The translations under genes were made by a program, and so were the position numbers. This document shows positions 1-63,892 of a stretch of 63,892 nucleotides of DNA, piece after piece. Location: NCBI GenBank assembly GCA_903910555.1, contig CAIVZZ010000027.1:1-63892 (forward strand). Reading direction: 5' to 3'. Source of the stretch: an uncultured Gemmatimonadota bacterium. Lineage in GTDB: Bacteria; Gemmatimonadota; Gemmatimonadetes; Gemmatimonadales; Gemmatimonadaceae. The notes below the pieces were generated by a model. The model ran no database searches. It had not been told where the DNA came from and saw nothing but the letters and a program-made list of their open reading frames with translations. Each line of letters begins with the position of its first letter. The stretch's first letter is position 1.

Positions 1-45
1 ATTTGGCGAAGAGCGATGCGAGAGGAGCGTCGCTCGTCGCCAAAT
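1..45. terminator. Strong inverted repeat at window edge
   Basis: Bases 1-16 and 30-45 are reverse complements except for one position, leaving a short loop. This would form a stable stem in RNA. It lies before the first gene and may terminate a gene that ends left of the window. There is no clear T tract, so this role is inferred. Confidence 0.4.
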
Positions 46-137
46 CGCCCCTCATGCTTCGCCCGTTGCTGTTTTAATGCGGTGAACCCTACCTTTCGCG
101 CAGTGTAGGACAGTCACCCAACCGTCCGGAGTCACTA

Positions 138-707
138 GTGCGCGTTCGAGTTATCCCTGCCCTGTTCTTGCTGGCGATGGTGCCGGCCGTTGTTTTTGCC
201 CAAGCCGGTCGCGGAGGGCGCGGCAATAACGACAACAAGCCGGACAAGTACGCGCCAACGAACGATTTGCCGAAATACCCCGGCGTTGGGGAAATTCAGA
301 AATTCAATCCGGTTGCGATGCTGATCGATCAGCGCAAGAAAATGCCGCTGAACGATTCAACGGTCGCGTTGCTCGTGGCGCTGCGCAGCGTCGTCTACGA
401 GCGGAACGCGGATTTGATGGCGCGCTACGATTCGGTACAGCGCATTTATAAGCCGGAGAATGCCAACGATGCGTCGAGCCTGAAGGCCGACAGCGTCCGC
501 ACCCGCTCCATGCAGCAGACGCTGATTATGAACGCCGCGCTCGACTCGCTGATGTCGCGCCGCCAGAACGATGATCTCGACGCGCTCGCGTTGATCACGG
601 ACGACAAGCAGAAAAAGAAGGCCGCGGATTTGCTCGACAAACAGGATGCGGATTTTGCGAAGCTGCTTCCGGCTGGAGCACCGCGCGGCGGCCGACGGAG
701 GCGATAG
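138..707 (+). CDS. Hypothetical secreted protein, Arg/Gly-rich ends
   Basis: This 189-residue protein has no family I recognise. Residues 1-21 form a signal peptide (hydrophobic core LFLLAMVPAVVF, likely cut after VFA-Q). Directly after it comes a Gly/Arg-rich stretch (QAGRGGRGNND), and the protein ends in RGGRRRR. The middle is mostly helical and charged. The start is GTG at 138, with GGAG at 128-131 as ribosome binding site. The gene stands alone and converges on the response regulator that ends at 718. A periplasmic or exported location is likely; the function is unknown. Confidence 0.6.
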   Translation: MRVRVIPALFLLAMVPAVVFAQAGRGGRGNNDNKPDKYAPTNDLPKYPGVGEIQKFNPVAMLIDQRKKMPLNDSTVALLVALRSVVYERNADLMARYDSVQRIYKPENANDASSLKADSVRTRSMQQTLIMNAALDSLMSRRQNDDLDALALITDDKQKKKAADLLDKQDADFAKLLPAGAPRGGRRRR

Positions 708-717
708 CGCGCGCCGA

Positions 718-1410
718 TTAAACCGCCGGTGAATCCTCGCCGGTCGCGCTCAGCACAAATCCGATTCCCCGCCGCGACGTGATCACAACCGTCGCGCCCG
801 CGCCCGCGAGTTTTTTTCGCAGCCGCGTCACGTTCACATCGACGACATTCGTTCCGGGATCGAACGACATGTCCATCACCTTCTCGAGCAGTTCGGTACG
901 CGCGACAACTTCGCCGGTGTGCAGGAGAAAGTGCTCGAGCACTGAGAGCTCGCGCGGCGTGAGGTGCAGCGGCGTCCCCGCAACGAGTGCGATACGCGTC
1001 AGCCGGTTGAGCACAAGATTCCCCGCGCTCAGCTGTTCGGTCCGCCGAGCACCACCGCGCCGCACCAGCGCGCGCACGTGCGCCTTGAACACGTCGAAGT
1101 CGATCGGCTTGGTGAGGTAGTCGTCCGCGCCGGCGTCGAGCGCCATGACGATCGCTTCCCTGTCGGTATTCCCCGTGAGCACGAGCACCGGTGTCGCCCG
1201 GCTCTTTCGGCGCAGCGCCTGAACGAGCGGAATCCCGTTGCCGTCTGGGAGAGCGAGATCGAGAATGATCGCGTCATAGTCGTTCACCATCGCGAGCACA
1301 TTCCCGGACTCGCTCGTTCCGGCGGTGTCGACGGCAAACCCGCCCTCTTCGAGCAGTTTCGTCACCAAGAGGCGGATCGTCGGATCATCATCTATGACGA
1401 GAGCGCGCAC
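718..1410 (-). CDS. OmpR/PhoB-family response regulator
   Basis: This is a two-domain cytoplasmic DNA-binding response regulator of 230 residues, the usual family length. The N-terminal receiver domain (about 1-115) shows the acidic pocket VIDDD at 5-9, the phospho-acceptor Asp51 in ILDLALPDG, the LVLTG switch motif and YLTKPID with the conserved Lys. The C-terminal part (about 130-225) is a winged helix with LTPRELSVLEHFL and VTRLRKKL. No histidine kinase adjoins it, so its partner is elsewhere. It diverges from the fibre-like locus starting at 1619, with inverted repeats between them, and may control that locus; this link is inference. Confidence 0.9.
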   Translation of the reverse strand: MRALVIDDDPTIRLLVTKLLEEGGFAVDTAGTSESGNVLAMVNDYDAIILDLALPDGNGIPLVQALRRKSRATPVLVLTGNTDREAIVMALDAGADDYLTKPIDFDVFKAHVRALVRRGGARRTEQLSAGNLVLNRLTRIALVAGTPLHLTPRELSVLEHFLLHTGEVVARTELLEKVMDMSFDPGTNVVDVNVTRLRKKLAGAGATVVITSRRGIGFVLSATGEDSPAV

Positions 1411-1460
1411 GGCAGCACCAAATGAAGGGGAAGAAATGAGGGATCTTCGCCACCTCGAAG

Positions 1461-1500
1461 TATTACAGAAGCGTAATACATAGTACAGCGTGCTGTAATT
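1461..1500. promoter_or_regulatory. Cluster of short inverted repeats in divergent promoter region
   Basis: Between the response regulator and the fibre-like operon lie TATTAC (1461-1466) with GTAATA (1473-1478), TACAGC (1484-1489) with GCTGTA (1492-1497), and an outer pair ATTACAG / CTGTAAT. Such nested dyads at AT-richer positions in a divergent intergenic region suggest binding sites for the neighbouring regulator or an RNA leader. No promoter boxes can be assigned with confidence. Confidence 0.4.
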
Positions 1501-1618
1501 CGACGGTGCCCATCTTCATGACGCGGTCCTGGACTGGGCGACGATGACCCGGCCAAAAGTCCCCCTCCAATCTGGAGGACGGAAACCGCAGACAAACACG
1601 TCTCGGAGATACCACACC

Positions 1619-2104
1619 ATGAAGACCTCATCCTTCCTCACGATCGGCGCCCTCGTTGCATTTGCCGCGGTCAACACCGCCTCCGCCCAGACGGCGACGC
1701 AGACCGTGACCTTCCAGGTTACCGCGATCAACCAGATCGCCGTCTCCGGTTCTCCGTCACTTGTCATCAACGCAGCCGCAGCCGGCAGCGCGCCGACGTC
1801 GGTCACCGCGAGCGGCAATACCTGGTCGGTCACGACCAACCATAGCACCGCTTCGATCACCGCCAGCATCGCGTCGGCCATGCCCGCCGGCCTGACGCTC
1901 TCCGCCAATCTGAGCGCTCCCGCAGGCGCCACGAGCACCGGCCTGACCGCGCTGGGCGTTACGGCAGTGAATGTTGTCACGGGCATCACGAAGCTGAACT
2001 CGGCCGCACTCGGCCTGACCTACCAGCTCGACGCGACAGCAGCGGCCGGCGTCGTGTCGTCGTCGACGCGCGTCGTGACCTACACGATCACGGGCGGCGT
2101 CTGA
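1619..2104 (+). CDS. Small secreted fibre-subunit-like protein, copy 1
   Basis: This 161-residue exported protein (signal peptide 1-24, ...NTASAQ) is clearly paralogous to the next gene. Both share VSGSP, AAAAGSAP, AMPAG-TL, VTGI-K and a final beta strand TRVVTYTIT. The Ser/Thr/Ala/Val-rich alternating pattern without cysteine suggests an Ig-like beta-sandwich, as in pilin or spore-coat-U-like subunits. ATG at 1619 is chosen because GGAGA at 1605-1609 precedes it and the signal peptide starts there. With the downstream chaperone-like and barrel-like genes it suggests a chaperone-usher-like surface fibre. The family itself is not recognised. Confidence 0.7.
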   Translation: MKTSSFLTIGALVAFAAVNTASAQTATQTVTFQVTAINQIAVSGSPSLVINAAAAGSAPTSVTASGNTWSVTTNHSTASITASIASAMPAGLTLSANLSAPAGATSTGLTALGVTAVNVVTGITKLNSAALGLTYQLDATAAAGVVSSSTRVVTYTITGGV

Positions 2105-2154
2105 TTCGATAACCGCAGCGGCAATAACCAACCCGGTAGTTCGTCCTATATAGT

Positions 2155-2601
2155 ATGAGGTATATGCGACGCACTGCCCTGATTATTGCCGCGGCGTTTT
2201 GGGCGAGGGATGCCCGGGCACAGATCTCCGTGTCCGGCTCCCCAGCCCAGATGACCGTGAACAAGGCCGCGGCAGCGGGTTCAGCGCCGCTGGCGGTGAC
2301 CAACTCCACCACGACGTACACGATCAACAAGCCGTCGGGCGCGAGCAGCTACTCGATCACGGCTCACATCAACATCGCAATGCCGGCCGGTGTGACACTC
2401 GGGATGACACTGGCTGCCGGCAGCACCGGCAGCAGCAGCGGCGAGGTCCTGCTGAACACTTCGGCGCAGACCGTGATGACGGGAATCAAACAAAAGATCA
2501 CCGGCGCGACGATCACGTACACGCTGAGCGCCACAGTCGCGGCAGGCGTCGTTCCGGTGCAAACGCGCGTCGTCACGCTCACCGCAATCACAGTTCCGTA
2601 G
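2155..2601 (+). CDS. Small secreted fibre-subunit-like protein, copy 2
   Basis: This 148-residue exported protein is homologous to the preceding one. It has a signal peptide (ALIIAAAFWARDARAQ), then ISVSGSPAQMTVNKAAAAGSA, a Ser/Thr-rich middle and the closing strand TRVVTLTAIT. It has no cysteine, so the disulfide of classical type-1 pilins is absent. The start is uncertain: ATG at 2155 or ATG at 2164, the latter with GAGG unusually close upstream. It lies 50 bases after copy 1 and 10 before the chaperone-like gene. A duplicated structural subunit, perhaps major and minor, is the likeliest role. Confidence 0.65.
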   Translation: MRYMRRTALIIAAAFWARDARAQISVSGSPAQMTVNKAAAAGSAPLAVTNSTTTYTINKPSGASSYSITAHINIAMPAGVTLGMTLAAGSTGSSSGEVLLNTSAQTVMTGIKQKITGATITYTLSATVAAGVVPVQTRVVTLTAITVP

Positions 2602-2611
2602 GAGCTCAGCC

Positions 2612-3424
2612 ATGAAAAGCCTTCGTCAGCGCCTTGGAGTTCTCTCCGCCGCAATCGCGATCATCGCGCCTGCCGCGGCGCGCGCGCAGATCGCCGTGCT
2701 GAGCAGCACCGTGGAAGAGAAGACTGCCGCGCCCGGCGAGAAGTACACGGGCACGATCATCGTCTCGAACCCGGGCGCCACGCCGCAGGTCGCGCGCATT
2801 TACCAGACGGACTATCGCTTTGCGGCTGACGGCACCGCGCACTACGACGACCCGGGGACGACAACGCGCTCGAACGCATCGTGGATCACTCCGCAGGCGT
2901 CGCGCATCGTGATTCCTCCGAAGTCGCAGGTCGCCGTGCCCTACTCCGTTGCGGTCCCGGTCGGCGATTCGCTGCGCGGAACGTACTGGAGCCTGATCAT
3001 GGTCGAGGGCGCTCCGGTTGAGCCCGCCGCGAATGGCAAAGATGCGAAGCCTGCCGTCGCGATCGGCGCGGTGATGCGCTACGCGGTTCAGCTCGCGACG
3101 CACATTCGCAACTCAGGCACGCGCACGGTGCAGTTCTCAACGCCCGCGCCAAGCAAAGCCGCGAACGGTACGGCGTCACTCGACGTCGACATGACGGACA
3201 CCGGTGAGCGTGCTTTCCGCCCGACGCTCTGGGTGGAAGTGTACGACGCGCAGGGCGTACTGAAAGCAAAGGCGAAGCAAACGCGCGGACTTCTCTACCC
3301 CGGCACCTCACTGCATCAGCATTTCGACCTCGGCTCGCTGCCGAGTGGGACGTATAAGGCGGTGATCTTTGCTGATACTGGTGAAGACGCCGTGTTCGCC
3401 ACGCAATACACCATCACGTATTAA
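2612..3424 (+). CDS. Periplasmic chaperone-like protein (PapD-type fold suspected)
   Basis: This exported protein has 270 residues and a signal peptide 1-25 (...AARAQ). It starts with a beta-rich domain (AVLSSTVEEKTAAPGEKYTG, then IIVSNPG and RIVIPPKSQVAVPYSVAVP), which is the layout of a PapD-like N-terminal Ig domain with its conserved proline-rich strand. A second beta domain follows (about 165-270, ending FADTGEDAVFATQYTITY). GGAG sits just before ATG 2612. It lies between two subunit-like genes and a large barrel-like gene, as chaperones do in chaperone-usher loci. The family assignment comes from pattern and context, not a decisive motif. Confidence 0.6.
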   Translation: MKSLRQRLGVLSAAIAIIAPAAARAQIAVLSSTVEEKTAAPGEKYTGTIIVSNPGATPQVARIYQTDYRFAADGTAHYDDPGTTTRSNASWITPQASRIVIPPKSQVAVPYSVAVPVGDSLRGTYWSLIMVEGAPVEPAANGKDAKPAVAIGAVMRYAVQLATHIRNSGTRTVQFSTPAPSKAANGTASLDVDMTDTGERAFRPTLWVEVYDAQGVLKAKAKQTRGLLYPGTSLHQHFDLGSLPSGTYKAVIFADTGEDAVFATQYTITY

Positions 3425-3434
3425 GCGCCGTCCC

Positions 3435-6176
3435 ATGATTCGCCGTGCTGCTCATCTCGCCACCGTAGCCCTCGCGTTTTTCGCGATGGCGACGGTGGCG
3501 CGTGCGCAGGACGGCGTGAATTCGCAGTTGCAGCTTCGCGCCGCTTCGGCTGCGCGCGCGCAGGTCGACGCGGGAAGCGTGCTGACGTCGGTGTTCACCG
3601 TGAAGAACGCGGGCACCGATACGATTCACGCCCTGCCGACCGTTACAATACCGCGCGGCTGGACCGTCGTGATGGGTAACGCGCCGCTGACACTCGCGCC
3701 CGGCGCGACTGACACATGGCTTGTCGGTATTTCTGTTCCCGCGAGCGCGCCTGCGCAGTCGTACGTCGTGAGCGGTTCACTGGCGGCGGCCGGAATCACG
3801 GTTTCGGATACGATTGCAGTCAGCGTGAACGAGCGACATCTGCTCGAAGTGCTGACGATCGACACACCGGGCTGGGTGATCGCCGGCGCACGCTATGAAT
3901 CGCGTTTCCTCGTGCGCAATCGCGGGAATGTGCAGTCGGTGGTTTCGCTCGCGGGCTCGACGAGCCGCGGAACACGCGTCGAGACGCTGCCGTCTGTGAT
4001 AACGCTCGCGCCTGGCGCGAGCGGCATGGTCACGGTGCGCGTTGCGATGCCGAACACGTTCGACCGCACATCGGACGATGTGCTCGAGCTCAACGTCTCA
4101 GACAAGTCGGATAACTCGGTTCGCGCGATGGCATCGACGCGGACGACGGTCGTGGCGAGCGGCGAAGACAGTCGCTTCACGACAATCCCTGCGATGCTCT
4201 CGCTGCGCTCGATCGGCGCGGCGTCGGGAGTGTCTCCAGTTGCGCTGACCGGCAGCGGATTTCTCGCCGACAACAAGACGACCGTCGATCTGCTCCTGCA
4301 GGCTCCGACAGGACGTCAGACGCCGTTCGGATTTGGTGAGCGCGACGAATATCACGCGAACTTCAAGTCGAATAATTTTTCGCTCAAGCTTGGCGACAAT
4401 CTCTACGGCTTCACCGAGCTCACGTCGAGCGGAACACTCGGGACAGGCGCGGAATATCAGAGCACGCTCGGCCCTCTCGCGGCAGGCGCATTCGCGCAGC
4501 ATGCGCGCTGGGTTCCTGGTGCCGGCGCTGAAGAGGGCGCGTTCCTCGGAACGGCGCGCGACACGATCCATCAGCTGCTCGGAACGTTCGTCGAGCGTCA
4601 GTCGGCCGGCGGCGCGGTGAGCGTCGGCAGCGTGAGCGGACACCAGCAGCTGTTCTCCGGCACCACGCTTCAAGTTGAGATGGCGTCGAGCGACAGCAAT
4701 CACGCGTCCGGTCTCGCCGAGCGCGCACGCATCGTCGGCACGCTGCGCAACGTGAACTACGATTTTGGATTTCTGAACGGAGACGCTGCATTTGCCGGAC
4801 TCGCGCGCGGCACGATGACGGAAGACGGTTCGATTTCCGCACGGCTCGGCAAACAGTTCACGATCGGCGCGTCGGGGAGCGTTCGCGTTTCCAACTACGC
4901 GACGCCGCTCGAAGGAATTCCGGCGCAGCGCTTCTCGACAGCGACGCTGAACGCGAGCTACGGCGGCCTCGCGTCGCTGGAGTACGGCTGGCTTAGCCGC
5001 CACGATGATGGCACGCTCACGGAGCTCGACGGTACGCAGCACGGGCTTCGTGCGAGCACATCGCTTCCGCTTGGACCGGCGAGTCTTTCGCTGAGCTACG
5101 AGCGCGGCACGGTCGATGCAGCACTCGATGCATCGACGCGCACATACGACATCATCTCGATCTCGGCGCAGACAAAACTTTGGAACGCCGGGACACTCTC
5201 GGTGTTTGGCGCGCACGACGACGGCAACACACTCACCGGCGCAACGAGCGGTGTTGCGAACGCCGGCGTGAGTCTCGACCTCCGTCTTCCCCTCTCGCTT
5301 GAGCTCAACCTTTCGACGTCCGCACAGCGCGCAACACTCGGCGTGTTCGATGGATCCGGAGAATGGTTCAGTCAGTCGGACGCGCGCTTGGATTATCGGT
5401 TTGCGGGCGGTCAGTCACTTTCGCTGCGCGAGCGCGTTTGGCAGAACCCAACCATGCAGGGCTCGGCGGATGCGAGCGCGACGTACCTCGAGTTCCGCAC
5501 GCCGATCCGTCTTCCCGTTGGCCCGTCGCACAGTGCGGGGCGCGCGGAAGGAATCATTGTGGATGCCAATAGCGGGAAGCCGGTGGTTGGCGCGCTGGTG
5601 CGCATTGCCGATCAGGCGGCAGTGACCGACAAGGCCGGCCATGTGAGCTTCAGCGGCCTCGCGCCGGCGCATGATCGTGTGTCGATCGACGCGACCGGCG
5701 CGGCAGCAGGGGCGCTGCTCGTTGGCGATGCGTTCGTAGAAATCACCTCGCAGATGACCAAGCCCGCGAAGTTTGCGCTCGCCGTTGCACGTGGCGGCAC
5801 GGTTCGCGCGCTGGTACGCAGGCTCGATGCCTCGAACGGGACGCTCGGCACTGCATCCGCGGACTCGATGGTGACCGTCGGCGTCGAGTCGAATGTTGTG
5901 GTCGCGCTGCAGAGCGGCCGCGATACGATTTATCAGTCGAGCGACGATCGCGGCCGGCTCGATTTCGGTTCGGTTGCGCCGGGAAAATGGACGCTCGTGG
6001 TGATGCCGGGCGACCTGCCGGACCACCATGTGTTCGAGTCCGATCGGATTGAAGTGACCGTACTCCCGGGCGGCCGCAGCGACGTTGACCTGCGCCTGAT
6101 CCCCCAGCGCCGCACGGTGACGTTCATTGGGCACGACGATGTGGCGCTGAAGGCGAAGCCGCTGCCGCAAAAATAA
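3435..6176 (+). CDS. Large beta-barrel protein with Ig-like domains, usher-like
   Basis: This exported protein of 913 residues has a signal peptide (...MATVARAQ). After it come two Ig-like repeats (about 25-250; FTVKNAGTDTIHALP and FLVRNRGNVQSVVSL are alternating-strand signatures). Then follows a long region of short amphipathic strands typical of an outer-membrane barrel (about 285-690), a carboxypeptidase-regulatory-like beta domain (EGIIVDANSGKPVVGALVR, about 695-770) and a C-terminal beta domain. This order resembles a fimbrial usher, but I see no standard usher signature. ATG 3435 is preferred over in-frame codons upstream because the signal peptide begins there. It closes the four-gene locus. 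Confidence 0.65.
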   Translation: MIRRAAHLATVALAFFAMATVARAQDGVNSQLQLRAASAARAQVDAGSVLTSVFTVKNAGTDTIHALPTVTIPRGWTVVMGNAPLTLAPGATDTWLVGISVPASAPAQSYVVSGSLAAAGITVSDTIAVSVNERHLLEVLTIDTPGWVIAGARYESRFLVRNRGNVQSVVSLAGSTSRGTRVETLPSVITLAPGASGMVTVRVAMPNTFDRTSDDVLELNVSDKSDNSVRAMASTRTTVVASGEDSRFTTIPAMLSLRSIGAASGVSPVALTGSGFLADNKTTVDLLLQAPTGRQTPFGFGERDEYHANFKSNNFSLKLGDNLYGFTELTSSGTLGTGAEYQSTLGPLAAGAFAQHARWVPGAGAEEGAFLGTARDTIHQLLGTFVERQSAGGAVSVGSVSGHQQLFSGTTLQVEMASSDSNHASGLAERARIVGTLRNVNYDFGFLNGDAAFAGLARGTMTEDGSISARLGKQFTIGASGSVRVSNYATPLEGIPAQRFSTATLNASYGGLASLEYGWLSRHDDGTLTELDGTQHGLRASTSLPLGPASLSLSYERGTVDAALDASTRTYDIISISAQTKLWNAGTLSVFGAHDDGNTLTGATSGVANAGVSLDLRLPLSLELNLSTSAQRATLGVFDGSGEWFSQSDARLDYRFAGGQSLSLRERVWQNPTMQGSADASATYLEFRTPIRLPVGPSHSAGRAEGIIVDANSGKPVVGALVRIADQAAVTDKAGHVSFSGLAPAHDRVSIDATGAAAGALLVGDAFVEITSQMTKPAKFALAVARGGTVRALVRRLDASNGTLGTASADSMVTVGVESNVVVALQSGRDTIYQSSDDRGRLDFGSVAPGKWTLVVMPGDLPDHHVFESDRIEVTVLPGGRSDVDLRLIPQRRTVTFIGHDDVALKAKPLPQK

Positions 6177-6198
6177 AGCAATTCTGCCGCGGGTTTAC

Positions 6199-6247
6199 GC
6201 GGGTTTTCGCGGGTTGTCGTTACCCGTGTTTACCCGCGAAAACCCGT
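6199..6247. terminator. Hairpin after the usher-like gene
   Basis: Positions 6199-6214 (GCGGGTTTTCGCGGGT) and 6232-6247 form an inverted repeat with one mismatch and a 17-base loop, 23 bases after the stop of the barrel gene. No T run follows, so it may act as a bidirectional RNA-stabilising or termination structure. Confidence 0.45.
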
Positions 6248-6312
6248 GGCAAATTGGCATTCCGATGCCCGAAACTCTTGCTTGAGAAGCGTCGCCGTAC
6301 TTCTTTACCTAA

Positions 6313-7485
6313 ATGCGACGCTACCCCGCCCTGATCTCGATTGCGCTTGTGGCAGCCTGCCACGGCGCCGCTCCTGTGGCCACGCCGACGGCCGTTCTCG
6401 GTAACGTGACCGGCGACGCCGAGTCGCGACTGGTGCTCGATTCGGTCCATCATGAAGTGATCCTGTACGCGGGCCCATTCCGCGTTCCTGGCATGGCGTC
6501 AATGCCGGATATGGACATGCCCGATATGCCTGGCATGCCCGGGATGAAGGACACGAAGAAACCGATGACCGGCATGGACGGCGTGCACGCCGACGGAACC
6601 GGCGAGCACGAGAATCACGCCGCGCATGCGTTTTCTCCGCTCGTGAAATTCGTCTGGCCGGTGGACGGCTGGTATCGCGGGTTTAAAGTCGAGCTCGTCG
6701 ATTCCGCCGGCAACGAACTGCCGCAGCATTTGATGCACCATCTCGTTGGCGTCGACTTCGCGCACCGTCAGCTGCTCGAGGGCGATCTCGTGCGCTTCAT
6801 TGCATCTGGCGTCGAGACGCACAACGTGGTGCTGCCGCGTTTCCTCGGCGTGCCAATGAAGAGCGGCCAGCAGCTCGGCATTTACGCCGGATGGCACAAT
6901 CCGGGGCCGAAGGATTACACCGGCGTGTATATCCGCCTCGCGATGCCCTATCTGCCGTCGAACACGCTCGTGAAGCCGATCAATGTTTTTCCCGTCCAGA
7001 TGGACGTGGACAACACGCCTGGCCAGCCGAACGTGTACGATCTGCCGCCGGGAAAAACATCGCGGTCATTTGAATTCACGATGCCGATTGCCGGTCGCTT
7101 TCTCGGCGTCGGTGGACACATGCATGACTACGGCATCGACATGCATCTCGAAGATGCGACGACCGGAAAAGTCCTCTCGCTCGTGAAGACCGAGCGCGAC
7201 AGCGCGGGCCACGTGCTCGCTGTCGGACGGAAATATTATCCGATTGGCCTGCACATGGACGCGGGACACAAGTATCGCGTGGTGGGTGAGTATGACACGC
7301 CGGTGAAGGACACGCTGTTCAACGGCGCGATGGGGATCATGGCCGGCGTCTTTGCGCCGAAGAATGCGTCGGAGTGGCCGGTGGCGAACTACAATGACCC
7401 GGAGACGCACGCGGATATTGAGTCGTTGCCGGGTGGGTCGAAGGTTACGGCGCCGGTCATCGGAGCAATGGCGAAGAAGCCGTAA
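6313..7485 (+). CDS. Met/His-rich lipoprotein resembling copper type II monooxygenase fold
   Basis: This lipoprotein has 390 residues. The lipobox LVAAC gives Cys16 as lipid anchor. Residues 60-90 are Met-rich (MPDMDMPDMPGMPGM), like copper-handling proteins, and several His follow. Two beta-rich domains follow, with HHLVGVDF (His142-143), ETHNVVLP (His170), GWHNPG (His195) and GGHMHDYG (His269, His271). Paired HH and HxH sites in two domains recall peptidylglycine alpha-hydroxylating or dopamine beta-type monooxygenases, but the resemblance is by eye only. It stands alone upstream of the heme operon. Envelope copper binding is a safer guess than catalysis. Confidence 0.5.
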   Translation: MRRYPALISIALVAACHGAAPVATPTAVLGNVTGDAESRLVLDSVHHEVILYAGPFRVPGMASMPDMDMPDMPGMPGMKDTKKPMTGMDGVHADGTGEHENHAAHAFSPLVKFVWPVDGWYRGFKVELVDSAGNELPQHLMHHLVGVDFAHRQLLEGDLVRFIASGVETHNVVLPRFLGVPMKSGQQLGIYAGWHNPGPKDYTGVYIRLAMPYLPSNTLVKPINVFPVQMDVDNTPGQPNVYDLPPGKTSRSFEFTMPIAGRFLGVGGHMHDYGIDMHLEDATTGKVLSLVKTERDSAGHVLAVGRKYYPIGLHMDAGHKYRVVGEYDTPVKDTLFNGAMGIMAGVFAPKNASEWPVANYNDPETHADIESLPGGSKVTAPVIGAMAKKP

Positions 7486-7625
7486 CTGCGACTGGCGACT
7501 GGTGAATGGCGATCTGGTGCATGGCGATTGGCGAGAAGCTAGTAGAACTACGTACGGAGTAACCTCAATACCTGCCTCTAGCGCAGGGTTCGAATTTTGG
7601 GGTCTCCCTACATAGTTCTGCCGAG

Positions 7626-8600
7626 ATGCCCCCAGCCGCGCGACCACATCTGATACTCGTGAATCTGGGGACGCCGTCTGAGCCGACGGCGGCGTCTGTG
7701 CGCGCGTTTTTGAGTGAGTTTTTGAGTGATCCTGCGGTAGTGGATATCCCGCGGTTGATCTGGGGGCCGATTCTCAAATTGTTCGTACTTCGGTCGCGGC
7801 CCGCCCGCGTCGCCGAACAGTACGAGAGTATTTGGAGCAACGGTGGATCGCCGCTGCGTGTTGCCACCGAGCGGATGACGAGCGCGGTGCGCGAGAAAGC
7901 CGCTGACGGGTTCACTGTGAGCTGGGCATTTCGCTACGGTGAGCCGTCGCTCGAATCAGAAATGCGGCGACTCGCGCGCGAATCGAACGGCCCGATTGTG
8001 GTCGTGCCGCTCTTTCCGCAGCGAACTGACGCAACGACCGGCACCGCATTCTCTCGTGCGCGCAAAGCGGCGGTGAGCGCAGGTATCTCGGATCGATATC
8101 GCGAGGCGCTCGTCGCGCCGGCCGACGATGGCTACATCGCGGCGCTTGCCGCACGCTGGAAGGAAACGCTCGACGCATGCGACGTGCCGCCGGAACATCT
8201 CGTGATTTCGTTTCACGGAATTCCCGTGCGGTACGATCGTCGCGAACGGCAGCAATACACGCGCGACTGCGAAGAAACCGCAGCTGCTCTCCTCGTGACG
8301 ATCGACTGGCCCACCGAAAAAGCGACGCTCGCCTATCAGTCGAAGTTCGGCCCCGAGCCGTGGCTCACCCCCGCGACGGCCACGGTGATTGAAGAGCTCG
8401 CGCGCGCGGGCACGCGCCGCGTGGCCGTGATCACACCGGGATTCCTCACGCACGGGCTCGAGACACTCGAGGAAATCGGCATTCGCGCGCAAGAGAGTTT
8501 CATTCACGCCGGCGGCGAGGAGCTCGTGCTGGTCGGCACCGTCGAAGATCATCCCGCCATGATCGATTCACTCACACGACTCGGCACGTGCACCGCATAG
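7626..8600 (+). CDS. hemH: Ferrochelatase
   Basis: HemH inserts Fe2+ into protoporphyrin IX, the last step of protoheme synthesis. The 324-residue length is typical. Recognised features are the N-terminal LILVNLGTPSEP, the SNGGSPL loop, the metal-site His in VISFHGIPVRYD and the LETLEEIGI segment carrying the conserved Glu. It is the first gene of the heme operon although it acts last; its end overlaps hemA by 13 bases. No ribosome binding site is obvious before ATG 7626. The preceding 140 bases contain degenerate TGGCGA-type repeats and no other gene. Confidence 0.95.
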   Translation: MPPAARPHLILVNLGTPSEPTAASVRAFLSEFLSDPAVVDIPRLIWGPILKLFVLRSRPARVAEQYESIWSNGGSPLRVATERMTSAVREKAADGFTVSWAFRYGEPSLESEMRRLARESNGPIVVVPLFPQRTDATTGTAFSRARKAAVSAGISDRYREALVAPADDGYIAALAARWKETLDACDVPPEHLVISFHGIPVRYDRRERQQYTRDCEETAAALLVTIDWPTEKATLAYQSKFGPEPWLTPATATVIEELARAGTRRVAVITPGFLTHGLETLEEIGIRAQESFIHAGGEELVLVGTVEDHPAMIDSLTRLGTCTA

Positions 8601-9928
8601 GCGTCGTGGGGATCAACTGGCGCCAGCAGCGCGGCACGTTGCTGGACGAGCTCACGATTCCGCGTGATGCGCGAATCGAGCGACTCCCCGCGTTGCGCGA
8701 ACAGTCGGGCGTCGAAGAACTCGTTTATATCGCGACCTGCAATCGCGTGGAAGTCGCCTTCGCCACTGACGGAAATATTCCGATCGACGATTGCCGCCGC
8801 CGGATCTTTGAGCTGCTCATCGGCCGCGAGGCGGTGGCGGGTGAAGCCGAGCGCGCGATGCGCGCGTGGCACGGCGAGGGCGCGGCCGAGCATTTGTTCG
8901 TCGTGGCGTCGGGGCTCGATTCCGCGCGAATCGGTGAGAGTGAAATCGCCGGACAGATTCGCGATGCGCTGGCCGACGCGACGGCTGCAGGGACTGCGGG
9001 ACCGCGGCTCGATCGCGTCTTCACCGAGGCGCTGCGCGTGGCGAAGCGCGTGAAGCCGATGACCGAAGGGCGCATCGGCACGGTCTCGCTGGCGGAGATC
9101 GCTGAGCGACACGTCGCCGAACGCGCATTGCGCACTCGGGGCAGCGTTGCGGTGATCGGCGTATCGCCGATGACGGCGCAGTGTGCACGATCGCTCGCTG
9201 CGCGCGGTATTCGCGTGCTCGTGGTGAACCGCACGCTGAGCAAAGCCGAAGCGCTTGCAACCGAGGTGCATGGAGAAGCTCGCTCGCTCGATGCCTTTCG
9301 CGCATCGCCTGACGCTGTCGAAGCGCTGATCCTCGCGACCGGAGCGAAGGAGCCGGTGCTCGGGCGGTCAGAACTCGAACGTATTTCCGCGCGCACGCCG
9401 TCGGGTGAGCCGCCGCTGCTGGTCGACCTCGGCGTTCCGCCGAATGTCTCCCCTGACGTTGCGGCGGCGGCGGATGTCACGCGTATCGGGATGGATCGCA
9501 TCAGCGAGGAAGCGGCCGAGGACAGAGACCGGCTGCTGCTCGATTTCGCGGACGCGCGTGAAGTCATCGACGATGCAGTGGTGGAGTTCCGCAGACAGAC
9601 CGCCGAACGGCTCGTCGGCCCGGTGATCGCGCAGCTGCGACTGAGCTATCGGCGGTCGGCGCTCGAGGGTGTTGACCGGCTGCTCGCGAAATCGCTTCCC
9701 GGGCTGGCAGAAGCAGATCAAGAAGTGCTGCGCCGCTGGGCGGAGACGCTCGCCAATCGCCTCGCGCACGTGCCTTCGATCGGACTGCGCGATCTCGCGT
9801 TCGCTGCGGGCCCATCGGCTGTCGAAGCGTTCTTCGAAAGCGCTGATCCTGCGCTCCGTGAATCGCTTGCGACCGCTGGCGATCGTGCCGACGCGGAAAC
9901 GCTTCAGCCGGAAGTGATCGAGCCATGA
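8588..9928 (+). CDS. hemA: Glutamyl-tRNA reductase
   Basis: HemA reduces glutamyl-tRNA(Glu) to glutamate-1-semialdehyde with NADPH, committing to tetrapyrroles. The catalytic Cys51 lies in YIATCNRVE. ASGLDSARIGESEI is the tRNA/substrate-binding block, the Rossmann segment around 190-215 (SVAVIGVSPMTAQ) binds NADPH, and a C-terminal dimerisation helix follows. Length 446. The start is GTG at 8588 inside the end of hemH, which puts GVVGIN at the N-terminus. The usual N-terminal HKTAP-type motif is replaced by WRQQRGTLLDEL, an odd feature. It overlaps hemC by ATGA. It depends on charged tRNA, so gltX must be elsewhere. Confidence 0.93.
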   Translation: MHRIGVVGINWRQQRGTLLDELTIPRDARIERLPALREQSGVEELVYIATCNRVEVAFATDGNIPIDDCRRRIFELLIGREAVAGEAERAMRAWHGEGAAEHLFVVASGLDSARIGESEIAGQIRDALADATAAGTAGPRLDRVFTEALRVAKRVKPMTEGRIGTVSLAEIAERHVAERALRTRGSVAVIGVSPMTAQCARSLAARGIRVLVVNRTLSKAEALATEVHGEARSLDAFRASPDAVEALILATGAKEPVLGRSELERISARTPSGEPPLLVDLGVPPNVSPDVAAAADVTRIGMDRISEEAAEDRDRLLLDFADAREVIDDAVVEFRRQTAERLVGPVIAQLRLSYRRSALEGVDRLLAKSLPGLAEADQEVLRRWAETLANRLAHVPSIGLRDLAFAAGPSAVEAFFESADPALRESLATAGDRADAETLQPEVIEP

Positions 9929-10848
9929 AGATCCGAATCGGCACGAGAGGATCGGCGCTGGCGCTCGCGCAAAGCAACGACGTCGCGGCGCGACTCCGTG
10001 CGAAGGGACACGAGCCGGAAATCGTGATCGTGTCGACGACGGGCGACCGTGTAACCGATCGGGCGTTTGTTGAAGTCGGATCGTTTGGCGTGTTCGTGCG
10101 CGAACTTGAAAATGCACTGCTCGACGGGACGATCGATGCCGCCGTGCACTCATACAAAGACGTGCCGTCGCGTATGCCGGCCGGTCTCGTGATTGCAGCC
10201 GTCCCCGAGCGCGTCGACGCCGCTGATGTCTTGTTGGTGCGGCGCCCGGCGCTCACTGAAGAACGCAGCGGGCTGCCGCTCGCGATCGGCGCGAGGGTTG
10301 GGACGTCGGCCACGCGTCGGCGCGCGCTCTTGCTGGCCGCGCGACCCGATCTCGACATCGGCTTGCTCCGCGGCAATGTGCCGACGCGAGTGCGCGCATT
10401 GAGCGAGGGAAAGTTCGATGCAATCGTCCTTGCCGCAGCCGGCCTCGACCGGCTCGCGCGTGCCGAAGGAGACAGTCGCCTCACCCTCGGACCGGATATC
10501 GTGAGTGTGCGCTTGGACCCTGCCACCTTCGTCCCCGCCCCGTCGCAGGGTGCCATTGCCGTGCAGGTGCGTGAAAGCGGCACGGACGTCCGCGCGGCAA
10601 TAACTTCACTCGACGATTCGTCGTGTCGTCTCGCCGTGCAAACAGAACGTGCGGCGCTCTATCTGGCAGACGGCGGGTGCACACTGCCGTTTGGTGCATG
10701 GTGCAGCGTGACGAACGACACGCTGACACTGACGGTCGCTCTCGGCCTGGAGGACGGAACAGTCATGCGAAGTGCGGCCACTGGAACAGATCCACAAACG
10801 GTAGCGGCAGCGGGTTGGGCCGGCGTGTCGGGCGGAGTGAGCGCATGA
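9925..10848 (+). CDS. hemC: Hydroxymethylbilane synthase (porphobilinogen deaminase)
   Basis: HemC joins four porphobilinogens into the linear tetrapyrrole hydroxymethylbilane. The 307 residues match the family. MKIRIGTRGSALALAQ is diagnostic. HSYKDVPS carries the catalytic Asp79, LLRGNVPTRV lies in the substrate cleft, and Cys252 in ADGGCTLPFGA is where the dipyrromethane cofactor attaches. It overlaps hemA before it and hemD after it by ATGA, so translational coupling is likely. Confidence 0.96.
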   Translation: MKIRIGTRGSALALAQSNDVAARLRAKGHEPEIVIVSTTGDRVTDRAFVEVGSFGVFVRELENALLDGTIDAAVHSYKDVPSRMPAGLVIAAVPERVDAADVLLVRRPALTEERSGLPLAIGARVGTSATRRRALLLAARPDLDIGLLRGNVPTRVRALSEGKFDAIVLAAAGLDRLARAEGDSRLTLGPDIVSVRLDPATFVPAPSQGAIAVQVRESGTDVRAAITSLDDSSCRLAVQTERAALYLADGGCTLPFGAWCSVTNDTLTLTVALGLEDGTVMRSAATGTDPQTVAAAGWAGVSGGVSA

Positions 10849-11591
10849 GCGCCGCACCCCTCGCGGGACGCCGCGTACTCGTCACGCGCGCGATCGAAGA
10901 CTCTGGTATCTGGGCCACGCGCCTTATCGCGCTCGGAGCGGAAGCAGTGATTCTTCCGTGCATCAATACCGAGTTCTTTCACGACGACGACACGCGCACG
11001 CGTCTCGATGCGGCGCTGAGCGATGCGGACTGGCTCTGCATCACTTCTGCGCGCTGCGCAGACGCCGTCGCGCGACTCACCGATATTTTCTCGGCGCATG
11101 CCTCGCCGGCGATTCGTGTCGCGGCAGTTGGTGGCGCGACTGCGGCCGCGGTGCGCACGCAGCTCGGCTGCACACCGTTCGTCGCGCGCGGCGGCACATC
11201 GCGCACGCTCGGCGAAGAACTCCTCAGCGAACTCGCCCCGCCGCCGGCCGTTTCGAAAATCGTGGTGGCCGGTGCACAAGACGGGCGTGCGGATCTCGAA
11301 GAGGTTCTCACACCGAGCGGCGCGATCGTTACGCGAGTGGATGTGTATCGGACGGTCGCAGCCGAACGAGTTGGGCCGGCACTTGACCTCTCCGCTGAAA
11401 ACATCAGCGATGTGGTTCTGGCGAGCCCGTCCGCGGTTCACGGTTGGCTCAACCAGGTGTCGTCGCCATCGAGCGTTCGGATCTTCACGATCGGACCGAC
11501 CACCAGCGAGGCGGTTGTCGCGGCTGGGTACACAGTGGCAGGCGAAGCAGTGCACCCAACTTTCGACTCCCTCGTGGAGGCCATGCAATGA
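10845..11591 (+). CDS. hemD: Uroporphyrinogen-III synthase
   Basis: HemD cyclises hydroxymethylbilane and inverts ring D to give uroporphyrinogen III. The 248 residues fit the two-lobed fold: VLVTRAIEDSGIWATRL at the start, SARCADAVARL and VAAVGGATAAAV in the cleft, and FTIGPTTSEAVVAAGY near the end. The sequence is poorly conserved in general, so position between hemC and hemB strengthens the call. ATG 10845 overlaps the hemC stop, and its own stop overlaps the hemB start. Confidence 0.92.
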   Translation: MSAAPLAGRRVLVTRAIEDSGIWATRLIALGAEAVILPCINTEFFHDDDTRTRLDAALSDADWLCITSARCADAVARLTDIFSAHASPAIRVAAVGGATAAAVRTQLGCTPFVARGGTSRTLGEELLSELAPPPAVSKIVVAGAQDGRADLEEVLTPSGAIVTRVDVYRTVAAERVGPALDLSAENISDVVLASPSAVHGWLNQVSSPSSVRIFTIGPTTSEAVVAAGYTVAGEAVHPTFDSLVEAMQ

Positions 11592-12607
11592 GCGAATGGA
11601 ACGCGTCCGCTGAGCGCGAGCTCGCGACGCCCGGCCCTTTACGTCCGCGCCGTTTGCGGAACAGCGCGGCGATGCGCGAACTCGTCGCAGAGACCACCGT
11701 GCTCGCTCGGCAACTCGTGATGCCGCATTTCGTGTTGCCCGCGGCGAAAGCCAACGAGCCGATTCCATCGATGCCCGGGATCTCGCGCACCGGCGTCGAC
11801 GATCTGCTGCGCGCTGTTGAGTCCGATCACAAGCTCGGCATTAAATCGGTGCTCTTGTTTGGCACGCCGCCCGCCGGCGCGAAGAACTCCACCGGCAGCA
11901 GTGCGAGCGACCGCGAAGGCGCTGTGCCGCGTGCCGTCCGCGCTCTGCGTGGCGCCTTTGGCGGCGACCTCGTGATCATGACCGACGTGTGCCTCTGCGC
12001 GTACACGGATCACGGCCACTGCGGCGTTCTGCTCGACGGCGCAGTCGACAACGATCGCTCGCTTGTCCCGCTCGCGGCGATGGCGCTCGCGCACGCGGAG
12101 GCCGGCGCCGATCTCGTCGCGCCCTCCGACATGATGGACGGTCGCGTCGGTGCACTGCGCAGCGCGCTCGATGCCGATGGCTTCACGAGCACCGGAATTC
12201 TTTCGTACGCCGTGAAATACGCGTCGGCGTACTACGGTCCCTTCCGCGATGCAGCCGATTCGTCGCCGCAGCATGGTGATCGCCGCAGCTATCAAATGGA
12301 CTCACGTAACTCCGCCGAAGCAGAACGCGAAGTAAAGCTCGACGAAGCCGAAGGTGCGGACATGGTCATGGTGAAGCCCGCGCTCGCCTACCTCGACATC
12401 ATTCGCCGCGTGCGTGCGGTGACCACACTCCCGCTCGCCGCGTACAACGTGTCCGGTGAATACTCGGCGGTGAAGGCCGCGGCCGAACGCGGCTGGCTCG
12501 ATGAAGCGGCGATCGTGCGCGAGAATCTTCACGCGATGGTGCGCGCAGGTGCCGATATCGTGATCACGTATCACGCGCGTGCTGCATTGGCCGGGAGATG
12601 GATTTGA
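11588..12607 (+). CDS. hemB: Porphobilinogen synthase (ALA dehydratase)
   Basis: HemB condenses two 5-aminolevulinate molecules to porphobilinogen. Length is 339, as usual. The zinc-type metal site is present as DVCLCAYTDHGHCG (Cys135, Cys137, Cys145), so this is a zinc enzyme rather than the Asp-rich Mg form. The two Schiff-base lysines are Lys210 (SYAVKYAS) and Lys263 (MVMVKPAL). The start ATG 11588 overlaps the hemD stop; its 3' end overlaps hemL by 10 bases. Confidence 0.97.
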   Translation: MSEWNASAERELATPGPLRPRRLRNSAAMRELVAETTVLARQLVMPHFVLPAAKANEPIPSMPGISRTGVDDLLRAVESDHKLGIKSVLLFGTPPAGAKNSTGSSASDREGAVPRAVRALRGAFGGDLVIMTDVCLCAYTDHGHCGVLLDGAVDNDRSLVPLAAMALAHAEAGADLVAPSDMMDGRVGALRSALDADGFTSTGILSYAVKYASAYYGPFRDAADSSPQHGDRRSYQMDSRNSAEAEREVKLDEAEGADMVMVKPALAYLDIIRRVRAVTTLPLAAYNVSGEYSAVKAAAERGWLDEAAIVRENLHAMVRAGADIVITYHARAALAGRWI

Positions 12608-13899
12608 GCGCCGGTCCGAAGTCCACAGCGTTGATGGCGCGCGCCGAGCGTGTGATGCCGGGCGGCGTGAGCTCGCCTGTGCGCGCGTTTCGCGCGGTTG
12701 GCGGGACGCCACTCGTGTTGCGTTCCGGCTCGGGCGCGGAGTTCGAGGATGTCGACGGCAAGCGGTATATCGATTTTGTGTGCTCGTGGGGCCCGCTGAT
12801 TCTCGGACACGCGCATCCGGACGTGATACGAGCGATTGTCGATACCGCCGCGCACGGAACGAGCTTCGGGGCGCCGTGCGAACAGGAGATCGAGCTCGCA
12901 GAGTATTTGACGTCGAGCTATCCCGGTCTCGAGCAGGCGCGATTCGTTTCGTCTGGCACGGAAGCGACGATGAGCGCGATTCGCGTCGCGCGCGGTGCGA
13001 CCGGGCGCGACAAGATTGTGAAGTTCTCGGGATGCTATCACGGGCACGCCGATCACCTGCTTGTGGCGGCGGGATCCGGTCTCGTGACATTTGGCCGGCC
13101 CTCTTCGGCCGGCGTGCCGGAAGCGTTCGTGCGCGAGACGATCGTGCTGCCGCTCGATGACGAGCAGCGGTTGATCGATCTCCTTCGCCGCGACGGCGAC
13201 AAAATCGCCGCGGTGATCATCGAGCCGGTGCCTGCGAACAACGGCCTTCTGCTTCAGCGCCCGGAGTTCCTCGCAACACTTCGAACGGAAACGGAGCGAG
13301 CCGGCACGCTTCTGATATTTGACGAGGTGATCAGCGGATTCCGCCTCGCGCGCGGCGGAGCGGCTGAGATTTTCGGCATCACACCCGATCTTGCGACGTT
13401 CGGAAAAGTGATCGGCGGCGGAATGCCTGTTGGCGCGTTCGGCGGGCGGCGCGATCTCATGAAGAACCTCGCACCGCTCGGCGGCGTCTATCAGGCCGGT
13501 ACGCTCTCGGGCAACGCGGTCGCGATGGCCGCAGGGCTCGCCCAGCTGCGCACGCTTGAGCGTGAAAAAGGATGGACGCGACTCGAAGAGACGGGACGTC
13601 AGCTCGAGGCACTGCTCAAGCCCGTGCTCGCGGCTGCGCCGTACGGCGCTCAGCTCGTGCGCATCGGCTCACTCTTTTGGATATCGCTTCAGGACGGCCC
13701 CGCACCGCGATCCGCCGAAGCAATCGATTCAACGGCGGCCGACCGCTATCGGCCAATCTTTCACGCGTTGCTCGACGGCGGCATCGCGCTCGCACCGTCC
13801 GCGTTCGAGGCCGGATTTTTGTCTCTCGCGCACACGACGGCGCATCTCGAACGGCTTCGCGATTCGCTGGCCGCTGCGTTCGAGGCCGCTCGCACGTGA
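12598..13899 (+). CDS. hemL: Glutamate-1-semialdehyde 2,1-aminomutase
   Basis: HemL is a PLP enzyme that moves the amino group of glutamate-1-semialdehyde to make 5-aminolevulinate. The 433 residues include MPGGVSSPVRAF, SSGTEATMSAIRVAR (phosphate binding), GCYHGHAD, FDEVISGFR and the PLP lysine Lys270 in TFGKVIGGGMPVGA. Together with HemA it shows that this organism uses the C5 route to ALA. It overlaps hemB upstream and the membrane regulator gene downstream. Confidence 0.97.
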   Translation: MDLSAGPKSTALMARAERVMPGGVSSPVRAFRAVGGTPLVLRSGSGAEFEDVDGKRYIDFVCSWGPLILGHAHPDVIRAIVDTAAHGTSFGAPCEQEIELAEYLTSSYPGLEQARFVSSGTEATMSAIRVARGATGRDKIVKFSGCYHGHADHLLVAAGSGLVTFGRPSSAGVPEAFVRETIVLPLDDEQRLIDLLRRDGDKIAAVIIEPVPANNGLLLQRPEFLATLRTETERAGTLLIFDEVISGFRLARGGAAEIFGITPDLATFGKVIGGGMPVGAFGGRRDLMKNLAPLGGVYQAGTLSGNAVAMAAGLAQLRTLEREKGWTRLEETGRQLEALLKPVLAAAPYGAQLVRIGSLFWISLQDGPAPRSAEAIDSTAADRYRPIFHALLDGGIALAPSAFEAGFLSLAHTTAHLERLRDSLAAAFEAART

Positions 13900-14675
13900 C
13901 CGAGCTCGATACGCGACGCGCCGCGCGCGCGACGCAGATTGGTTTTCTCGTGCTGCTCCTCGCCTGCACGGCGCAGCTCGCATACTGGATGGCGGACGAA
14001 TATCGCTTCACGGAGTCTGTGCGCGATTCACACCGCGAGTCATATGAAGGCGAGGCGCGTTCTGCGGTAGCACTGCTTGGCGCCGGTGTTCCATGGGCGA
14101 CGATTGCGTCGCGATCGCCCGAGCTTGAGTTAGGTGCGAACGGCGTGCCGCAGGTGTCTGCGGCCGCACTGGAGCGCCTCGACGCCGACCGCTTTCACCG
14201 CATGAATCGCTACGGCTGGGAAGGTGCATTCTTTCTCGCTGTGCTGGTCGCTGCGATCGGAATGGTGTACGCGGCACTGCGCAAAGAACGCCAGCCCATG
14301 CACGAGATTCTTGCACAGCGCGCGCGTGAGGACGAACTCGCCGCGGTGGAACCGGTTTTGAAGTTCGGCGGAAGTGAATTCAACCTCCGCACGCATCGCG
14401 CCCGCTCCGCCGATGGCGCGGAGCAAATGCTCTCTGAAAAGGAAGCAATGCTTCTGAAGGCACTGGCCGATCGCCGCGGTGAAGTCGTGCTGCGCGACGA
14501 TATTCTCGAAGAAGTCTGGGGCGACGAAGTTTTGCCATCGTCGCGCACGGTCGATGGTTTTATTGTGCGACTTCGCAAACGGTTCGAGCCGAATCCCGAG
14601 CGGCCGCAATTCATTCACACTGTTCGGGGGGTGGGCTATCGCTTCACCGCCACCGCGGAGTCGCCACACGGATGA
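13896..14675 (+). CDS. Membrane-bound winged-helix regulator within heme operon
   Basis: This 259-residue protein has two membrane segments (about 15-33 and 107-127) around a roughly 70-residue extracytoplasmic loop, then a linker and an OmpR/PhoB-type winged helix (about 155-252: LSEKEAMLLKALADRRGEVV, SRTVDGFIVRLRKRF, HTVRGVGYRF). There is no receiver and no kinase domain, so it resembles ToxR/CadC-style one-component regulators, but with the DNA-binding domain at the C-terminus behind a kinase-like sensor. GTG 13896 overlaps the hemL stop, and ATGA links it to hemE. Control of heme genes in response to an envelope signal is an inference from location. Confidence 0.8.
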   Translation: MTELDTRRAARATQIGFLVLLLACTAQLAYWMADEYRFTESVRDSHRESYEGEARSAVALLGAGVPWATIASRSPELELGANGVPQVSAAALERLDADRFHRMNRYGWEGAFFLAVLVAAIGMVYAALRKERQPMHEILAQRAREDELAAVEPVLKFGGSEFNLRTHRARSADGAEQMLSEKEAMLLKALADRRGEVVLRDDILEEVWGDEVLPSSRTVDGFIVRLRKRFEPNPERPQFIHTVRGVGYRFTATAESPHG

Positions 14676-15739
14676 GTTCGCCCACTGCTACCCTCGCGAA
14701 AACAACGCCGGTCTCAGCCGGCCGCGACCTCTTTCTGGACGCGATCGCGTGCAAGGAGACCGCGCGCCGTCCGCTCTGGATCATGCGGCAGGCCGGCCGC
14801 TATCTGCCGGAGTATCGTGCGTTGCGCGTGAAGCACACGTTCGAGCAGCTCTCTGGTAACGCCGAGCTCGCCGCGGAAGTCACGCTGCAGCCGCTGGCGC
14901 GCTTTCCGCTCGACGCGGCAATTGTCTTTGCGGATTTGATGAGCCCGGTCGCGTCGCTCGGGTTGGAAGTGAAATTCGCGCCGGGGCCTGTGCTATCGAA
15001 GCCTGTACGCACTGCGGCCGATGTCGCGACGCTGCGCACGCCTGCACGCGCTGAGATCGCGCCCGAAGTGATGGGTGCGCTGCGCATTGTGAAGAGGGAA
15101 ATCGGCAGCAAGCAGGCGTTGCTCGGATTTGCGGGATCGCCCTGGTCTATTGCCGCATATCTCGTGCAGGGCAGAGGCGAGCGCGGCTTCCCCGCCCTGC
15201 GCACGCTCACGGCCGCCGATCCGAAAGTCATCGACGCGCTGCTCACGAAACTCACCGACCTGATCATCGAGTACGTTCACGCGCAGTTCGAAGCGGGTGC
15301 CGATGCAGTTCAGCTCTTTGATACGTGGGCCGGCATTCTCTCGTTCGACAAATGGACGAGCCTTGTGCGCCCTCACATCGCGCGCTTTCTCGACGAAACG
15401 CGAAGCGCCGGCAAGCCGCGCATTTTGTTTGTGCAGGACGCGTCGCAGCTCGTGGGTGGCTATGCCGCACTTCCAAGCGAAGCGCTCGCGGTCGATTGGC
15501 GCGAAGATCTCCCTGCGCTCCGCCGCTCGCTCGGCGCCACCAAGGCGCTGCAGGGCAATCTCGACCCTGCCATTCTTGTCGCCGGGCCGGAGGCGACGCG
15601 TGCCGCCGCGAAAGCACTGCTCGCGGCTGTGCCGGCGCGCGGCCACATCATGAATCTCGGCCACGGCATCACGCCCGACGCGCCGATCGAAAGCGTGCAG
15701 GCGATCGTCGATGTCGTGCACGCGGAGAACGCATCGTGA
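14672..15739 (+). CDS. hemE: Uroporphyrinogen decarboxylase
   Basis: HemE removes four carboxyl groups from uroporphyrinogen III to give coproporphyrinogen III, without a cofactor. The 355-residue protein has the signature RRPLWIMRQAGRYLPEYR near the N-terminus, FADLMSPV with the active-site Asp, GFAGSPWSIAAYLVQG and the C-terminal MNLGHGITPDAPIE. It overlaps the membrane regulator by ATGA and the hemN start by GTGA. Confidence 0.97.
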   Translation: MSSPTATLAKTTPVSAGRDLFLDAIACKETARRPLWIMRQAGRYLPEYRALRVKHTFEQLSGNAELAAEVTLQPLARFPLDAAIVFADLMSPVASLGLEVKFAPGPVLSKPVRTAADVATLRTPARAEIAPEVMGALRIVKREIGSKQALLGFAGSPWSIAAYLVQGRGERGFPALRTLTAADPKVIDALLTKLTDLIIEYVHAQFEAGADAVQLFDTWAGILSFDKWTSLVRPHIARFLDETRSAGKPRILFVQDASQLVGGYAALPSEALAVDWREDLPALRRSLGATKALQGNLDPAILVAGPEATRAAAKALLAAVPARGHIMNLGHGITPDAPIESVQAIVDVVHAENAS

Positions 15740-17145
15740 CGGCGACCAGCTCACGTCCGGTCTCGCGCGCGGTCACCGTCGATCTCCTGTCGCGCTATGA
15801 TCGTCCCGGCCCGCGCTACACGAGCTACCCGACCGCCGTTGAGTTTCACGAGGGCGTCACCGAGCGCGACTATCTCGACTGCCTCGCGGAAGCGAATGCG
15901 ATGGGCGACGCTCCGCTTTCGCTCTACATGCATCTGCCGTTCTGCGAGGAGCGCTGCCTCTTCTGCGGGTGCCACACGATCATCACGCGACATAAAGAAG
16001 TCGCGGTGCCGTACCTCGGGCTTATCGGTCGCGAGATCGAGCTGCTCGCGGAACAGCTGCCTGATCGCCGGCACTTTGCACAGCTGCATTTGGGCGGCGG
16101 CACGCCCACGTATTACACGCCGGCGCAGCTCGATGGATTAGTCGGCGGCCTGCTCAAAAAGTTCACGCCGTTGCCCGGCGCGGAGCTCGCGTTCGAGGCG
16201 GATCCGCGCGTGACAACGAGCGAGCATCTCGATACGCTCGCTGCGCTTGGGTTCAATCGCGTGTCATTCGGCGTGCAGGATTTGAATCTCGAAGTGCAGG
16301 AAGCGATCAACCGCGTGCAGACGCGCGAACAGACCGCGCGCCTCGTTGATCACGCACGGGCAAAGGGGTATCGCGGCATCAACGTCGATCTCATTTACGG
16401 GCTCCCGCTGCAGACGCCTGAGACATTTGAGAAAACGGTTGATTCGGTGATCGCCCTCGGGCCGGATCGCGCCGCTGTGTATTCGTTCGCGTTCGTGCCG
16501 TGGGTGAAAGGGAGCCAGAAGAAGATCGAGCAGGAAGACCTTCCTGCTGCTGACGTCAAAGTCCAGCTCTTTGCGATCGCGCGCGAGCGCTTTCTCGCCG
16601 CCGGATACGAACCGATCGGCATGGATCACTTCGCGCGCCCGGATGACGATCTCGCCATTGCGCGGCGCGAAGGAAAACTCCGCCGAAATTTCCAGGGCTA
16701 CGCTGTGATTCCGGGAGATGACGTCGTCGGACTTGGCGTCTCCGCGATCGGCGACGTGCGCGGAAGCTATTTCCAGAACGAGAAGAAACTCTCTGCATAC
16801 GAGGAGATTATTTCCTCGGGCCGGCTCTCCGTGTATCGCGGCGTGAAGCGCTCCGCTGACGACGAGATCCGTCGCACGGTGATTCACGAACTGATGTGCA
16901 ATTTCCGCGTGGACGCGGGCCAGATCGAGCGTCAATACGGCATTGAGTTCAGCAAGTACTTTGCCGATGACATCGCGCTGCTCGCCCCGCACGAGCGCGA
17001 CGGCATGGTCAACGTGACTTCGCGCGGGATAGAGGCAACGCCCGTCGGCGAATTGTTCGTCCGCAATCTCGCGATGTGCTTCGATCGATATCAGCGGGAA
17101 AAGCACGCGACCGATTCCAAGCCCGTCTTCAGTCGCACGGTCTGA
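15736..17145 (+). CDS. hemN: Oxygen-independent coproporphyrinogen III dehydrogenase
   Basis: HemN is a radical SAM enzyme that decarboxylates coproporphyrinogen III to protoporphyrinogen IX without O2. The N-terminal GPRYTSYPTAVEF separates true HemN from HemW. The cluster motif is CEERCLFCGC (CxxxCxxC plus an extra Cys), followed by LHLGGGTPTYYTP. The 469 residues match the family. GTG 15736 overlaps the hemE stop. No oxygen-dependent HemF is in the cluster, so this step can run without oxygen, while the next enzyme (HemY type) normally uses O2. Confidence 0.95.
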   Translation: MTATSSRPVSRAVTVDLLSRYDRPGPRYTSYPTAVEFHEGVTERDYLDCLAEANAMGDAPLSLYMHLPFCEERCLFCGCHTIITRHKEVAVPYLGLIGREIELLAEQLPDRRHFAQLHLGGGTPTYYTPAQLDGLVGGLLKKFTPLPGAELAFEADPRVTTSEHLDTLAALGFNRVSFGVQDLNLEVQEAINRVQTREQTARLVDHARAKGYRGINVDLIYGLPLQTPETFEKTVDSVIALGPDRAAVYSFAFVPWVKGSQKKIEQEDLPAADVKVQLFAIARERFLAAGYEPIGMDHFARPDDDLAIARREGKLRRNFQGYAVIPGDDVVGLGVSAIGDVRGSYFQNEKKLSAYEEIISSGRLSVYRGVKRSADDEIRRTVIHELMCNFRVDAGQIERQYGIEFSKYFADDIALLAPHERDGMVNVTSRGIEATPVGELFVRNLAMCFDRYQREKHATDSKPVFSRTV

Positions 17146-17147
17146 CA

Positions 17148-18518
17148 TTGCCCCGTCTTGTTGTAGTCGGCGCTGGAATCTCCGGGCTCGCTGCGGCGTG
17201 GTCGGCGCATGCCGTTGCCGCGCGCGCGGGCATGACGCTCGACGTGCTTGTTCTCGAGGGCGAAAGCGAAGTCGGCGGGAAGGCGCGCACCATCACGCGC
17301 GATGGCTGGATGGTCGAGGCCGGGCCGTCGGGATTCCTGGGCGGCCGCGCGGAGCTCGACACTCTCATTACTGCAAGCCAGCTCGGCGCAGCCGTGATTC
17401 CGGCGAACGCGGCAGCGAAGCGGCGCTTCGTCTATCGCGCCGGGAAACTGCGCGAACTCAAGCCATCGCCTGTCGGACTCGCATTCTCCGGCATCCTGAG
17501 CCCGGGCGGCCTGCTTCGACTTGCCTTGGAACCGTTTATCGCGCGGTCGGAGAGCAAGAAAGATGAATCGGTCTGGGCGTTCGCCGAGCGTCGCTTCGGG
17601 AGTGAAGCCGCCGATCGCCTGATGGCGCCGGCCACCCTCGGGGTGTTCGCGGGCGACGCGCGCAAATTGTCGGTCGGTTCCGGATTCCCGAAATTTCGAG
17701 AACTCGAGCGAGAGCATGGTTCGTTGATCCGCGGCATATTCGCACGCCGCGGACGGGGGCGTGCAGGTGGCCTCACGTCGTTCCGCGAAGGAATGCAGAG
17801 CTTGCCTCGCGAACTTTCGGAGAGCGGCGCCTTCAAAGTGCGGTGCAACGCGCTTGTGCGCGGCATCGAGCGAACAGCCACAGGGTGGACCGTGGCTGTT
17901 GATGGCGACAGTGCACCGATCAACGCCGATGCGGTGATCGTCGCGACGGAGCCCTGGGCCGCGGCGCCGCTGGTGCAGCACCTCGACGCAGCAGCGGCCG
18001 CCGCGCTCAAGGCGATTCCCTGCCCTCACGTCACTGTCGTCGCGCTCGGATACGACTCGAGTGTACGCGCACGAATCCCTGACGGCTTCGGCGTGCTCAT
18101 TTCGCGCGGCGAAGGAATTCGCATGCTCGGAAATCTCTGGGAGACGTCGATATATCCCGGTCGTGGTCCATCGGGCGGGATCCTTGTGCGCGCGTTACTC
18201 GGCGGCGCGGTCGATCAGGAGATCGGTTCGCTCGACGACTCTGAAGTGCTCGCGTTGGCGAAGACTGAGATCGCGAAACTGTACGGCCTGACCGCGGAGC
18301 CGGTGTTCACCGAAGTCATTCGCATCGACGGTGCGATCCCGCAGTATGAGATCGGTCACGCGCGCCGCGTCGCGGCTGTCGAGCACGCGGTAGACGCCAT
18401 CCCGGGCCTGGGAATCACCGGCTACGGTCTGCGCGGCGTAGCGTTTGGCGATGCAGCGGCAGATGGCATGCACACCGGTGAAAAAATCGGCGCTTGGCTG
18501 GCAGCGTCGGCTATGTAA
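17148..18518 (+). CDS. hemY: Protoporphyrinogen oxidase (FAD-dependent)
   Basis: HemY-type oxidase converts protoporphyrinogen IX to protoporphyrin IX. The FAD-binding dinucleotide motif VVVGAGISGLAAAW opens the protein, followed by VGGKARTI and EAGPSGFLG. The C-terminus has the FAD block GITGYGLRGVAFGDAAADG. TTG 17148, two bases after the hemN stop, gives a normal N-terminus of 456 residues; ATG 17076 would add 24 unlikely residues overlapping hemN, so the start is not certain. The product feeds HemH, the first gene of the operon. The 3' end overlaps the convergent flavin monooxygenase gene by 8 bases. Confidence 0.92.
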   Translation: MPRLVVVGAGISGLAAAWSAHAVAARAGMTLDVLVLEGESEVGGKARTITRDGWMVEAGPSGFLGGRAELDTLITASQLGAAVIPANAAAKRRFVYRAGKLRELKPSPVGLAFSGILSPGGLLRLALEPFIARSESKKDESVWAFAERRFGSEAADRLMAPATLGVFAGDARKLSVGSGFPKFRELEREHGSLIRGIFARRGRGRAGGLTSFREGMQSLPRELSESGAFKVRCNALVRGIERTATGWTVAVDGDSAPINADAVIVATEPWAAAPLVQHLDAAAAAALKAIPCPHVTVVALGYDSSVRARIPDGFGVLISRGEGIRMLGNLWETSIYPGRGPSGGILVRALLGGAVDQEIGSLDDSEVLALAKTEIAKLYGLTAEPVFTEVIRIDGAIPQYEIGHARRVAAVEHAVDAIPGLGITGYGLRGVAFGDAAADGMHTGEKIGAWLAASAM

Positions 18519-19650
18519 CCGGCGCCACCCCCGCCGATAACTTCGTGCCAACCAACGCCCCCTCACCCGTCGCCCGTCCCCGCAGTAGCGGCATCACCAT
18601 CTCGCCAAATCGCCGACACTCCTCGAGGTGCGGATACCCCGAGAGAATAAAGGTGCTGATTCCGAGCGCTTGATACGCACGCAGCTTCGCCGCCACCTGC
18701 GCCGGACTTCCGACGATCGCAACGCCGACGCCGCTGCGCGCGAGACCAACGCCCGACCAAAGGTTCTCTTCAACGATGAGTGACGCCGACGCCGCGAGTT
18801 CCAGCTGACGCCGCTGCCCTTCACTATCGACCACCGCTGTCGTCTCGATGAATTTCCGCCGCACCTCTGGATCGATCCGGCTGATCAAGCGCTCGGCGGC
18901 CTTCCACGCTTCTTCTTCCGTCTCGCGCACGACAACGTGGCAGCGCAGGCCGTAGCGCACGGGTGCGTCTGCGAGGCGTTTCACCTGCGCCTCCTGCGCG
19001 CGCATCGTCGTCAGGCGCTTCTCGACTCCTGCGACCGTGTCGCCCCAGACGAGATAGACATCAGCGAGTTCCGCCGCGATTCGCTGCGCGTCTTCGCTGT
19101 GGCCGCCGAGGTAAATCGGAACCGGCTGCGGCGGCACCGGCGAGACGATTGCACCCTTGATTGGATAGCGCGGCGAATCGTGATCGAGCGGCACACCGCG
19201 CCAGAGATCGCGCATGATCGCGATGAACTCGCGAGTGCGCGCATAGCGCTCGGCGTGATTTTCCATGTCGCCGTACATCGCGTTTTCGGCGGGGTTCGAC
19301 CCGACCACGATATTCACGCGCACGCGACCCGGAAAGAGATTCGCAGCGGTGGCGACCATTTTCGCAAAGAGCGCGGGATGAAACATGCCCGGCCGCACGG
19401 CAATCAGCAGGCCCGCCCCCTGCGTGCGTGCGAGCGTAGCGATCGACGCCGTCCACGCCTCGTGCTCCGCGTGGAAGTTCGTCGCCGTCAGTAGACTCGA
19501 GAAACCCATCTCGGCGGCGGTTTCTACAAGGCTCGAGATATACGGCAGTGTGGCGCGACGCTCGGGCGTGGTGCCTATGAACTCGCCGTCCGCAGCGAGC
19601 TGGCAAAACCAAAGGAGATCGAGTGGCTCCAACGATGCGGCAGCTGTCAT
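18511..19650 (-). CDS. LLM-class flavin-dependent monooxygenase, alkanesulfonate-monooxygenase-like
   Basis: This bacterial luciferase-like protein (379 residues) resembles SsuD-type FMNH2-dependent monooxygenases: FSSLLTATNFHAEHEAWT, GRVRVNIVVGSNPAE and PVPIYLGGHSEDAQRIAAE. Such enzymes cleave organosulfonates or related compounds with reduced flavin and O2. No flavin reductase or sulfonate transporter adjoins it, so the substrate is unknown. It is convergent with hemY and divergent from the lactonase-like gene at 19720. A nearby sulfopyruvate-decarboxylase-like pair makes a sulfonate theme conceivable but unproven. Confidence 0.85.
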   Translation of the reverse strand: MTAAASLEPLDLLWFCQLAADGEFIGTTPERRATLPYISSLVETAAEMGFSSLLTATNFHAEHEAWTASIATLARTQGAGLLIAVRPGMFHPALFAKMVATAANLFPGRVRVNIVVGSNPAENAMYGDMENHAERYARTREFIAIMRDLWRGVPLDHDSPRYPIKGAIVSPVPPQPVPIYLGGHSEDAQRIAAELADVYLVWGDTVAGVEKRLTTMRAQEAQVKRLADAPVRYGLRCHVVVRETEEEAWKAAERLISRIDPEVRRKFIETTAVVDSEGQRRQLELAASASLIVEENLWSGVGLARSGVGVAIVGSPAQVAAKLRAYQALGISTFILSGYPHLEECRRFGEMVMPLLRGRATGEGALVGTKLSAGVAPVT

Positions 19651-19719
19651 AAGTTCTATAAGCTACATGGAATCAGGTTGGCCGCCTACGCCTCCAGAAA
19701 CTCTTCATCAGGACACGGC

Positions 19720-20559
19720 ATGCGCAACATCGTTCGCTGGCTCGCGCTGACAGGCGCCGCACTTTCGCTCGGCGCGAAACCCAACGCGCCCGCACCGCTG
19801 TATGAGGTCTACGCAATTCAATATGCGTCCGTGCCCGGATTCAAAGTCTCGAATCTCATTGCGGGTGCGGATACATCGCGCCGTCTCGATCTGGCCATGT
19901 CGGTCTGGCTCATGAGGGGTCCCGATGGACGAATGATTCTCCTCGACGCCGGGTTCAAGCGCGAAGATCTGATTCAGCGATGGAAACCGGTCGACTATCT
20001 CACGCCCGCAGCCGCACTGGAGCGGTTCGGCGTGCGCCGCGAAGCGGTTACTGATCTGATCATCTCGCACGTGCATTGGGACCACCTCGACGGCGCCGAT
20101 CTTTTTCCCAACGCGCGAATCTGGATTCAGAAGGACGAGTATGAGCATCACATCGACTCTACCGGCAAACGCCTGGCGAACGCCATCGACACCGCCGACG
20201 CGACCATGCTCTACAACATCAAGCGCGCCGGCCGGGTAACGCTCGTTGATGGCGACGCGCGAGAGATCATCCCGGGGATCACCGTGTACACCGGCGGGAA
20301 GCATACGTATCAGTCGCAGTTTGTCGGGGTGAACACGGCAGCGGGAACAGTCGTGCTCGCGTCTGACAACATGTATCTCTACGAGAATCTCGACAAACAC
20401 CTGCCGATCTCGCAGACGCTCGACGCCGCATCGAACCTTGCCGCACAGGACCGGATGACGAAGATCGCGTCGAGCCTGCGCCTCATCGTACCGGGGCATG
20501 ACCCCGCGGTGTACCAGCGGTTCCCTTCAGCCGGAAAAGGAGTCGTGCGAATCCAGTAA
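19720..20559 (+). CDS. Exported metallo-beta-lactamase-fold hydrolase, lactonase-like
   Basis: This metallo-beta-lactamase-fold protein has 279 residues. The zinc motif HVHWDHLDG (HxHxDH) is intact, with later metal ligands in GGKHTYQSQ, ASDNMYLY and VPGHDP. The overall pattern resembles N-acyl-homoserine lactonases, but the substrate is open. ATG 19720 is chosen over 19678 because AGGA stands 6-9 bases before it and a signal-peptide-like stretch begins there (WLALTGAALSLGAKP). It may lead the downstream catabolic genes, separated by about 50 bases from the possible start at 20613. Confidence 0.8.
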   Translation: MRNIVRWLALTGAALSLGAKPNAPAPLYEVYAIQYASVPGFKVSNLIAGADTSRRLDLAMSVWLMRGPDGRMILLDAGFKREDLIQRWKPVDYLTPAAALERFGVRREAVTDLIISHVHWDHLDGADLFPNARIWIQKDEYEHHIDSTGKRLANAIDTADATMLYNIKRAGRVTLVDGDAREIIPGITVYTGGKHTYQSQFVGVNTAAGTVVLASDNMYLYENLDKHLPISQTLDAASNLAAQDRMTKIASSLRLIVPGHDPAVYQRFPSAGKGVVRIQ

Positions 20560-20612
20560 CAAACGGCGGGACGGCAATAGCCCATTCCTGCTCCGCACTG
20601 TAAAATCCACCG

Positions 20613-21773
20613 ATGAATTCCGCCACGACGCCAGCCTAGAACATCGCCGCGTGGCGGAAGCGCATCCCGATTATCGCGTCGGGCGCGCTGGTGCCGATGA
20701 ACAATTGCTCGCAGGCGCCGCAGACCGATTCTACACGCGCGGCCGCCGAGCGGTATTTGGAATCGTGGAACACGAGCGGGATGGATTGGGACGCGTGGAT
20801 TGCAGAGGTCGCACTCGCCAAGCGCGAGTTCGCGACGCTGATCAATGCGTCACCCGACGACATCGCGGTGTTCAGTTCTGTTTCGGAGGCGACGAGCGCT
20901 GTCGCGAGCGCGCTCGATTTCAGCGGTGGACGCCGTCGCGTTGTGGTGAGCGAAGCCGAGTTTCCGAGCATCGGTCAGGTGTGGCTCGCTCAAGAATCAC
21001 GCGGCGCGCAGGTCGCGTGGGCGCCGGTGAGCGGCGGTACGATTGAAGCCGAGGCGTACGACGGCGTGATCGACGATCAAACAGCGATCGTCTCCGCATG
21101 CCACGGTTACTACCTCAACGGATACTTGCAGGATACCGCCGCGATTGCGGCGCGCGCGCACGCGCACGGTGCCCTGCTCTACCTGGATGCGTACCAAACG
21201 CTCGGCGCGGTTCCGGTAGACGTTCAGGCGCTCGGCGTGGATTTCCTCGCGTCTGGAAATCTCAAGTTCCTGATGGGTGTTCCAGGCATCGCATTTCTGT
21301 ACGTGCGCCGCGAGGTGGCTGCGCGGCTGCATCCCACCGTGACGGGCTGGTTCGGTCGCTCCGATCCGTTTGCGTTCAATGTAAAACAGCTCGACTGGTC
21401 GGCGTCAGCGAGCCGCTTCGACAGCGGCACGCCGCCGGTGATCAACGCGTACATCGCGCGCGCAGGGATGGAGATTCTCAACAAGATCGGCATCGCGAAC
21501 ATTTATGCGTGGAATCAGATCCTGACGCACCGCGTGATTGACGGCGGCCGCGATCGCGGATTCACGCTGCACGGCGCAAGCGACGCGACACGGAAGACGA
21601 CGAGCACCGCATTCGTCGTGGCCGACTCGCACGCCATCGAAGCTCACATGCGCGTGCACGGCGGCATCATTGCATCGGCACGCGGCCCGGTGATTCGTCT
21701 CGCGCCGCATTTCTACAGCACGATCGAAGATGTCGACCGCGCGCTCGACGCGCTCGGCGCGGCACTCGCATGA
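20613..21773 (+). CDS. Class V aminotransferase-fold PLP enzyme, N-terminus interrupted by in-frame TAG
   Basis: This PLP enzyme resembles kynureninases and cysteine desulfurases: NNCSQAP, SVSEATSAVASAL, ACHGYYLNGYLQD, LYLDAYQTLGAVPVDV and the PLP lysine in ASGNLKFLMG. The family N-terminus normally begins just before a W-R...P-I motif. Here that motif (AAWRKRIPIIASG) is in frame upstream of the first usable start, GTG 20691 or ATG 20697. An in-frame ATG at 20613 is cut by TAG at 20637, nine codons in. Either the gene starts at 20691 (about 360 residues) or it carries a nonsense mutation or base error. The reaction is unknown. ATGA links it to the transporter. Confidence 0.7.
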
Positions 21774-23128
21774 CCGCACCAGAAACGGCCGCACCCGAGC
21801 GCGAAACTTTTACTTCGCGCTTCGGCACGCTGATGACGATTATCGGCGTCGCCATCGGGCTCGGAAATGTATGGCGCTTTCCGTACATGGTCGGAAAGTT
21901 CGGCGGCGCGGCGTTCGTGCTCTTCTATATAGTCGTCTCGGTTGGCATCGGCGTCCCCGCGCTCATGGCCGAGTTCGCGCTCGGACGACACACGCGGCGC
22001 GGACCACTCGGCGCGTTCGAAGCAGCCGGGCTTCCGTACGGCAAGCAGGTCGGCTGGTTTCTATTTCTTGTAGTGACGCTCGCGACCGGCTACTACTCGG
22101 CGGTGATCGGCTGGGTGATGTACTTCGCCATCGGCCAACTCGCAATCGGCGCACACGTGAAGCTCAACGCGGCCGCGATCCTGCCGCCGGATCACGGCTT
22201 TGTTCTGAAATCGTTTTTGCTTCAGCTCGTCTGCACCGGCCTCGTACTGCTGGCATGCGCGGTGATCGTGATCAAGGGTGTGCGCGGCGGGATTGAAAAA
22301 GCGAGCAAGATCGTGATGCCCGTGATGTTCGCGGCGCTCGTCGTGCTGATGATCCGCTCGCTCACGCTGCCGGGCGCGATGGAAGGGGTGCGCTGGTACA
22401 TCCTGAAATTCCGCTTCTCCGACCTCACGCCGAACGTGATGGTTGCCGCGCTCGGTCACATGATCTTCTCGCTCTCACTCGGCGGGACGTTCATGGTGGT
22501 GTACGGATCGTATCTCAACGCAAAGGACGACGTCGCGACGCCCGCGATCTGGACTGTGATTGGAGACACGGGATCATCGCTGCTCGCCGGGCTCGCGATC
22601 ATGCCGGCAGTGTTCGCGCTCGGCATGCAGCCCACTCAAGGCCCTACGCTGATCTTTGCGACGCTTCCGAAAGTCTTTGCCGCGATTCCCGGCGGATGGA
22701 TTTTTGGCTTTCTCTTTTTTGGCGGGCTGTTCGGCGCGGGATATCTCTCTGATGTTGGCGCGATTGAAGTACTCGTCGCCGGCCTCACAGACAACATGAA
22801 GATTACGCGAACGCGCGCCGTGTGGCTGATGACGGCGGCCTGCTTTGTCTTCGCGATCCCGCCCAGCATCAACAATGCGATCTTTCTGCCGTGGGATCTC
22901 ACGTTCGGATCGGGGATGCAAACACTCGGCTCGCTCGTCGCCGTGATCACGGTCGGATGGTGCATTCACCGCTCCGCGGCACTCAAGGAGCTTTCGCGCG
23001 ATGGCGGCGCCAAGCCGATTCCGATGTGGCTCTTCTATTGGATACGTTTCGGAATTCCGGCGGCGATTCTCACCGTGGGAATCTGGTGGCTGCTGAGCAG
23101 CGTGTTTCACACCGTTCAGGGAGTGTAG
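21770..23128 (+). CDS. Sodium-dependent transporter of the NSS/SNF family
   Basis: This polytopic membrane protein (452 residues, about 11-12 helices) belongs to the neurotransmitter:sodium symporter family (LeuT, TnaT, MhsT). The diagnostic unwound helix 1 is present: IGVAIGLGNVWRFPYMVG. Typical substrates are amino acids or their derivatives moved with Na+. It overlaps the aminotransferase-like gene by ATGA and lies five bases before the decarboxylase pair. This suggests it imports the compound that the operon degrades, probably an amino-acid-like molecule. Confidence 0.92.
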   Translation: MTAPETAAPERETFTSRFGTLMTIIGVAIGLGNVWRFPYMVGKFGGAAFVLFYIVVSVGIGVPALMAEFALGRHTRRGPLGAFEAAGLPYGKQVGWFLFLVVTLATGYYSAVIGWVMYFAIGQLAIGAHVKLNAAAILPPDHGFVLKSFLLQLVCTGLVLLACAVIVIKGVRGGIEKASKIVMPVMFAALVVLMIRSLTLPGAMEGVRWYILKFRFSDLTPNVMVAALGHMIFSLSLGGTFMVVYGSYLNAKDDVATPAIWTVIGDTGSSLLAGLAIMPAVFALGMQPTQGPTLIFATLPKVFAAIPGGWIFGFLFFGGLFGAGYLSDVGAIEVLVAGLTDNMKITRTRAVWLMTAACFVFAIPPSINNAIFLPWDLTFGSGMQTLGSLVAVITVGWCIHRSAALKELSRDGGAKPIPMWLFYWIRFGIPAAILTVGIWWLLSSVFHTVQGV

Positions 23129-23132
23129 GCGC

Positions 23133-23651
23133 ATGCCCGTTTCCGTCAGCAGTTCGAAGCTGATCTACGGCGTCCTCAAAGACTCTGGCATCCGGATAGT
23201 CTCCGCGCTCCCCGAGACCTGGCTCGTGCATTTGATTCGAATGGCCGAGGACGATCCCGAGATGACGCTGGTCCGGCTCGCCAAGGAAGAGGAGGGTGTC
23301 GGCATTTCTGCGGGCGCACATCTCGCCGGCGTAAAATCCGCGATGCTGATGCAGAATCATGGGTTCCTCGCGAGCGTGAACGGAATTGTGTCGTGTGCGC
23401 AGCTGTATCGCATTCCGCTATTGATGCTGATCAGTGCGCGTGGGACGTTCGGCGAGCGTGATCCGTGGCAGACGGAGGGAGGCGGCGTGACCGAGCACGT
23501 GCTCGAGGCGCTGCGGATTCCGTTCGATCGCCTCGAGTCGCAGGACGAAGTCGCTCGTAAAATCAGCAAGGCGCAAACGCTCGCGTACGCCGCGTCACGT
23601 CCCGTGGCACTCCTGCTCGGCCGCGACTTGATGTGGGAGGAGGCCTCATGA
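23133..23651 (+). CDS. ThDP-dependent decarboxylase alpha subunit (sulfopyruvate/phosphonopyruvate decarboxylase-like)
   Basis: This 172-residue protein corresponds to the N-terminal pyrimidine-binding domain of ThDP enzymes, like ComD. The cofactor-activating Glu lies in LAKEEEGVGISAGAHLAG, and QNHGFLASVNGI and LMLISARG are typical. The catalytic domain is a separate gene next door, as in sulfopyruvate decarboxylase. Likely substrates are 3-substituted pyruvates, but this cannot be read from the sequence. It overlaps the beta-subunit gene by ATGA. Confidence 0.82.
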   Translation: MPVSVSSSKLIYGVLKDSGIRIVSALPETWLVHLIRMAEDDPEMTLVRLAKEEEGVGISAGAHLAGVKSAMLMQNHGFLASVNGIVSCAQLYRIPLLMLISARGTFGERDPWQTEGGGVTEHVLEALRIPFDRLESQDEVARKISKAQTLAYAASRPVALLLGRDLMWEEAS

Positions 23652-24220
23652 TGCGCCGCATCGATGCGATGCAGGCCGTGTACGGCCAGCTCGAGGACTG
23701 CGCAGTGGTCACGATCATGGGCGCGGTTGCCGCTGAGCTGCAGTCACTCGGCCATCAGAAGAATTTCTTCTATTTGCAGCACGCGATGGGACTGGCTTCT
23801 TCGATGGGGCTGGGGATCGCGTTGGCGCGGCCGGAAATCAAAGTGGTCGTGTTCGACGGCGACGGATCGCTGCTCATGAACCTTGGCGGCCTCACGACGC
23901 TCGCGCGCTATCGTCCGCGCAACCTCGTGCATGTTGTGTTCGACAACGAGAGCCTGCTCTCCGTGGGCGGCTTCCCCACTGCCACATCTACGGGAAGCGA
24001 TCTCGCCGCCATAGCAAAGGGCGCCGGAGTTCCACGCGTCTCGACTGTCCGTGCGCTCGATGAATTCAAGGCGGAGTTTGCAGCCGCAAAGAGTTCAAAC
24101 GATCTCACGACGATCGTCGCGAAGGTTGAAGCCGTTGGGCCGAGCGGCTATGTGACCGACTTGGCGTTGCTCGAAAACAGATATCAATTCGCACGTCACT
24201 TGAAAGACATTCAGAAATAG
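23648..24220 (+). CDS. ThDP-dependent decarboxylase beta subunit
   Basis: This is the C-terminal ThDP pyrophosphate-binding domain of the two-subunit decarboxylase (190 residues), like ComE. The ThDP/Mg motif is VVFDGDGSLLMNLGG...FDNE (GDG then N, with a matching acidic end). HAMGLASSMGLGIALARP is the usual preceding block. ATG 23648 overlaps the alpha stop. Both subunits keep their cofactor residues, so an active heteromer is expected. The genes lie between the transporter and the cyclase-family gene. Confidence 0.85.
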   Translation: MMRRIDAMQAVYGQLEDCAVVTIMGAVAAELQSLGHQKNFFYLQHAMGLASSMGLGIALARPEIKVVVFDGDGSLLMNLGGLTTLARYRPRNLVHVVFDNESLLSVGGFPTATSTGSDLAAIAKGAGVPRVSTVRALDEFKAEFAAAKSSNDLTTIVAKVEAVGPSGYVTDLALLENRYQFARHLKDIQK

Positions 24221-24229
24221 GGATTGCAC

Positions 24230-25009
24230 ATGTCGATTCTCACGCAGTTGGTCGCCGAGTTGAACGCCGGCTCGCTCAAGGTTGTCGATCTCACGCAGCC
24301 GCTCGGACCGGAGACGCCTGTGATCGGGCTGCCGCCGATTTTCGGTGCGTCGCCCGGCGTGACGATCGATGTCATTTCGCGCTATGACGACAAAGGCCCA
24401 GGCTGGTATTGGAACGTGCTGCACATGGGCGAGCATACGGGAACGCATTTCGACGCGCCGGTGCATTGGATCACGGGCAAGGATCTGCCGGACAATGCGT
24501 GCGACACGATCCCGGCAAAGAAGTTTGTCGGGCCGGCGTGCGTGATTGATATCTCCGGCGATGTCGCGAAGAACGAGGATTTTCTGCTGACGCCGGAGCA
24601 CCTTGCCGTTTGGGAGAAGACAAACGGGAAGGTTCCTGCGGGCGCGTGGGTGCTGCTGCGCTCTGACTGGAGCAAGCGCACTGACCCAGCAAAGTTTCTG
24701 AACGTGCGCGAAGACGGCGCGCACAGCCCGGGCTTTCATCAGGAGACATCGGAGATTCTCGCGAAGCAGCGCGACGTGCTTGGCGTCGGCGTCGAGACGG
24801 TCGGAACCGATGCCGGGCAGGCGCACACGTTTACTCCGCAGTTCCCGAATCACACAATCATGCACGGCGCTGGAAAGTTCGGGCTCGCGAGTCTGCGAAA
24901 TCTCGATCAATTGCCCGCGACCGGAGCGATTGTAATTGCGGCGCCGCTGAAGATCGTGCACGGGAGCGGCAGTCCGCTGCGCGTGCTCGCGATCACGTCG
25001 GCCAAATAG
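24230..25009 (+). CDS. Cyclase-family metal hydrolase, kynurenine-formamidase-like
   Basis: This cyclase-superfamily protein has 259 residues and the metal-binding motif GEHTGTHFDAPVHW (HxGTHxDxPxH). Members such as KynB hydrolyse amides or act as isatin hydrolases. ATG 24230 is preferred; TTG 24224 is also in frame. It closes the probable catabolic operon with the PLP enzyme, symporter and decarboxylase. Kynureninase-like plus formamidase-like partners hint at aromatic amino acid breakdown, but the ThDP enzyme does not belong to that route. Confidence 0.85.
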   Translation: MSILTQLVAELNAGSLKVVDLTQPLGPETPVIGLPPIFGASPGVTIDVISRYDDKGPGWYWNVLHMGEHTGTHFDAPVHWITGKDLPDNACDTIPAKKFVGPACVIDISGDVAKNEDFLLTPEHLAVWEKTNGKVPAGAWVLLRSDWSKRTDPAKFLNVREDGAHSPGFHQETSEILAKQRDVLGVGVETVGTDAGQAHTFTPQFPNHTIMHGAGKFGLASLRNLDQLPATGAIVIAAPLKIVHGSGSPLRVLAITSAK

Positions 25010-25016
25010 CACTGCG

Positions 25017-26440
25017 GTGACGCCCGCGCTGCTCGGCACGCTCTACTACATCAGCGAGTGGGTCGTCCGGCTCGTGATGCTCGTCTATGTGCCGCAGCGA
25101 CGCACAGCGGCGGCCACGCGCACGTGGCTGCTGCTGATCTTTCTGCTCCCGTGGCCCGGCGTGCTCGTGTACGCGCTGTTCGGCCGAATTCGCGTTCCGC
25201 AGCGACGCCGCGACGCGCAGGCGCGCGCGTCGAACGTCATACGCCAAACGGAGACCGCGTTTCTTGCGGAGAGATCCGCGCTCGGCGCGGTTCCACCGGC
25301 GTATGAGTCGGCGTCGACGCTCGCGTTCGAGACCGGCGACTTCGTTCCGTTTGCAGGCAACCGCGTCGAGTTGCTCGACGATTACGCCGGCTCCATCGCG
25401 CGACTTATTGCCGATATCGACGGTGCGCAGCGTCATGCACACCTGCTGTTCTATATCTTCGCAGATGATGCAAGCGGACGCAGCGTGGCTGACGCCCTGT
25501 CGCGTGCCGCAGCGCGTGGAGTGCAGTGCCGAGTATTGATCGACGCAGTCGGGGGCGAGCGCGGCCTTACCCATCTCGCTCCGCGCCTGCGACTGGAAGG
25601 GGTCGATGTCCGGGCGATGCTGCCGGTCGGGTTGTTCCGGCGAAGCGCCGGCCGGTTCGACCTGCGCAATCATCGCAAGATCGCCACCATCGACGGCCGC
25701 ATCGGTTACACGGGATCACAGAACATCTCCGACCCCGGTTTTGTCGTCGGGTATCCGAACGAAGAGCTGATGGCGCGGATCACCGGTCCGGTGGTCGCGC
25801 AACTCGAGGCAATCTTCATCACCGACTGGTTTCTCGAAACCAACGAGCGGCTGGACCTGCGCACGCTCGCGGGGGAGATGACGGCTGCGGGCTCGTCGGT
25901 GGCGCAGGTGCTGCCGAGCGGCCCGGGGTATCCGAGCGAGAACTCGCGCGACCTATTCATCGCGCTGCTCTATGCCGCGCGAAAACCGTTGTGATCACGA
26001 CACCGTATTTCATTCCCGACGAGCCATTCCTGCAAGCGCTCCGCGCGACCGCGACACGCGGCGTCGCGGTTCACTTGGTGGTGTCGAAGCATGCGAACCA
26101 GCCGTTCAGCCAGTTCGCGCAGCGCGCATACTACGAGGACCTGCTGATAGCCGGTGTAAGCATCCATCTGTATCGGCCGCGTTTTCTTCACGCGAAGCAC
26201 CTGAGTATCGATGATCAGGTCGCCGTGCTGGGAACGACGAATATCGATATTCGTTCGTTCGCACTGAACGCGGAAATCAGCTTGGTGGTGTTCGACCCGG
26301 CCGTCGTCGCTGAGCTGGCCCGCGTTCAGGCTCGCTATTTCGCGAACAGCGATTTGTTAGCCGCAGACGAATGGAACCGTCGCCCGCTCATCGCGAAGGT
26401 GGCTCAGAATGTGGCGCGGCTCGCGGATTCGTTGCTCTGA
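25017..26440 (+). pseudogene. cls: Cardiolipin synthase (phospholipase D family), frameshifted
   Basis: The reading frame from GTG 25017 gives two N-terminal membrane helices, a linker and the first HKD motif (RNHRKIATIDGRIGYTGSQN), but ends at 25994 in ...YAARKPL. The second half, with the other HKD motif (FLHAKHLSIDDQVAVLGTTN), continues in another frame to 26440, starting with KTVVITTPYFIPDE, which normally follows YAARK directly. One extra A in the AAAA run near 25982-25985 would restore a full-length protein of about 474 residues. Sequencing error, mutation or slippage are all possible. Cls condenses phosphatidylglycerols to cardiolipin at the membrane. Confidence 0.85.
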
Positions 26441-26480
26441 TTGTGAATGCGACGAGCGGCGTAGCGACAGCGCCTCACGT

Positions 26481-27077
26481 CTACTCGCCAGCGAACAGGC
26501 GATATTTGCGCCACGCGTTCTCGAACAGCTCCGGAAGGTTCACGACCAATGGCGCGCTCGCACCTGCGGGCCGCCATTCGAACGAGCTTCGGAGCACGGT
26601 TGGCGTGTCGGCGCCGGGGATCCACCGCTCTAGAACCCGCGCGTCGAAATCGATTACCCAATAGTCCGGGACGCCTGCGCTGAGATAATACTCGCGCTTC
26701 TTCTCGCGATCGGTTCGAACGCTGCTCGGAGAGATCACCTCGACCGCGAGCAGCAGCGACGTGACGGCCTCCCATCCGCGCTGAGACTTGCGCTTCATGC
26801 CCGTCGCGACCGGAACGACGAACACATCCGGCTGCGAGATCGTCCCCGGGTGCAACTCGATATCAGCAGGGGACATGAGTGTCACACCGATGCGTTCGCG
26901 GTCGACATACGCCGCGAGCAGCAACAGGAGCTCGGCGACCCCGACCTGATGAATCTCACCGGGCGCCGGCGTCACGAGCAGCTCGCCACCGATGAGCTCG
27001 AACCGCGGCCACGCGCGCGATTCGTCCTGCATTTCGCGCACCTCTTCCACGCTCCAGACCTTTGTCTCAGTTGGCAT
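26481..27077 (-). CDS. Uma2 family (DUF820) putative endonuclease
   Basis: This 198-residue protein has the PD-(D/E)XK nuclease fold of the Uma2/DUF820 family: FELIGGELLVTPAPG, QPDVFVVP, LLAVEVISPSS, KKREYYLSAGVPDYWVIDF. Function in this family is poorly known; it is abundant in cyanobacteria and in many environmental bacteria and sometimes linked to mobile DNA. The start ATG at 27077 gives the usual N-terminus (MPTETKVWSVEEV); the longer frame upstream is not supported. It converges on the broken cardiolipin synthase gene. Confidence 0.88.
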   Translation of the reverse strand: MPTETKVWSVEEVREMQDESRAWPRFELIGGELLVTPAPGEIHQVGVAELLLLLAAYVDRERIGVTLMSPADIELHPGTISQPDVFVVPVATGMKRKSQRGWEAVTSLLLAVEVISPSSVRTDREKKREYYLSAGVPDYWVIDFDARVLERWIPGADTPTVLRSSFEWRPAGASAPLVVNLPELFENAWRKYRLFAGE

Positions 27078-27267
27078 GTACGAAGTCTGCTCGGCTCGGC
27101 GATTGGAATGCAAGTCGGCACGCTGCAGTATGCAAACCGCGATGCAGCCGAGCGTCATCAAATTCGTGCGAGAACAGCCTAACGATTGCGCGATCGGTGA
27201 CGTCTAATGGTCACTAACCCCGATGTGCGGAGGCTATCGCGCGGATCAAATAGGACTGACGGAGCGT

Positions 27268-27705
27268 ATGAGCAATATGTCACGATTCGCCGGCATTGTA
27301 CTCGTTGCTGCAGGAGTCACGTGGAGCGCATCAGCATGCGCATTCCAATCGACGCTGTCGCGCTCGTCGAGCCTGGGAAGCGCCACCGTCGGCGAACTCT
27401 AGATCGACGTCCGCGAGGAGACGCGCCACACTGAAGGCGTATCCGGCGCGTCGATCGAACTCGTCAATGCGTCGGACGAGAACTGGAGCGTGCCGCTGCA
27501 CAACATTGCAGCCGACTCGGCCGGACATGCGAGGATCTCCAGGCTTGCTCCAGCGCGTTACACGATCCGGGTTTTCGCAGTCGGCCACGACACGGTCACG
27601 CAACGGCTCTACGTGAGAGCCGGCGATATTCAGTCGGTGCGCGTCTCGCTGCGCAGTGATAAATGCACGGTGGTCGTCACCAGCAGCGGGCCGGTTTGCA
27701 TGTAG
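27268..27705 (+). pseudogene. Lipoprotein with carboxypeptidase-regulatory-like domain, in-frame TAG
   Basis: ATG 27268 follows GGAG (27261-27264) and opens a frame with a signal peptide and lipobox (IVLVAAGVTWSASAC). The frame stays coding in character to TGC ATG TAG at 27705, but has one TAG at 27400-27402. After it comes a regulatory-like beta domain (GVSGASIELVNASDE, then AGHARISRLAPARYTIRVF and GDIQSVRVSLRSD). One base change at the TAG would restore about 145 residues. It looks like a recent nonsense mutation or a base error. The function of the family (peptidase-associated or starch-binding-like beta domain) is unknown. Confidence 0.55.
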
Positions 27706-27752
27706 TCCGGCGTTCGAACGCTAAGCGCCGCGCTCCATCGCGCGCGCAAGGT

Positions 27753-28919
27753 CTACGGCCGGTTTTCGTACCACTTCAAGTTCGCCGTCGCAGTACCGAT
27801 GCACACGACGTCGAGCCGTTTGTCGCCGTTCAAATCCGCGACCGCGCAGCCAGCGCCCGCCATCCCGCCGTCGTCGAGCGGCTCTTTCGTCCACGTATCC
27901 GCGGCCGCGCTCGTCAACCGATACAAGTAGACACTGCGCTTCCCCGCCCGCTCGCCAACAATAATTTCGTCATTTCCGTCGCCGTCGAAATCGCCGACGA
28001 CGATCGTGTGGCCATCGCGAATCGTATCGTCAATCACGTGACGCTTCCACGCGCCACCCGATTGCCGGTACACCACGATCTCATTTCCATGCCAGGGCTC
28101 GATCGTCGCGAGATAGCGTTCGCGTCCAACTCGTCCGACGACGATGTCGCTGGCGCCGCCCTTCGGCCACGCGGCTGTTTCGCCGTCAAGCAGCTTCGTG
28201 CGCGTCCATGTGCCGTTCGCAAAGCTGTGAAGGAACACGCCGAGGAAACTCCCGCTGAGGAGCGATTCGCGTCTGTCGCCGGTCCAGTCGAATGGGAGAA
28301 TGCCGTGGACCACGCCGGAATCATTCGCGATGAGTTCGCGTTTCCAGCTGCCGGACCGGTACATCACGAGCGGAACGTGATCGCGATAATCCGGCGCAAG
28401 CGCGTTCGGTCCGATGAGCGGAAAGTTGATAAGAACTTTTTTGCCATTGCCGTCGATGTCAGCAAATCGCAGCCGGTGTGACGTCGGCAGCCGGTCGATC
28501 TCTTTCGATGACCAGGGCGCGGTTGGATCGCCGTTGTGCGTGAGGATCGAGATGATCCCGGCGCTGCTCGCGTACACGGTTGAGAATCCGTGCGCGAGCG
28601 CGATCCCGGGAATGCCATCGCCGTCGATATCGAACACCGCGGCATTGATCGGCGCATCGATGCCGGAGACGATGACGTGCTTTGTCCACGTTGGATTCTC
28701 ATACCAATCGAGCTCGTGCAGGCCACTCGCGAGAGCGATGATGTCGGGCTTGCCGTCGTGATTCATGTCGGCGATCACGACTTGGTAGCCGCCGACGAGG
28801 CCTGTGTCGATCGTGTGCGCGATGAAGTGCGCAGCTGTCGGTGCACCGCGTGCAGAAGTGAGAGCGAAGATCAACAGTGCTGCGGTCACGACGGGCGCGA
28901 TCGAACGGACGGTCGGCAT
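27753..28919 (-). CDS. Exported FG-GAP repeat protein
   Basis: This 388-residue secreted protein has a signal peptide (VTAALLIFALTSARGAP) and several FG-GAP/VCBS calcium-binding repeats: ADMNHDGKPDI, FDIDGDGIPGI, ADIDGNGKK, GDFDGDGNDEI and ADLNGDKRLDV. These probably form a beta-propeller. ATG 28919 is chosen as it begins the signal peptide; the longer frame upstream is low-quality. Such proteins bind ligands or surfaces outside the cell; nothing here points to a specific partner. It diverges from a small membrane protein at 29036. Confidence 0.85.
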   Translation of the reverse strand: MPTVRSIAPVVTAALLIFALTSARGAPTAAHFIAHTIDTGLVGGYQVVIADMNHDGKPDIIALASGLHELDWYENPTWTKHVIVSGIDAPINAAVFDIDGDGIPGIALAHGFSTVYASSAGIISILTHNGDPTAPWSSKEIDRLPTSHRLRFADIDGNGKKVLINFPLIGPNALAPDYRDHVPLVMYRSGSWKRELIANDSGVVHGILPFDWTGDRRESLLSGSFLGVFLHSFANGTWTRTKLLDGETAAWPKGGASDIVVGRVGRERYLATIEPWHGNEIVVYRQSGGAWKRHVIDDTIRDGHTIVVGDFDGDGNDEIIVGERAGKRSVYLYRLTSAAADTWTKEPLDDGGMAGAGCAVADLNGDKRLDVVCIGTATANLKWYENRP

Positions 28920-29035
28920 TGAGTGCTCAGGCTCGGGTCGAGCTAACAATACGACCAATGCCGACGTTCTGGCACATCCGGCTATCGCACGTTCGACCGA
29001 GAGACAATGGCGCGGCGCGCACGTACCGTTCGAGC

Positions 29036-29209
29036 ATGAACTTCTGGATCTATCTCGTCGGCATCGTTGTGGTGATCGGCGGAATCGCGTGGGGGCTCGC
29101 GGTCGCACACGTCGCCGCGAACTACATCTTGATTATCTGCATGATCCTGCTGGGGCTGGGGATCATGGGTGCGGTGACGCACATGCGGCAGAAGGACCCG
29201 CCGGCGTAG
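29036..29209 (+). CDS. Small two-helix membrane protein
   Basis: This 57-residue protein is nearly all hydrophobic: two predicted membrane helices (about 3-22 and 28-48) and a short charged tail (HMRQKDPPA). ATG 29036 is chosen because it opens the first helix directly. The last 88 bases overlap the end of the convergent gene 29122-29703, which raises some doubt about one of the two 3' ends. No family recognised. Confidence 0.5.
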   Translation: MNFWIYLVGIVVVIGGIAWGLAVAHVAANYILIICMILLGLGIMGAVTHMRQKDPPA

Positions 29210-29703
29210 CCCGCGGATGAGTCCGGCTTGCGCGGCAACTTGTACGTGAACTCCGTGGTCAGCCAACTCTCGCCCGTCGAGAGATCCTTTCCAAGCACCA
29301 GCTTCCCGGTGTCATCACCCGGCGAGCGACCCTCGGACATGCGGCGCTGCAGTAATGCTCGCGGCCCGGATTCAAGCATCACGAAGCGGCCGGTGTCCGT
29401 TTGGATTGTGACGTACGCACCCGACCCACTCGCGATCGTGTGGTTGTGCTCGGAAACCAAAACGCTCACCGAACTCGTCGAATCTTCAGCGATGACCGTG
29501 AATGACTTCGGCTTGACGGGCGCGAAATAGTGCACCGTCATGTGACCGTTGGCGACCACGACCGGCTCCGTGCTGTCCACAGGGGTCTGCACGAGGCGGA
29601 TCGGCGAGTTGTTCGAGGTCGCGACCGTGATCGTGAGGTCGGATTTCTGCGCCGCGAGCGTGAAGAACGGCAATGCGAGCAATGCGAACGCGCGACGGAA
29701 CAT
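29122..29703 (-). CDS. Hypothetical exported protein
   Basis: This 193-residue protein has a signal peptide (ALLALPFFTLAAQK) followed by a beta-rich region (VSVLVSEHN, GAYVTIQTDTG, FVMLESGPRALLQRR, ESWLTTEFTYKLP). A good ribosome binding site (AAGGAG) precedes its start, which supports expression. The last 29 codons overlap the small membrane protein on the other strand and look less protein-like, but there is no earlier stop. No family recognised. A palindrome GAAACGTTTC at 29756-29765 lies upstream of its start. Confidence 0.6.
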   Translation of the reverse strand: MFRRAFALLALPFFTLAAQKSDLTITVATSNNSPIRLVQTPVDSTEPVVVANGHMTVHYFAPVKPKSFTVIAEDSTSSVSVLVSEHNHTIASGSGAYVTIQTDTGRFVMLESGPRALLQRRMSEGRSPGDDTGKLVLGKDLSTGESWLTTEFTYKLPRKPDSSAGYAGGSFCRMCVTAPMIPSPSRIMQIIKM

Positions 29704-29987
29704 GGTCGTCTCCTTGAAGGGGCCGGCGTACGTCGCTGCGTACTTTCTACTGGGTGAAACGTTTCGCCGGCGTTGGCAAACGGCAAGCGCGCGAACGCAA
29801 TTGCGCCATCGGCACGTTCGCGCTGGACGCGAGCAAGCATCACCCGCACGGGTCGGATAGAACTACCACCATGGCATACTACCGCCGCCGCCGTTCGCCA
29901 AGTAAGGTCTACAATTCAGCAAATGATTGCCAGAACTCAGGGATCCAACACGGGTCGCGTTAGACCGAGCTCAACTGGGAAACTCCG

Positions 29988-30500
29988 ATGAACCAAGCCG
30001 CAGGACACGAAACGAGCAGCATTCTGAGGGCCGGCGATCGCGCGCCGGACTTCACGCTGCATACAACTCCGGATCAACAGGTCTCGCTCGCGGATTTCGC
30101 GGGAAAGACGGTCATCCTCGCGTTTTACCCCGCGGACTGGAGTCCGGTGTGCGGCGATCAAATGGCGCTGTACAATGAGATCCGTCCGGAGTTTCGCAAA
30201 CACCACGCCGAGTTGCTCGGCATTTCTGTCGACGGTGCGTGGTGTCACGCGGCGTTCGCCGACGCGCGCAAATTGCACTTTCCGCTGCTCGCAGATTTCG
30301 AACCGAAAGGTGCGGTAGCGCGCGCGTATGGTGCATACCGCCATCAAGAGGGTCACAGCGAACGCACGCTCTTTGTGATTGACGGGAGCGGGATCATCCG
30401 CTGGAGCTACCTCTCCCCCGTCGGCGTAAACCCCGGTGCCGACGGTATCCTGCAGGCGCTCGAAGATATGGCCGCCGAATCCCCGGAGAAGTCAGCATGA
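29988..30500 (+). CDS. Peroxiredoxin (AhpC/TSA family)
   Basis: This 170-residue peroxiredoxin reduces peroxides with a reactive cysteine. Residues APDFTLHTTPDQQVSLADF open the thioredoxin fold, and FYPADWSPVCGDQ carries the peroxidatic Cys (usual form FTPVCT). A second Cys in DGAWCHAAF could serve as a resolving Cys. FVIDGSGIIRWSYLSP follows. It overlaps the DsbA-like gene by ATGA, suggesting a coupled thiol-redox pair. Confidence 0.9.
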   Translation: MNQAAGHETSSILRAGDRAPDFTLHTTPDQQVSLADFAGKTVILAFYPADWSPVCGDQMALYNEIRPEFRKHHAELLGISVDGAWCHAAFADARKLHFPLLADFEPKGAVARAYGAYRHQEGHSERTLFVIDGSGIIRWSYLSPVGVNPGADGILQALEDMAAESPEKSA

Positions 30501-31054
30501 GCGAACCCATCCAGGGCTCACTCCGCCCCGCAGTCACCGAGCGTGACCACACACTCGGTCCCGCCGGCGCGCCAATAACGCTCGTCGAATATGGCGACTA
30601 CCAGTGCCCGCACTGCTTTCGCGCGCACCCGATCGTGAAGTCGATCCAAAAACAGCTCGGCGATCAACTGCGCTTTGTGTTCCGGAATTTTCCGCTCGCG
30701 GAGGTGCATCCGGAGGCGATGCATGCGGCCGAGGCGGCCGAGAGCGTCGCCGCGAACGCTGGCGAGAAAGCATATTGGTCGATGCACGATTCGATCTACA
30801 AGCATCAGCAGGATTCATGGGATGCGCTCGACGATCAGCATCTCGTCCGCTACGCCGTGTCAGCCGGCGCTGATCCCAAGCAGGTGCAGCGCGACCTTAG
30901 CGAAGAGACATTCACTGCTCGAGTCCGCACGGAGTTTCTCGGCGGCGTGCGCAGTGGCGTGAACGGCACGCCCACATTCTTTATCAATGGCCAGCGATAC
31001 GAAGGCGATTGGTCGCAGGTGCCGGTGTTCGTTGCGGCGCTTCGCAATGTTTAG
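30497..31054 (+). CDS. DsbA-family thioredoxin-like oxidoreductase
   Basis: This 185-residue thiol oxidoreductase has the active site CPHC in VEYGDYQCPHCFRAHP, a helical insert, and the cis-proline loop NGTPTFFINGQRYEG. There is no signal peptide, so unlike classical DsbA it appears cytoplasmic. It may recycle the peroxiredoxin encoded just before it (ATGA overlap) or act on other thiols; this pairing is inferred. Its stop overlaps the convergent PIN toxin gene by 4 bases. Confidence 0.9.
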   Translation: MSEPIQGSLRPAVTERDHTLGPAGAPITLVEYGDYQCPHCFRAHPIVKSIQKQLGDQLRFVFRNFPLAEVHPEAMHAAEAAESVAANAGEKAYWSMHDSIYKHQQDSWDALDDQHLVRYAVSAGADPKQVQRDLSEETFTARVRTEFLGGVRSGVNGTPTFFINGQRYEGDWSQVPVFVAALRNV

Positions 31055-31458
31055 CGTCCCGACAAATCGTCGAGAAAGCGCCGCGGACTCATGATGGGAA
31101 CAGCGAGCTTCCCTCGCGGCACCTTGAAATGCTTCTCGTTTCCCGTAACCAACGCGTCCACAGCACCGGCGATCGCGACTTCGAGAAACAGCTCATCGTC
31201 GGGGTCGGGCAGCACGAACGGCAACGGCACTCCGACGGCGGCCTCGGCATCCTCCGCCACGCGCAAGAAATCGTCGACGCGCCGAGGATCAAGCTTGAAC
31301 CTCGGCCTCGCAAGGACATCCGCGTACTCCGCAAGGATGCGATCATCGATAACGAGCGTGATGTCGCCGCTCGCAACTAACTCAATGATCTGCGAAGGCG
31401 GACCAAACGCCGTCAGCATCCCCGACACGACGACGTTGGTGTCAAGCACAATCCGCAT
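31051..31458 (-). CDS. PIN-domain toxin of a type II toxin-antitoxin pair
   Basis: This 135-residue PIN-domain protein looks like a predicted RNase of the PIN-family toxins. It has the conserved acidic residues in VLDTNVVVSG, ILAEYADVLARPRF, LPDPDDELFLEVA and DALVTGNEKHF. Such toxins cut RNA when released from their antitoxin. The antitoxin gene lies three bases upstream on the same strand, so the two form one operon. Confidence 0.88.
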   Translation of the reverse strand: MRIVLDTNVVVSGMLTAFGPPSQIIELVASGDITLVIDDRILAEYADVLARPRFKLDPRRVDDFLRVAEDAEAAVGVPLPFVLPDPDDELFLEVAIAGAVDALVTGNEKHFKVPRGKLAVPIMSPRRFLDDLSGR

Positions 31459-31461
31459 CGG

Positions 31462-31821
31462 CTAGCTTCCGCGGTTCGCGCGACGCTCCGCCCTCGTCTC
31501 GCGAATGACCTCGTTGATTTCCGCGAGCGTCATCCGGGACGTCCCGTTTTCACGTGCCGTGCGCCTGATGCTTGCAAGTGCCATCATTGCGCGTCCGCGC
31601 TTGTATGCCTCGAGCGCGTCACGGGCGTTTCCATCGCGAATCGGGATAACGAGCGCCTTCGCATCACCCTCGGCAACAAGCGTCAGAATCTCATTGGCCG
31701 CCAAGCGTTCCCACACGCGGCCGGGCGTGTTGCGGAGTTCGCGGTACGTGATTCGGTCGCCCGCAGATGCCGGCGCGAGAGAGGATTTCTTTGCTCGCGG
31801 AGTTTTTGCTTTCGATTTCAT
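31462..31821 (-). CDS. Phd/YefM-like antitoxin
   Basis: This 119-residue protein opens with a Lys-rich tail, then RITYRELRNTPGRVWERLA and LTLVAEGDAKALVIPIRD, matching the Phd/YefM fold. A helical, charged C-terminus would wrap the toxin. ATG 31821 is chosen over two upstream in-frame ATGs because GGAGG stands about 8 bases before it. The palindrome at 31831-31853 lies directly upstream and is a likely autoregulatory operator. Confidence 0.8.
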   Translation of the reverse strand: MKSKAKTPRAKKSSLAPASAGDRITYRELRNTPGRVWERLAANEILTLVAEGDAKALVIPIRDGNARDALEAYKRGRAMMALASIRRTARENGTSRMTLAEINEVIRETRAERRANRGS

Positions 31822-31830
31822 TGTCGCCTC

Positions 31831-31862
31831 CATGTAGCGCATTTCGCTACATGAACGCTACA
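31831..31862. promoter_or_regulatory. Palindromic operator candidate of toxin-antitoxin operon
   Basis: A perfect 9-bp inverted repeat CATGTAGCG / CGCTACATG (31831-31839 and 31845-31853, 5-base centre) lies 10-32 bases upstream of the antitoxin start. A further CGCTACA half-site is at 31856-31862, about one helical turn from the right arm. This is the expected pattern for antitoxin autorepression. The promoter itself cannot be assigned. Confidence 0.6.
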
Positions 31863-32058
31863 AGACTTTCCCGACACATGCAAGTCCGAGTGCCCGTAAG
31901 TGTGACGGCTTCGGGTTTCACATTGGCGATATCAGCCCCCGGCCTACACGATGTCATCCTTTCGTCTGATGCCCATCCACGCACCTGCATGCTATCGTCA
32001 TCGAAGACGACGGGTGGGTCGAAATCAGACGCTAACAACCTGGGAGGACAAATTCACA

Positions 32059-32298
32059 ATGCGCCGTAAATCTATTTTCACTTCGCTCTTCCTCGCTGTC
32101 TCGCTGACCATGGCGGCGTGCGTCGGCCGCGTGCGCATCTACGATCAATGGCATAGTGACTATCATGGCTGGGACAATCACGAAGAGGTTGTTTACCGCG
32201 GGTATTTGCGCGACAACCACAGGGAGTATCACTCATTTACTTCGCTGAGCGTCGAAGATCAGCACGCGTATTTCAATTGGCGGCACGAGCATCCATAG
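32059..32298 (+). CDS. Small lipoprotein of unknown function
   Basis: This 79-residue protein has a lipobox (SLFLAVSLTMAACVG) and an aromatic, His-rich mature part (YDQWHSDYHGWDNHEE, FNWRHEHP). GGAGG at 32043-32047 supports ATG 32059; longer frames upstream are not credible. The His/Asp/Trp-rich mature part suggests metal binding or surface contact, but no family is recognised. Confidence 0.65.
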   Translation: MRRKSIFTSLFLAVSLTMAACVGRVRIYDQWHSDYHGWDNHEEVVYRGYLRDNHREYHSFTSLSVEDQHAYFNWRHEHP

Positions 32299-32327
32299 CA
32301 GCAGAGTTGCGGACGTCTTCGAAAGCG

Positions 32328-32371
32328 GCAGGGGCGGGACTCGAACCGAAGTACGAGTTCCCGCCCCTTGC
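32328..32371. repeat. Copy of tRNA-Met 3' end within a strong hairpin
   Basis: Bases 32328-32347 (GCAGGGGCGGGACTCGAACC) are identical to the 3' end of the minus-strand tRNA-Met at 37851-37870, in the same orientation. They pair with 32354-32371 to form a stem of about 16 bp, so the site may also end transcription after the small lipoprotein gene. It is either an attachment-site remnant or a tRNA-derived fragment. Confidence 0.55.
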
Positions 32372-32419
32372 CCTTTGAACATCTTGCCGGACGATCTGGA
32401 CGGACGGGTCGCCGAAAAA

Positions 32420-34057
32420 TTAATCGCGGACGAAGTCAAAGTCGCCCAGCGCTCGCGCCGCGACCCGCATCAGGAGCACGCCTTCGGCGCACGCCACGCC
32501 GCTCGCCAGCAACGCGCCGAGCAGTAGCGCGACTGTGCTTCCCAAGATCGGCAAAACGGAGAGCCCTGCTGTCGCACCTACAACTGCCGGTGCAAGTCCC
32601 ACGGCGACGAAGCTTATGAACGATGCGACGACGCCGAGGTAAAAATAGCCGGCGCCACTCGAACGCTCGCGACTCACGGCGCCCAACGGACCCCACGCTG
32701 GAAAGAGAACAGCGGTGAGTACGTGCGCGCCCACGTGCGCAATGTTCATTCCCGGCAGCACGACGACCAGCGTGGTCACGAATAACAGCTGCGTCTGCGG
32801 CGGAACATTCACGACCGGATTGAACGAGAGACTCACCGCGCCGAGTACGAGGAGACACAGTTGTACACCCGAAAGCACGATGGCGGATGCGCCGATCTCC
32901 GCTGCGCAGATTTCGGCGTTTGTGACGGGCCACGTCCGCAGGACACGCAACTTCGGCAAGTCGAGGCGAAGATCGCAACGGACGAACAGTGGTCCCGCGA
33001 CGACCAGTAACGCTGCCCAGGTCGCGGCGGCGCCGCAGGCAAACTCGGTCAGCCGCCGCAAGGGCGGCAAGGAAGTGAGCGAGAGCAGGATTGGTATGCC
33101 GACGATCAACGCGATCTGTGCATCCAGACGTTGCGTACGACCAGCGGTGCGAAGATTCTTCCAGAGCAGCGCCGTCGCGGGGTATCGGGCCAACCAGCGG
33201 GCCGCCACGCCGAGCTCGCCGTTCGAGATCGCAGGCCGAGGAGCTGGCGCACGCCATTTCCCAGTGGTGTCGCGCGACGACCATGTGATTCGAGCGTTGG
33301 CGAGCCACGCAACATGCAATCCCAGCACGACGAGCGGCAGCACCATCGCGCGTGCCCATTCGCGTGTGTCCTGACTGAACGCCGGACGTACGAACATCAA
33401 GAACGCGGCGAATCCCGTCGCGACCGGCGATGTACGCACGGCCGAGAACAGTCCGCGGCTCGCCGCGTCTACGGAGATCGGCGGCGCACTCAGCAACGCC
33501 CGTCCGGCAGTGAACGCGAGCGCGCCGCAGGCGAAGACGAAGAAGATTCGAACAAGCGAAACAACGAGCGTTGCGCCGCGACCACCCGCATCTTGCCGCG
33601 AGCGGAGCACCGCGACGGTAAAACGGTGGCACTCGAACGTGTTGAGCACGACGACGATCGCGACGAAATGCAGCACGGTGATGAAGCCCGTCCCACCGCG
33701 CGCCACACTCACCAGAATGAGCGCACTCAAAGCAATCGATCCCTGAAGCGCGGCGAGTTTGAACAGCAGCACATCCCGGTCACGCACCGGCGCCGCGATT
33801 AGCCACTGACGCGCGGCAGGCGAGACCGCCAGCCGGTCGGTACCCTGCCACCACGCAATAGCCGTGACGACGAACAACAGCAGCGCGGCAACAACCTCCA
33901 GCTCCGCGCCGCCGCCGACCGGCGCCCGTCGCGCCAAGAGCCAGAGGACGTAGCCGGCAACAACAGATGCGACCGCGACGTACCGGATGTCGGTCGCCTG
34001 CTGTTTCCCGCGGTTGACAGCCGACCGCCAGATGACATACAGCGGGGCGAACTTCAT
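32420..34057 (-). CDS. ABC exporter membrane subunit (permease)
   Basis: This polytopic membrane protein has 545 residues and many helices (for example VVAALLLFVVTAIAWW, ALILVSVARGGTGFITVL, VVVLPGMNIAHVGAHVLTAVLF). It follows the ATPase gene with an ATGA overlap, the usual arrangement of ABC-2-type exporters. No specific subfamily signature is obvious. Its substrate is unknown. A convergent hairpin with the tRNA-derived repeat follows its stop. Confidence 0.7.
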   Translation of the reverse strand: MKFAPLYVIWRSAVNRGKQQATDIRYVAVASVVAGYVLWLLARRAPVGGGAELEVVAALLLFVVTAIAWWQGTDRLAVSPAARQWLIAAPVRDRDVLLFKLAALQGSIALSALILVSVARGGTGFITVLHFVAIVVVLNTFECHRFTVAVLRSRQDAGGRGATLVVSLVRIFFVFACGALAFTAGRALLSAPPISVDAASRGLFSAVRTSPVATGFAAFLMFVRPAFSQDTREWARAMVLPLVVLGLHVAWLANARITWSSRDTTGKWRAPAPRPAISNGELGVAARWLARYPATALLWKNLRTAGRTQRLDAQIALIVGIPILLSLTSLPPLRRLTEFACGAAATWAALLVVAGPLFVRCDLRLDLPKLRVLRTWPVTNAEICAAEIGASAIVLSGVQLCLLVLGAVSLSFNPVVNVPPQTQLLFVTTLVVVLPGMNIAHVGAHVLTAVLFPAWGPLGAVSRERSSGAGYFYLGVVASFISFVAVGLAPAVVGATAGLSVLPILGSTVALLLGALLASGVACAEGVLLMRVAARALGDFDFVRD

Positions 34058-34767
34058 GGATCGACAACGCCCCCCGTGAGCGCGACGAACAGTCGCTCGA
34101 GCGGCTCCTCTACGCGCCGACCCAGCGCCGCGACTTCGTGCTCACCGACCACGCGACCGCCGTCGAGAACGATCACGCGCGAGCACAACTCTTGAACGAG
34201 GTGCAGCAGGTGCGAACTGAGCAGCACTGCCGCTCCTCTCGCGGCATGGGCCCGAATCACTTCTTTCGTGTCGCGGATTCCAACTGGATCGAGCCCGGTG
34301 AGCGGTTCGTCGAACACGAGCGCCTTCGGTGATCTCCACAGCACGCACGCCATCGCGAGTTTCTGACGCATGCCACGCGACAGTTCATTTGGAAACTGCG
34401 ACCGCATTTCGTGCAGGCCGAACGTCGCGAGCGGATCGGCATCCGTACTGACTTGCGTGCCGTAGAGCTTCATGGCAAGAAGCAGATGCTCCTCGACCGT
34501 CATGTACTCGAAAAACTCCGGTTCATCCGCGAGGAACGCCAGCTCCTGCTTAGCCGCAACGGGATGCGTCGCGAGATCGACTCCCGCGATCCGGACACTG
34601 CCTTCGTCCGGCCGAATGATGCCCGCTATGCTCTGAAGCGTCGTCGTCTTGCCGGCGCCATTCAGCCCGATGAGGCCAACGACTTCACCCGGCTGTACCA
34701 CGAACGAGACGTCTCGAACAGCAGCGCGCGTTCCATACTTCTTGCCCAGTCGCTCTACTTCAATCAT
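34054..34767 (-). CDS. ABC transporter ATP-binding protein
   Basis: This ATPase subunit has 237 residues. It has the Walker A motif GLNGAGKTT, the signature LSRGMRQKLAMA (an altered LSGGQ), Walker B LVFDEPLTGLD and the switch His in SSHLL. The domain resembles those of ABC-2-type exporters (CcmA/YhaQ-like). ATG 34767 is chosen as the conserved N-terminus MIEVERLGKKYG starts there. Together with the next gene it forms an exporter. Confidence 0.92.
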   Translation of the reverse strand: MIEVERLGKKYGTRAAVRDVSFVVQPGEVVGLIGLNGAGKTTTLQSIAGIIRPDEGSVRIAGVDLATHPVAAKQELAFLADEPEFFEYMTVEEHLLLAMKLYGTQVSTDADPLATFGLHEMRSQFPNELSRGMRQKLAMACVLWRSPKALVFDEPLTGLDPVGIRDTKEVIRAHAARGAAVLLSSHLLHLVQELCSRVIVLDGGRVVGEHEVAALGRRVEEPLERLFVALTGGVVDP

Positions 34768-34808
34768 GGATGCCCGCTTCTCCATAGATGTGGCTTCCCG
34801 ACGCTGCC

Positions 34809-35084
34809 CTAAAATCCATTGGTGATGACGACACGTCCAGCGAATGCGACGAGCTCCATTGCGAGCCAAACAGCGGCCGTGAACAGCGCTGCGCGCCCGG
34901 GCGCGATGCGCGCAATCCTTACCAGCCCCAGCGCCACAATCACACACCACGCCAACTCGGCGCCATTCAACGAGCTCATCAGGGCGTACAAGGGTGTCTC
35001 GGCCCGAGACTCGCCGAGCGTCATCCACGCGACCGAGCCGGGGACGGCATAGAGGGACGCCTTGGCAATTGAAACGGCCGGCAA
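34809..35084 (-). CDS. Small hypothetical membrane protein
   Basis: This frame of up to 91 residues has two or three hydrophobic stretches (AELAWCVIVALGLVRIA and ALFTAAVWLAMELVAFAG). It lies 41 bases before the ABC ATPase and probably belongs to the same transcript. The start is uncertain: a TTG at 35084 or an internal ATG at 35024. No family is recognised. Confidence 0.45.
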   Translation of the reverse strand: MPAVSIAKASLYAVPGSVAWMTLGESRAETPLYALMSSLNGAELAWCVIVALGLVRIARIAPGRAALFTAAVWLAMELVAFAGRVVITNGF

Positions 35085-35266
35085 CCGCGACAGCCAATCG
35101 AAATGAGTGGAGACCCCCCTCCTCTCAAAGACGACGCGTCAGAGTGAAGACGCGGCGTGCTGGGGAATGGCGCGGCGCGCGTTTGCGTGGATTCCCTGCA
35201 TCATTTGTAACACCAGCCCGGACGACGAATTTTGCTTCAAGGCAGAAAACATGTGCGGGACTCACA

Positions 35267-37663
35267 CTAACTCAGCACCCCCTGCACCTTCCTCACCAGC
35301 TGATCCACCGTAAACGGCTTCTCCAAAAACGCAAACGACGGATCGATCAATCCGCGTCGCAGCACATCGTCATCCGTATAACCCGAGATGAGCAGCACGC
35401 GCGATTCCGGATGCAATTTGGCGAGCCGCTCCACGAACTCGCGGCCGCCCATCTCTGGCATCATCACATCGCTGATCACCAGGTTGATCGCGCCCGTGTG
35501 CTCCGTACCGACGCGCACGCCCTCGCCGCCGTGCCCGGCGGTAAGCACGGTGTATCCCTGGCGGCCGAGTACTTTCGAGATCGTCGCGCGCACGGCTTCA
35601 TCGTCTTCAACCACCAGGACAACCGGCGCCGGCCCAGTGGGATGTTCGTTAATTGCGACCGAGCGGCGTGGCAGTTCATCGGGCGCGTCCGAGACGCGCG
35701 GAAAATAAATCTTGAACGTCGTCCCCTCGCCCGGCTCGCTGTATAGCCACACGTGGCCGTGGTTCTGCTCGACGATTCCATAGACCGTCGCAAGGCCGAG
35801 GCCCGTCCCCTTCCCGACCGGCTTGGTCGTGAAGAACGGTTCGAACACGTGCGACATCGTCTCACGATCCATTCCGGTGCCGGTGTCGCTGACGGCGATG
35901 CACACGTATTCGCCGGGGTCCACATTGGAGTGGTCGCGCGCGTAGGCCGCGTCGATCGTCGCATTGCACGTTTCGATGCACAGACGGCCGCCGCCCGGCA
36001 TCGCGTCTGACGCGTTGATCGCGAGGTTCATCAGCACCTGGTCCAGTTGGCCAGGATCGGCGCAAATCGCGCCGAGATCGTCGGCGATTTTCATCTCGCA
36101 CGACACCGAACTCGGCAGCACGCGCCGCAGCATCGAATGCACTTCCTGTACGACCGCGTTGGGGTTCAGTACTTGCGGCAGCAGCACCTGCTTCCGGCTG
36201 AACGAGAGGAGCTGGCGCGCGAGCGACGCGGCGCGATCGGCGGCGCTGGAAATCTCGCGGAGGTCGTCGCGCATCGGCGCGCCCGCGGGCATCTCGAGGA
36301 GAACGAGATCGCAATAGCTCCGGATGACGGTCAGGAGGTTATTGAAATCGTGCGCGACGCCGCCGGCGAGACGGCCGACGGCTTCCATCTTCTGCGCCTG
36401 CACGAACTGCTGCTCGAGTTTTTTCTGCTGGGTGATGTCGATGATCGCGTTTAAGAAATGCGAGCCGGGGCCTCCGTCGCCGACCAGACGGCTGTAGAGC
36501 TGCACCATGATGATCGTGCCGTCGGCGCGTTTCAGCTCGGCCTCGACGGAAGACGTGCCCGAAGCAGGGTCGTCGCGCAGACGTTGCAGGCGGGCGCGGT
36601 CGGCCGGGTTCGCGTAAAAGTCGTCCGCCTTTACGCGCCTCAACGCGTCGGCGTCGGGGTAACCGAACATGCGCACGCACGCATCGTTCGCCAGCAGGAT
36701 GGCGCCGTTCAGCGCCGAGTGGCTGAGGCCGACCGGCGCGGACCCGAACAGGTCGCGATAGCTCTCTTCTGATTTTCCAAGCGCGACGGCGGCGGCGGCG
36801 CGCTTCGCTTCAGTCGAGGCAATCGCGTTCGCGGTCACCCAGATCACCGCACCGAACGCCATGATCGTCGCCGCTGCCATTACGCCGAGCGGTATGGGGT
36901 CGGACAACCCGCCGAGACGCTCGCCATCCTGCGTGGCCCAGGCGAGCGATATCGGAATGACTACGGCGGCCGGAATGAGACGCCGCAGCATCGTGCCGCT
37001 CGTGCCCTTCGAATAGAGCGTGCGCACAAGCCCGTGCTCGGGCCCCGCGAAGAGAATCCCGGTCGAGAGCACGATGAACGCGATCGCCGACGGCACCGAA
37101 AAGGTCGTGTACGACAAGAGGTGCCGTTCGGCCTCGATCGAATAGGCGTAGCCCGCGAGCACGACTATCGAGAGCGCGCCGATTCCCGCGGCAAGCCAGT
37201 CGGCGCGCGGGCGGCGAAGCGAGAGCAGCGCGGCTCCGGAGAAGATCAGGCAGAGCGCGTTGCCGGGTGACATCCGTCCGGGGGACGCTCCGCCATCGGC
37301 GAGCGCTTCTCCGGCGAACAGCCACGTATCGATATGAAAGTTCGCGTGGGACAGCTGCTCACCGAGTGTGAGCACGCCGATCGCCACCGCAATTGTTGCG
37401 GCGATCCGCGCGAGCCATCTGGTTTTGGTGGATGCGGTTGCCGAGGCGAGCAACGCGAGCGCCGTGCCGCAGAGGATGAAGCCGAGCGCGCTGTTGGGCT
37501 TCATGCTCGTGAGGCCCGGGAGGAGGCTCTTGAGCGGCGCGAGGTCAAACGTCCACCCGACGAGAGCGACAATACCGATCGCTATCGTGAGCAGTGCTGC
37601 GGAGCGGACCACGTTTTCCGGGCGAGTGCGCGCCGGATCACGAGACTGCGGTTGCGATTGCAT
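35267..37663 (-). CDS. Hybrid sensor histidine kinase (membrane sensor, PAS, kinase, receiver)
   Basis: This 798-residue signalling protein has about eight membrane helices (20-285), a PAS domain (about 300-412), the phospho-acceptor His438 in GGVAHDFNNLL, an ATP-binding domain (NLAINASDAMP, DTGTGMD, GKGTGLGLATVYG) and a C-terminal receiver domain with Asp732 in LVISDVMMPEMGG and the KPF lysine. Phosphate can pass from His438 to Asp732. No cognate output regulator adjoins it; an HPt protein such as the one truncated at 63536 could be a partner, but that is speculation. It lies between the ABC genes and the tRNA cluster. Confidence 0.93.
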   Translation of the reverse strand: MQSQPQSRDPARTRPENVVRSAALLTIAIGIVALVGWTFDLAPLKSLLPGLTSMKPNSALGFILCGTALALLASATASTKTRWLARIAATIAVAIGVLTLGEQLSHANFHIDTWLFAGEALADGGASPGRMSPGNALCLIFSGAALLSLRRPRADWLAAGIGALSIVVLAGYAYSIEAERHLLSYTTFSVPSAIAFIVLSTGILFAGPEHGLVRTLYSKGTSGTMLRRLIPAAVVIPISLAWATQDGERLGGLSDPIPLGVMAAATIMAFGAVIWVTANAIASTEAKRAAAAVALGKSEESYRDLFGSAPVGLSHSALNGAILLANDACVRMFGYPDADALRRVKADDFYANPADRARLQRLRDDPASGTSSVEAELKRADGTIIMVQLYSRLVGDGGPGSHFLNAIIDITQQKKLEQQFVQAQKMEAVGRLAGGVAHDFNNLLTVIRSYCDLVLLEMPAGAPMRDDLREISSAADRAASLARQLLSFSRKQVLLPQVLNPNAVVQEVHSMLRRVLPSSVSCEMKIADDLGAICADPGQLDQVLMNLAINASDAMPGGGRLCIETCNATIDAAYARDHSNVDPGEYVCIAVSDTGTGMDRETMSHVFEPFFTTKPVGKGTGLGLATVYGIVEQNHGHVWLYSEPGEGTTFKIYFPRVSDAPDELPRRSVAINEHPTGPAPVVLVVEDDEAVRATISKVLGRQGYTVLTAGHGGEGVRVGTEHTGAINLVISDVMMPEMGGREFVERLAKLHPESRVLLISGYTDDDVLRRGLIDPSFAFLEKPFTVDQLVRKVQGVLS

Positions 37664-37779
37664 CGTGCCCCTGCATCCGAGGGACTGTTACATACGATGC
37701 AACGTGCAGCGCCTTGTGCTCAAGGGCAAGCCATGTCGAAGATGCTCGCGCTTGGACACGTGTTACAGATGCTTCTTGA

Positions 37780-37800
37780 AGTAGCAAGGGCGGGACTCGA
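37780..37800. repeat. Near-copy of tRNA-Met 3' end
   Basis: Bases 37780-37800 match the tRNA-Met 3' region at 37847-37867 in all but one position, in direct orientation, 47 bases beyond the tRNA's 3' end. The downstream bases diverge, so it is a fragment, not a second tRNA. It may be a decayed tandem copy. Confidence 0.5.
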
Positions 37801-37848
37801 TCCGTGGACGAGGCCCACCCCTTTTCACGTTCACATTTTGATGCTTAG

Positions 37849-37922
37849 TAGCAGGGGCGGGACTCGAACCCGCGACCCCGGCATTATGAGTGCCGTGCTC
37901 TAACCAGCTGAGCTACCCTGCC
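37849..37922 (-). tRNA. tRNA-Met (CAT), elongator type
   Basis: The minus strand reads GGCAGGG TA GCTC ... CACTCATAATG ... GGTTCGAGTCC ... CCCTGCTA, a full cloverleaf of 74 bases with seven acceptor pairs (one G-T). The anticodon loop CTCATAA gives CAT. The 3' CCA is not encoded. The D-arm and acceptor differ from the initiator tRNA next door, so elongator Met is likely; an Ile tRNA with modified C34 cannot be excluded. Its 3' end recurs at 32328 and 37780. Confidence 0.9.
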
Positions 37923-37944
37923 GTGCAGTCTCGGAAAATAACAA

Positions 37945-37970
37945 CGGCCGGTCCCTCACGGAACCGGCCG
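37945..37970. terminator. Terminator-like hairpin between the two tRNAs
   Basis: CGGCCGGT / ACCGGCCG arms close a short loop between the initiator tRNA and tRNA-Met. On the plus side a T-rich run (ACTTTTTC) follows about 7 bases later; on the minus side TTGTTATTTT follows. It may end transcription of the initiator tRNA. Confidence 0.55.
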
Positions 37971-37995
37971 AAGTCACTTTTTCGGTCCTTCTAGA

Positions 37996-38069
<74 letters not shown>

Positions 38070-38079
38070 TCATAAGGGA

Positions 38080-38108
38080 AAGATAGCGGCGGGGCCGGGT
38101 CATAACAA
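38080..38108 (-). promoter_or_regulatory. Sigma-70-like promoter for initiator tRNA
   Basis: On the minus strand TTGTTA (38103-38108) and TATCTT (38080-38085) are separated by 17 bases and end 10 bases before the tRNA 5' end. This is the best promoter in the window for a stable RNA gene. Confidence 0.6.
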
Positions 38109-38167
38109 GCGGTTAACTGTCCTCTGTGATAGGTGCTCCGTGACCTACAACCGCAGTCAACAACCCG

Positions 38168-38518
38168 CTAAGGCTTCTTTCCGGCGCCGGACTTTCTAGC
38201 TGCAGAATCAGAGTCCGTATACCGGTACAAAATCTCCTTATTCCCCTTCTTCACCATCCCAAATTCCTCGCGCGCAATCTTCTCCTGCGTCACGGGATCG
38301 GTCTGCAACAGTTGCTTGTATTTCTTCAGCGAATCGACCTCATGATTCAGCGAGTCGACCTGATGCTTCACGCGCGCGAGACGTGAGGTCTGCTTGATCA
38401 AGTCCGTCGTGCCCCATTCCCCGCCCTGCACGGCAAAAACAATCACGCCGAGCGCGAGCAGCGCAACGATCGCGCGAACGGCAATCTGACCTGGTGTCGC
38501 CTTCCCTCTCGCAGCCAT
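38168..38518 (-). CDS. FtsB/DivIC-like septum formation initiator protein
   Basis: This 116-residue protein has one membrane helix (AVRAIVALLALGVIVFAV) followed by a coiled coil (LARVKHQVDSLNHEVDSLKKYKQLL) and the short motif KIAREEFGMVKKGNKEI, which is typical of FtsB/DivIC division proteins. ATG 38518 (MAARGKATPG) is chosen because the longer frame overlaps enolase. It follows eno, a frequent arrangement for ftsB. A Lys/Arg-rich tail follows. Confidence 0.8.
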   Translation of the reverse strand: MAARGKATPGQIAVRAIVALLALGVIVFAVQGGEWGTTDLIKQTSRLARVKHQVDSLNHEVDSLKKYKQLLQTDPVTQEKIAREEFGMVKKGNKEILYRYTDSDSAARKSGAGKKP

Positions 38519-38528
38519 TAATCGCTCA

Positions 38529-40568
<2,040 letters not shown>

Positions 40569-40572
<4 letters not shown>

Positions 40573-41522
40573 CCTGAAAAGTGGCTATGTCCGCGCGGAA
40601 GCGGCACCGGTTGGCTGCGGTTTTGAGTTTCGAGGCCTTGGCCGTGGTTGCCGACGGCTTCCACATGGCCGACAGCGGTGAGCGGAATGCCGAATTCCCT
40701 CTCGAACGCGCGGTGATCGAGCGTACCAGGCGCGGTGACAAGCAACTCATACTCTTCGCCGCTCGATGCGGCGTCTTCAACGGTCGCGCCAAGCATCAAC
40801 GGGAGCCTGTCGAGCTCGAGGATCATTCGCGACGCGCTCGCCGCGGCGAGGTGCGACGCATCTGCGGCAACTCCATCCGAAATGTCGATCGCCGATGTCG
40901 CACCGTGCGCGGCAAGCCATTGCGCTTCACGAATGCGCGGCGCGGGCTGCGCAAATCGCGCCCGATACGCGGGCTTCGGCGCGGCACCACTCTCGAGTGC
41001 GCGCAGCGCGAGCAACGGACCGCCCAGCCGGCCGGTGACCCAAAGTGCATCGCCGAGGCGAGCGCCGCCGCGGGTCAGCGGGCGTTCGACACTGCCGAGT
41101 ACGGTGATGGAAATCGAAAGTTCGGATCCACGAGTGAGATCGCCGCCGACAATGGGAATTCCGAGATTTCGCGATGCAACCGCGAAGCCATCGGCAAGCT
41201 GCACGATCTGCGCTCTCCACTGATCCGTAAGACTGAGCGCGATCACCATGCCAAGCGGTGCGGCTGCCATCGCGGCAAGATCACTCAGCGCGGCCGCCAC
41301 CGAGCGATACGCAATCTCTTCCGCCGACAGCCATTCGCGGCGGAAGTGCACGTTCTCGACCGACGTATCGGTACTCACCACCAGCCGCGATCCTGCGGGA
41401 ACGTCGAGCAGTGCGGCGTCGTCGCCAACGCCGCTCGCGAGCGCGCCCCAGCGTGCGAGCATCACTCGCACAGTATCAAACTCGGCGCCCGGGCCGAGCG
41501 CGAAATTCGCGTCAGCCGTCAC
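40569..41522 (-). CDS. thiL: Thiamine-monophosphate kinase
   Basis: ThiL phosphorylates thiamine monophosphate to thiamine diphosphate, the cofactor of the ThDP decarboxylase found elsewhere in this window. The 317-residue protein shows GVGDDAALLDVPAG, STDTSVENVHFRREW, GGDLTRGSELSISITVLG, AIDISDGVAADASHL and SGEEYELLV, matching the ATP- and metal-binding blocks of the family. It lies between nnrDE and plsC. Confidence 0.95.
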
Positions 41523-41540
41523 GCGCCAATCACCGAGCGT

Positions 41541-43091
41541 TCACCATGATTCACCGACCGCGGGCAACTCTGCGATAATCGGCGCGGGGTAGACAGGCAC
41601 CACGAGTTTCCACGCATCGCGCAACGCGTCGATCACATCATGCAGCGTTACACCGCGCACATGTCCGGCGCCTGCGATTTCGGCAGCGCGTCCATGGATC
41701 CACGCGGCCGCCGCGGCGCTCGATCGTGCGTCGTTGCCCTGTGCGAGGAGCGTCGCGACCATCCCGCCGAGTACATCGCCGCTGCCGGCGGTCGCGAGAA
41801 CGGGTGTTCCGCTCGCGCTGACATCGGTCGCAACGCCATCGCTGATCACGGTCGGCACGCCCTTCAAGAGCACCGTCGCATGCAGTGTGCGCGCGAGCTC
41901 GGCGGTGATTTCGAATCGTCGTGCGTTCACTTCCTCGGACTTCGCACCGGAGAGCCGCGAAAACTCCATCACGTGCGGCGTGATCACCGCGGGACGACCG
42001 TGCAGCAGCGCGCCGAGTCGATCTGCATCGCCCGTAAACGCGGTGAGCGCGTCGGCATCGAGCACGACTGGCCCGCGCCACTCGCGCAGCAGCCGCTCGA
42101 TAAACGCGCGCGGCCGCGTGCCGAGTCCAAGGCCGGGGCCGATCAAAAGCACGTCAGCCCACCCGAGCAGCTCGCGCATCTCCGCTTCGCTCTCGGGCCA
42201 CTGCGCGGCCATGGCAGCGGCCTCTGCGCTCTGCACTGCGGCGATACTCTCCGGCGCGACAAACAACTTCACCATCCCGATCCCGCTGCGCATCGCGCCG
42301 CGCGCGGCGAGTATCACCGAGCCGGCGAATCCAACGCCGCCGCCAATAATCGCAAGCCGCTTCCGAGTTCCTTTGTACGCGTTCGCGGCCATCGGCGGAA
42401 CAGCGTCACGCGCCATCGCGCAATCGAAGAGCGGCATTGCATCGCCTGAATGCGCCGCGGCTTCGCCGAGCCCGATGTCCACCACGACGATCGCGCCGGC
42501 GGCGTCGCGATTCACGAGCAGCCCGCGTTTCATCGCGCCGAATGTGACTGTGAGGTGTGCACGGACGTGCGCACCCGCGGCGCTGCCGGTGGTCGCATCG
42601 ACGCCGCTCGGCACATCGAGCGCGATCACGCGCGTGACGCCGTTCGGATTGCTGTCGTTGGAGCGCTGAAAGTCTATTCGGCCGATTGCGTCGGCGATCT
42701 CGCCGCGCGGCGCGCCGTGTGCGCCGGTGCCGAGGAGCCCGTCGATGATCACGCCTTCGGAGCCATCGGGAACCGTGTGTGTCAGCAGCGCGCTCGCGGC
42801 TTCACGCGCGGCGACTGCATCCGGAGTCTTCGGCGGACCAAACTCGGCGACACGAACGCGCACACCCTGCCGGGCGAGTTCACCGGCGACAACCCACGCG
42901 TCGCCGCCGTTGTTGCCCGGGCCCGCGTAGACTGCAACGCCGCGCGATGACTCCAGCGGAAAGCGGCTCAGCACGAGCCGCGCAGCGGCAACACCGGCCG
43001 CCTGCATCAGCGATTGTGAGGGCACGCCGGTAGCGATTGCGGCGGCGTCCAACGCTGCGGCTTGCGACGCGCTCACGACGCGAACGTTCAT
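41541..43091 (-). CDS. nnrDE: Bifunctional NAD(P)H-hydrate epimerase/dehydratase
   Basis: This repair enzyme (516 residues) fuses the epimerase domain (about 1-220, YAGPGNNGGDAWVVAGELA) to the ADP-dependent dehydratase (about 235-505, IGPGLGLGTRPRAF, LDADALTAF, VITPHVMEF, TAGSGDVLGGMVATLLAQG). It returns damaged, hydrated NAD(P)H to usable form. The dehydratase keeps its GSGD nucleotide-binding motif. It lies upstream of thiL by 18 bases. Confidence 0.95.
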   Translation of the reverse strand: MNVRVVSASQAAALDAAAIATGVPSQSLMQAAGVAAARLVLSRFPLESSRGVAVYAGPGNNGGDAWVVAGELARQGVRVRVAEFGPPKTPDAVAAREAASALLTHTVPDGSEGVIIDGLLGTGAHGAPRGEIADAIGRIDFQRSNDSNPNGVTRVIALDVPSGVDATTGSAAGAHVRAHLTVTFGAMKRGLLVNRDAAGAIVVVDIGLGEAAAHSGDAMPLFDCAMARDAVPPMAANAYKGTRKRLAIIGGGVGFAGSVILAARGAMRSGIGMVKLFVAPESIAAVQSAEAAAMAAQWPESEAEMRELLGWADVLLIGPGLGLGTRPRAFIERLLREWRGPVVLDADALTAFTGDADRLGALLHGRPAVITPHVMEFSRLSGAKSEEVNARRFEITAELARTLHATVLLKGVPTVISDGVATDVSASGTPVLATAGSGDVLGGMVATLLAQGNDARSSAAAAAWIHGRAAEIAGAGHVRGVTLHDVIDALRDAWKLVVPVYPAPIIAELPAVGESW

Positions 43092-43131
43092 CGGGTGCTA
43101 ACTCCTGCTGGCAGCCGCACGGGGCAGCTCC

Positions 43132-43527
43132 CTACACCGCGGGCGCGGCGTTCCAGGGATAGTCGCGGTCGAAGGCGTCCTTAAAATCGAAGACACCGGC
43201 GAAATCGTCGCGGGTGTCGGTCGCCTGGCTGAGGAGCAATCCGAGATCGACCAGCGTGAAGACGATGTTGCCGAAATCGGCGGTCGAAGTCACGCCCCAA
43301 TACTCCAGCACCATCCGCGCGAGCACTCCATACCGCTGCAGCGCGAGATCGCGGCACGCACCGGCCAACTCGGCGCCGGTGATATGGCGGCGCTCGGTGA
43401 GGCGGGCCTGGCTGAATTCGAGAGCGGACAGGACGAACAGGTACGCGTGCTCGTGAAAACGAGGCTCGCGCAGCCTGATGCGGTCCATTACTCCGTCTCT
43501 AAACGCCAGCTCGGGCACTAAACACAC
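43132..43527 (-). CDS. Minf_1886 family protein
   Basis: This 131-residue protein of unknown function fits the Minf_1886 family by ordered motifs: EPRFHEHAYLFVLSALEFSQ, RRHITGAELA, LALQRYGVLARMVLEYWGV, DFGNIVFTLVDLGLL and a late DDFAGVFDFKDAF. The start GTG 43527 is only one candidate. The family is common in Planctomycetota, Verrucomicrobiota and Gemmatimonadota-like genomes. Confidence 0.8.
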   Translation of the reverse strand: MCLVPELAFRDGVMDRIRLREPRFHEHAYLFVLSALEFSQARLTERRHITGAELAGACRDLALQRYGVLARMVLEYWGVTSTADFGNIVFTLVDLGLLLSQATDTRDDFAGVFDFKDAFDRDYPWNAAPAV

Positions 43528-43558
43528 CTCACAAAAATGGCGAAACTACCTCTGCAAC

Positions 43559-44842
43559 TTACGCCGGTTCTGCAACGGGATAAAGCGGGAATGCCCCCGC
43601 CAGCACGCGAACCTGCTCGTGCACACGTTGCCGCACCGCCAAGTCTTCCGGCGCAGCAAGCACCGTCTCAATCAACTCCGCAATTTTCTCCATCTCCGGC
43701 ACACCCATCCCGCGCGTCGTAACCGCCGGAGTGCCGATCCGAATTCCGCTCGTAACAAATGGCGACTGCGTCTCCTTCGGCACGGTGTTCTTGTTCACCG
43801 TGATCCCGGCCGCATTCAGCGCCTGCTCCGCCACTTTCCCCGTGAGCCCCTTCGACCGAAGGTCGACGAGCATCAGATGATTATCCGTGCCGCCGCTCAC
43901 AATGTTGAAACCGCGCTTGGACAGTGCACCCGCCAGCGCGCGCGCATTCTCGACGACTCGCATGCAGTACACCGTGAACGAAGGCTCGAGCGCTTCCTTG
44001 AACGACACGGCCTTCGCCGCGATCACATGCTCGAGCGGGCCGCCCTGCGTTCCGGGGAACACGGCCTTATCGACAGCCTTTGCATGCTCGGCTTTGCACA
44101 GAATCAATCCGCCACGCGGTCCGCGCAGCGTCTTGTGAGTCGTCGTCGTGACGACATCCGCGTGCGGCACCGGCGACGGATACTGCCCGGTGGCGACGAG
44201 CCCGGCGAAGTGCGCCATATCAACCATGAAGATCGCGCCGACTTCTCTCGCGACCGCAGCAAACGCCGCGAAATCGATCACGCGCGAATACGCGCTGTAA
44301 CCGGCGATAATCATTTTCGGCCGGTGCTCGAGCGCGAGCTCGCGCATGCGCGCCATATCAATCAGGCCGTTGTCATCCACACCGTAATGCACGGCATGAT
44401 ATAGAAGGCCGGAGAAATTCACCGGCGAGCCATGCGTGAGATGGCCGCCCTGCGAAAGATCCAGACCAAGCACCGTCTCGCCCGGCTTGAGGAACGCGAG
44501 ATACACCGCCGCATTGGCCTGCGCTCCCGAGTGCGGCTGCACGTTTGCGTGGTCCGCCCCGAACAGCAGCTTGGCCCTGTCAATTGCGAGCTGCTCAACT
44601 TTATCAACCACTTCGCAGCCGCCGTAATACCGTTTTCCCGGCAGCCCCTCTGCGTATTTGTTGTTCAGCGGCGAACCCATTGCCTCGAGCACGGCCGGCG
44701 AGACGAAATTCTCGCTCGCGATCAGCTCGAGTCCTTCCGACTGACGCGCGCTTTCTTCTTCAATGAGCGCAGCGATCTCAGGATCTACTTCGCGCAGCGC
44801 CTCACCGGGCGGGCATCGGTCCCACTGTGTCCAATCGGTCAC
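43559..44842 (-). CDS. glyA: Serine hydroxymethyltransferase
   Basis: GlyA interconverts serine and glycine with tetrahydrofolate, supplying one-carbon units for the purine genes at the window's other end. The 427-residue PLP enzyme has [49 protein letters not shown] and the PLP-lysine motif [15 protein letters not shown]. It lies three bases after rpiB in a shared transcript. Confidence 0.97.
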
Positions 44843-44845
44843 GCG

Positions 44846-45292
44846 CTACTCCGCTTCATCGAGTTCGATCTTCCCGACACGCGTCTCGTGGCGTCCGCCC
44901 TCGAACGGTGTGTCGAGCCACGCCTTCAAAATCGCGATACCGTCTTCTTCAGATATGAAGCGAGCCGGAAGCACCAGCACGTTCGCGTTGTTGTGCTTTC
45001 GCGCGAGCGACGCGATCTCGGGCGTCCACGCAACAGCGGCACGAACATGCGGGTGCCGGTTTGCCACGTACGACATTCCGAGTCCCGTTCCGCACATCAG
45101 CACGCCGCGCGCAACCTCGCCGCTCGAGACCTGCTCGGCCAGCGGATGTCCGTAATCCGGGTAATCCGTCGACGCGGGAGACGACGTGCCAAGGTCGTGC
45201 ACATCGAACCCGAGCGCCGTTAGCGCTGCCGAGATTTTCTCCTTCATCTCGAAGCCCGCATGATCTGACGCGATCGGAATGCGTTCGCTCAT
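44846..45292 (-). CDS. rpiB: Ribose-5-phosphate isomerase B
   Basis: RpiB interconverts ribose-5-phosphate and ribulose-5-phosphate. The 148-residue protein has IPIASDHAGFEMKEKI, DLGTSSPASTDYPDYGHPLA, GVLMCGTGLGMSYVANRHPHVRAAV (with the conserved catalytic Cys in LMCGTG) and NNANVLVLPARF. It lies 14 bases after the dehydrogenase gene and just before glyA on the minus strand. Confidence 0.93.
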   Translation of the reverse strand: MSERIPIASDHAGFEMKEKISAALTALGFDVHDLGTSSPASTDYPDYGHPLAEQVSSGEVARGVLMCGTGLGMSYVANRHPHVRAAVAWTPEIASLARKHNNANVLVLPARFISEEDGIAILKAWLDTPFEGGRHETRVGKIELDEAE

Positions 45293-45306
45293 CTATATCA
45301 GCTCCG

Positions 45307-46383
45307 TCAGCTTTTCCGCGGCCACTGCGGCCAGGTCTTTGTCAAACCGCGCACGGCCGAGAGACGACGCTCGGCGAGTTCGTCCGCGGCTTCGTAACTC
45401 GGAATCCCCTTCTCCTTCGCGATCGCGAACACGCCGAGCAGCGTGTCGAAAATCTCGTCGGCCTTTCTGAGCGAGCGTTCGCGTGTCCAACCCGCGAGTT
45501 CGCTGTACACGTTGATCACGCCGCCGGCGTTCGCGACGAAATCAGGTGCATAGAGAATATTGCGCTTTTCGAGCGCCTCGCCATGCTTGCGCGCTTCGAG
45601 CAATTGATTGTTTGCACCGCCGCAAACGATCTCGACTTTCAGCTGCGGAATGGTGTCATCGTTGATCGTCGCGCCGAGCGCGCAGGGGGCGTAGATATCC
45701 GCCTTCTGCGAATAGATCTCCGAATCGGAGACCGCTGTCGCGCCGTATTCCTTAACCGCGTGCGCGACACGTTCCGCGCGAATGTCAGCGACGATCAGCT
45801 TCGCTCCGGCAGCAACGAGTTCTTTCGAGAGATAATTCCCGACGTTGCCGAGCCCCTGCACGAGAATCGTCTTTCCCGCGAGCGACGGCGATCCCCAGCG
45901 CCATTTGGCACTCGCTTCGATCGAGCGAAACACACCGTGCGCCGTAACCGGCGACGGATCGCCGGAGCGATTCGAGAGACCGGCGACGTACTCCGTCTCC
46001 ATGTGCACATAATCCATGTCGCCCGTGCCGGTGCCGACATCTTCCGCGGTCACGTAGCGTCCGCCGAGCGATTCCACAAAGCGGCCGTGCGCGCGGAAAA
46101 TCATCTCGCGGTTGGCCGTGCGATTGTCGCCGATGATCACCGACTTTCCTCCGCCGAGATTCAAACCGGCGACAGCGTTCTTGTACGTCATGCCGCGCGA
46201 GAGGCGCAGCGCGTCAGTGATGGCTTCTTCATCCGACGCGTAGTTCCAAAAGCGGCAGCCGCCGAGCGCGGGACCGAGCGTCGTATCATGGATCGCGATA
46301 ACGCCGCGGTATCCCGTTGACTTGTCGTAGCAGCAGACGACTTGCTCGTGCCCGAGCGTCTGCATCGTTTCGAATAATTTCAT
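45307..46383 (-). CDS. Leucine/valine-type dehydrogenase (Glu/Leu/Phe/Val dehydrogenase family)
   Basis: This NAD-dependent amino acid dehydrogenase has 358 residues, typical of leucine dehydrogenase. Its substrate domain has ALGGCRFWNYASDEEAI and the GGGKSVI lysine; its Rossmann domain has GLGNVGNYLSKEL and the C-terminal half DFVANAGGVINV. It deaminates branched-chain amino acids to 2-oxo acids. The start ATG 46383 overlaps the acyl-CoA dehydrogenase stop, suggesting branched-chain amino acid breakdown along with the acyl-CoA genes upstream. Confidence 0.9.
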   Translation of the reverse strand: MKLFETMQTLGHEQVVCCYDKSTGYRGVIAIHDTTLGPALGGCRFWNYASDEEAITDALRLSRGMTYKNAVAGLNLGGGKSVIIGDNRTANREMIFRAHGRFVESLGGRYVTAEDVGTGTGDMDYVHMETEYVAGLSNRSGDPSPVTAHGVFRSIEASAKWRWGSPSLAGKTILVQGLGNVGNYLSKELVAAGAKLIVADIRAERVAHAVKEYGATAVSDSEIYSQKADIYAPCALGATINDDTIPQLKVEIVCGGANNQLLEARKHGEALEKRNILYAPDFVANAGGVINVYSELAGWTRERSLRKADEIFDTLLGVFAIAKEKGIPSYEAADELAERRLSAVRGLTKTWPQWPRKS

Positions 46384-47543
46384 AGCTGCGTGAGCGCCCT
46401 CCCGATCACAATGCGTTGAATTTCGGATGTGCCTTCGTAAATCTCGGTCACTTTCGCGTCGCGGAACAACCGCTCCACCGGAAAGTCCTTCATGTAGCCG
46501 TACCCGCCGAACACCTGGATCGCCTGCGTGGTGACCCACATGGCCGCCTCGCTTGCAGCGAGTTTGGCCATCGATGTGTGCGCACCGACTGCCTCGCCGC
46601 GATCCTTTGCGGCGGCCGCGGCATGGAGCAGCGCGCGCGCGCCGTGCACGCGCGTCGCCATATCTGCGAGCTTGAACTGGATCCCTTCGAATTCTTTGAT
46701 GAAGTGCCCGAACTGGCGCCGTTCGTTGGCATAGGCGACGCTCAGCTCGAGCGCGTGCCGTGCGATGCCGATCGACTGTGCGCCGATTCCCAGCCGGCCG
46801 TGCTCGAGCGACTGCATCGAATACACAAAACCCTGCCCCTCCTCGCCGACGAGACGGTCCGCGGGAACGCGCATGTCGTCGAATACGAGCTGCACCGTTG
46901 GTGACGCGCGCAGGCCCATCTTGTCTTCTTTCTTGCCGACTTTGAATCCCGGCAAATCCGGCGTGATGATGAACGTCGAAATTCCACGGGCGCCGCGCCG
47001 CATTTCCGGCGTATCGGTACGGACCATCGCGAGGATCACGCCTGCGTGACTCCCCTGCGTGACCCACGACTTCGCGCCGTTGAGAATCCAAGAGTCGCCG
47101 TCGCGCACCGCCTGCGCGCCGAGCGACGCCGCGTCGGATCCGGCATCGGCTTCAGAGAGCGCAAACGCGCCGAGCAGTTCGCCGCGCGCCATCGGCTCGA
47201 GAAAGCGGTGTTTCTGTTCGGCGCTCCCGTACTTGAGGAGCATCTGCGTCGGCAGTGAGTTGTGCACCGACATCAGGACGGCCGCGGATGCATCGGCGGC
47301 GGCGATTTCCTCGAGCGCAATCAGATAGCTGAGATTGTCGAGACCGAGACCGCCATGTTCCTCGGGCACAAGCATGCCGAGGAAGCCAAGATCGCCGAGC
47401 TGTTTGATCAGGCGGGGTTCGAAGCGCGACTCGCGATCCCAGGTCGCGGAGCACGGCGCGATTTCATTTTGCGCGAACTCCCGCGCAAGCCGCTGGATAT
47501 CGGCTTGATCGGGTGTGAGAGGTGTTAGCGAACGGAGGGACAT
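46380..47543 (-). CDS. Acyl-CoA dehydrogenase
   Basis: This FAD enzyme has 387 residues and introduces a trans-2 double bond into acyl-CoA. FALSEADAGSDAAS binds FAD/substrate, SWVTQGSHAG is typical, and the catalytic Glu lies in YEGTSEIQRIVIGRAL. The short-/branched-chain group is likely from the neighbours, but the chain length is not read from sequence. Confidence 0.93.
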   Translation of the reverse strand: MSLRSLTPLTPDQADIQRLAREFAQNEIAPCSATWDRESRFEPRLIKQLGDLGFLGMLVPEEHGGLGLDNLSYLIALEEIAAADASAAVLMSVHNSLPTQMLLKYGSAEQKHRFLEPMARGELLGAFALSEADAGSDAASLGAQAVRDGDSWILNGAKSWVTQGSHAGVILAMVRTDTPEMRRGARGISTFIITPDLPGFKVGKKEDKMGLRASPTVQLVFDDMRVPADRLVGEEGQGFVYSMQSLEHGRLGIGAQSIGIARHALELSVAYANERRQFGHFIKEFEGIQFKLADMATRVHGARALLHAAAAAKDRGEAVGAHTSMAKLAASEAAMWVTTQAIQVFGGYGYMKDFPVERLFRDAKVTEIYEGTSEIQRIVIGRALTQL

Positions 47544-47572
47544 TTTTTTTTGGACGGCAGACGGCGGACGGC

Positions 47573-48421
47573 CTAGGCGTATTCGTAGAATCCGCGCCCA
47601 GTTTTACGCCCAAGCCATCCCGCGGCCACGTACTTTCGCAGCAGAGGGCAGGCACGGTACTTCGGATCGCCGAGTCCCTTGTGCAGGACGTCGAGAATAG
47701 CCACGCAGGTGTCGAGCCCGATCAAATCGGCGAGCGCGAGCGGCCCCATGGGATGGTTCATTCCAAGTTTCATCACGGTGTCGACGGCTTCCGGTGTGCC
47801 GACACCCTCCATTACGCAGTACACCGCCTCATTGATCATCGGCATCAGGATGCGATTCGCGATGAATCCGGGATAATCCTGAGCCTCGACCGGCGTCTTG
47901 CCGAGCGCTTTCGAGAGCGCATTCGTGCGGGCGAGTGTGTCTTCGCTCGTGGCGAGGCCGCGGATGACTTCGACGAGCGTCATCACGGGCACCGGATTCA
48001 TGAAGTGCATCCCGATGACCTGCGCGGGACGCTTGGTGCGCGCGGCGATTTCCGTAATCGATATGGAACTCGTGTTCGACGCGAGAATCGCGGTCGGATC
48101 GGCAAGGCGGTCGAGTTCGCCGAAGATTTTAAATTTGAGCTCGGAGTTTTCTGTTGCCGCTTCGATCGCAAAGGTCGCGCCCTTCACGGCGCCGAGATCG
48201 CCGCTCGTCGTCAGGCGCGCGAGTGCAGCGTCGCGCGTTGCGGCGTCGATCGAACCCTTCTTGATCTGGCGCTCAAAATTCTTCTCGATGGTGGCGCGCC
48301 CTTTTGCGAGCGCGGCTTCGGACACGTCGATCATCGTCACGTTGAGGCCGGCGCTCGCGCACACATGTGCGATGCCGTTCCCCATTTGTCCCGCGCCGAT
48401 CACCGCAATCACATCACTCAT
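47573..48421 (-). CDS. hbd: 3-hydroxybutyryl-CoA dehydrogenase
   Basis: This 282-residue NAD-dependent enzyme oxidises 3-hydroxyacyl-CoA. It has the dinucleotide motif [16 protein letters not shown], the catalytic His in [17 protein letters not shown] and the closing [11 protein letters not shown]. Length matches the short-chain Hbd form rather than the long bifunctional type. It overlaps the CPBP gene by 8 bases and lies upstream of acyl-CoA dehydrogenase. Confidence 0.92.
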
Positions 48422-49342
48422 GCGTCAAATCTCCGACGTCGAAAGCAGCTGTCGCTGTTTTTTGTTGGACAGTGGAATCACTTGGAACAACAAATCTTAC
48501 TAACAGAAAGGTAGCGACCAGCATCCCTGCGGCGGCGGCCAGACCGCCTTCCGGCCCCCACGGTCCACCGGTTAGCCATTCCGGCCCATGGTCTACCAGC
48601 CGATACCCCGGCGTAGGGAGCGGGAGGCCGCTCACCGGCGCGTGGAGCACCACCGCCTGGGCCAGATTCCAAACGAGGTGCGCGATCGACGCGGCCCAAA
48701 GACTTCCGGTGGTCAGCCTGATCACCGCCAGAAACACGCCGGCGAGCGCGACCATCGCGGTCGAAAGCAGAGTCGGATCTGGATTCAGCAGGTGCAGAAC
48801 GGCGAAGAACACGCTCGTTATCGCGACGGCGAACGGCGCCCCGACTCCTTCAACCAGCGTCGTGAGCAAATATCCCCTGACCGCGAGCTCCTCCGCCAAC
48901 GCGGCCGGGACAAGCATGAACAGCGCCGTACGCGTCGCATGCCACCATGACATGATTTCAGCGGGCTGCCGTTCGAACGAGAAACGTCCGCTCGCGATCA
49001 GCAGGCCACACGGCACGAGGATCGCCAGTGATCCCGCAGCGAGGCCGATGAGCAGCCACCGAGGCCGCAGCCCATCGCGTCCCAGCCCGACCCGTGACCA
49101 TGCTCCATCGTGCTTTCCATCCACAATCCGCAGCGCTGCATACGTCCCGATTAGGAACGCCAGCAACTGCCCGTATTCCGGGATCGGCACCTCGTACTGG
49201 CGCGCCCAACCAACAAGCGGCGTCAGCGCGATCGCGCTGTACGCAATTCCCGAAGCAATCGATCCGCCGACCATGGTAGCGAGTCCAAAGAATCCGACTC
49301 GCCACCACACCCTCACCCGCCCGTCTGTTCTTAGAAAAACAC

Positions 49343-49346
<4 letters not shown>
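48414..49346 (-). CDS. CPBP-family intramembrane protease
   Basis: This 310-residue polytopic protein has the ABI/CPBP motifs: [15 protein letters not shown] (EExxxR), [10 protein letters not shown] and SIAHLVWN, the predicted active-site Glu and His residues. About eight helices are expected. CPBP proteins act in maturation of prenylated or secreted peptides in some bacteria. It sits between metabolic genes without an obvious partner. Confidence 0.9.
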
Positions 49347-50550
<1,204 letters not shown>

Positions 50551-50554
<4 letters not shown>

Positions 50555-52524
50555 TCTGAAGATTCCGTGGGAACGGCCGCGCTAAGCGAGCGCGTGCGAA
50601 TTTCATTGGTAACGCGCGCGATGAAGGCATCGAGCGCAACGACTTCCTGCTTCTTCCCCGCACCACGCTCACGAACCGCGAGCGTGTTTGCTTCTGCTTC
50701 GCGTTTTCCAATGACGGCCATGTAGGGCACCTTCATCGTTTCCGCATCGCGAATACGGTAGTTCAGTGTTTCGGAGCGGGTGTCGAGATGCGCGCGGATT
50801 CCCGCACCGCGCAGCGCGGCGGTCACCGTCGCCGCATGCTCCGCCAGATCATCGGCGATCGGCAGGACGCGCACCTGCTCCGGCGAGAGCCACACCGGAA
50901 ATGCGCCCGCGAAATGTTCGATCAAAATTGCGATGAACCGTTCGAACGATCCGCTGACGGCGCGATGGATCAGCACCGGACGATGCGCGTGATTGTCCTC
51001 GCCGGTGTAACTCAGATCGAAGCGTTCGGGCTGCGAGTAGTCGAGCTGAATCGTGCCGAGCTGCCAGTGACGGCCGATCGAGTCCATCACGTCGAAGTCG
51101 ATCTTCGGCCCGTAAAAAGCGCCGTCGCCTTCTTTCAGCTGATACGGCAAGCCGGTCGCCTCGAGCGCTTTGCGCAGGGCGTTTTCGGCGGTGTCCCACA
51201 TCTCATCCGTGCCGACACGCTCAGCCGGACGCGTCGCGAATTTCAGCGTCGCCGTCAGACCGAACGTCGCATAATAGCCGAGGATAAATTTCGTCAGCCG
51301 CTGCACTTCTTCGGCGATCTGACTTTCCATCAGGTATACGTGACAATCGTCCTGACGGAACTGCCGCACGCGGGTGAGACCGGAGAGCGCACCGCTGATT
51401 TCGTTGCGATGCAGCACATCGTAGGTGTTGTAGCGCAGCGGCAGTTCGCGGTACGAATGTTTTTTCGACGCGAACAGCAGATGGTGCGACGGGCAGTTCA
51501 TCGGCTTCAGGGCGAAATCGTTCTCGCCCGTCTCTTTGTCGTGCACGAGGAACATGTTGTCCTTGTACACGCCCCAATGGCCGGAGATTTCCCAGAGCGC
51601 CTTGTTGTAGAGCAACGGCGTCATGATCTCTTTGTAGTCGTCGCGCTGGAGTTCGCGCAGGAACTCGTTGATCGTGTTGATCAGCGTGGTCCCGTTTTCA
51701 GTCCAGAACGCGGCGCCCGGCGAATACGGGTGGAACATGAAAAGATCGAGCGCCTTGCCGAGCACGCGATGGTCGCGGCGCTTGGATTCTTCGATGCGAT
51801 GCAGATACGCGTCGAGATCTTCCTGCTTGAAAAAGGCGGTCGCGTAAATGCGCTGCAGCATCTGGCGGCGCTCGTCGCCACGCCAATAGGCGCCGGCGGC
51901 GTGCAGCAGCTTGAAATGCTTCAGGTACGAGGTGTCCGGAACGTGCGGTCCTTTGCACAGATCGGTGAACGGACCGTCGGTGTAGGTCGAGATGACTTCG
52001 TCGGAACCCTCGAAGTCTTGCAGGCGTTCGAGTTTTAGCGGGTCATCAACGAACCGCTTCTTCGCTTCGGCCTGCGAGACCTCCTCGCGGACGAATGGAT
52101 ATTTCTCGGCCGCAACCTTCCGCATCTCGGCTTCGAACGCTTCCAAATCTTCCGGCGTGAACGGCTGTTTGACTTCGAAGTCGTAGTAAAAACCATCTTC
52201 GATCGCCGGACCGAATCCGATTTTCGCATCGGGGCGCAGACGGCGCACCGCGGTCGCGAGAATGTGCGCACCGGAATGGCGCAGCACGTCGAGCGAGCGC
52301 GGATCTTTCTCTGTGATGACGACGAACTTTCCGCTCTTGCGAAGCGGCGTGGAGAGATCGACGACTTCGCCATCGACCGCCACGGCGATGCTCGCCTTGA
52401 GAAGGCCCTTTCCAATCGAGCCGACAACCTCATGCGCCAGCGTGCCAACCGGCACGACGCGCGTCGCGCCATCGGGGAGCACGAGTGTGATCATTCCGGC
52501 GCCTTCGGGTGTCGCGTCAATCAT
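50551..52524 (-). CDS. thrS: Threonyl-tRNA synthetase
   Basis: ThrS charges tRNA-Thr. The 657-residue protein has an N-terminal TGS domain (1-65), an editing domain with HSGAHILATAVRRL and the Cys-containing KGPHVPDT, a class II catalytic core (TRVRQFRQDDCHVY, EDNHAHRPVLIHRAVSGSFERF with motif 3) and a C-terminal anticodon-binding domain. It follows a 49-residue membrane protein gene with an ATGA overlap. Its 3' end overlaps thiolase. Confidence 0.97.
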
Positions 52525-52670
52525 CGGTCGGTAAGCGAGTCGAGCATGGGCACGATGCGGTCCGAAAAGCGGAACCAGAGGACGATCCCGAGCACGAGCA
52601 GGCCTAAGAAGACCGACCAGATGATCATCGGGCGGAGGCGGAGGCGGTCGGAGGGGTCGGCGGTGGGCAT
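52521..52670 (-). CDS. 49-residue single-helix membrane protein, coupled to thrS
   Basis: A short frame on the minus strand runs from ATG 52670 to TGA 52521, whose bases overlap the thrS ATG (ATGA). It encodes a charged N-terminus (PTADPSDRLRLRP), one membrane helix (MIIWSVFLGLLVLGIVLWF) and a C-terminal tail (FSDRIVPMLDSLTDR). The overlap with an essential gene and the clean helix suggest a real gene, though short frames can arise by chance. No family recognised; it is missed by 60-residue cut-offs. Confidence 0.6.
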   Translation of the reverse strand: MPTADPSDRLRLRPMIIWSVFLGLLVLGIVLWFRFSDRIVPMLDSLTDR

Positions 52671-52700
52671 TCTTGAACTTAACTACGGTGAGGGGGATGG

Positions 52701-52800
52701 AGTGAGGGGGAAGATCGGTGAGGAGTGAGGGGGAAGATCGGTGAGGAGTGAGGGGGAAGATCGGTGAGGGGTGAGGGGGAAGATCAGTGAGGGGTGAGGT
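52701..52800. repeat. 23-bp direct tandem repeat in divergent promoter region
   Basis: The unit AGTGAGGGGGAAGATCGGTGAGG recurs about 4 times at 23-base spacing (GATC at 52713, 52736, 52759, 52782), with one changed base in the last copies. It lies between the divergent thrS operon and valS, purine-rich on one strand, overlapping any promoter there. Short tandem arrays here could vary in copy number. Confidence 0.85.
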
Positions 52801-52841
52801 GTAGACCGTGGGTGGACGGTCTGACTAACTTTCGTACAGCA

Positions 52842-55595
52842 ATGACCATTCCAGACGAGCCGACCGAAATCCCCGCCCAGTACGATGCGGGCGCAACCGA
52901 GCGCGCCCTCTACCAGGAATGGGAGGCCGCGGGCGTTTTCCACGCCGACGCTGCACAGTCTGCGCGAAGCGGCGGCAAACGCGCACCGTACACGCTCGTC
53001 ATGCCTCCGCCCAACGTGACGGCGATTCTGCACGTGGGACACGGGCTCAACAACACCGTGCAGGACGTGCTCGTGCGCTGGCGCCGGATGGCGGGCGACG
53101 ACGCGCTCTGGGTGCCCGGAACGGATCACGCGGGAATCGCGACGCAAAACGTGGTCGAGAAGCAGCTCGCCGCGGAAGGAAAGTCGCGCGACGATCTCGG
53201 CCGCGAGGCGTTCGTCGAGCGGGTGCGCGGGTTCGCCGACGAAACGCGCGATTCGATTCTCCAGCAGCTCCGCGTGATCGGCTCGAGCGCCGATTGGACA
53301 CGCACGGCCTACACCTTCAGTCCCGAACTGTCGCGTGCCGTGCGCGAAGTGTTCGTGCGGCTGTACGACGATGGCCTGATTTATCGCGGACACCGCGTGA
53401 TTCACTGGTGTTCGCGCTGCCTCACTTCCCTCTCCGACGAAGAAGCGGAGTTCCACGACGAAGACGGCTCGCTCTTCACCGTGCGCTATCCGCTGGCGGA
53501 CGATCCGGAAAAGTTCATCGACGTCGCCACGACGCGCCCCGAAACGCTCACGGGCGACGTGGCCGTGGCCGTGCATCCGGAGGACGAACGTTACACGGCA
53601 TTCATCGGACGCAACGTGCGGCACCCCGTGAACGGGCTGCCGATTCCGGTGATCGCCGACGATTACGTCGACAAAGAATTCGGCACCGGCGCTCTGAAAA
53701 TCACGCCGGCGCACGACCCGAACGATTTCGAAGTCGGCAAGCGGCACAAGCTCCCGCAGCCGGTGATTCTCTCTGCGGACGGCCATCTGCAGAACGACCC
53801 GGCTGACGCGCTTGATCGTACCCCGACGGACATTGTCGGACTCGACCGCAAAGCGGCGCGCGATCTGATCGTGCGCAAACTGAAGGCGAGCGGCGCGCTT
53901 ATCGATCGCAAGAATCACCGGCACGCCGTGCGCCACTGCTACCGGTGCGACACGGTGGTGGAGCCGCGCCTGTCAGATCAGTGGTTCGTGAAGATGGCGC
54001 CGCTCGCGAAGCCCGCGCTCGAAGCGGTGCGCGATGGACGCATTCGCATTCTGCCGGAGCGGCACGAAGCGGTCTACATGCAGTGGATGGAGAACATCCG
54101 CGACTGGAATATTTCGCGGCAGATCTGGTGGGGCCATCGCATTCCCGTGTGGAAATGCGAGGCGTGCGCGTTTGAGAAAGCGTATCGCGAAGATCCGGCT
54201 GTGTGCGCGGAATGCGGGAAAGACAAGCTCCGGCAAGATCCGGATGTACTCGACACCTGGTTTTCGTCCTGGCTCTGGCCCTTCTCGACGCTCGGCTGGC
54301 CCGAAGCGACACCGGATCTCAAGGCGTTCTACCCGACCGACGTGCTCGTCACCGCACCTGAGATTCTGTTTTTCTGGGTCGCGCGCATGATCATGGCCGG
54401 TTTCTACTGCCTCGGCGAAGCGCCCTTCCACACGGTGTATCTCCACGGCACCGTGCGCGACATGGAGCATCGCAAGATGTCCAAGTCGCTCGGCAACGGG
54501 ATCGATCCGCTCGTGGTCGTCGAAAAGTTCGGCGCCGACGCACTCCGCTACACGCTCATGCAGGGGATGGGGCTTGGCGTGGACGTGATGCTCGACCCCG
54601 CCGACCTCGATAAATCTTTTGCGCCCGGAAGAAATTTCGCGACGAAGCTCTGGAATATCGGCCGCTTCCTGCTGATGCAGGTGGGCACCGAACCGGTGAT
54701 TCCGTTTGAGAAGCTCGATCGCAGCGCATTTCGCAGTGCGGATCACTGGATCATCAACTGCCTCGCCGATGCCATTGATGCATGCGACTCCGCGCTCGGC
54801 CCCGCGCGTCCGGCCTCGGGATTGTGGCCGCACGCAGAGCGTCAGGCCGGCATGCGGCTCGACGAGTATTCAGAATCCGCGCGACGTTTCGTGTGGAACG
54901 AACTCGCCGACTGGTACGTCGAGGCGTGCAAGGGCCGGTTGATGCAGGCCGGTGCGGATCGTGAAATCGCGCGATCGATTCTCGTGCATGCATTCGATCA
55001 GGCGCTGCGCCTGCTCCATCCGGTGATGCCGTTCATCACGGAATCGCTCTGGCGGCGCCTGCCCGGTCACGTGGAAGGATCGTTGATCGCCACGGCGAAG
55101 TGGCCGGTGCGGCCGGCGCGGCATAACGCCGAGCCCTCGTTCAGCCATCTGCAGGGCGCGATTCAGGCCATCCGTCAGCTGCGCAGCGATTACGCGATTC
55201 CACCCGCGCAAATCGTCTCGGCGTATCTCACCGGGCCGGATGCGCTCACGGCATTCCTGCGCGAAGACCACGCGCTGTTCGCGCGGCTCGCGCGCGTTGA
55301 ACTCGCGGAGGGCACCGCGCCGGCGACCGCTGCGGCGCACGTCGTGCTGCCGAAGGGACTCGAGCTCGTGTTGCCGCTCGCTGGAATCGTCGATCTCGAA
55401 AAGGAATCGGCGAAACTCAAGAACGAGGCCGGCGGACTCGAGAAGCAGCTCTCCGCGCTGCGCGGCAGACTCGCCAACGAAAAGTTCACGAGCAAAGCGC
55501 CGCCTGAACTGGTCGACGCTGAGCGCGCGAAGGAGCGGGAGTGGACCGCCCGCGTCGAACAGTTGCATGCAAAAGTGAAGGAGCTCGGCGTTTGA
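52842..55595 (+). CDS. valS: Valyl-tRNA synthetase
   Basis: ValS charges tRNA-Val (917 residues). Class I motifs: the HIGH variant HVGH in PPPNVTAILHVGHG, and HRKMSKSLGNG. The editing domain contains TTRPETLTGDVAVAVHPEDE, and a C-terminal coiled coil (about 850-917) is the usual tRNA-binding arm. ATG 52842 is chosen over an upstream ATG inside the repeats; no strong ribosome binding site is visible. It leads a purine/selenium operon. Confidence 0.97.
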   Translation: MTIPDEPTEIPAQYDAGATERALYQEWEAAGVFHADAAQSARSGGKRAPYTLVMPPPNVTAILHVGHGLNNTVQDVLVRWRRMAGDDALWVPGTDHAGIATQNVVEKQLAAEGKSRDDLGREAFVERVRGFADETRDSILQQLRVIGSSADWTRTAYTFSPELSRAVREVFVRLYDDGLIYRGHRVIHWCSRCLTSLSDEEAEFHDEDGSLFTVRYPLADDPEKFIDVATTRPETLTGDVAVAVHPEDERYTAFIGRNVRHPVNGLPIPVIADDYVDKEFGTGALKITPAHDPNDFEVGKRHKLPQPVILSADGHLQNDPADALDRTPTDIVGLDRKAARDLIVRKLKASGALIDRKNHRHAVRHCYRCDTVVEPRLSDQWFVKMAPLAKPALEAVRDGRIRILPERHEAVYMQWMENIRDWNISRQIWWGHRIPVWKCEACAFEKAYREDPAVCAECGKDKLRQDPDVLDTWFSSWLWPFSTLGWPEATPDLKAFYPTDVLVTAPEILFFWVARMIMAGFYCLGEAPFHTVYLHGTVRDMEHRKMSKSLGNGIDPLVVVEKFGADALRYTLMQGMGLGVDVMLDPADLDKSFAPGRNFATKLWNIGRFLLMQVGTEPVIPFEKLDRSAFRSADHWIINCLADAIDACDSALGPARPASGLWPHAERQAGMRLDEYSESARRFVWNELADWYVEACKGRLMQAGADREIARSILVHAFDQALRLLHPVMPFITESLWRRLPGHVEGSLIATAKWPVRPARHNAEPSFSHLQGAIQAIRQLRSDYAIPPAQIVSAYLTGPDALTAFLREDHALFARLARVELAEGTAPATAAAHVVLPKGLELVLPLAGIVDLEKESAKLKNEAGGLEKQLSALRGRLANEKFTSKAPPELVDAERAKEREWTARVEQLHAKVKELGV

Positions 55596-56905
55596 AAAAC
55601 GCGAGGCACCTCCGGCTCATGGTTCTTACGCTTGCATTGGCCGCCGGCTGCGCCTCGGAGGGGATGCCGCCGGGCGGGCCGGTCGACAAGGCGCCGCCGC
55701 GCCTGATGAAGGTGACGCCGGACTCCGGCGCTCTGCGCGTGGGACTGCGGCAGGTCGTGACGTTCCAGTTTGATGAGGTCATCAACGAACGGACGCGCAC
55801 AGGTGGTCCGCTCGACCAGGGCGTCGTCGTGTCACCGTCCGACGGCGCGATCAGCGTCGACTGGCACCGGACCTATCTCACGATCCGAAATCGCAAGGGA
55901 TGGCGCCCGGATATTGCGTACACTGTCACGATTTTATCCGGCCTTCAGGATCTAAGCGGCAACGCGACAAAGAGGCCGTTGCAGAGTGTGTTCTCGACTG
56001 GTAGCGTGATTCCTCACGGCGAGGTGCACGGCGTAGCGTTCGACTGGGCGGCGCAAACGGCGGCGAGCGGAGCGAGAGTCGAGGCGATGATCGGCAATGA
56101 TACGGCGTTGAAGTTCGTAGCCGTGGCGGATTCGACGGGGCGTTTCACGCTGACGACCCTGCCGCCGGCGACGTTGCGTGTGCGCGCGTACATCGACGCG
56201 AATTCCAATCGCGTCCTCGATCCGCGCGAGCTGTGGGATTCCTCTTCCGTAGCGCCCGCGGACACGGCAAGCCGCGAGTTCTACATGTTCGTGCATGACA
56301 CGATCGGACCGAGCTTGAGCGACGTGACCGCGATCGATTCACTCACGCTGCGCGTGCATTTCGATCGCCCGGTGCTCCCCGGTGCGACTCCGGATGTGTC
56401 GCAGTTCTCGCTGAAGATGAAGGACAGCACGAAGGCGGATTCGGTGCCGCTCCCGATTCTTCGCGTGTCGTCCGCGGCGCGCTACGATACCGTTTCGCAG
56501 CAGCGCAAACTCTTCGTACTGGATTCCGTCTTCCGCGCCGACACCTCCGCCGCGGGGCGCAAAGCCGTTCAGAAAAAAGATTCGCTCACGCGCGCGCTGC
56601 GTCAGGATTCGATCGCGCAGGCGCAGATCGCCTCTGTGAAGTCAGCACGGGACACGGTGAAGCCGGTGGTGAAGCCGAAGCCGTCGCGCGCCGCGCCGCT
56701 CTCCGACTTCATTCTCGAACTCGGGCAGCCACTGCCGTACGACAAATTCGCGACGCTCTCGGTGCGCGGAGTACTTGGCCTCACGGGACACACGCCGAAG
56801 CTGGCGCGCGTAAAGCAGGTCGTCCTCAGGAAGCCGGCTCCGAAGGATTCCACGGCGGTCAAGAAACCCGCGCCGAAAGATTCCGCGGTGGTGAAGAAAC
56901 CGTGA
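55592..56905 (+). CDS. Lipoprotein with SbsA-type Ig-like domain
   Basis: This 437-residue protein starts at TTG 55592 (TTGA overlap with the valS stop; AAGGAG at 55578-55583). It has a lipobox (LTLALAAGC, Cys about 20), then an Ig-like domain (PPRLMKVTPDSGALRVGLRQ, TILSGLQDLSGN) of the SbsA/Big_5 kind and a Lys/Pro/Ala-rich tail with repeated KKPAPKDS. The domain appears in cell-envelope proteins. Its link to valS and selA is probably only operonic. Confidence 0.75.
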   Translation: MKNARHLRLMVLTLALAAGCASEGMPPGGPVDKAPPRLMKVTPDSGALRVGLRQVVTFQFDEVINERTRTGGPLDQGVVVSPSDGAISVDWHRTYLTIRNRKGWRPDIAYTVTILSGLQDLSGNATKRPLQSVFSTGSVIPHGEVHGVAFDWAAQTAASGARVEAMIGNDTALKFVAVADSTGRFTLTTLPPATLRVRAYIDANSNRVLDPRELWDSSSVAPADTASREFYMFVHDTIGPSLSDVTAIDSLTLRVHFDRPVLPGATPDVSQFSLKMKDSTKADSVPLPILRVSSAARYDTVSQQRKLFVLDSVFRADTSAAGRKAVQKKDSLTRALRQDSIAQAQIASVKSARDTVKPVVKPKPSRAAPLSDFILELGQPLPYDKFATLSVRGVLGLTGHTPKLARVKQVVLRKPAPKDSTAVKKPAPKDSAVVKKP

Positions 56906-58275
56906 CCGCAGATCCGCGCCGGTCGCTTCCCGCCGTCGGCACACTCCTCGAACTCGATGGAGTGCGCCGCCTGCTGGCGACCGCGCCGCGCGATCTCGTC
57001 ACGGACGTCGTGCGCTCGGTGATCGAGCACGCACGACAGGCGGCGACGCCGGCTCCGATCGATGACGCCGGCTGGGTGCGCGCGATCGAAGCGGGACTGG
57101 TTCAGCGGCAGCGCTCGACGCTGCGCCGAGTGATCAACGCAACCGGCGTGGTGCTGCACACGAACCTTGGCCGCGCGCCGCTTGCTACTGCCGCACTCGA
57201 CGCGATTCGTGTGGTGGCGCAGGGATTCTCGACACTCGAGTACGACGTCGCCACGGGCGCGCGCGGATCGCGGCACGCGCACTGCACCGCGCTGCTCACC
57301 GAGCTCACCGGTGCGGAAGATGCGCTCGTGGTGAACAACTGCGCCGCAGCACTCGTCCTCTCGCTCAACACATTCGCCGAAGGCCGCGATGCCGTGATCT
57401 CGCGCGGAGAGCTCGTGGAAATCGGCGGCAGTTTCCGCGTGCCGGACATCATGTCGAAGAGCGGCGCGCGACTCGTGGAAGTCGGCACGACAAATCGCAC
57501 GCACGCCGACGACTACCGCCGCGCGCTCTCGCCGGCCACCGGCGCGCTCGTGTCGGTGCACCGCAGCAACTTCACGCTCGAAGGATTTGTGGCGTCGGTG
57601 CCGGTGCGCGAACTCGTGCCGATCGCCGCCGAAGCGAATGTGCCGCTGTTGCACGATTTCGGCAGCGGACTCCTGCTCGATCTTTCGCCGTGGGGACTCA
57701 CCGGTGAACCGAGCGCGCGCGATGCCGTGAAAGCCGGCGCGTCGCTCGTGATGATGAGCGGCGACAAAATGCTCGGCGGGCCGCAGGCGGGAATCATCGT
57801 CGGCAAAGCGGAAATGATCGGCGCGCTGCGTCGCAATCCGCTCGCACGTGCACTGCGCGTCGACAAGCTCACGCTCGCCGCGCTCGAGGCGACGCTCGCG
57901 CTGTATCGCGATCCCGCACGTGCGGTAAAGGCGATCCCCGCGCTGGCGATGATCACCACGCCGGTCATGGCGCTCGAGGCGCGCGCGGGCCATCTGCTCG
58001 CGATGCTGTCGGCGAGCGGCGTACCGGCGAATGTCGCACGAGTGATGCGCACGGAAGCGACCGTAGGCGGCGGCGCGTTCCCGGGTGCGCGGATTCCGTC
58101 CGCGGCGATCACGCTCGAGGTTGCGTCGCCCGAGCTGCTCGAAGCGAAACTCCGCGGCGGCATGGTGCCGGTCGTCGGGCGTGTGTCGGACGGCAAAGTC
58201 GTGCTCGACCTTCGCAGTGTCTGCCCGGAGCTGGACGACGAACTCGGCGCGCTCGTCGCGCGGGCGCTCGCATGA
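56902..58275 (+). CDS. selA: L-seryl-tRNA(Sec) selenium transferase
   Basis: SelA converts seryl-tRNA(Sec) to selenocysteinyl-tRNA(Sec) using selenophosphate, so this organism probably makes selenoproteins with UGA as Sec codon. The 457-residue PLP enzyme shows INATGVVLHTNLGRAPL, EYDVATGARGSRH, VNNCAAALVLSLN and the PLP lysine in SGDKMLGGPQAGII. SelB, SelD and tRNA-Sec are not in the window. GTGA overlap before, ATGA after. Confidence 0.95.
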   Translation: MTADPRRSLPAVGTLLELDGVRRLLATAPRDLVTDVVRSVIEHARQAATPAPIDDAGWVRAIEAGLVQRQRSTLRRVINATGVVLHTNLGRAPLATAALDAIRVVAQGFSTLEYDVATGARGSRHAHCTALLTELTGAEDALVVNNCAAALVLSLNTFAEGRDAVISRGELVEIGGSFRVPDIMSKSGARLVEVGTTNRTHADDYRRALSPATGALVSVHRSNFTLEGFVASVPVRELVPIAAEANVPLLHDFGSGLLLDLSPWGLTGEPSARDAVKAGASLVMMSGDKMLGGPQAGIIVGKAEMIGALRRNPLARALRVDKLTLAALEATLALYRDPARAVKAIPALAMITTPVMALEARAGHLLAMLSASGVPANVARVMRTEATVGGGAFPGARIPSAAITLEVASPELLEAKLRGGMVPVVGRVSDGKVVLDLRSVCPELDDELGALVARALA

Positions 58276-58904
58276 GCGGTTCCTTCCCGCCCGAAGTGAA
58301 CCTCGGACACGCCGGCATCGGTCGCGCGTTCACCGGCGAGTATCAGCGCGTGAGTTTGCGCGCGATACGATCCGCGATGTTCATCGATCGCGACGGCACC
58401 CTCATCAAGGATGTCGGCTACATCAAGAATCCGGATGACGTCGAGCTGATTCCACACGCCGCAAACGCAGTGCGCCGCATGAACTATGCGCTGCGCCCGG
58501 TGATTGTCGTGACGAATCAATCTGGAATCGCGCGCGGCATGCTCACGGAGGTGGATTACGAGCGCGTGCGCGCCCGAGTCGACGATCTGCTCGCCGAGCG
58601 TGGCGCGTATATCGACGCGCACTACCACTGCCCGCACCATCCGGACTACACAGGGCCCTGCGATTGTCGCAAGCCGAGGCTCGGCCTGTTCGAGCGCGCG
58701 ATTCATGAGCATGCGATCGATTCGGGATCCTCGCTCTTTGTTGGGAACCGGTGGAGCGATATCGAACCGGCGCTGCACTATCGCGCGCGCGGCGTGCTCG
58801 TCCCGAGCGATGAGACTCCGGCGGAAGAGATCGAACGCGCGGTGCGTGAAGCAGAAGTGGCGCAAACGCTGACGGACGTCGTGCACATGATCCTGCCGGG
58901 ATGA
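58272..58904 (+). CDS. HAD-IIIA phosphatase, GmhB-like
   Basis: This 210-residue HAD hydrolase has the nucleophile FIDRDGTL, VVTNQSGIARG and the zinc motif CPHHPDYTGPCDCRKP of the histidinol/heptose bisphosphatase group. GmhB removes the 7-phosphate from D-glycero-D-manno-heptose-1,7-bisphosphate in LPS core synthesis. A histidinol-phosphatase role is a less likely alternative. It sits between selA and purN with ATGA overlaps on both sides. Confidence 0.8.
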   Translation: MSGSFPPEVNLGHAGIGRAFTGEYQRVSLRAIRSAMFIDRDGTLIKDVGYIKNPDDVELIPHAANAVRRMNYALRPVIVVTNQSGIARGMLTEVDYERVRARVDDLLAERGAYIDAHYHCPHHPDYTGPCDCRKPRLGLFERAIHEHAIDSGSSLFVGNRWSDIEPALHYRARGVLVPSDETPAEEIERAVREAEVAQTLTDVVHMILPG

Positions 58905-59512
58905 CGGCACCGGATTTTCCCCTCCGCACCGCTGTCCTCGCGTCCGGCGGAGGGAGCAACCTGCAGGCGATCATCGACTATCTCGACGGGCTTGGGCCCG
59001 CGCGCGCCGCACAGGTCGTGCTGATCGCGAGCGACCGCGCGGAATCCGGTGCACTGACCAAGGCGCGCGCGCAACACATCGAGGGAGCGGTCATCGGCGC
59101 ACCCGCCGACGGCGCGGCACTCGTGACGCTGCTCGAATCGCATCGGATCGGGCTCGTCGTGCTCGCGGGGTATCTCAAGTTCGTCCCGCACGAAGTCACG
59201 CGGCGTTGGGCGGGGCGGATCATCAACATTCACCCGTCGCTGCTGCCGAAGTTCGGCGGCGCGGGAATGTACGGCCGCCGCGTTCACCAGGCGGTGATCG
59301 CGGCCGGCGAAACAGAAAGCGGCGCGACGGTGCATCATGTGAACGAAGAGTTCGATCGCGGTGAGATTATCGCGCGCGAACGTGTACGCGTAGAACAGGG
59401 CGACAGTCCCGACTCTCTCGCCGCACGCGTCCTCGCGGCCGAGCACACGCTGTATCCGCGCACAGTTCAAGAACTCGCCGTCAAGCTTTCAAACACATCA
59501 CACTCAGCCTAA
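58901..59512 (+). CDS. purN: Phosphoribosylglycinamide formyltransferase
   Basis: PurN transfers a formyl group from 10-formyl-THF to GAR in purine synthesis. The 203-residue protein has VLASGGGSNLQAIID, LAGYLKFVPHEV, NIHPSLLPKFGGAGMYG with the catalytic His, ESGATVHHVNEEFDRG and an AEH segment near the C-terminus. ATGA links it to the phosphatase gene upstream; purH follows 11 bases later. Confidence 0.96.
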   Translation: MTAPDFPLRTAVLASGGGSNLQAIIDYLDGLGPARAAQVVLIASDRAESGALTKARAQHIEGAVIGAPADGAALVTLLESHRIGLVVLAGYLKFVPHEVTRRWAGRIINIHPSLLPKFGGAGMYGRRVHQAVIAAGETESGATVHHVNEEFDRGEIIARERVRVEQGDSPDSLAARVLAAEHTLYPRTVQELAVKLSNTSHSA

Positions 59513-59523
59513 TCAGACCAATC

Positions 59524-61056
59524 GTGCCTCGCGCCCTTCTCTCCGTCTCAGACAAGTCCGGCCTGGTTCCTTTCGCGAAATCGCTGCACGAACTCGGATG
59601 GGAGCTCGTCTCCACCGGCGGCACAGCGAAGGCGCTGCGCGAAGCGGGGCTGCCCTGCACCGACGTCAGTGCCGTCACACAGTTTCCTGAAATGCTCGAT
59701 GGCCGCGTGAAGACGCTGCACCCGGGCGTTCATGGCGGATTGCTCGCGCGTCGGGATTTGCCGGAGCACATGGCGGCGATAGCCGAGCACGGGATCCAGC
59801 CGATCGATCTCGTTTGCGTGAACCTGTATCCCTTCCGGCGGACGGCGCGCACGAAAGGCGTGTCGCCCGACGAAGTGATCGAGCAAATAGATATCGGGGG
59901 CCCGTCGATGATTCGCTCCGCGGCAAAGAACTTCGCCTCGGTAACAGTTGTTGTGGATCCGGCCGACTACGCGCGCGTGCTCGAAGCGATCCGCTCGGAC
60001 GCAAACGCGCTGATCCTGCGGAAGGAACTCGCCGCGAAGGTCTACGCGCATACCGCGGCGTACGACGCCGAGATCGCCGCGTGGTTCGCGGCGCAGGCGC
60101 ACGATCATTTTCCGGAGCGCATGACCCTCGCGTTCGAACGGAAGCAGGCGCTGCGCTACGGAGAGAATCCGGGACAGCTCGCCGCGTTCTACGTGGAAGA
60201 GCCGGGCGCGGGACTCGCCGCGCTCAAGCAGCACGGCGGGAAGGAGCTTTCGTTCAACAACCTGCTCGATCTCGAGGGCGCACTGCTCGCGACCGGTCAG
60301 TTCGGCGGCGAAACCTGCTGCGCGATCGTGAAGCACACGACGCCGTGCGGACTCGCGACGGGGCGAACCGCCGCCGAAGCGTATAGGAAAGCACTCGCGT
60401 GCGATCCAATGAGCGCGTTTGGATCGGTGATCGCATTCACGGTGCCGGTTGACGAAGAAGCCGCGCGCGCGGTGGCCGCGCTGTTTGTCGAATGCGTTGT
60501 GGCGCCGTCGTTCACGCCAGAAGCGCTGGCCGTGCTCGGTGAAAAGAAGAATCTTCGTGTGCTCGAAGGCGACGCGCGCGAGCGGGCGGGGTCGCTCGAT
60601 TACAAGCGGGTCCGCGGCGGCCTTCTCGTGCAGGAGTTGTCTGGAGCTCCGCTCGACGAAACCAATTGGCAGGTTGTTTCCTCACGACAGCCGACGAAGG
60701 AAGAGCGCTCCGACCTGCTGTTCGCGTGGCGCACCGTTGCGAGCGTGAAGTCGAATGCGATCGTGCTGACGCGCGATGGCGCGACGATCGGCATTGGCGC
60801 CGGCCAGATGTCGCGAGTGGACGCGGCATTTGTCGCGGTGCACAAAGCGCGCGCCGCGGGACACGACACCTCCGGAGCGGTCCTCGGCTCCGATGCGTAT
60901 TTCCCCTTCCGCGACGGGGTGGATCAGGCCGCAGAGGCGGGGGTACGAGCGATCGTCCAGCCGGGGGGATCGGTGAAGGATCCCGAGGTTATCGCTGCGG
61001 CGAACGAGCATGGAATGACGATGATCTTCACTGGAAGGCGGACGTTCAGGCATTAG
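59524..61056 (+). CDS. purH: Bifunctional AICAR transformylase/IMP cyclohydrolase
   Basis: PurH completes IMP synthesis. The 510-residue protein joins the cyclohydrolase domain ([35 protein letters not shown]) to the transformylase domain ([41 protein letters not shown] with the catalytic Lys-His, [14 protein letters not shown]). GTG 59524 is the likely start. With purN and glyA it ties the one-carbon supply to purines. A large hairpin follows its stop. Confidence 0.96.
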
Positions 61057-61087
61057 AGGTTATTGATCTACAGTCTAGAGTCTTCAA

Positions 61088-61161
61088 GTCTAGCGTCTGA
61101 AAACCTGCTGTTCGCAGTTCACAGCTCTGAACCGCAAACAGCAGGTTTTCAGACGCTAGAC
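61088..61161. repeat. Perfect 25-bp inverted repeat after purH
   Basis: Bases 61088-61112 and 61137-61161 are perfect reverse complements, separated by 24 bases that contain a smaller dyad (GTTCA / TGAAC). No T run follows, so a classical terminator is uncertain, but such a stem would block transcription or protect purH mRNA. The intergenic region 61057-61230 holds no gene. Confidence 0.8.
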
Positions 61162-61230
61162 GCAAGACCTTAGACTCAAGACTCTCCTCCTCCAGCTTCC
61201 CTGACTGCCCGCACAACGCGACATTTAATA

Positions 61231-63528
61231 ATGGCCAAGCCCAACCAGACCCCCGAACTCGATTACCGCCCGTCATACCTCGCCGCCACCATCGCGGCGG
61301 GGCTCGTGTTCGCGCTCTATATCATCACGCTGTCGCCTGAGACGGCGATGTGGGATACGAGCGAGTACATCGCGGCGGCATACACGCTGGGGATCCCGCA
61401 TCCGCCGGGCAATCCGATGTTCGTGCTGCTCGGCCGCGTCTTCACGCTGCTGCCGATCGCGCCGAATATCGCCATGCGCGTGAACATTCTTGCCGCCCTC
61501 TCGAGTGCTGTTGCCGCCGGCATGTGGTTTTTGATCACCGAGCGCGTACTCGTCGGCTGGTTCAACGAGCGCTGGCAGCGCGTGATGGGCGGATCGCTCG
61601 CGGCATTGATCGGATCGACGGCGTTTACGGTGTGGGCGCAGTCGGTCGTGAATGAAAAAGTGTACACGGTTTCGCTCTGCGGTCTTGCCATCGCGTCGTG
61701 GCTGATCGTGCGCTGGTGCGATGAGCCCGATGGAGACAAGGCCGATAAAACGCTCGTGCTCATCGCGTACATCATCGGGCTCGGCTACGGCGTGCACATG
61801 GCCGGCCTGCTCGTGGCACCCGCCGTCGGGCTCGCGATTCTTATCCGCCGTCCGAAGACGATTTTTCGCTGGAAGCTCATCGCCGCCTGCGCCGGCGCCG
61901 TGATCCTGGGTGGATCGCCGTTTGCGACGCAGCCGATTCGCGCCGCGCACTTCCCCGCTGTAAACGAAGGTGAACCGACGGCATGCCGAACCGAACTGCA
62001 CGCGTCGTGCACGTTCTCGAGCGGAACCGTCACCGCGTTCATGTACAACTTCAATCGCGGCCAGTACGGCAAGCCTGAGCTCACCGAGCGTCAGGCACCG
62101 TTCAGCGCGCAGATCGGGATGTGGTGGCTGTACTTCAAGTGGCAGTGGGTGCGCGACGCGCACGGCAGGATGCCGGGAATCCAGGGAATGCTCGCGTCAG
62201 TATTTCTGGTGCTCGGATTTATTGGCGGCTGGGTGCATTGGCGACGGGATCCGCGAAGTTTCGCGTTCTTCGGACCGCTGATGCTCACGCTGACGGTGAT
62301 CCTGATTTACTACCTGAACTTCAAGTACGGCGCGTCGCAGGAACCTGAGCTCGCGGATTCGGTACAGCGGGAAGTCCGCGACCGAGACTATTTCTTCCTC
62401 TGGAGTTTCTCGGCGTGGAGCGTGTGGGCGGCGCTCGGCCTCACGTATCTGTGGGAATCCATTGGCGCAGTGCTCGGGCATGAGACGCAGAAGATCGGCA
62501 ACGAGCTCGTCGAGCTGCCGACGAAGCGCAGCTGGATTCTCACCTCGCCGATTCTGCTGCTCGCCGTCGTTCCGTTGTTCGCGAACTGGCAGCCCGCATC
62601 GCGCGCAGGCCAGACCGACACGGCCGATTTTGCGATCGACATGCTCAACTCGGTTGAGCCGTATGGTGTGCTCGTGACCGTCGGCGACAACGATACTTTC
62701 CCGCTCTGGTATGCGCAGGAAGTGCTCGGTGTGCGCAAAGACGTGATCGTCGCGAATACATCGCTGATGAACACCGACTGGTATATGCGGCAGATGATCC
62801 GCCGCCCGTCGTACGACTACGACGCGGCAAAGGGGCCCGCTGCGTATCGCGGCAAGACGTGGGTGAAGCCAATCGGCCCGCCGGTGAAGATGACGTTTGA
62901 CGAAGCTGACGCGCAGCCGATCGGCACGGAGTTCACGCAGCCGCAGCTGTTCGTGAAAGACCATATCAAGGCCGTGATCCCGCCGCACTTCTTTGCGCGC
63001 GCGGATTGGTTTGTGATGAAGATGATTCAGGACGGGGTTCGCCCGATCTATCTGAGCCGCACGTCGGGGAACTACGCCGCCGAACTCGGGCTCAGCCCGT
63101 ACATGCTCACGCAGGGACTCGCGCGAAAGCTGATGCCGGATTCCGTACACATCGGCAAGGACACGATTCCAGTGCAGGGCGAAGGAATGATCGACGTCGC
63201 ACGCACAATGGAGCTCTGGAAGGACTTCAAGGCGCCGGCGTCGCTGATCAGGAAGAACGACTGGGTCGACCGTCCTTCGGTCGGCATTCCCTATTTGTAT
63301 GTCTCGACCGGTGTGCTGCTCTACGAGGCGCTGAGCGAGCAGGGGAAGCCGGGCGAAGCTTCGACGATTCTCAGCGAGGCGAAGAAGATCGCGAGCGCGA
63401 CACAGCTCCAGGATTTCTTCAGTGCAGACGTTGCGCCCCCGGCACCGCTGGTTCCGTCAGGCGACTCGGCGAAGAAAACGACCGTACCGGTTAAGAAGAC
63501 GCCGGCAAAAGCGCCGGCGAAGCCCTAG
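61231..63528 (+). CDS. DUF2723 family membrane protein
   Basis: This 765-residue protein has about ten membrane helices in residues 15-470 and a long soluble C-terminal half. DUF2723 signatures include SPETAMWDTSEYIAAAYTLG, IPHPPGNPMFVLLGR, SVVNEKVYTVS, RDRDYFFLWSFSAW and VTVGDNDTFPLWYAQEVLGV. The family is proposed to include protein O-mannosyltransferase-like GT-C enzymes of Bacteroidota and relatives; the substrate is not known. The C-terminus is Lys/Pro/Ala-rich. It follows the hairpin region and precedes the truncated HPt gene. Confidence 0.88.
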   Translation: MAKPNQTPELDYRPSYLAATIAAGLVFALYIITLSPETAMWDTSEYIAAAYTLGIPHPPGNPMFVLLGRVFTLLPIAPNIAMRVNILAALSSAVAAGMWFLITERVLVGWFNERWQRVMGGSLAALIGSTAFTVWAQSVVNEKVYTVSLCGLAIASWLIVRWCDEPDGDKADKTLVLIAYIIGLGYGVHMAGLLVAPAVGLAILIRRPKTIFRWKLIAACAGAVILGGSPFATQPIRAAHFPAVNEGEPTACRTELHASCTFSSGTVTAFMYNFNRGQYGKPELTERQAPFSAQIGMWWLYFKWQWVRDAHGRMPGIQGMLASVFLVLGFIGGWVHWRRDPRSFAFFGPLMLTLTVILIYYLNFKYGASQEPELADSVQREVRDRDYFFLWSFSAWSVWAALGLTYLWESIGAVLGHETQKIGNELVELPTKRSWILTSPILLLAVVPLFANWQPASRAGQTDTADFAIDMLNSVEPYGVLVTVGDNDTFPLWYAQEVLGVRKDVIVANTSLMNTDWYMRQMIRRPSYDYDAAKGPAAYRGKTWVKPIGPPVKMTFDEADAQPIGTEFTQPQLFVKDHIKAVIPPHFFARADWFVMKMIQDGVRPIYLSRTSGNYAAELGLSPYMLTQGLARKLMPDSVHIGKDTIPVQGEGMIDVARTMELWKDFKAPASLIRKNDWVDRPSVGIPYLYVSTGVLLYEALSEQGKPGEASTILSEAKKIASATQLQDFFSADVAPPAPLVPSGDSAKKTTVPVKKTPAKAPAKP

Positions 63529-63535
63529 TGTCCTT

Positions 63536-63757
63536 CTAGGACTCGCCCGCGAGCGACTTCAGCCACGGCTTGGCCGCGGCAAACTCGCGCTGGATGGCCC
63601 CCACGCCTTCCAGCGCGAGTTCCGTTTTGTTGGCCTTTCCTGCGGCTTCGGTCACGGCGCAAGCCTCGCCGAGCGCGAGCGCGCCCAGCTGGCGGGCGCT
63701 CGACTTGAGCGAATGTGCGATCCCCGCAACCTCCGGGATATTTCCGAGATTTGAGTT
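63536..63757 (-). pseudogene. HPt-domain protein, 5' part removed by IS insertion
   Basis: The minus strand encodes 71 residues up to a stop at 63536-63538 with the HPt motif IAHSLKSSARQLGA (phosphorylatable His) and flanking helices (LGEACAVTEAAGKAN, LEGVGAIQREFAAAKPWLKSLAG). Its frame runs into the IS end and meets a stop at 63767-63769. So the upstream part, including its start and possibly kinase or receiver domains, is gone or displaced. HPt domains relay phosphate from hybrid kinases. Confidence 0.7.
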
Positions 63758-63892
63758 GTACTGAGTTCAGTGGACACCATCCTTAGGTACATTGGGTTTG
63801 GAGGTGTCACATGGGAGCACGACGGAAGTTCAGTGCAGAGTTCAAGCGAGAAGCGGTGGCGTTGGTCTTGGAGCGAGGCGTGACGATGGCGC
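63757..63892 (+). mobile_element. IS3-family insertion sequence, left end (truncated by window)
   Basis: From about 63757 (TGTACTGAGTTCAGTGGACA, likely terminal repeat, boundary plus or minus a few bases) the DNA no longer fits the HPt gene. It leads to a transposase gene starting at 63811. The right end lies beyond the window, so no target duplication can be checked. Confidence 0.7.
63811..63892 (+). CDS. IS3-family transposase OrfA, partial
   Basis: The first 27 residues (GARRKFSAEFKREAVALVLE and on) match the N-terminal helix-turn-helix of IS3-type OrfA proteins, which bind the IS ends. GGAGGTG sits just before ATG 63811. The gene is cut by the window end; an OrfB with the DDE domain should follow, probably by -1 frameshift. 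Confidence 0.85.
   Translation, partial: MGARRKFSAEFKREAVALVLERGVTMA

Follow-up and report, generated by a model that had tools for sequence, protein, structure and literature searches.

The four consecutive genes analysed here (A to D) very probably encode a divergent machine of the chaperone-usher type which builds a thin surface fibre, with the polymerisation, the strand exchange, the surface location and the role of this fibre being inferred. A sequence-only reading of the window, namely the whole stretch of 63,892 nucleotides that was analysed, had proposed a chaperone-usher-like fibre system at this place. The main point of this proposal stands and is largely supported, and none of the three outcomes named beforehand as refuting it (no Ig-like chaperone fold, no barrel of usher size, or a gene order not conserved in relatives) has been met. 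Computed support comes from a conserved operon, a chaperone fold, a barrel of usher size in an usher-like arrangement of domains, the pattern of N-terminal extensions among subunits and amphipathic candidate strands. We counted against the proposal the lack of Pfam PapD, Usher or pilin matches, the failure of the D barrel profile to match single ushers, the missing plug, the top VIA match of D being MtrB, the uncertain domain placement in D, the ten loci without any extension-less subunit, and the nearest relative of C being WxLIP, which is known as a cell-wall protein and not as a pilus chaperone. We conclude that the system forms a chaperone-usher-like class whose chaperone is related to WxLIP and whose large barrel is plugless, and that by sequence it lies outside the described classes. 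Indeed, A to D are placed outside the known chaperone-usher families because both the sequence definitions and the plug fail.

Gene Organization and Genomic Context

Genes A to D form a tight operon (Table 1), with 50 bp separating A from B and 10 bp at each of the two following junctions. In agreement with the description given in the earlier reading, they are consecutive genes of exported proteins. All four are forward-strand ORFs, a hydrophobic signal-like segment starts all four products (modelled in C as a helix at residues 2-23 and in D as one at residues 5-27), and none of them contains any cysteine. A and B, which had been described as related, small and Cys-free, align at 49% over 122 aa (tblastn E 1e-18), and the profiles of their families match at 99.7% probability (reversed control, 2%). 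An OmpR-type response regulator is encoded divergently next to the operon, as it is, adjacent and divergent, in the relatives L016, L018, L022, L023 and L035 (53-92% identity). When the operon was scanned for promoters and terminators, no signal exceeded that of shuffles.

Table 1. Coordinates in the window of the genes and protein regions discussed in the text.
Feature	Position	Strand	Description
Gene A	1619..2104	+	161 aa; exported fibre subunit with N-terminal extension; inferred to be the major subunit
Gene B	2155..2601	+	148 aa; exported paralogue of A without N-terminal extension; probable tip (first) subunit
Gene C	2612..3424	+	270 aa; periplasmic chaperone-like protein with two Ig-like domains
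Gene D	3435..6176	+	913 aa; usher-like outer-membrane protein
Divergent OmpR-type response regulator gene	718..1410	-	Probable operon regulator (regulatory role inferred)
A, candidate donor strand, residues 24-38	1688..1732	+	QTATQTVTFQVTAIN; alternating hydrophobics V30, F32, V34, A36
C, loop and strand, residues 134-165	3011..3106	+	Placed like the F1-G1 loop and G1 donor strand of PapD
D, two N-terminal Ig-like domains, residues 30-245	3522..4169	+	Model strands; NPCBM_assoc in 30/34 members
D, barrel, residues 248-697	4176..5525	+	26 consecutive model strands; no inserted plug domain
D, two C-terminal beta domains, residues 704-893	5544..6113	+	CarboxypepD_reg in 34/34 members; CooC_C weakly in 2/34

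Conservation and Host Range

A match to D was found in 13 of 149 related genomes, and the subunit(s)-C-D order is kept in all 11 loci of relatives that were fetched (11/11), with one or two A genes. Moreover, scanning 84,980 species genomes by means of an alignment of C returned 73 loci, a number which is an undercount since the scan is based on short peptide patterns. A relative of D lies directly downstream of C in 70 of these 73 loci (in one of the three others, the contig stops at C), and a subunit gene lies immediately upstream of C in 68 of the 71 loci with room to see upstream. Because the same order recurs in both the relatives and the distant loci, the four-gene feature is not a product of chance, and the survey of gene order suggested earlier thus places its conservation far beyond the genus. 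That a porin with Ig domains would merely sit beside unrelated small beta-rich secreted proteins is barely conceivable: the absence of a classical signature from every protein and the generic porin-like barrel matches obtained for some D members are compatible with it, and the identical order in loci from a score of lineages, across phyla, contradicts it.

According to record titles, the hosts belong to Gemmatimonadota, Bacteroidota (with Rhodothermales and Ignavibacteria), Deltaproteobacteria, Aminicenantes, Riflebacteria, Planctomycetes, Armatimonadetes, Verrucomicrobiota, Atribacteria, Zixibacteria, Elusimicrobia, purple sulfur Gammaproteobacteria (Thiocapsa), Bipolaricaulota, Synergistaceae, Treponema and other spirochaetes, Halanaerobiales (Orenia) and several 'Bacillota' MAGs. 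Most of these lineages are known to possess an outer membrane; for the 'Bacillota' MAGs, the type of membrane is undetermined. In a phylum sample, the C profile was matched by 77 of 298 genomes, many of the matches being distant only. A further copy of the cluster is borne by a plasmid of Deinococcus deserti, where its genes are annotated as a hypothetical protein, a 'FimB/Mfa2 family fimbrial subunit' and a 'carboxypeptidase regulatory-like' protein.

Absence of Classical Family Signatures

That classical signatures are lacking, as had been remarked from the letters alone, is borne out by family searches. No Pfam or NCBIfam family exceeded the cut-off for A, B or C, and D matched only two generic domains, CarboxypepD_reg (residues 705-758) and NPCBM_assoc (residues 45-115), in a library in which the positive controls FimC and FimD matched strongly. 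PapD_N and PapD_C were neither matched by C nor present among the 25 families listed for 68 C homologues, with a single divergent relative (L101) reaching PapD_N at E 0.006. Likewise, PF00577 (Usher), PapC_N and PapC_C were absent from D and from the 25 families listed for 34 D homologues, no PF00577 was found anywhere in the source genome, and no protein of the system matched a Pfam pilin family. CooC_C, a domain of alternative ushers, was at best a weak match in D members (E 0.006). In profile comparisons, D matched six K-12 ushers weakly (69% probability; reversed control, 0.7%), the profile of its barrel did not match single ushers, LptD, FhuA or BamA, and the subunit profiles did not match solved structures. 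An hhalign match between the subunits and FimA was not counted because only the signal peptide is aligned. Judged by these searches, the A to D proteins are not members of the PapD and Usher families.

Protein C, a Chaperone-Like Protein Probably Related to WxLIP

The AF2 model of C, obtained with 68 homologues (pLDDT 94, pTM 0.85), displays two Ig-like domains. Its top Foldseek match is WxLIP of Enterococcus faecium (9i25, 9i1y; E about 1e-12, 6e-13 at best), after which come CfaA (E 3e-8), CsuC (E 4e-8), YadV, CupB2 and Caf1M, with E values of 1e-8 to 1e-6 and with other Ig-fold proteins interspersed among these pilus chaperones. VIA also aligned C with WxLIP (Z 17.4, rmsd 6.1, 230 aligned) and with pilus chaperones (CfaA, Z 13.3; FimC, 12.5; CsuC, 12.2), and the Foldseek and VIA matches to CfaA, FimC and CsuC span residues 25-270. 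The earlier suggestion of a PapD-type chaperone is thus confirmed for the fold, both programs recovering a two-domain PapD-like Ig architecture, and has to be amended for the kinship, the closest relative being the Gram-positive WxLIP and not PapD. Indeed, the C profile finds WxLIP by sequence (E 6.7e-6), and Pfam WxLIP_PGBD (DUF916) is touched by 19 of the 68 members of the C family, the window's own C having no such match. Sequence and fold together point to a probable remote homology between C and WxLIP.

Between its strands 124-133 and 156-165, C has a long loop with the lowest model confidence in the mature protein. Hydrophobic residues alternate along this loop and strand (positions 149, 151, 155, 157, 159 and 161), and Arg156 is invariant in all 68 sequences. 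In PapD, the G1 donor strand comes with a carboxylate-binding basic residue. In our reading, the loop and strand of C match this site and its pattern, the equivalence of residues having been judged by eye, without a computed alignment.

An AF2 complex has been reported in which a strand of WxLIP fills a gap in WxL and completes its beta-sandwich (PMC10599100). It is worth considering, as an unlikely alternative to a fibre, a Gram-negative counterpart of the WxL complex, in which C would stay bound to A and B and D would be an outer-membrane anchor displaying them without polymerisation. The kinship of C with WxLIP, its nearest relative in both structure and sequence, argues for such a complex, as does the presence in WxL clusters of small and large WxL proteins beside WxLIP (PMC10599100). 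The model of C weakens this possibility, since the protein ends in a beta strand and has no C-terminal transmembrane helix; further objections come from D and from the subunits.

Protein D, an Usher-Like Barrel Without Inserted Plug

All the parts formerly attributed to D (Ig-like domains, a barrel and C-terminal beta domains) appear in its AF2 model, which was obtained with 55 homologues (pLDDT 86.9, pTM 0.61) and in which, given this pTM, the placement of the domains is uncertain. FimD is the top Foldseek match (E 4.5e-13 over 792 columns) and PapC follows soon after (E 5.8e-11); they are the best bacterial structural matches, nearly over the whole length, and the barrel is at least of usher size, as the earlier reading required. 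The rows between and below the ushers are mostly proteins with Ig repeats that belong to the ciliary central apparatus. TM-scores to the Foldseek matches are low (0.2-0.3), the domains of D therefore not being superposed as one rigid body. With VIA, which weighs the barrel, the top match is MtrB (Z 20.3, rmsd 4.8, 410 aligned), which is not an usher, and D aligns with the PapC pore at Z 16.8 (rmsd 5.9, 345 aligned) and with whole-length FimD and PapC at Z 13-15. As general porins reach Z 14-16, the fold of the barrel is by itself unspecific.

The case for D as an usher hence rests on its full domain layout and on the operon together. As modelled, this layout is that of an usher, with an N-terminal domain, a large barrel and two C-terminal domains, the outer-membrane location being inferred. 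Of the usher assignment, the barrel is retained and the inserted plug is not: no two successive predicted strands of the barrel are more than about 15 residues apart. Moreover, the barrel may have 26 strands rather than the 24 of ushers, the strand count, like the domain placement, being model-based.

Subunits and Candidate Donor Strands

Nearly all related loci contain orthologues of A, frequently more than one, and iterative profiles retrieved about 185 subunits in the loci. The positions of V30, F32, V34 and A36 in the candidate donor strand of A are hydrophobic in 100, 100, 100 and 80% of 35 homologues, respectively, with polar residues between them, and the whole strand is missing from B. 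A-type extensions comprise 15-20 residues, with the consensus TATQTVTFxVxAIN and full hydrophobic alternation, versus 1-5 residues in B-type subunits, the length being taken from a simple predicted cleavage site (a crude signal-peptide rule) to the start of the shared core. B-type subunits start almost at this core, even in Gemmatimonadota, in which the A and B cores are close paralogues. The extension is absent from the C-adjacent subunit in 52 of 66 loci and present in 71 of 81 other subunits (Fisher p 1e-16, uncorrected for relatedness). In 59 of 71 loci, one subunit and no more lacks the extension, and ten loci have no such subunit; in three Bacteroidota loci (L073, L083 and L093), the extension-less subunit is encoded downstream of D.

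A donor-strand fibre requires an N-terminal extension on each of its subunits except the tip. Because only the tip can do without it, the distribution of extensions is the strongest evidence for polymerisation that sequences alone provide, and the pattern of one subunit without extension is what such a fibre, with its single tip subunit, would be expected to show. Regarding the WxL-like complex considered above, display alone cannot explain a conserved amphipathic N-terminal strand in all but one subunit per locus; up to seven A-type copies in one locus and the resemblance of D to ushers also speak against it. Alternatively, A and B could be secreted by D as individual proteins, either soluble or on the surface, and C would be a periplasmic chaperone of the ordinary kind. 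The large barrel of D, the chaperone-like nature of C and the absence of any result showing polymerisation would all suit such fibre-less export; we consider it very improbable in view of the extension pattern and hydrophobic alternation, which are a hallmark of donor-strand polymers, and of the FimD-like layout of D with its C-terminal beta domains.

Proposed Assembly Pathway and Implications

In the chaperone-usher-type machine that we favour, Sec would export A and B as incomplete Ig-like subunits, this fold being inferred. Periplasmic C would bind each of them in a putative complex, the strand following its long loop (residues about 147-163) being donated to complete the subunit fold, and would hand the subunit over to D, the large outer-membrane barrel. 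There, the N-terminal strand of the next A would displace the strand of C by donor-strand exchange, and the growing chain would be threaded outward through D. B, having no N-terminal strand, would go first and form the tip, with A polymerising behind it. Strand donation and exchange, secretion through D and the formation of a fibre are all inferred, as is its function, adhesion or biofilm formation being a likely use.

Full-text searches of open-access PMC retrieved no earlier description of this system, bioRxiv and subscription journals being outside their scope. A broader synthesis is possible, although we hold it only tentatively: the operon would represent a further, very widespread chaperone-usher class, whose chaperone shares ancestry with WxLIP, so that the WxL system and chaperone-usher pili would both have arisen from a single ancient donor-strand machinery, and whose usher would be plugless, probably 26-stranded and gated by N-terminal Ig domains. 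The system, overlooked by standard annotation, extends the chaperone-usher principle to many little-studied outer-membrane lineages, provides three protein families that have no Pfam name (A, B and C) with an identity that can be tested and links Gram-positive WxL surface proteins to pilus assembly. It also raises the question of how an usher without inserted plug stays closed.

Comparison With Known Systems

Single-domain polyadhesins (Saf, Afa/Dra and F1) are made of small one-domain subunits, some with a one-domain tip devoid of extension. The A to D system has likewise small one-domain subunits and an extension-less tip candidate, but no sequence relation to these polyadhesins was found. 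Among true pilus chaperones, the nearest to C in fold are CfaA and CsuC, of alternative (CFA/I, ECP) and archaic (Csu) pili, respectively, and C-terminal domains of the CarboxypepD_reg and CooC_C types link D to EcpC and CooC of the alternative class. In contrast, the TcfC domain is not among the families listed for D homologues, and no convincing profile alignment was obtained with either class. The described range of chaperone-usher pili, including the archaic class, is confined to Proteobacteria, Cyanobacteria and Deinococcus-Thermus (PMC4654587); that of archaic pili is much narrower than the host range of the A to D system.

With the Gram-positive WxL/WxLIP (DUF916-DUF3324) system, the A to D system shares a probable remote homology of C to WxLIP in sequence and fold, and WxLIP, too, is predicted to complete its WxL partner with a strand (PMC10599100). 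However, a membrane helix is lacking in C, neither A nor B matches a WxL model, and the operon almost always includes an outer-membrane barrel. Finally, compared with classical chaperone-usher pili (FimACD, PapDC), the A to D system lacks Pfam PapD, Usher, PapC_N and PapC_C matches, D has two Ig-like domains instead of the usher N-terminal domain and a barrel of about 26 predicted strands instead of 24 without inserted plug, and the tip candidate B is single-domain. Nevertheless, both share the subunit-chaperone-usher gene order, a chaperone made of two Ig domains whose long loop resembles F1-G1, a barrel of usher size with two beta domains C-terminal to it, and subunits both with and without an N-terminal extension.

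Second C-D pair in the genome of the window

Besides the operon of the window, its genome harbours a very divergent pair of genes encoding a chaperone-like protein C and an usher-like protein D (locus L100), which are matched by the C and D profiles with E-values of 4e-13 and 3e-16, respectively. Upstream of this pair lie two small exported proteins, neither of which is matched by the profiles of the subunit-like proteins A and B. As judged from sequence, the pair and these two proteins would constitute a second class of the proposed fibre system.

Coordinates of the features discussed
Feature	Location	Basis
Divergent C-D pair	L100 4523-9049 (genome G000, contig C1, about 226.5-231.0 kb)	profile matches
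OmpR-type response regulator	window 718-1410	
Apparent haem biosynthesis genes	window 7626-18518	translations only
Apparent selA	window 56902-58275	translation only
Tandem subunit genes, Armatimonadetes	L057 1122-6273	
C homologue, Deinococcus deserti plasmid 2	L118 5983-6753	

Gene content and neighbourhood

In one Armatimonadetes locus, seven A-type subunit genes stand in tandem, and there is a single B-type gene. The operon of the window adjoins a divergently transcribed OmpR-type response regulator, kept in several Gemmatimonadota loci. Some 2.7 kb upstream of the C gene, two Desulfobacterota-type loci (L047 and L050) encode a response-regulator-like protein of roughly 400 residues whose end resembles that of NtrC. 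The operon is followed by a run of apparent haem biosynthesis genes (ferrochelatase, hemA, hemC, hemD, hemB, hemL, hemE, hemN and protoporphyrinogen oxidase); farther along, an apparent selenocysteine synthase gene, selA, suggests that this organism may possess selenoproteins.

Relation to known families

The Deinococcus deserti C homologue bears the RefSeq name "FimB/Mfa2 family fimbrial subunit", probably a misannotation since its Pfam Mfa2 match is only borderline. Elsewhere in Gemmatimonadota, divergent C-D pairs occur at loci L101, L102, L103, L104 and L105; the L101 C protein weakly matches PapD_N (E 0.006) and is, from this similarity, a possible bridge to classical chaperones.
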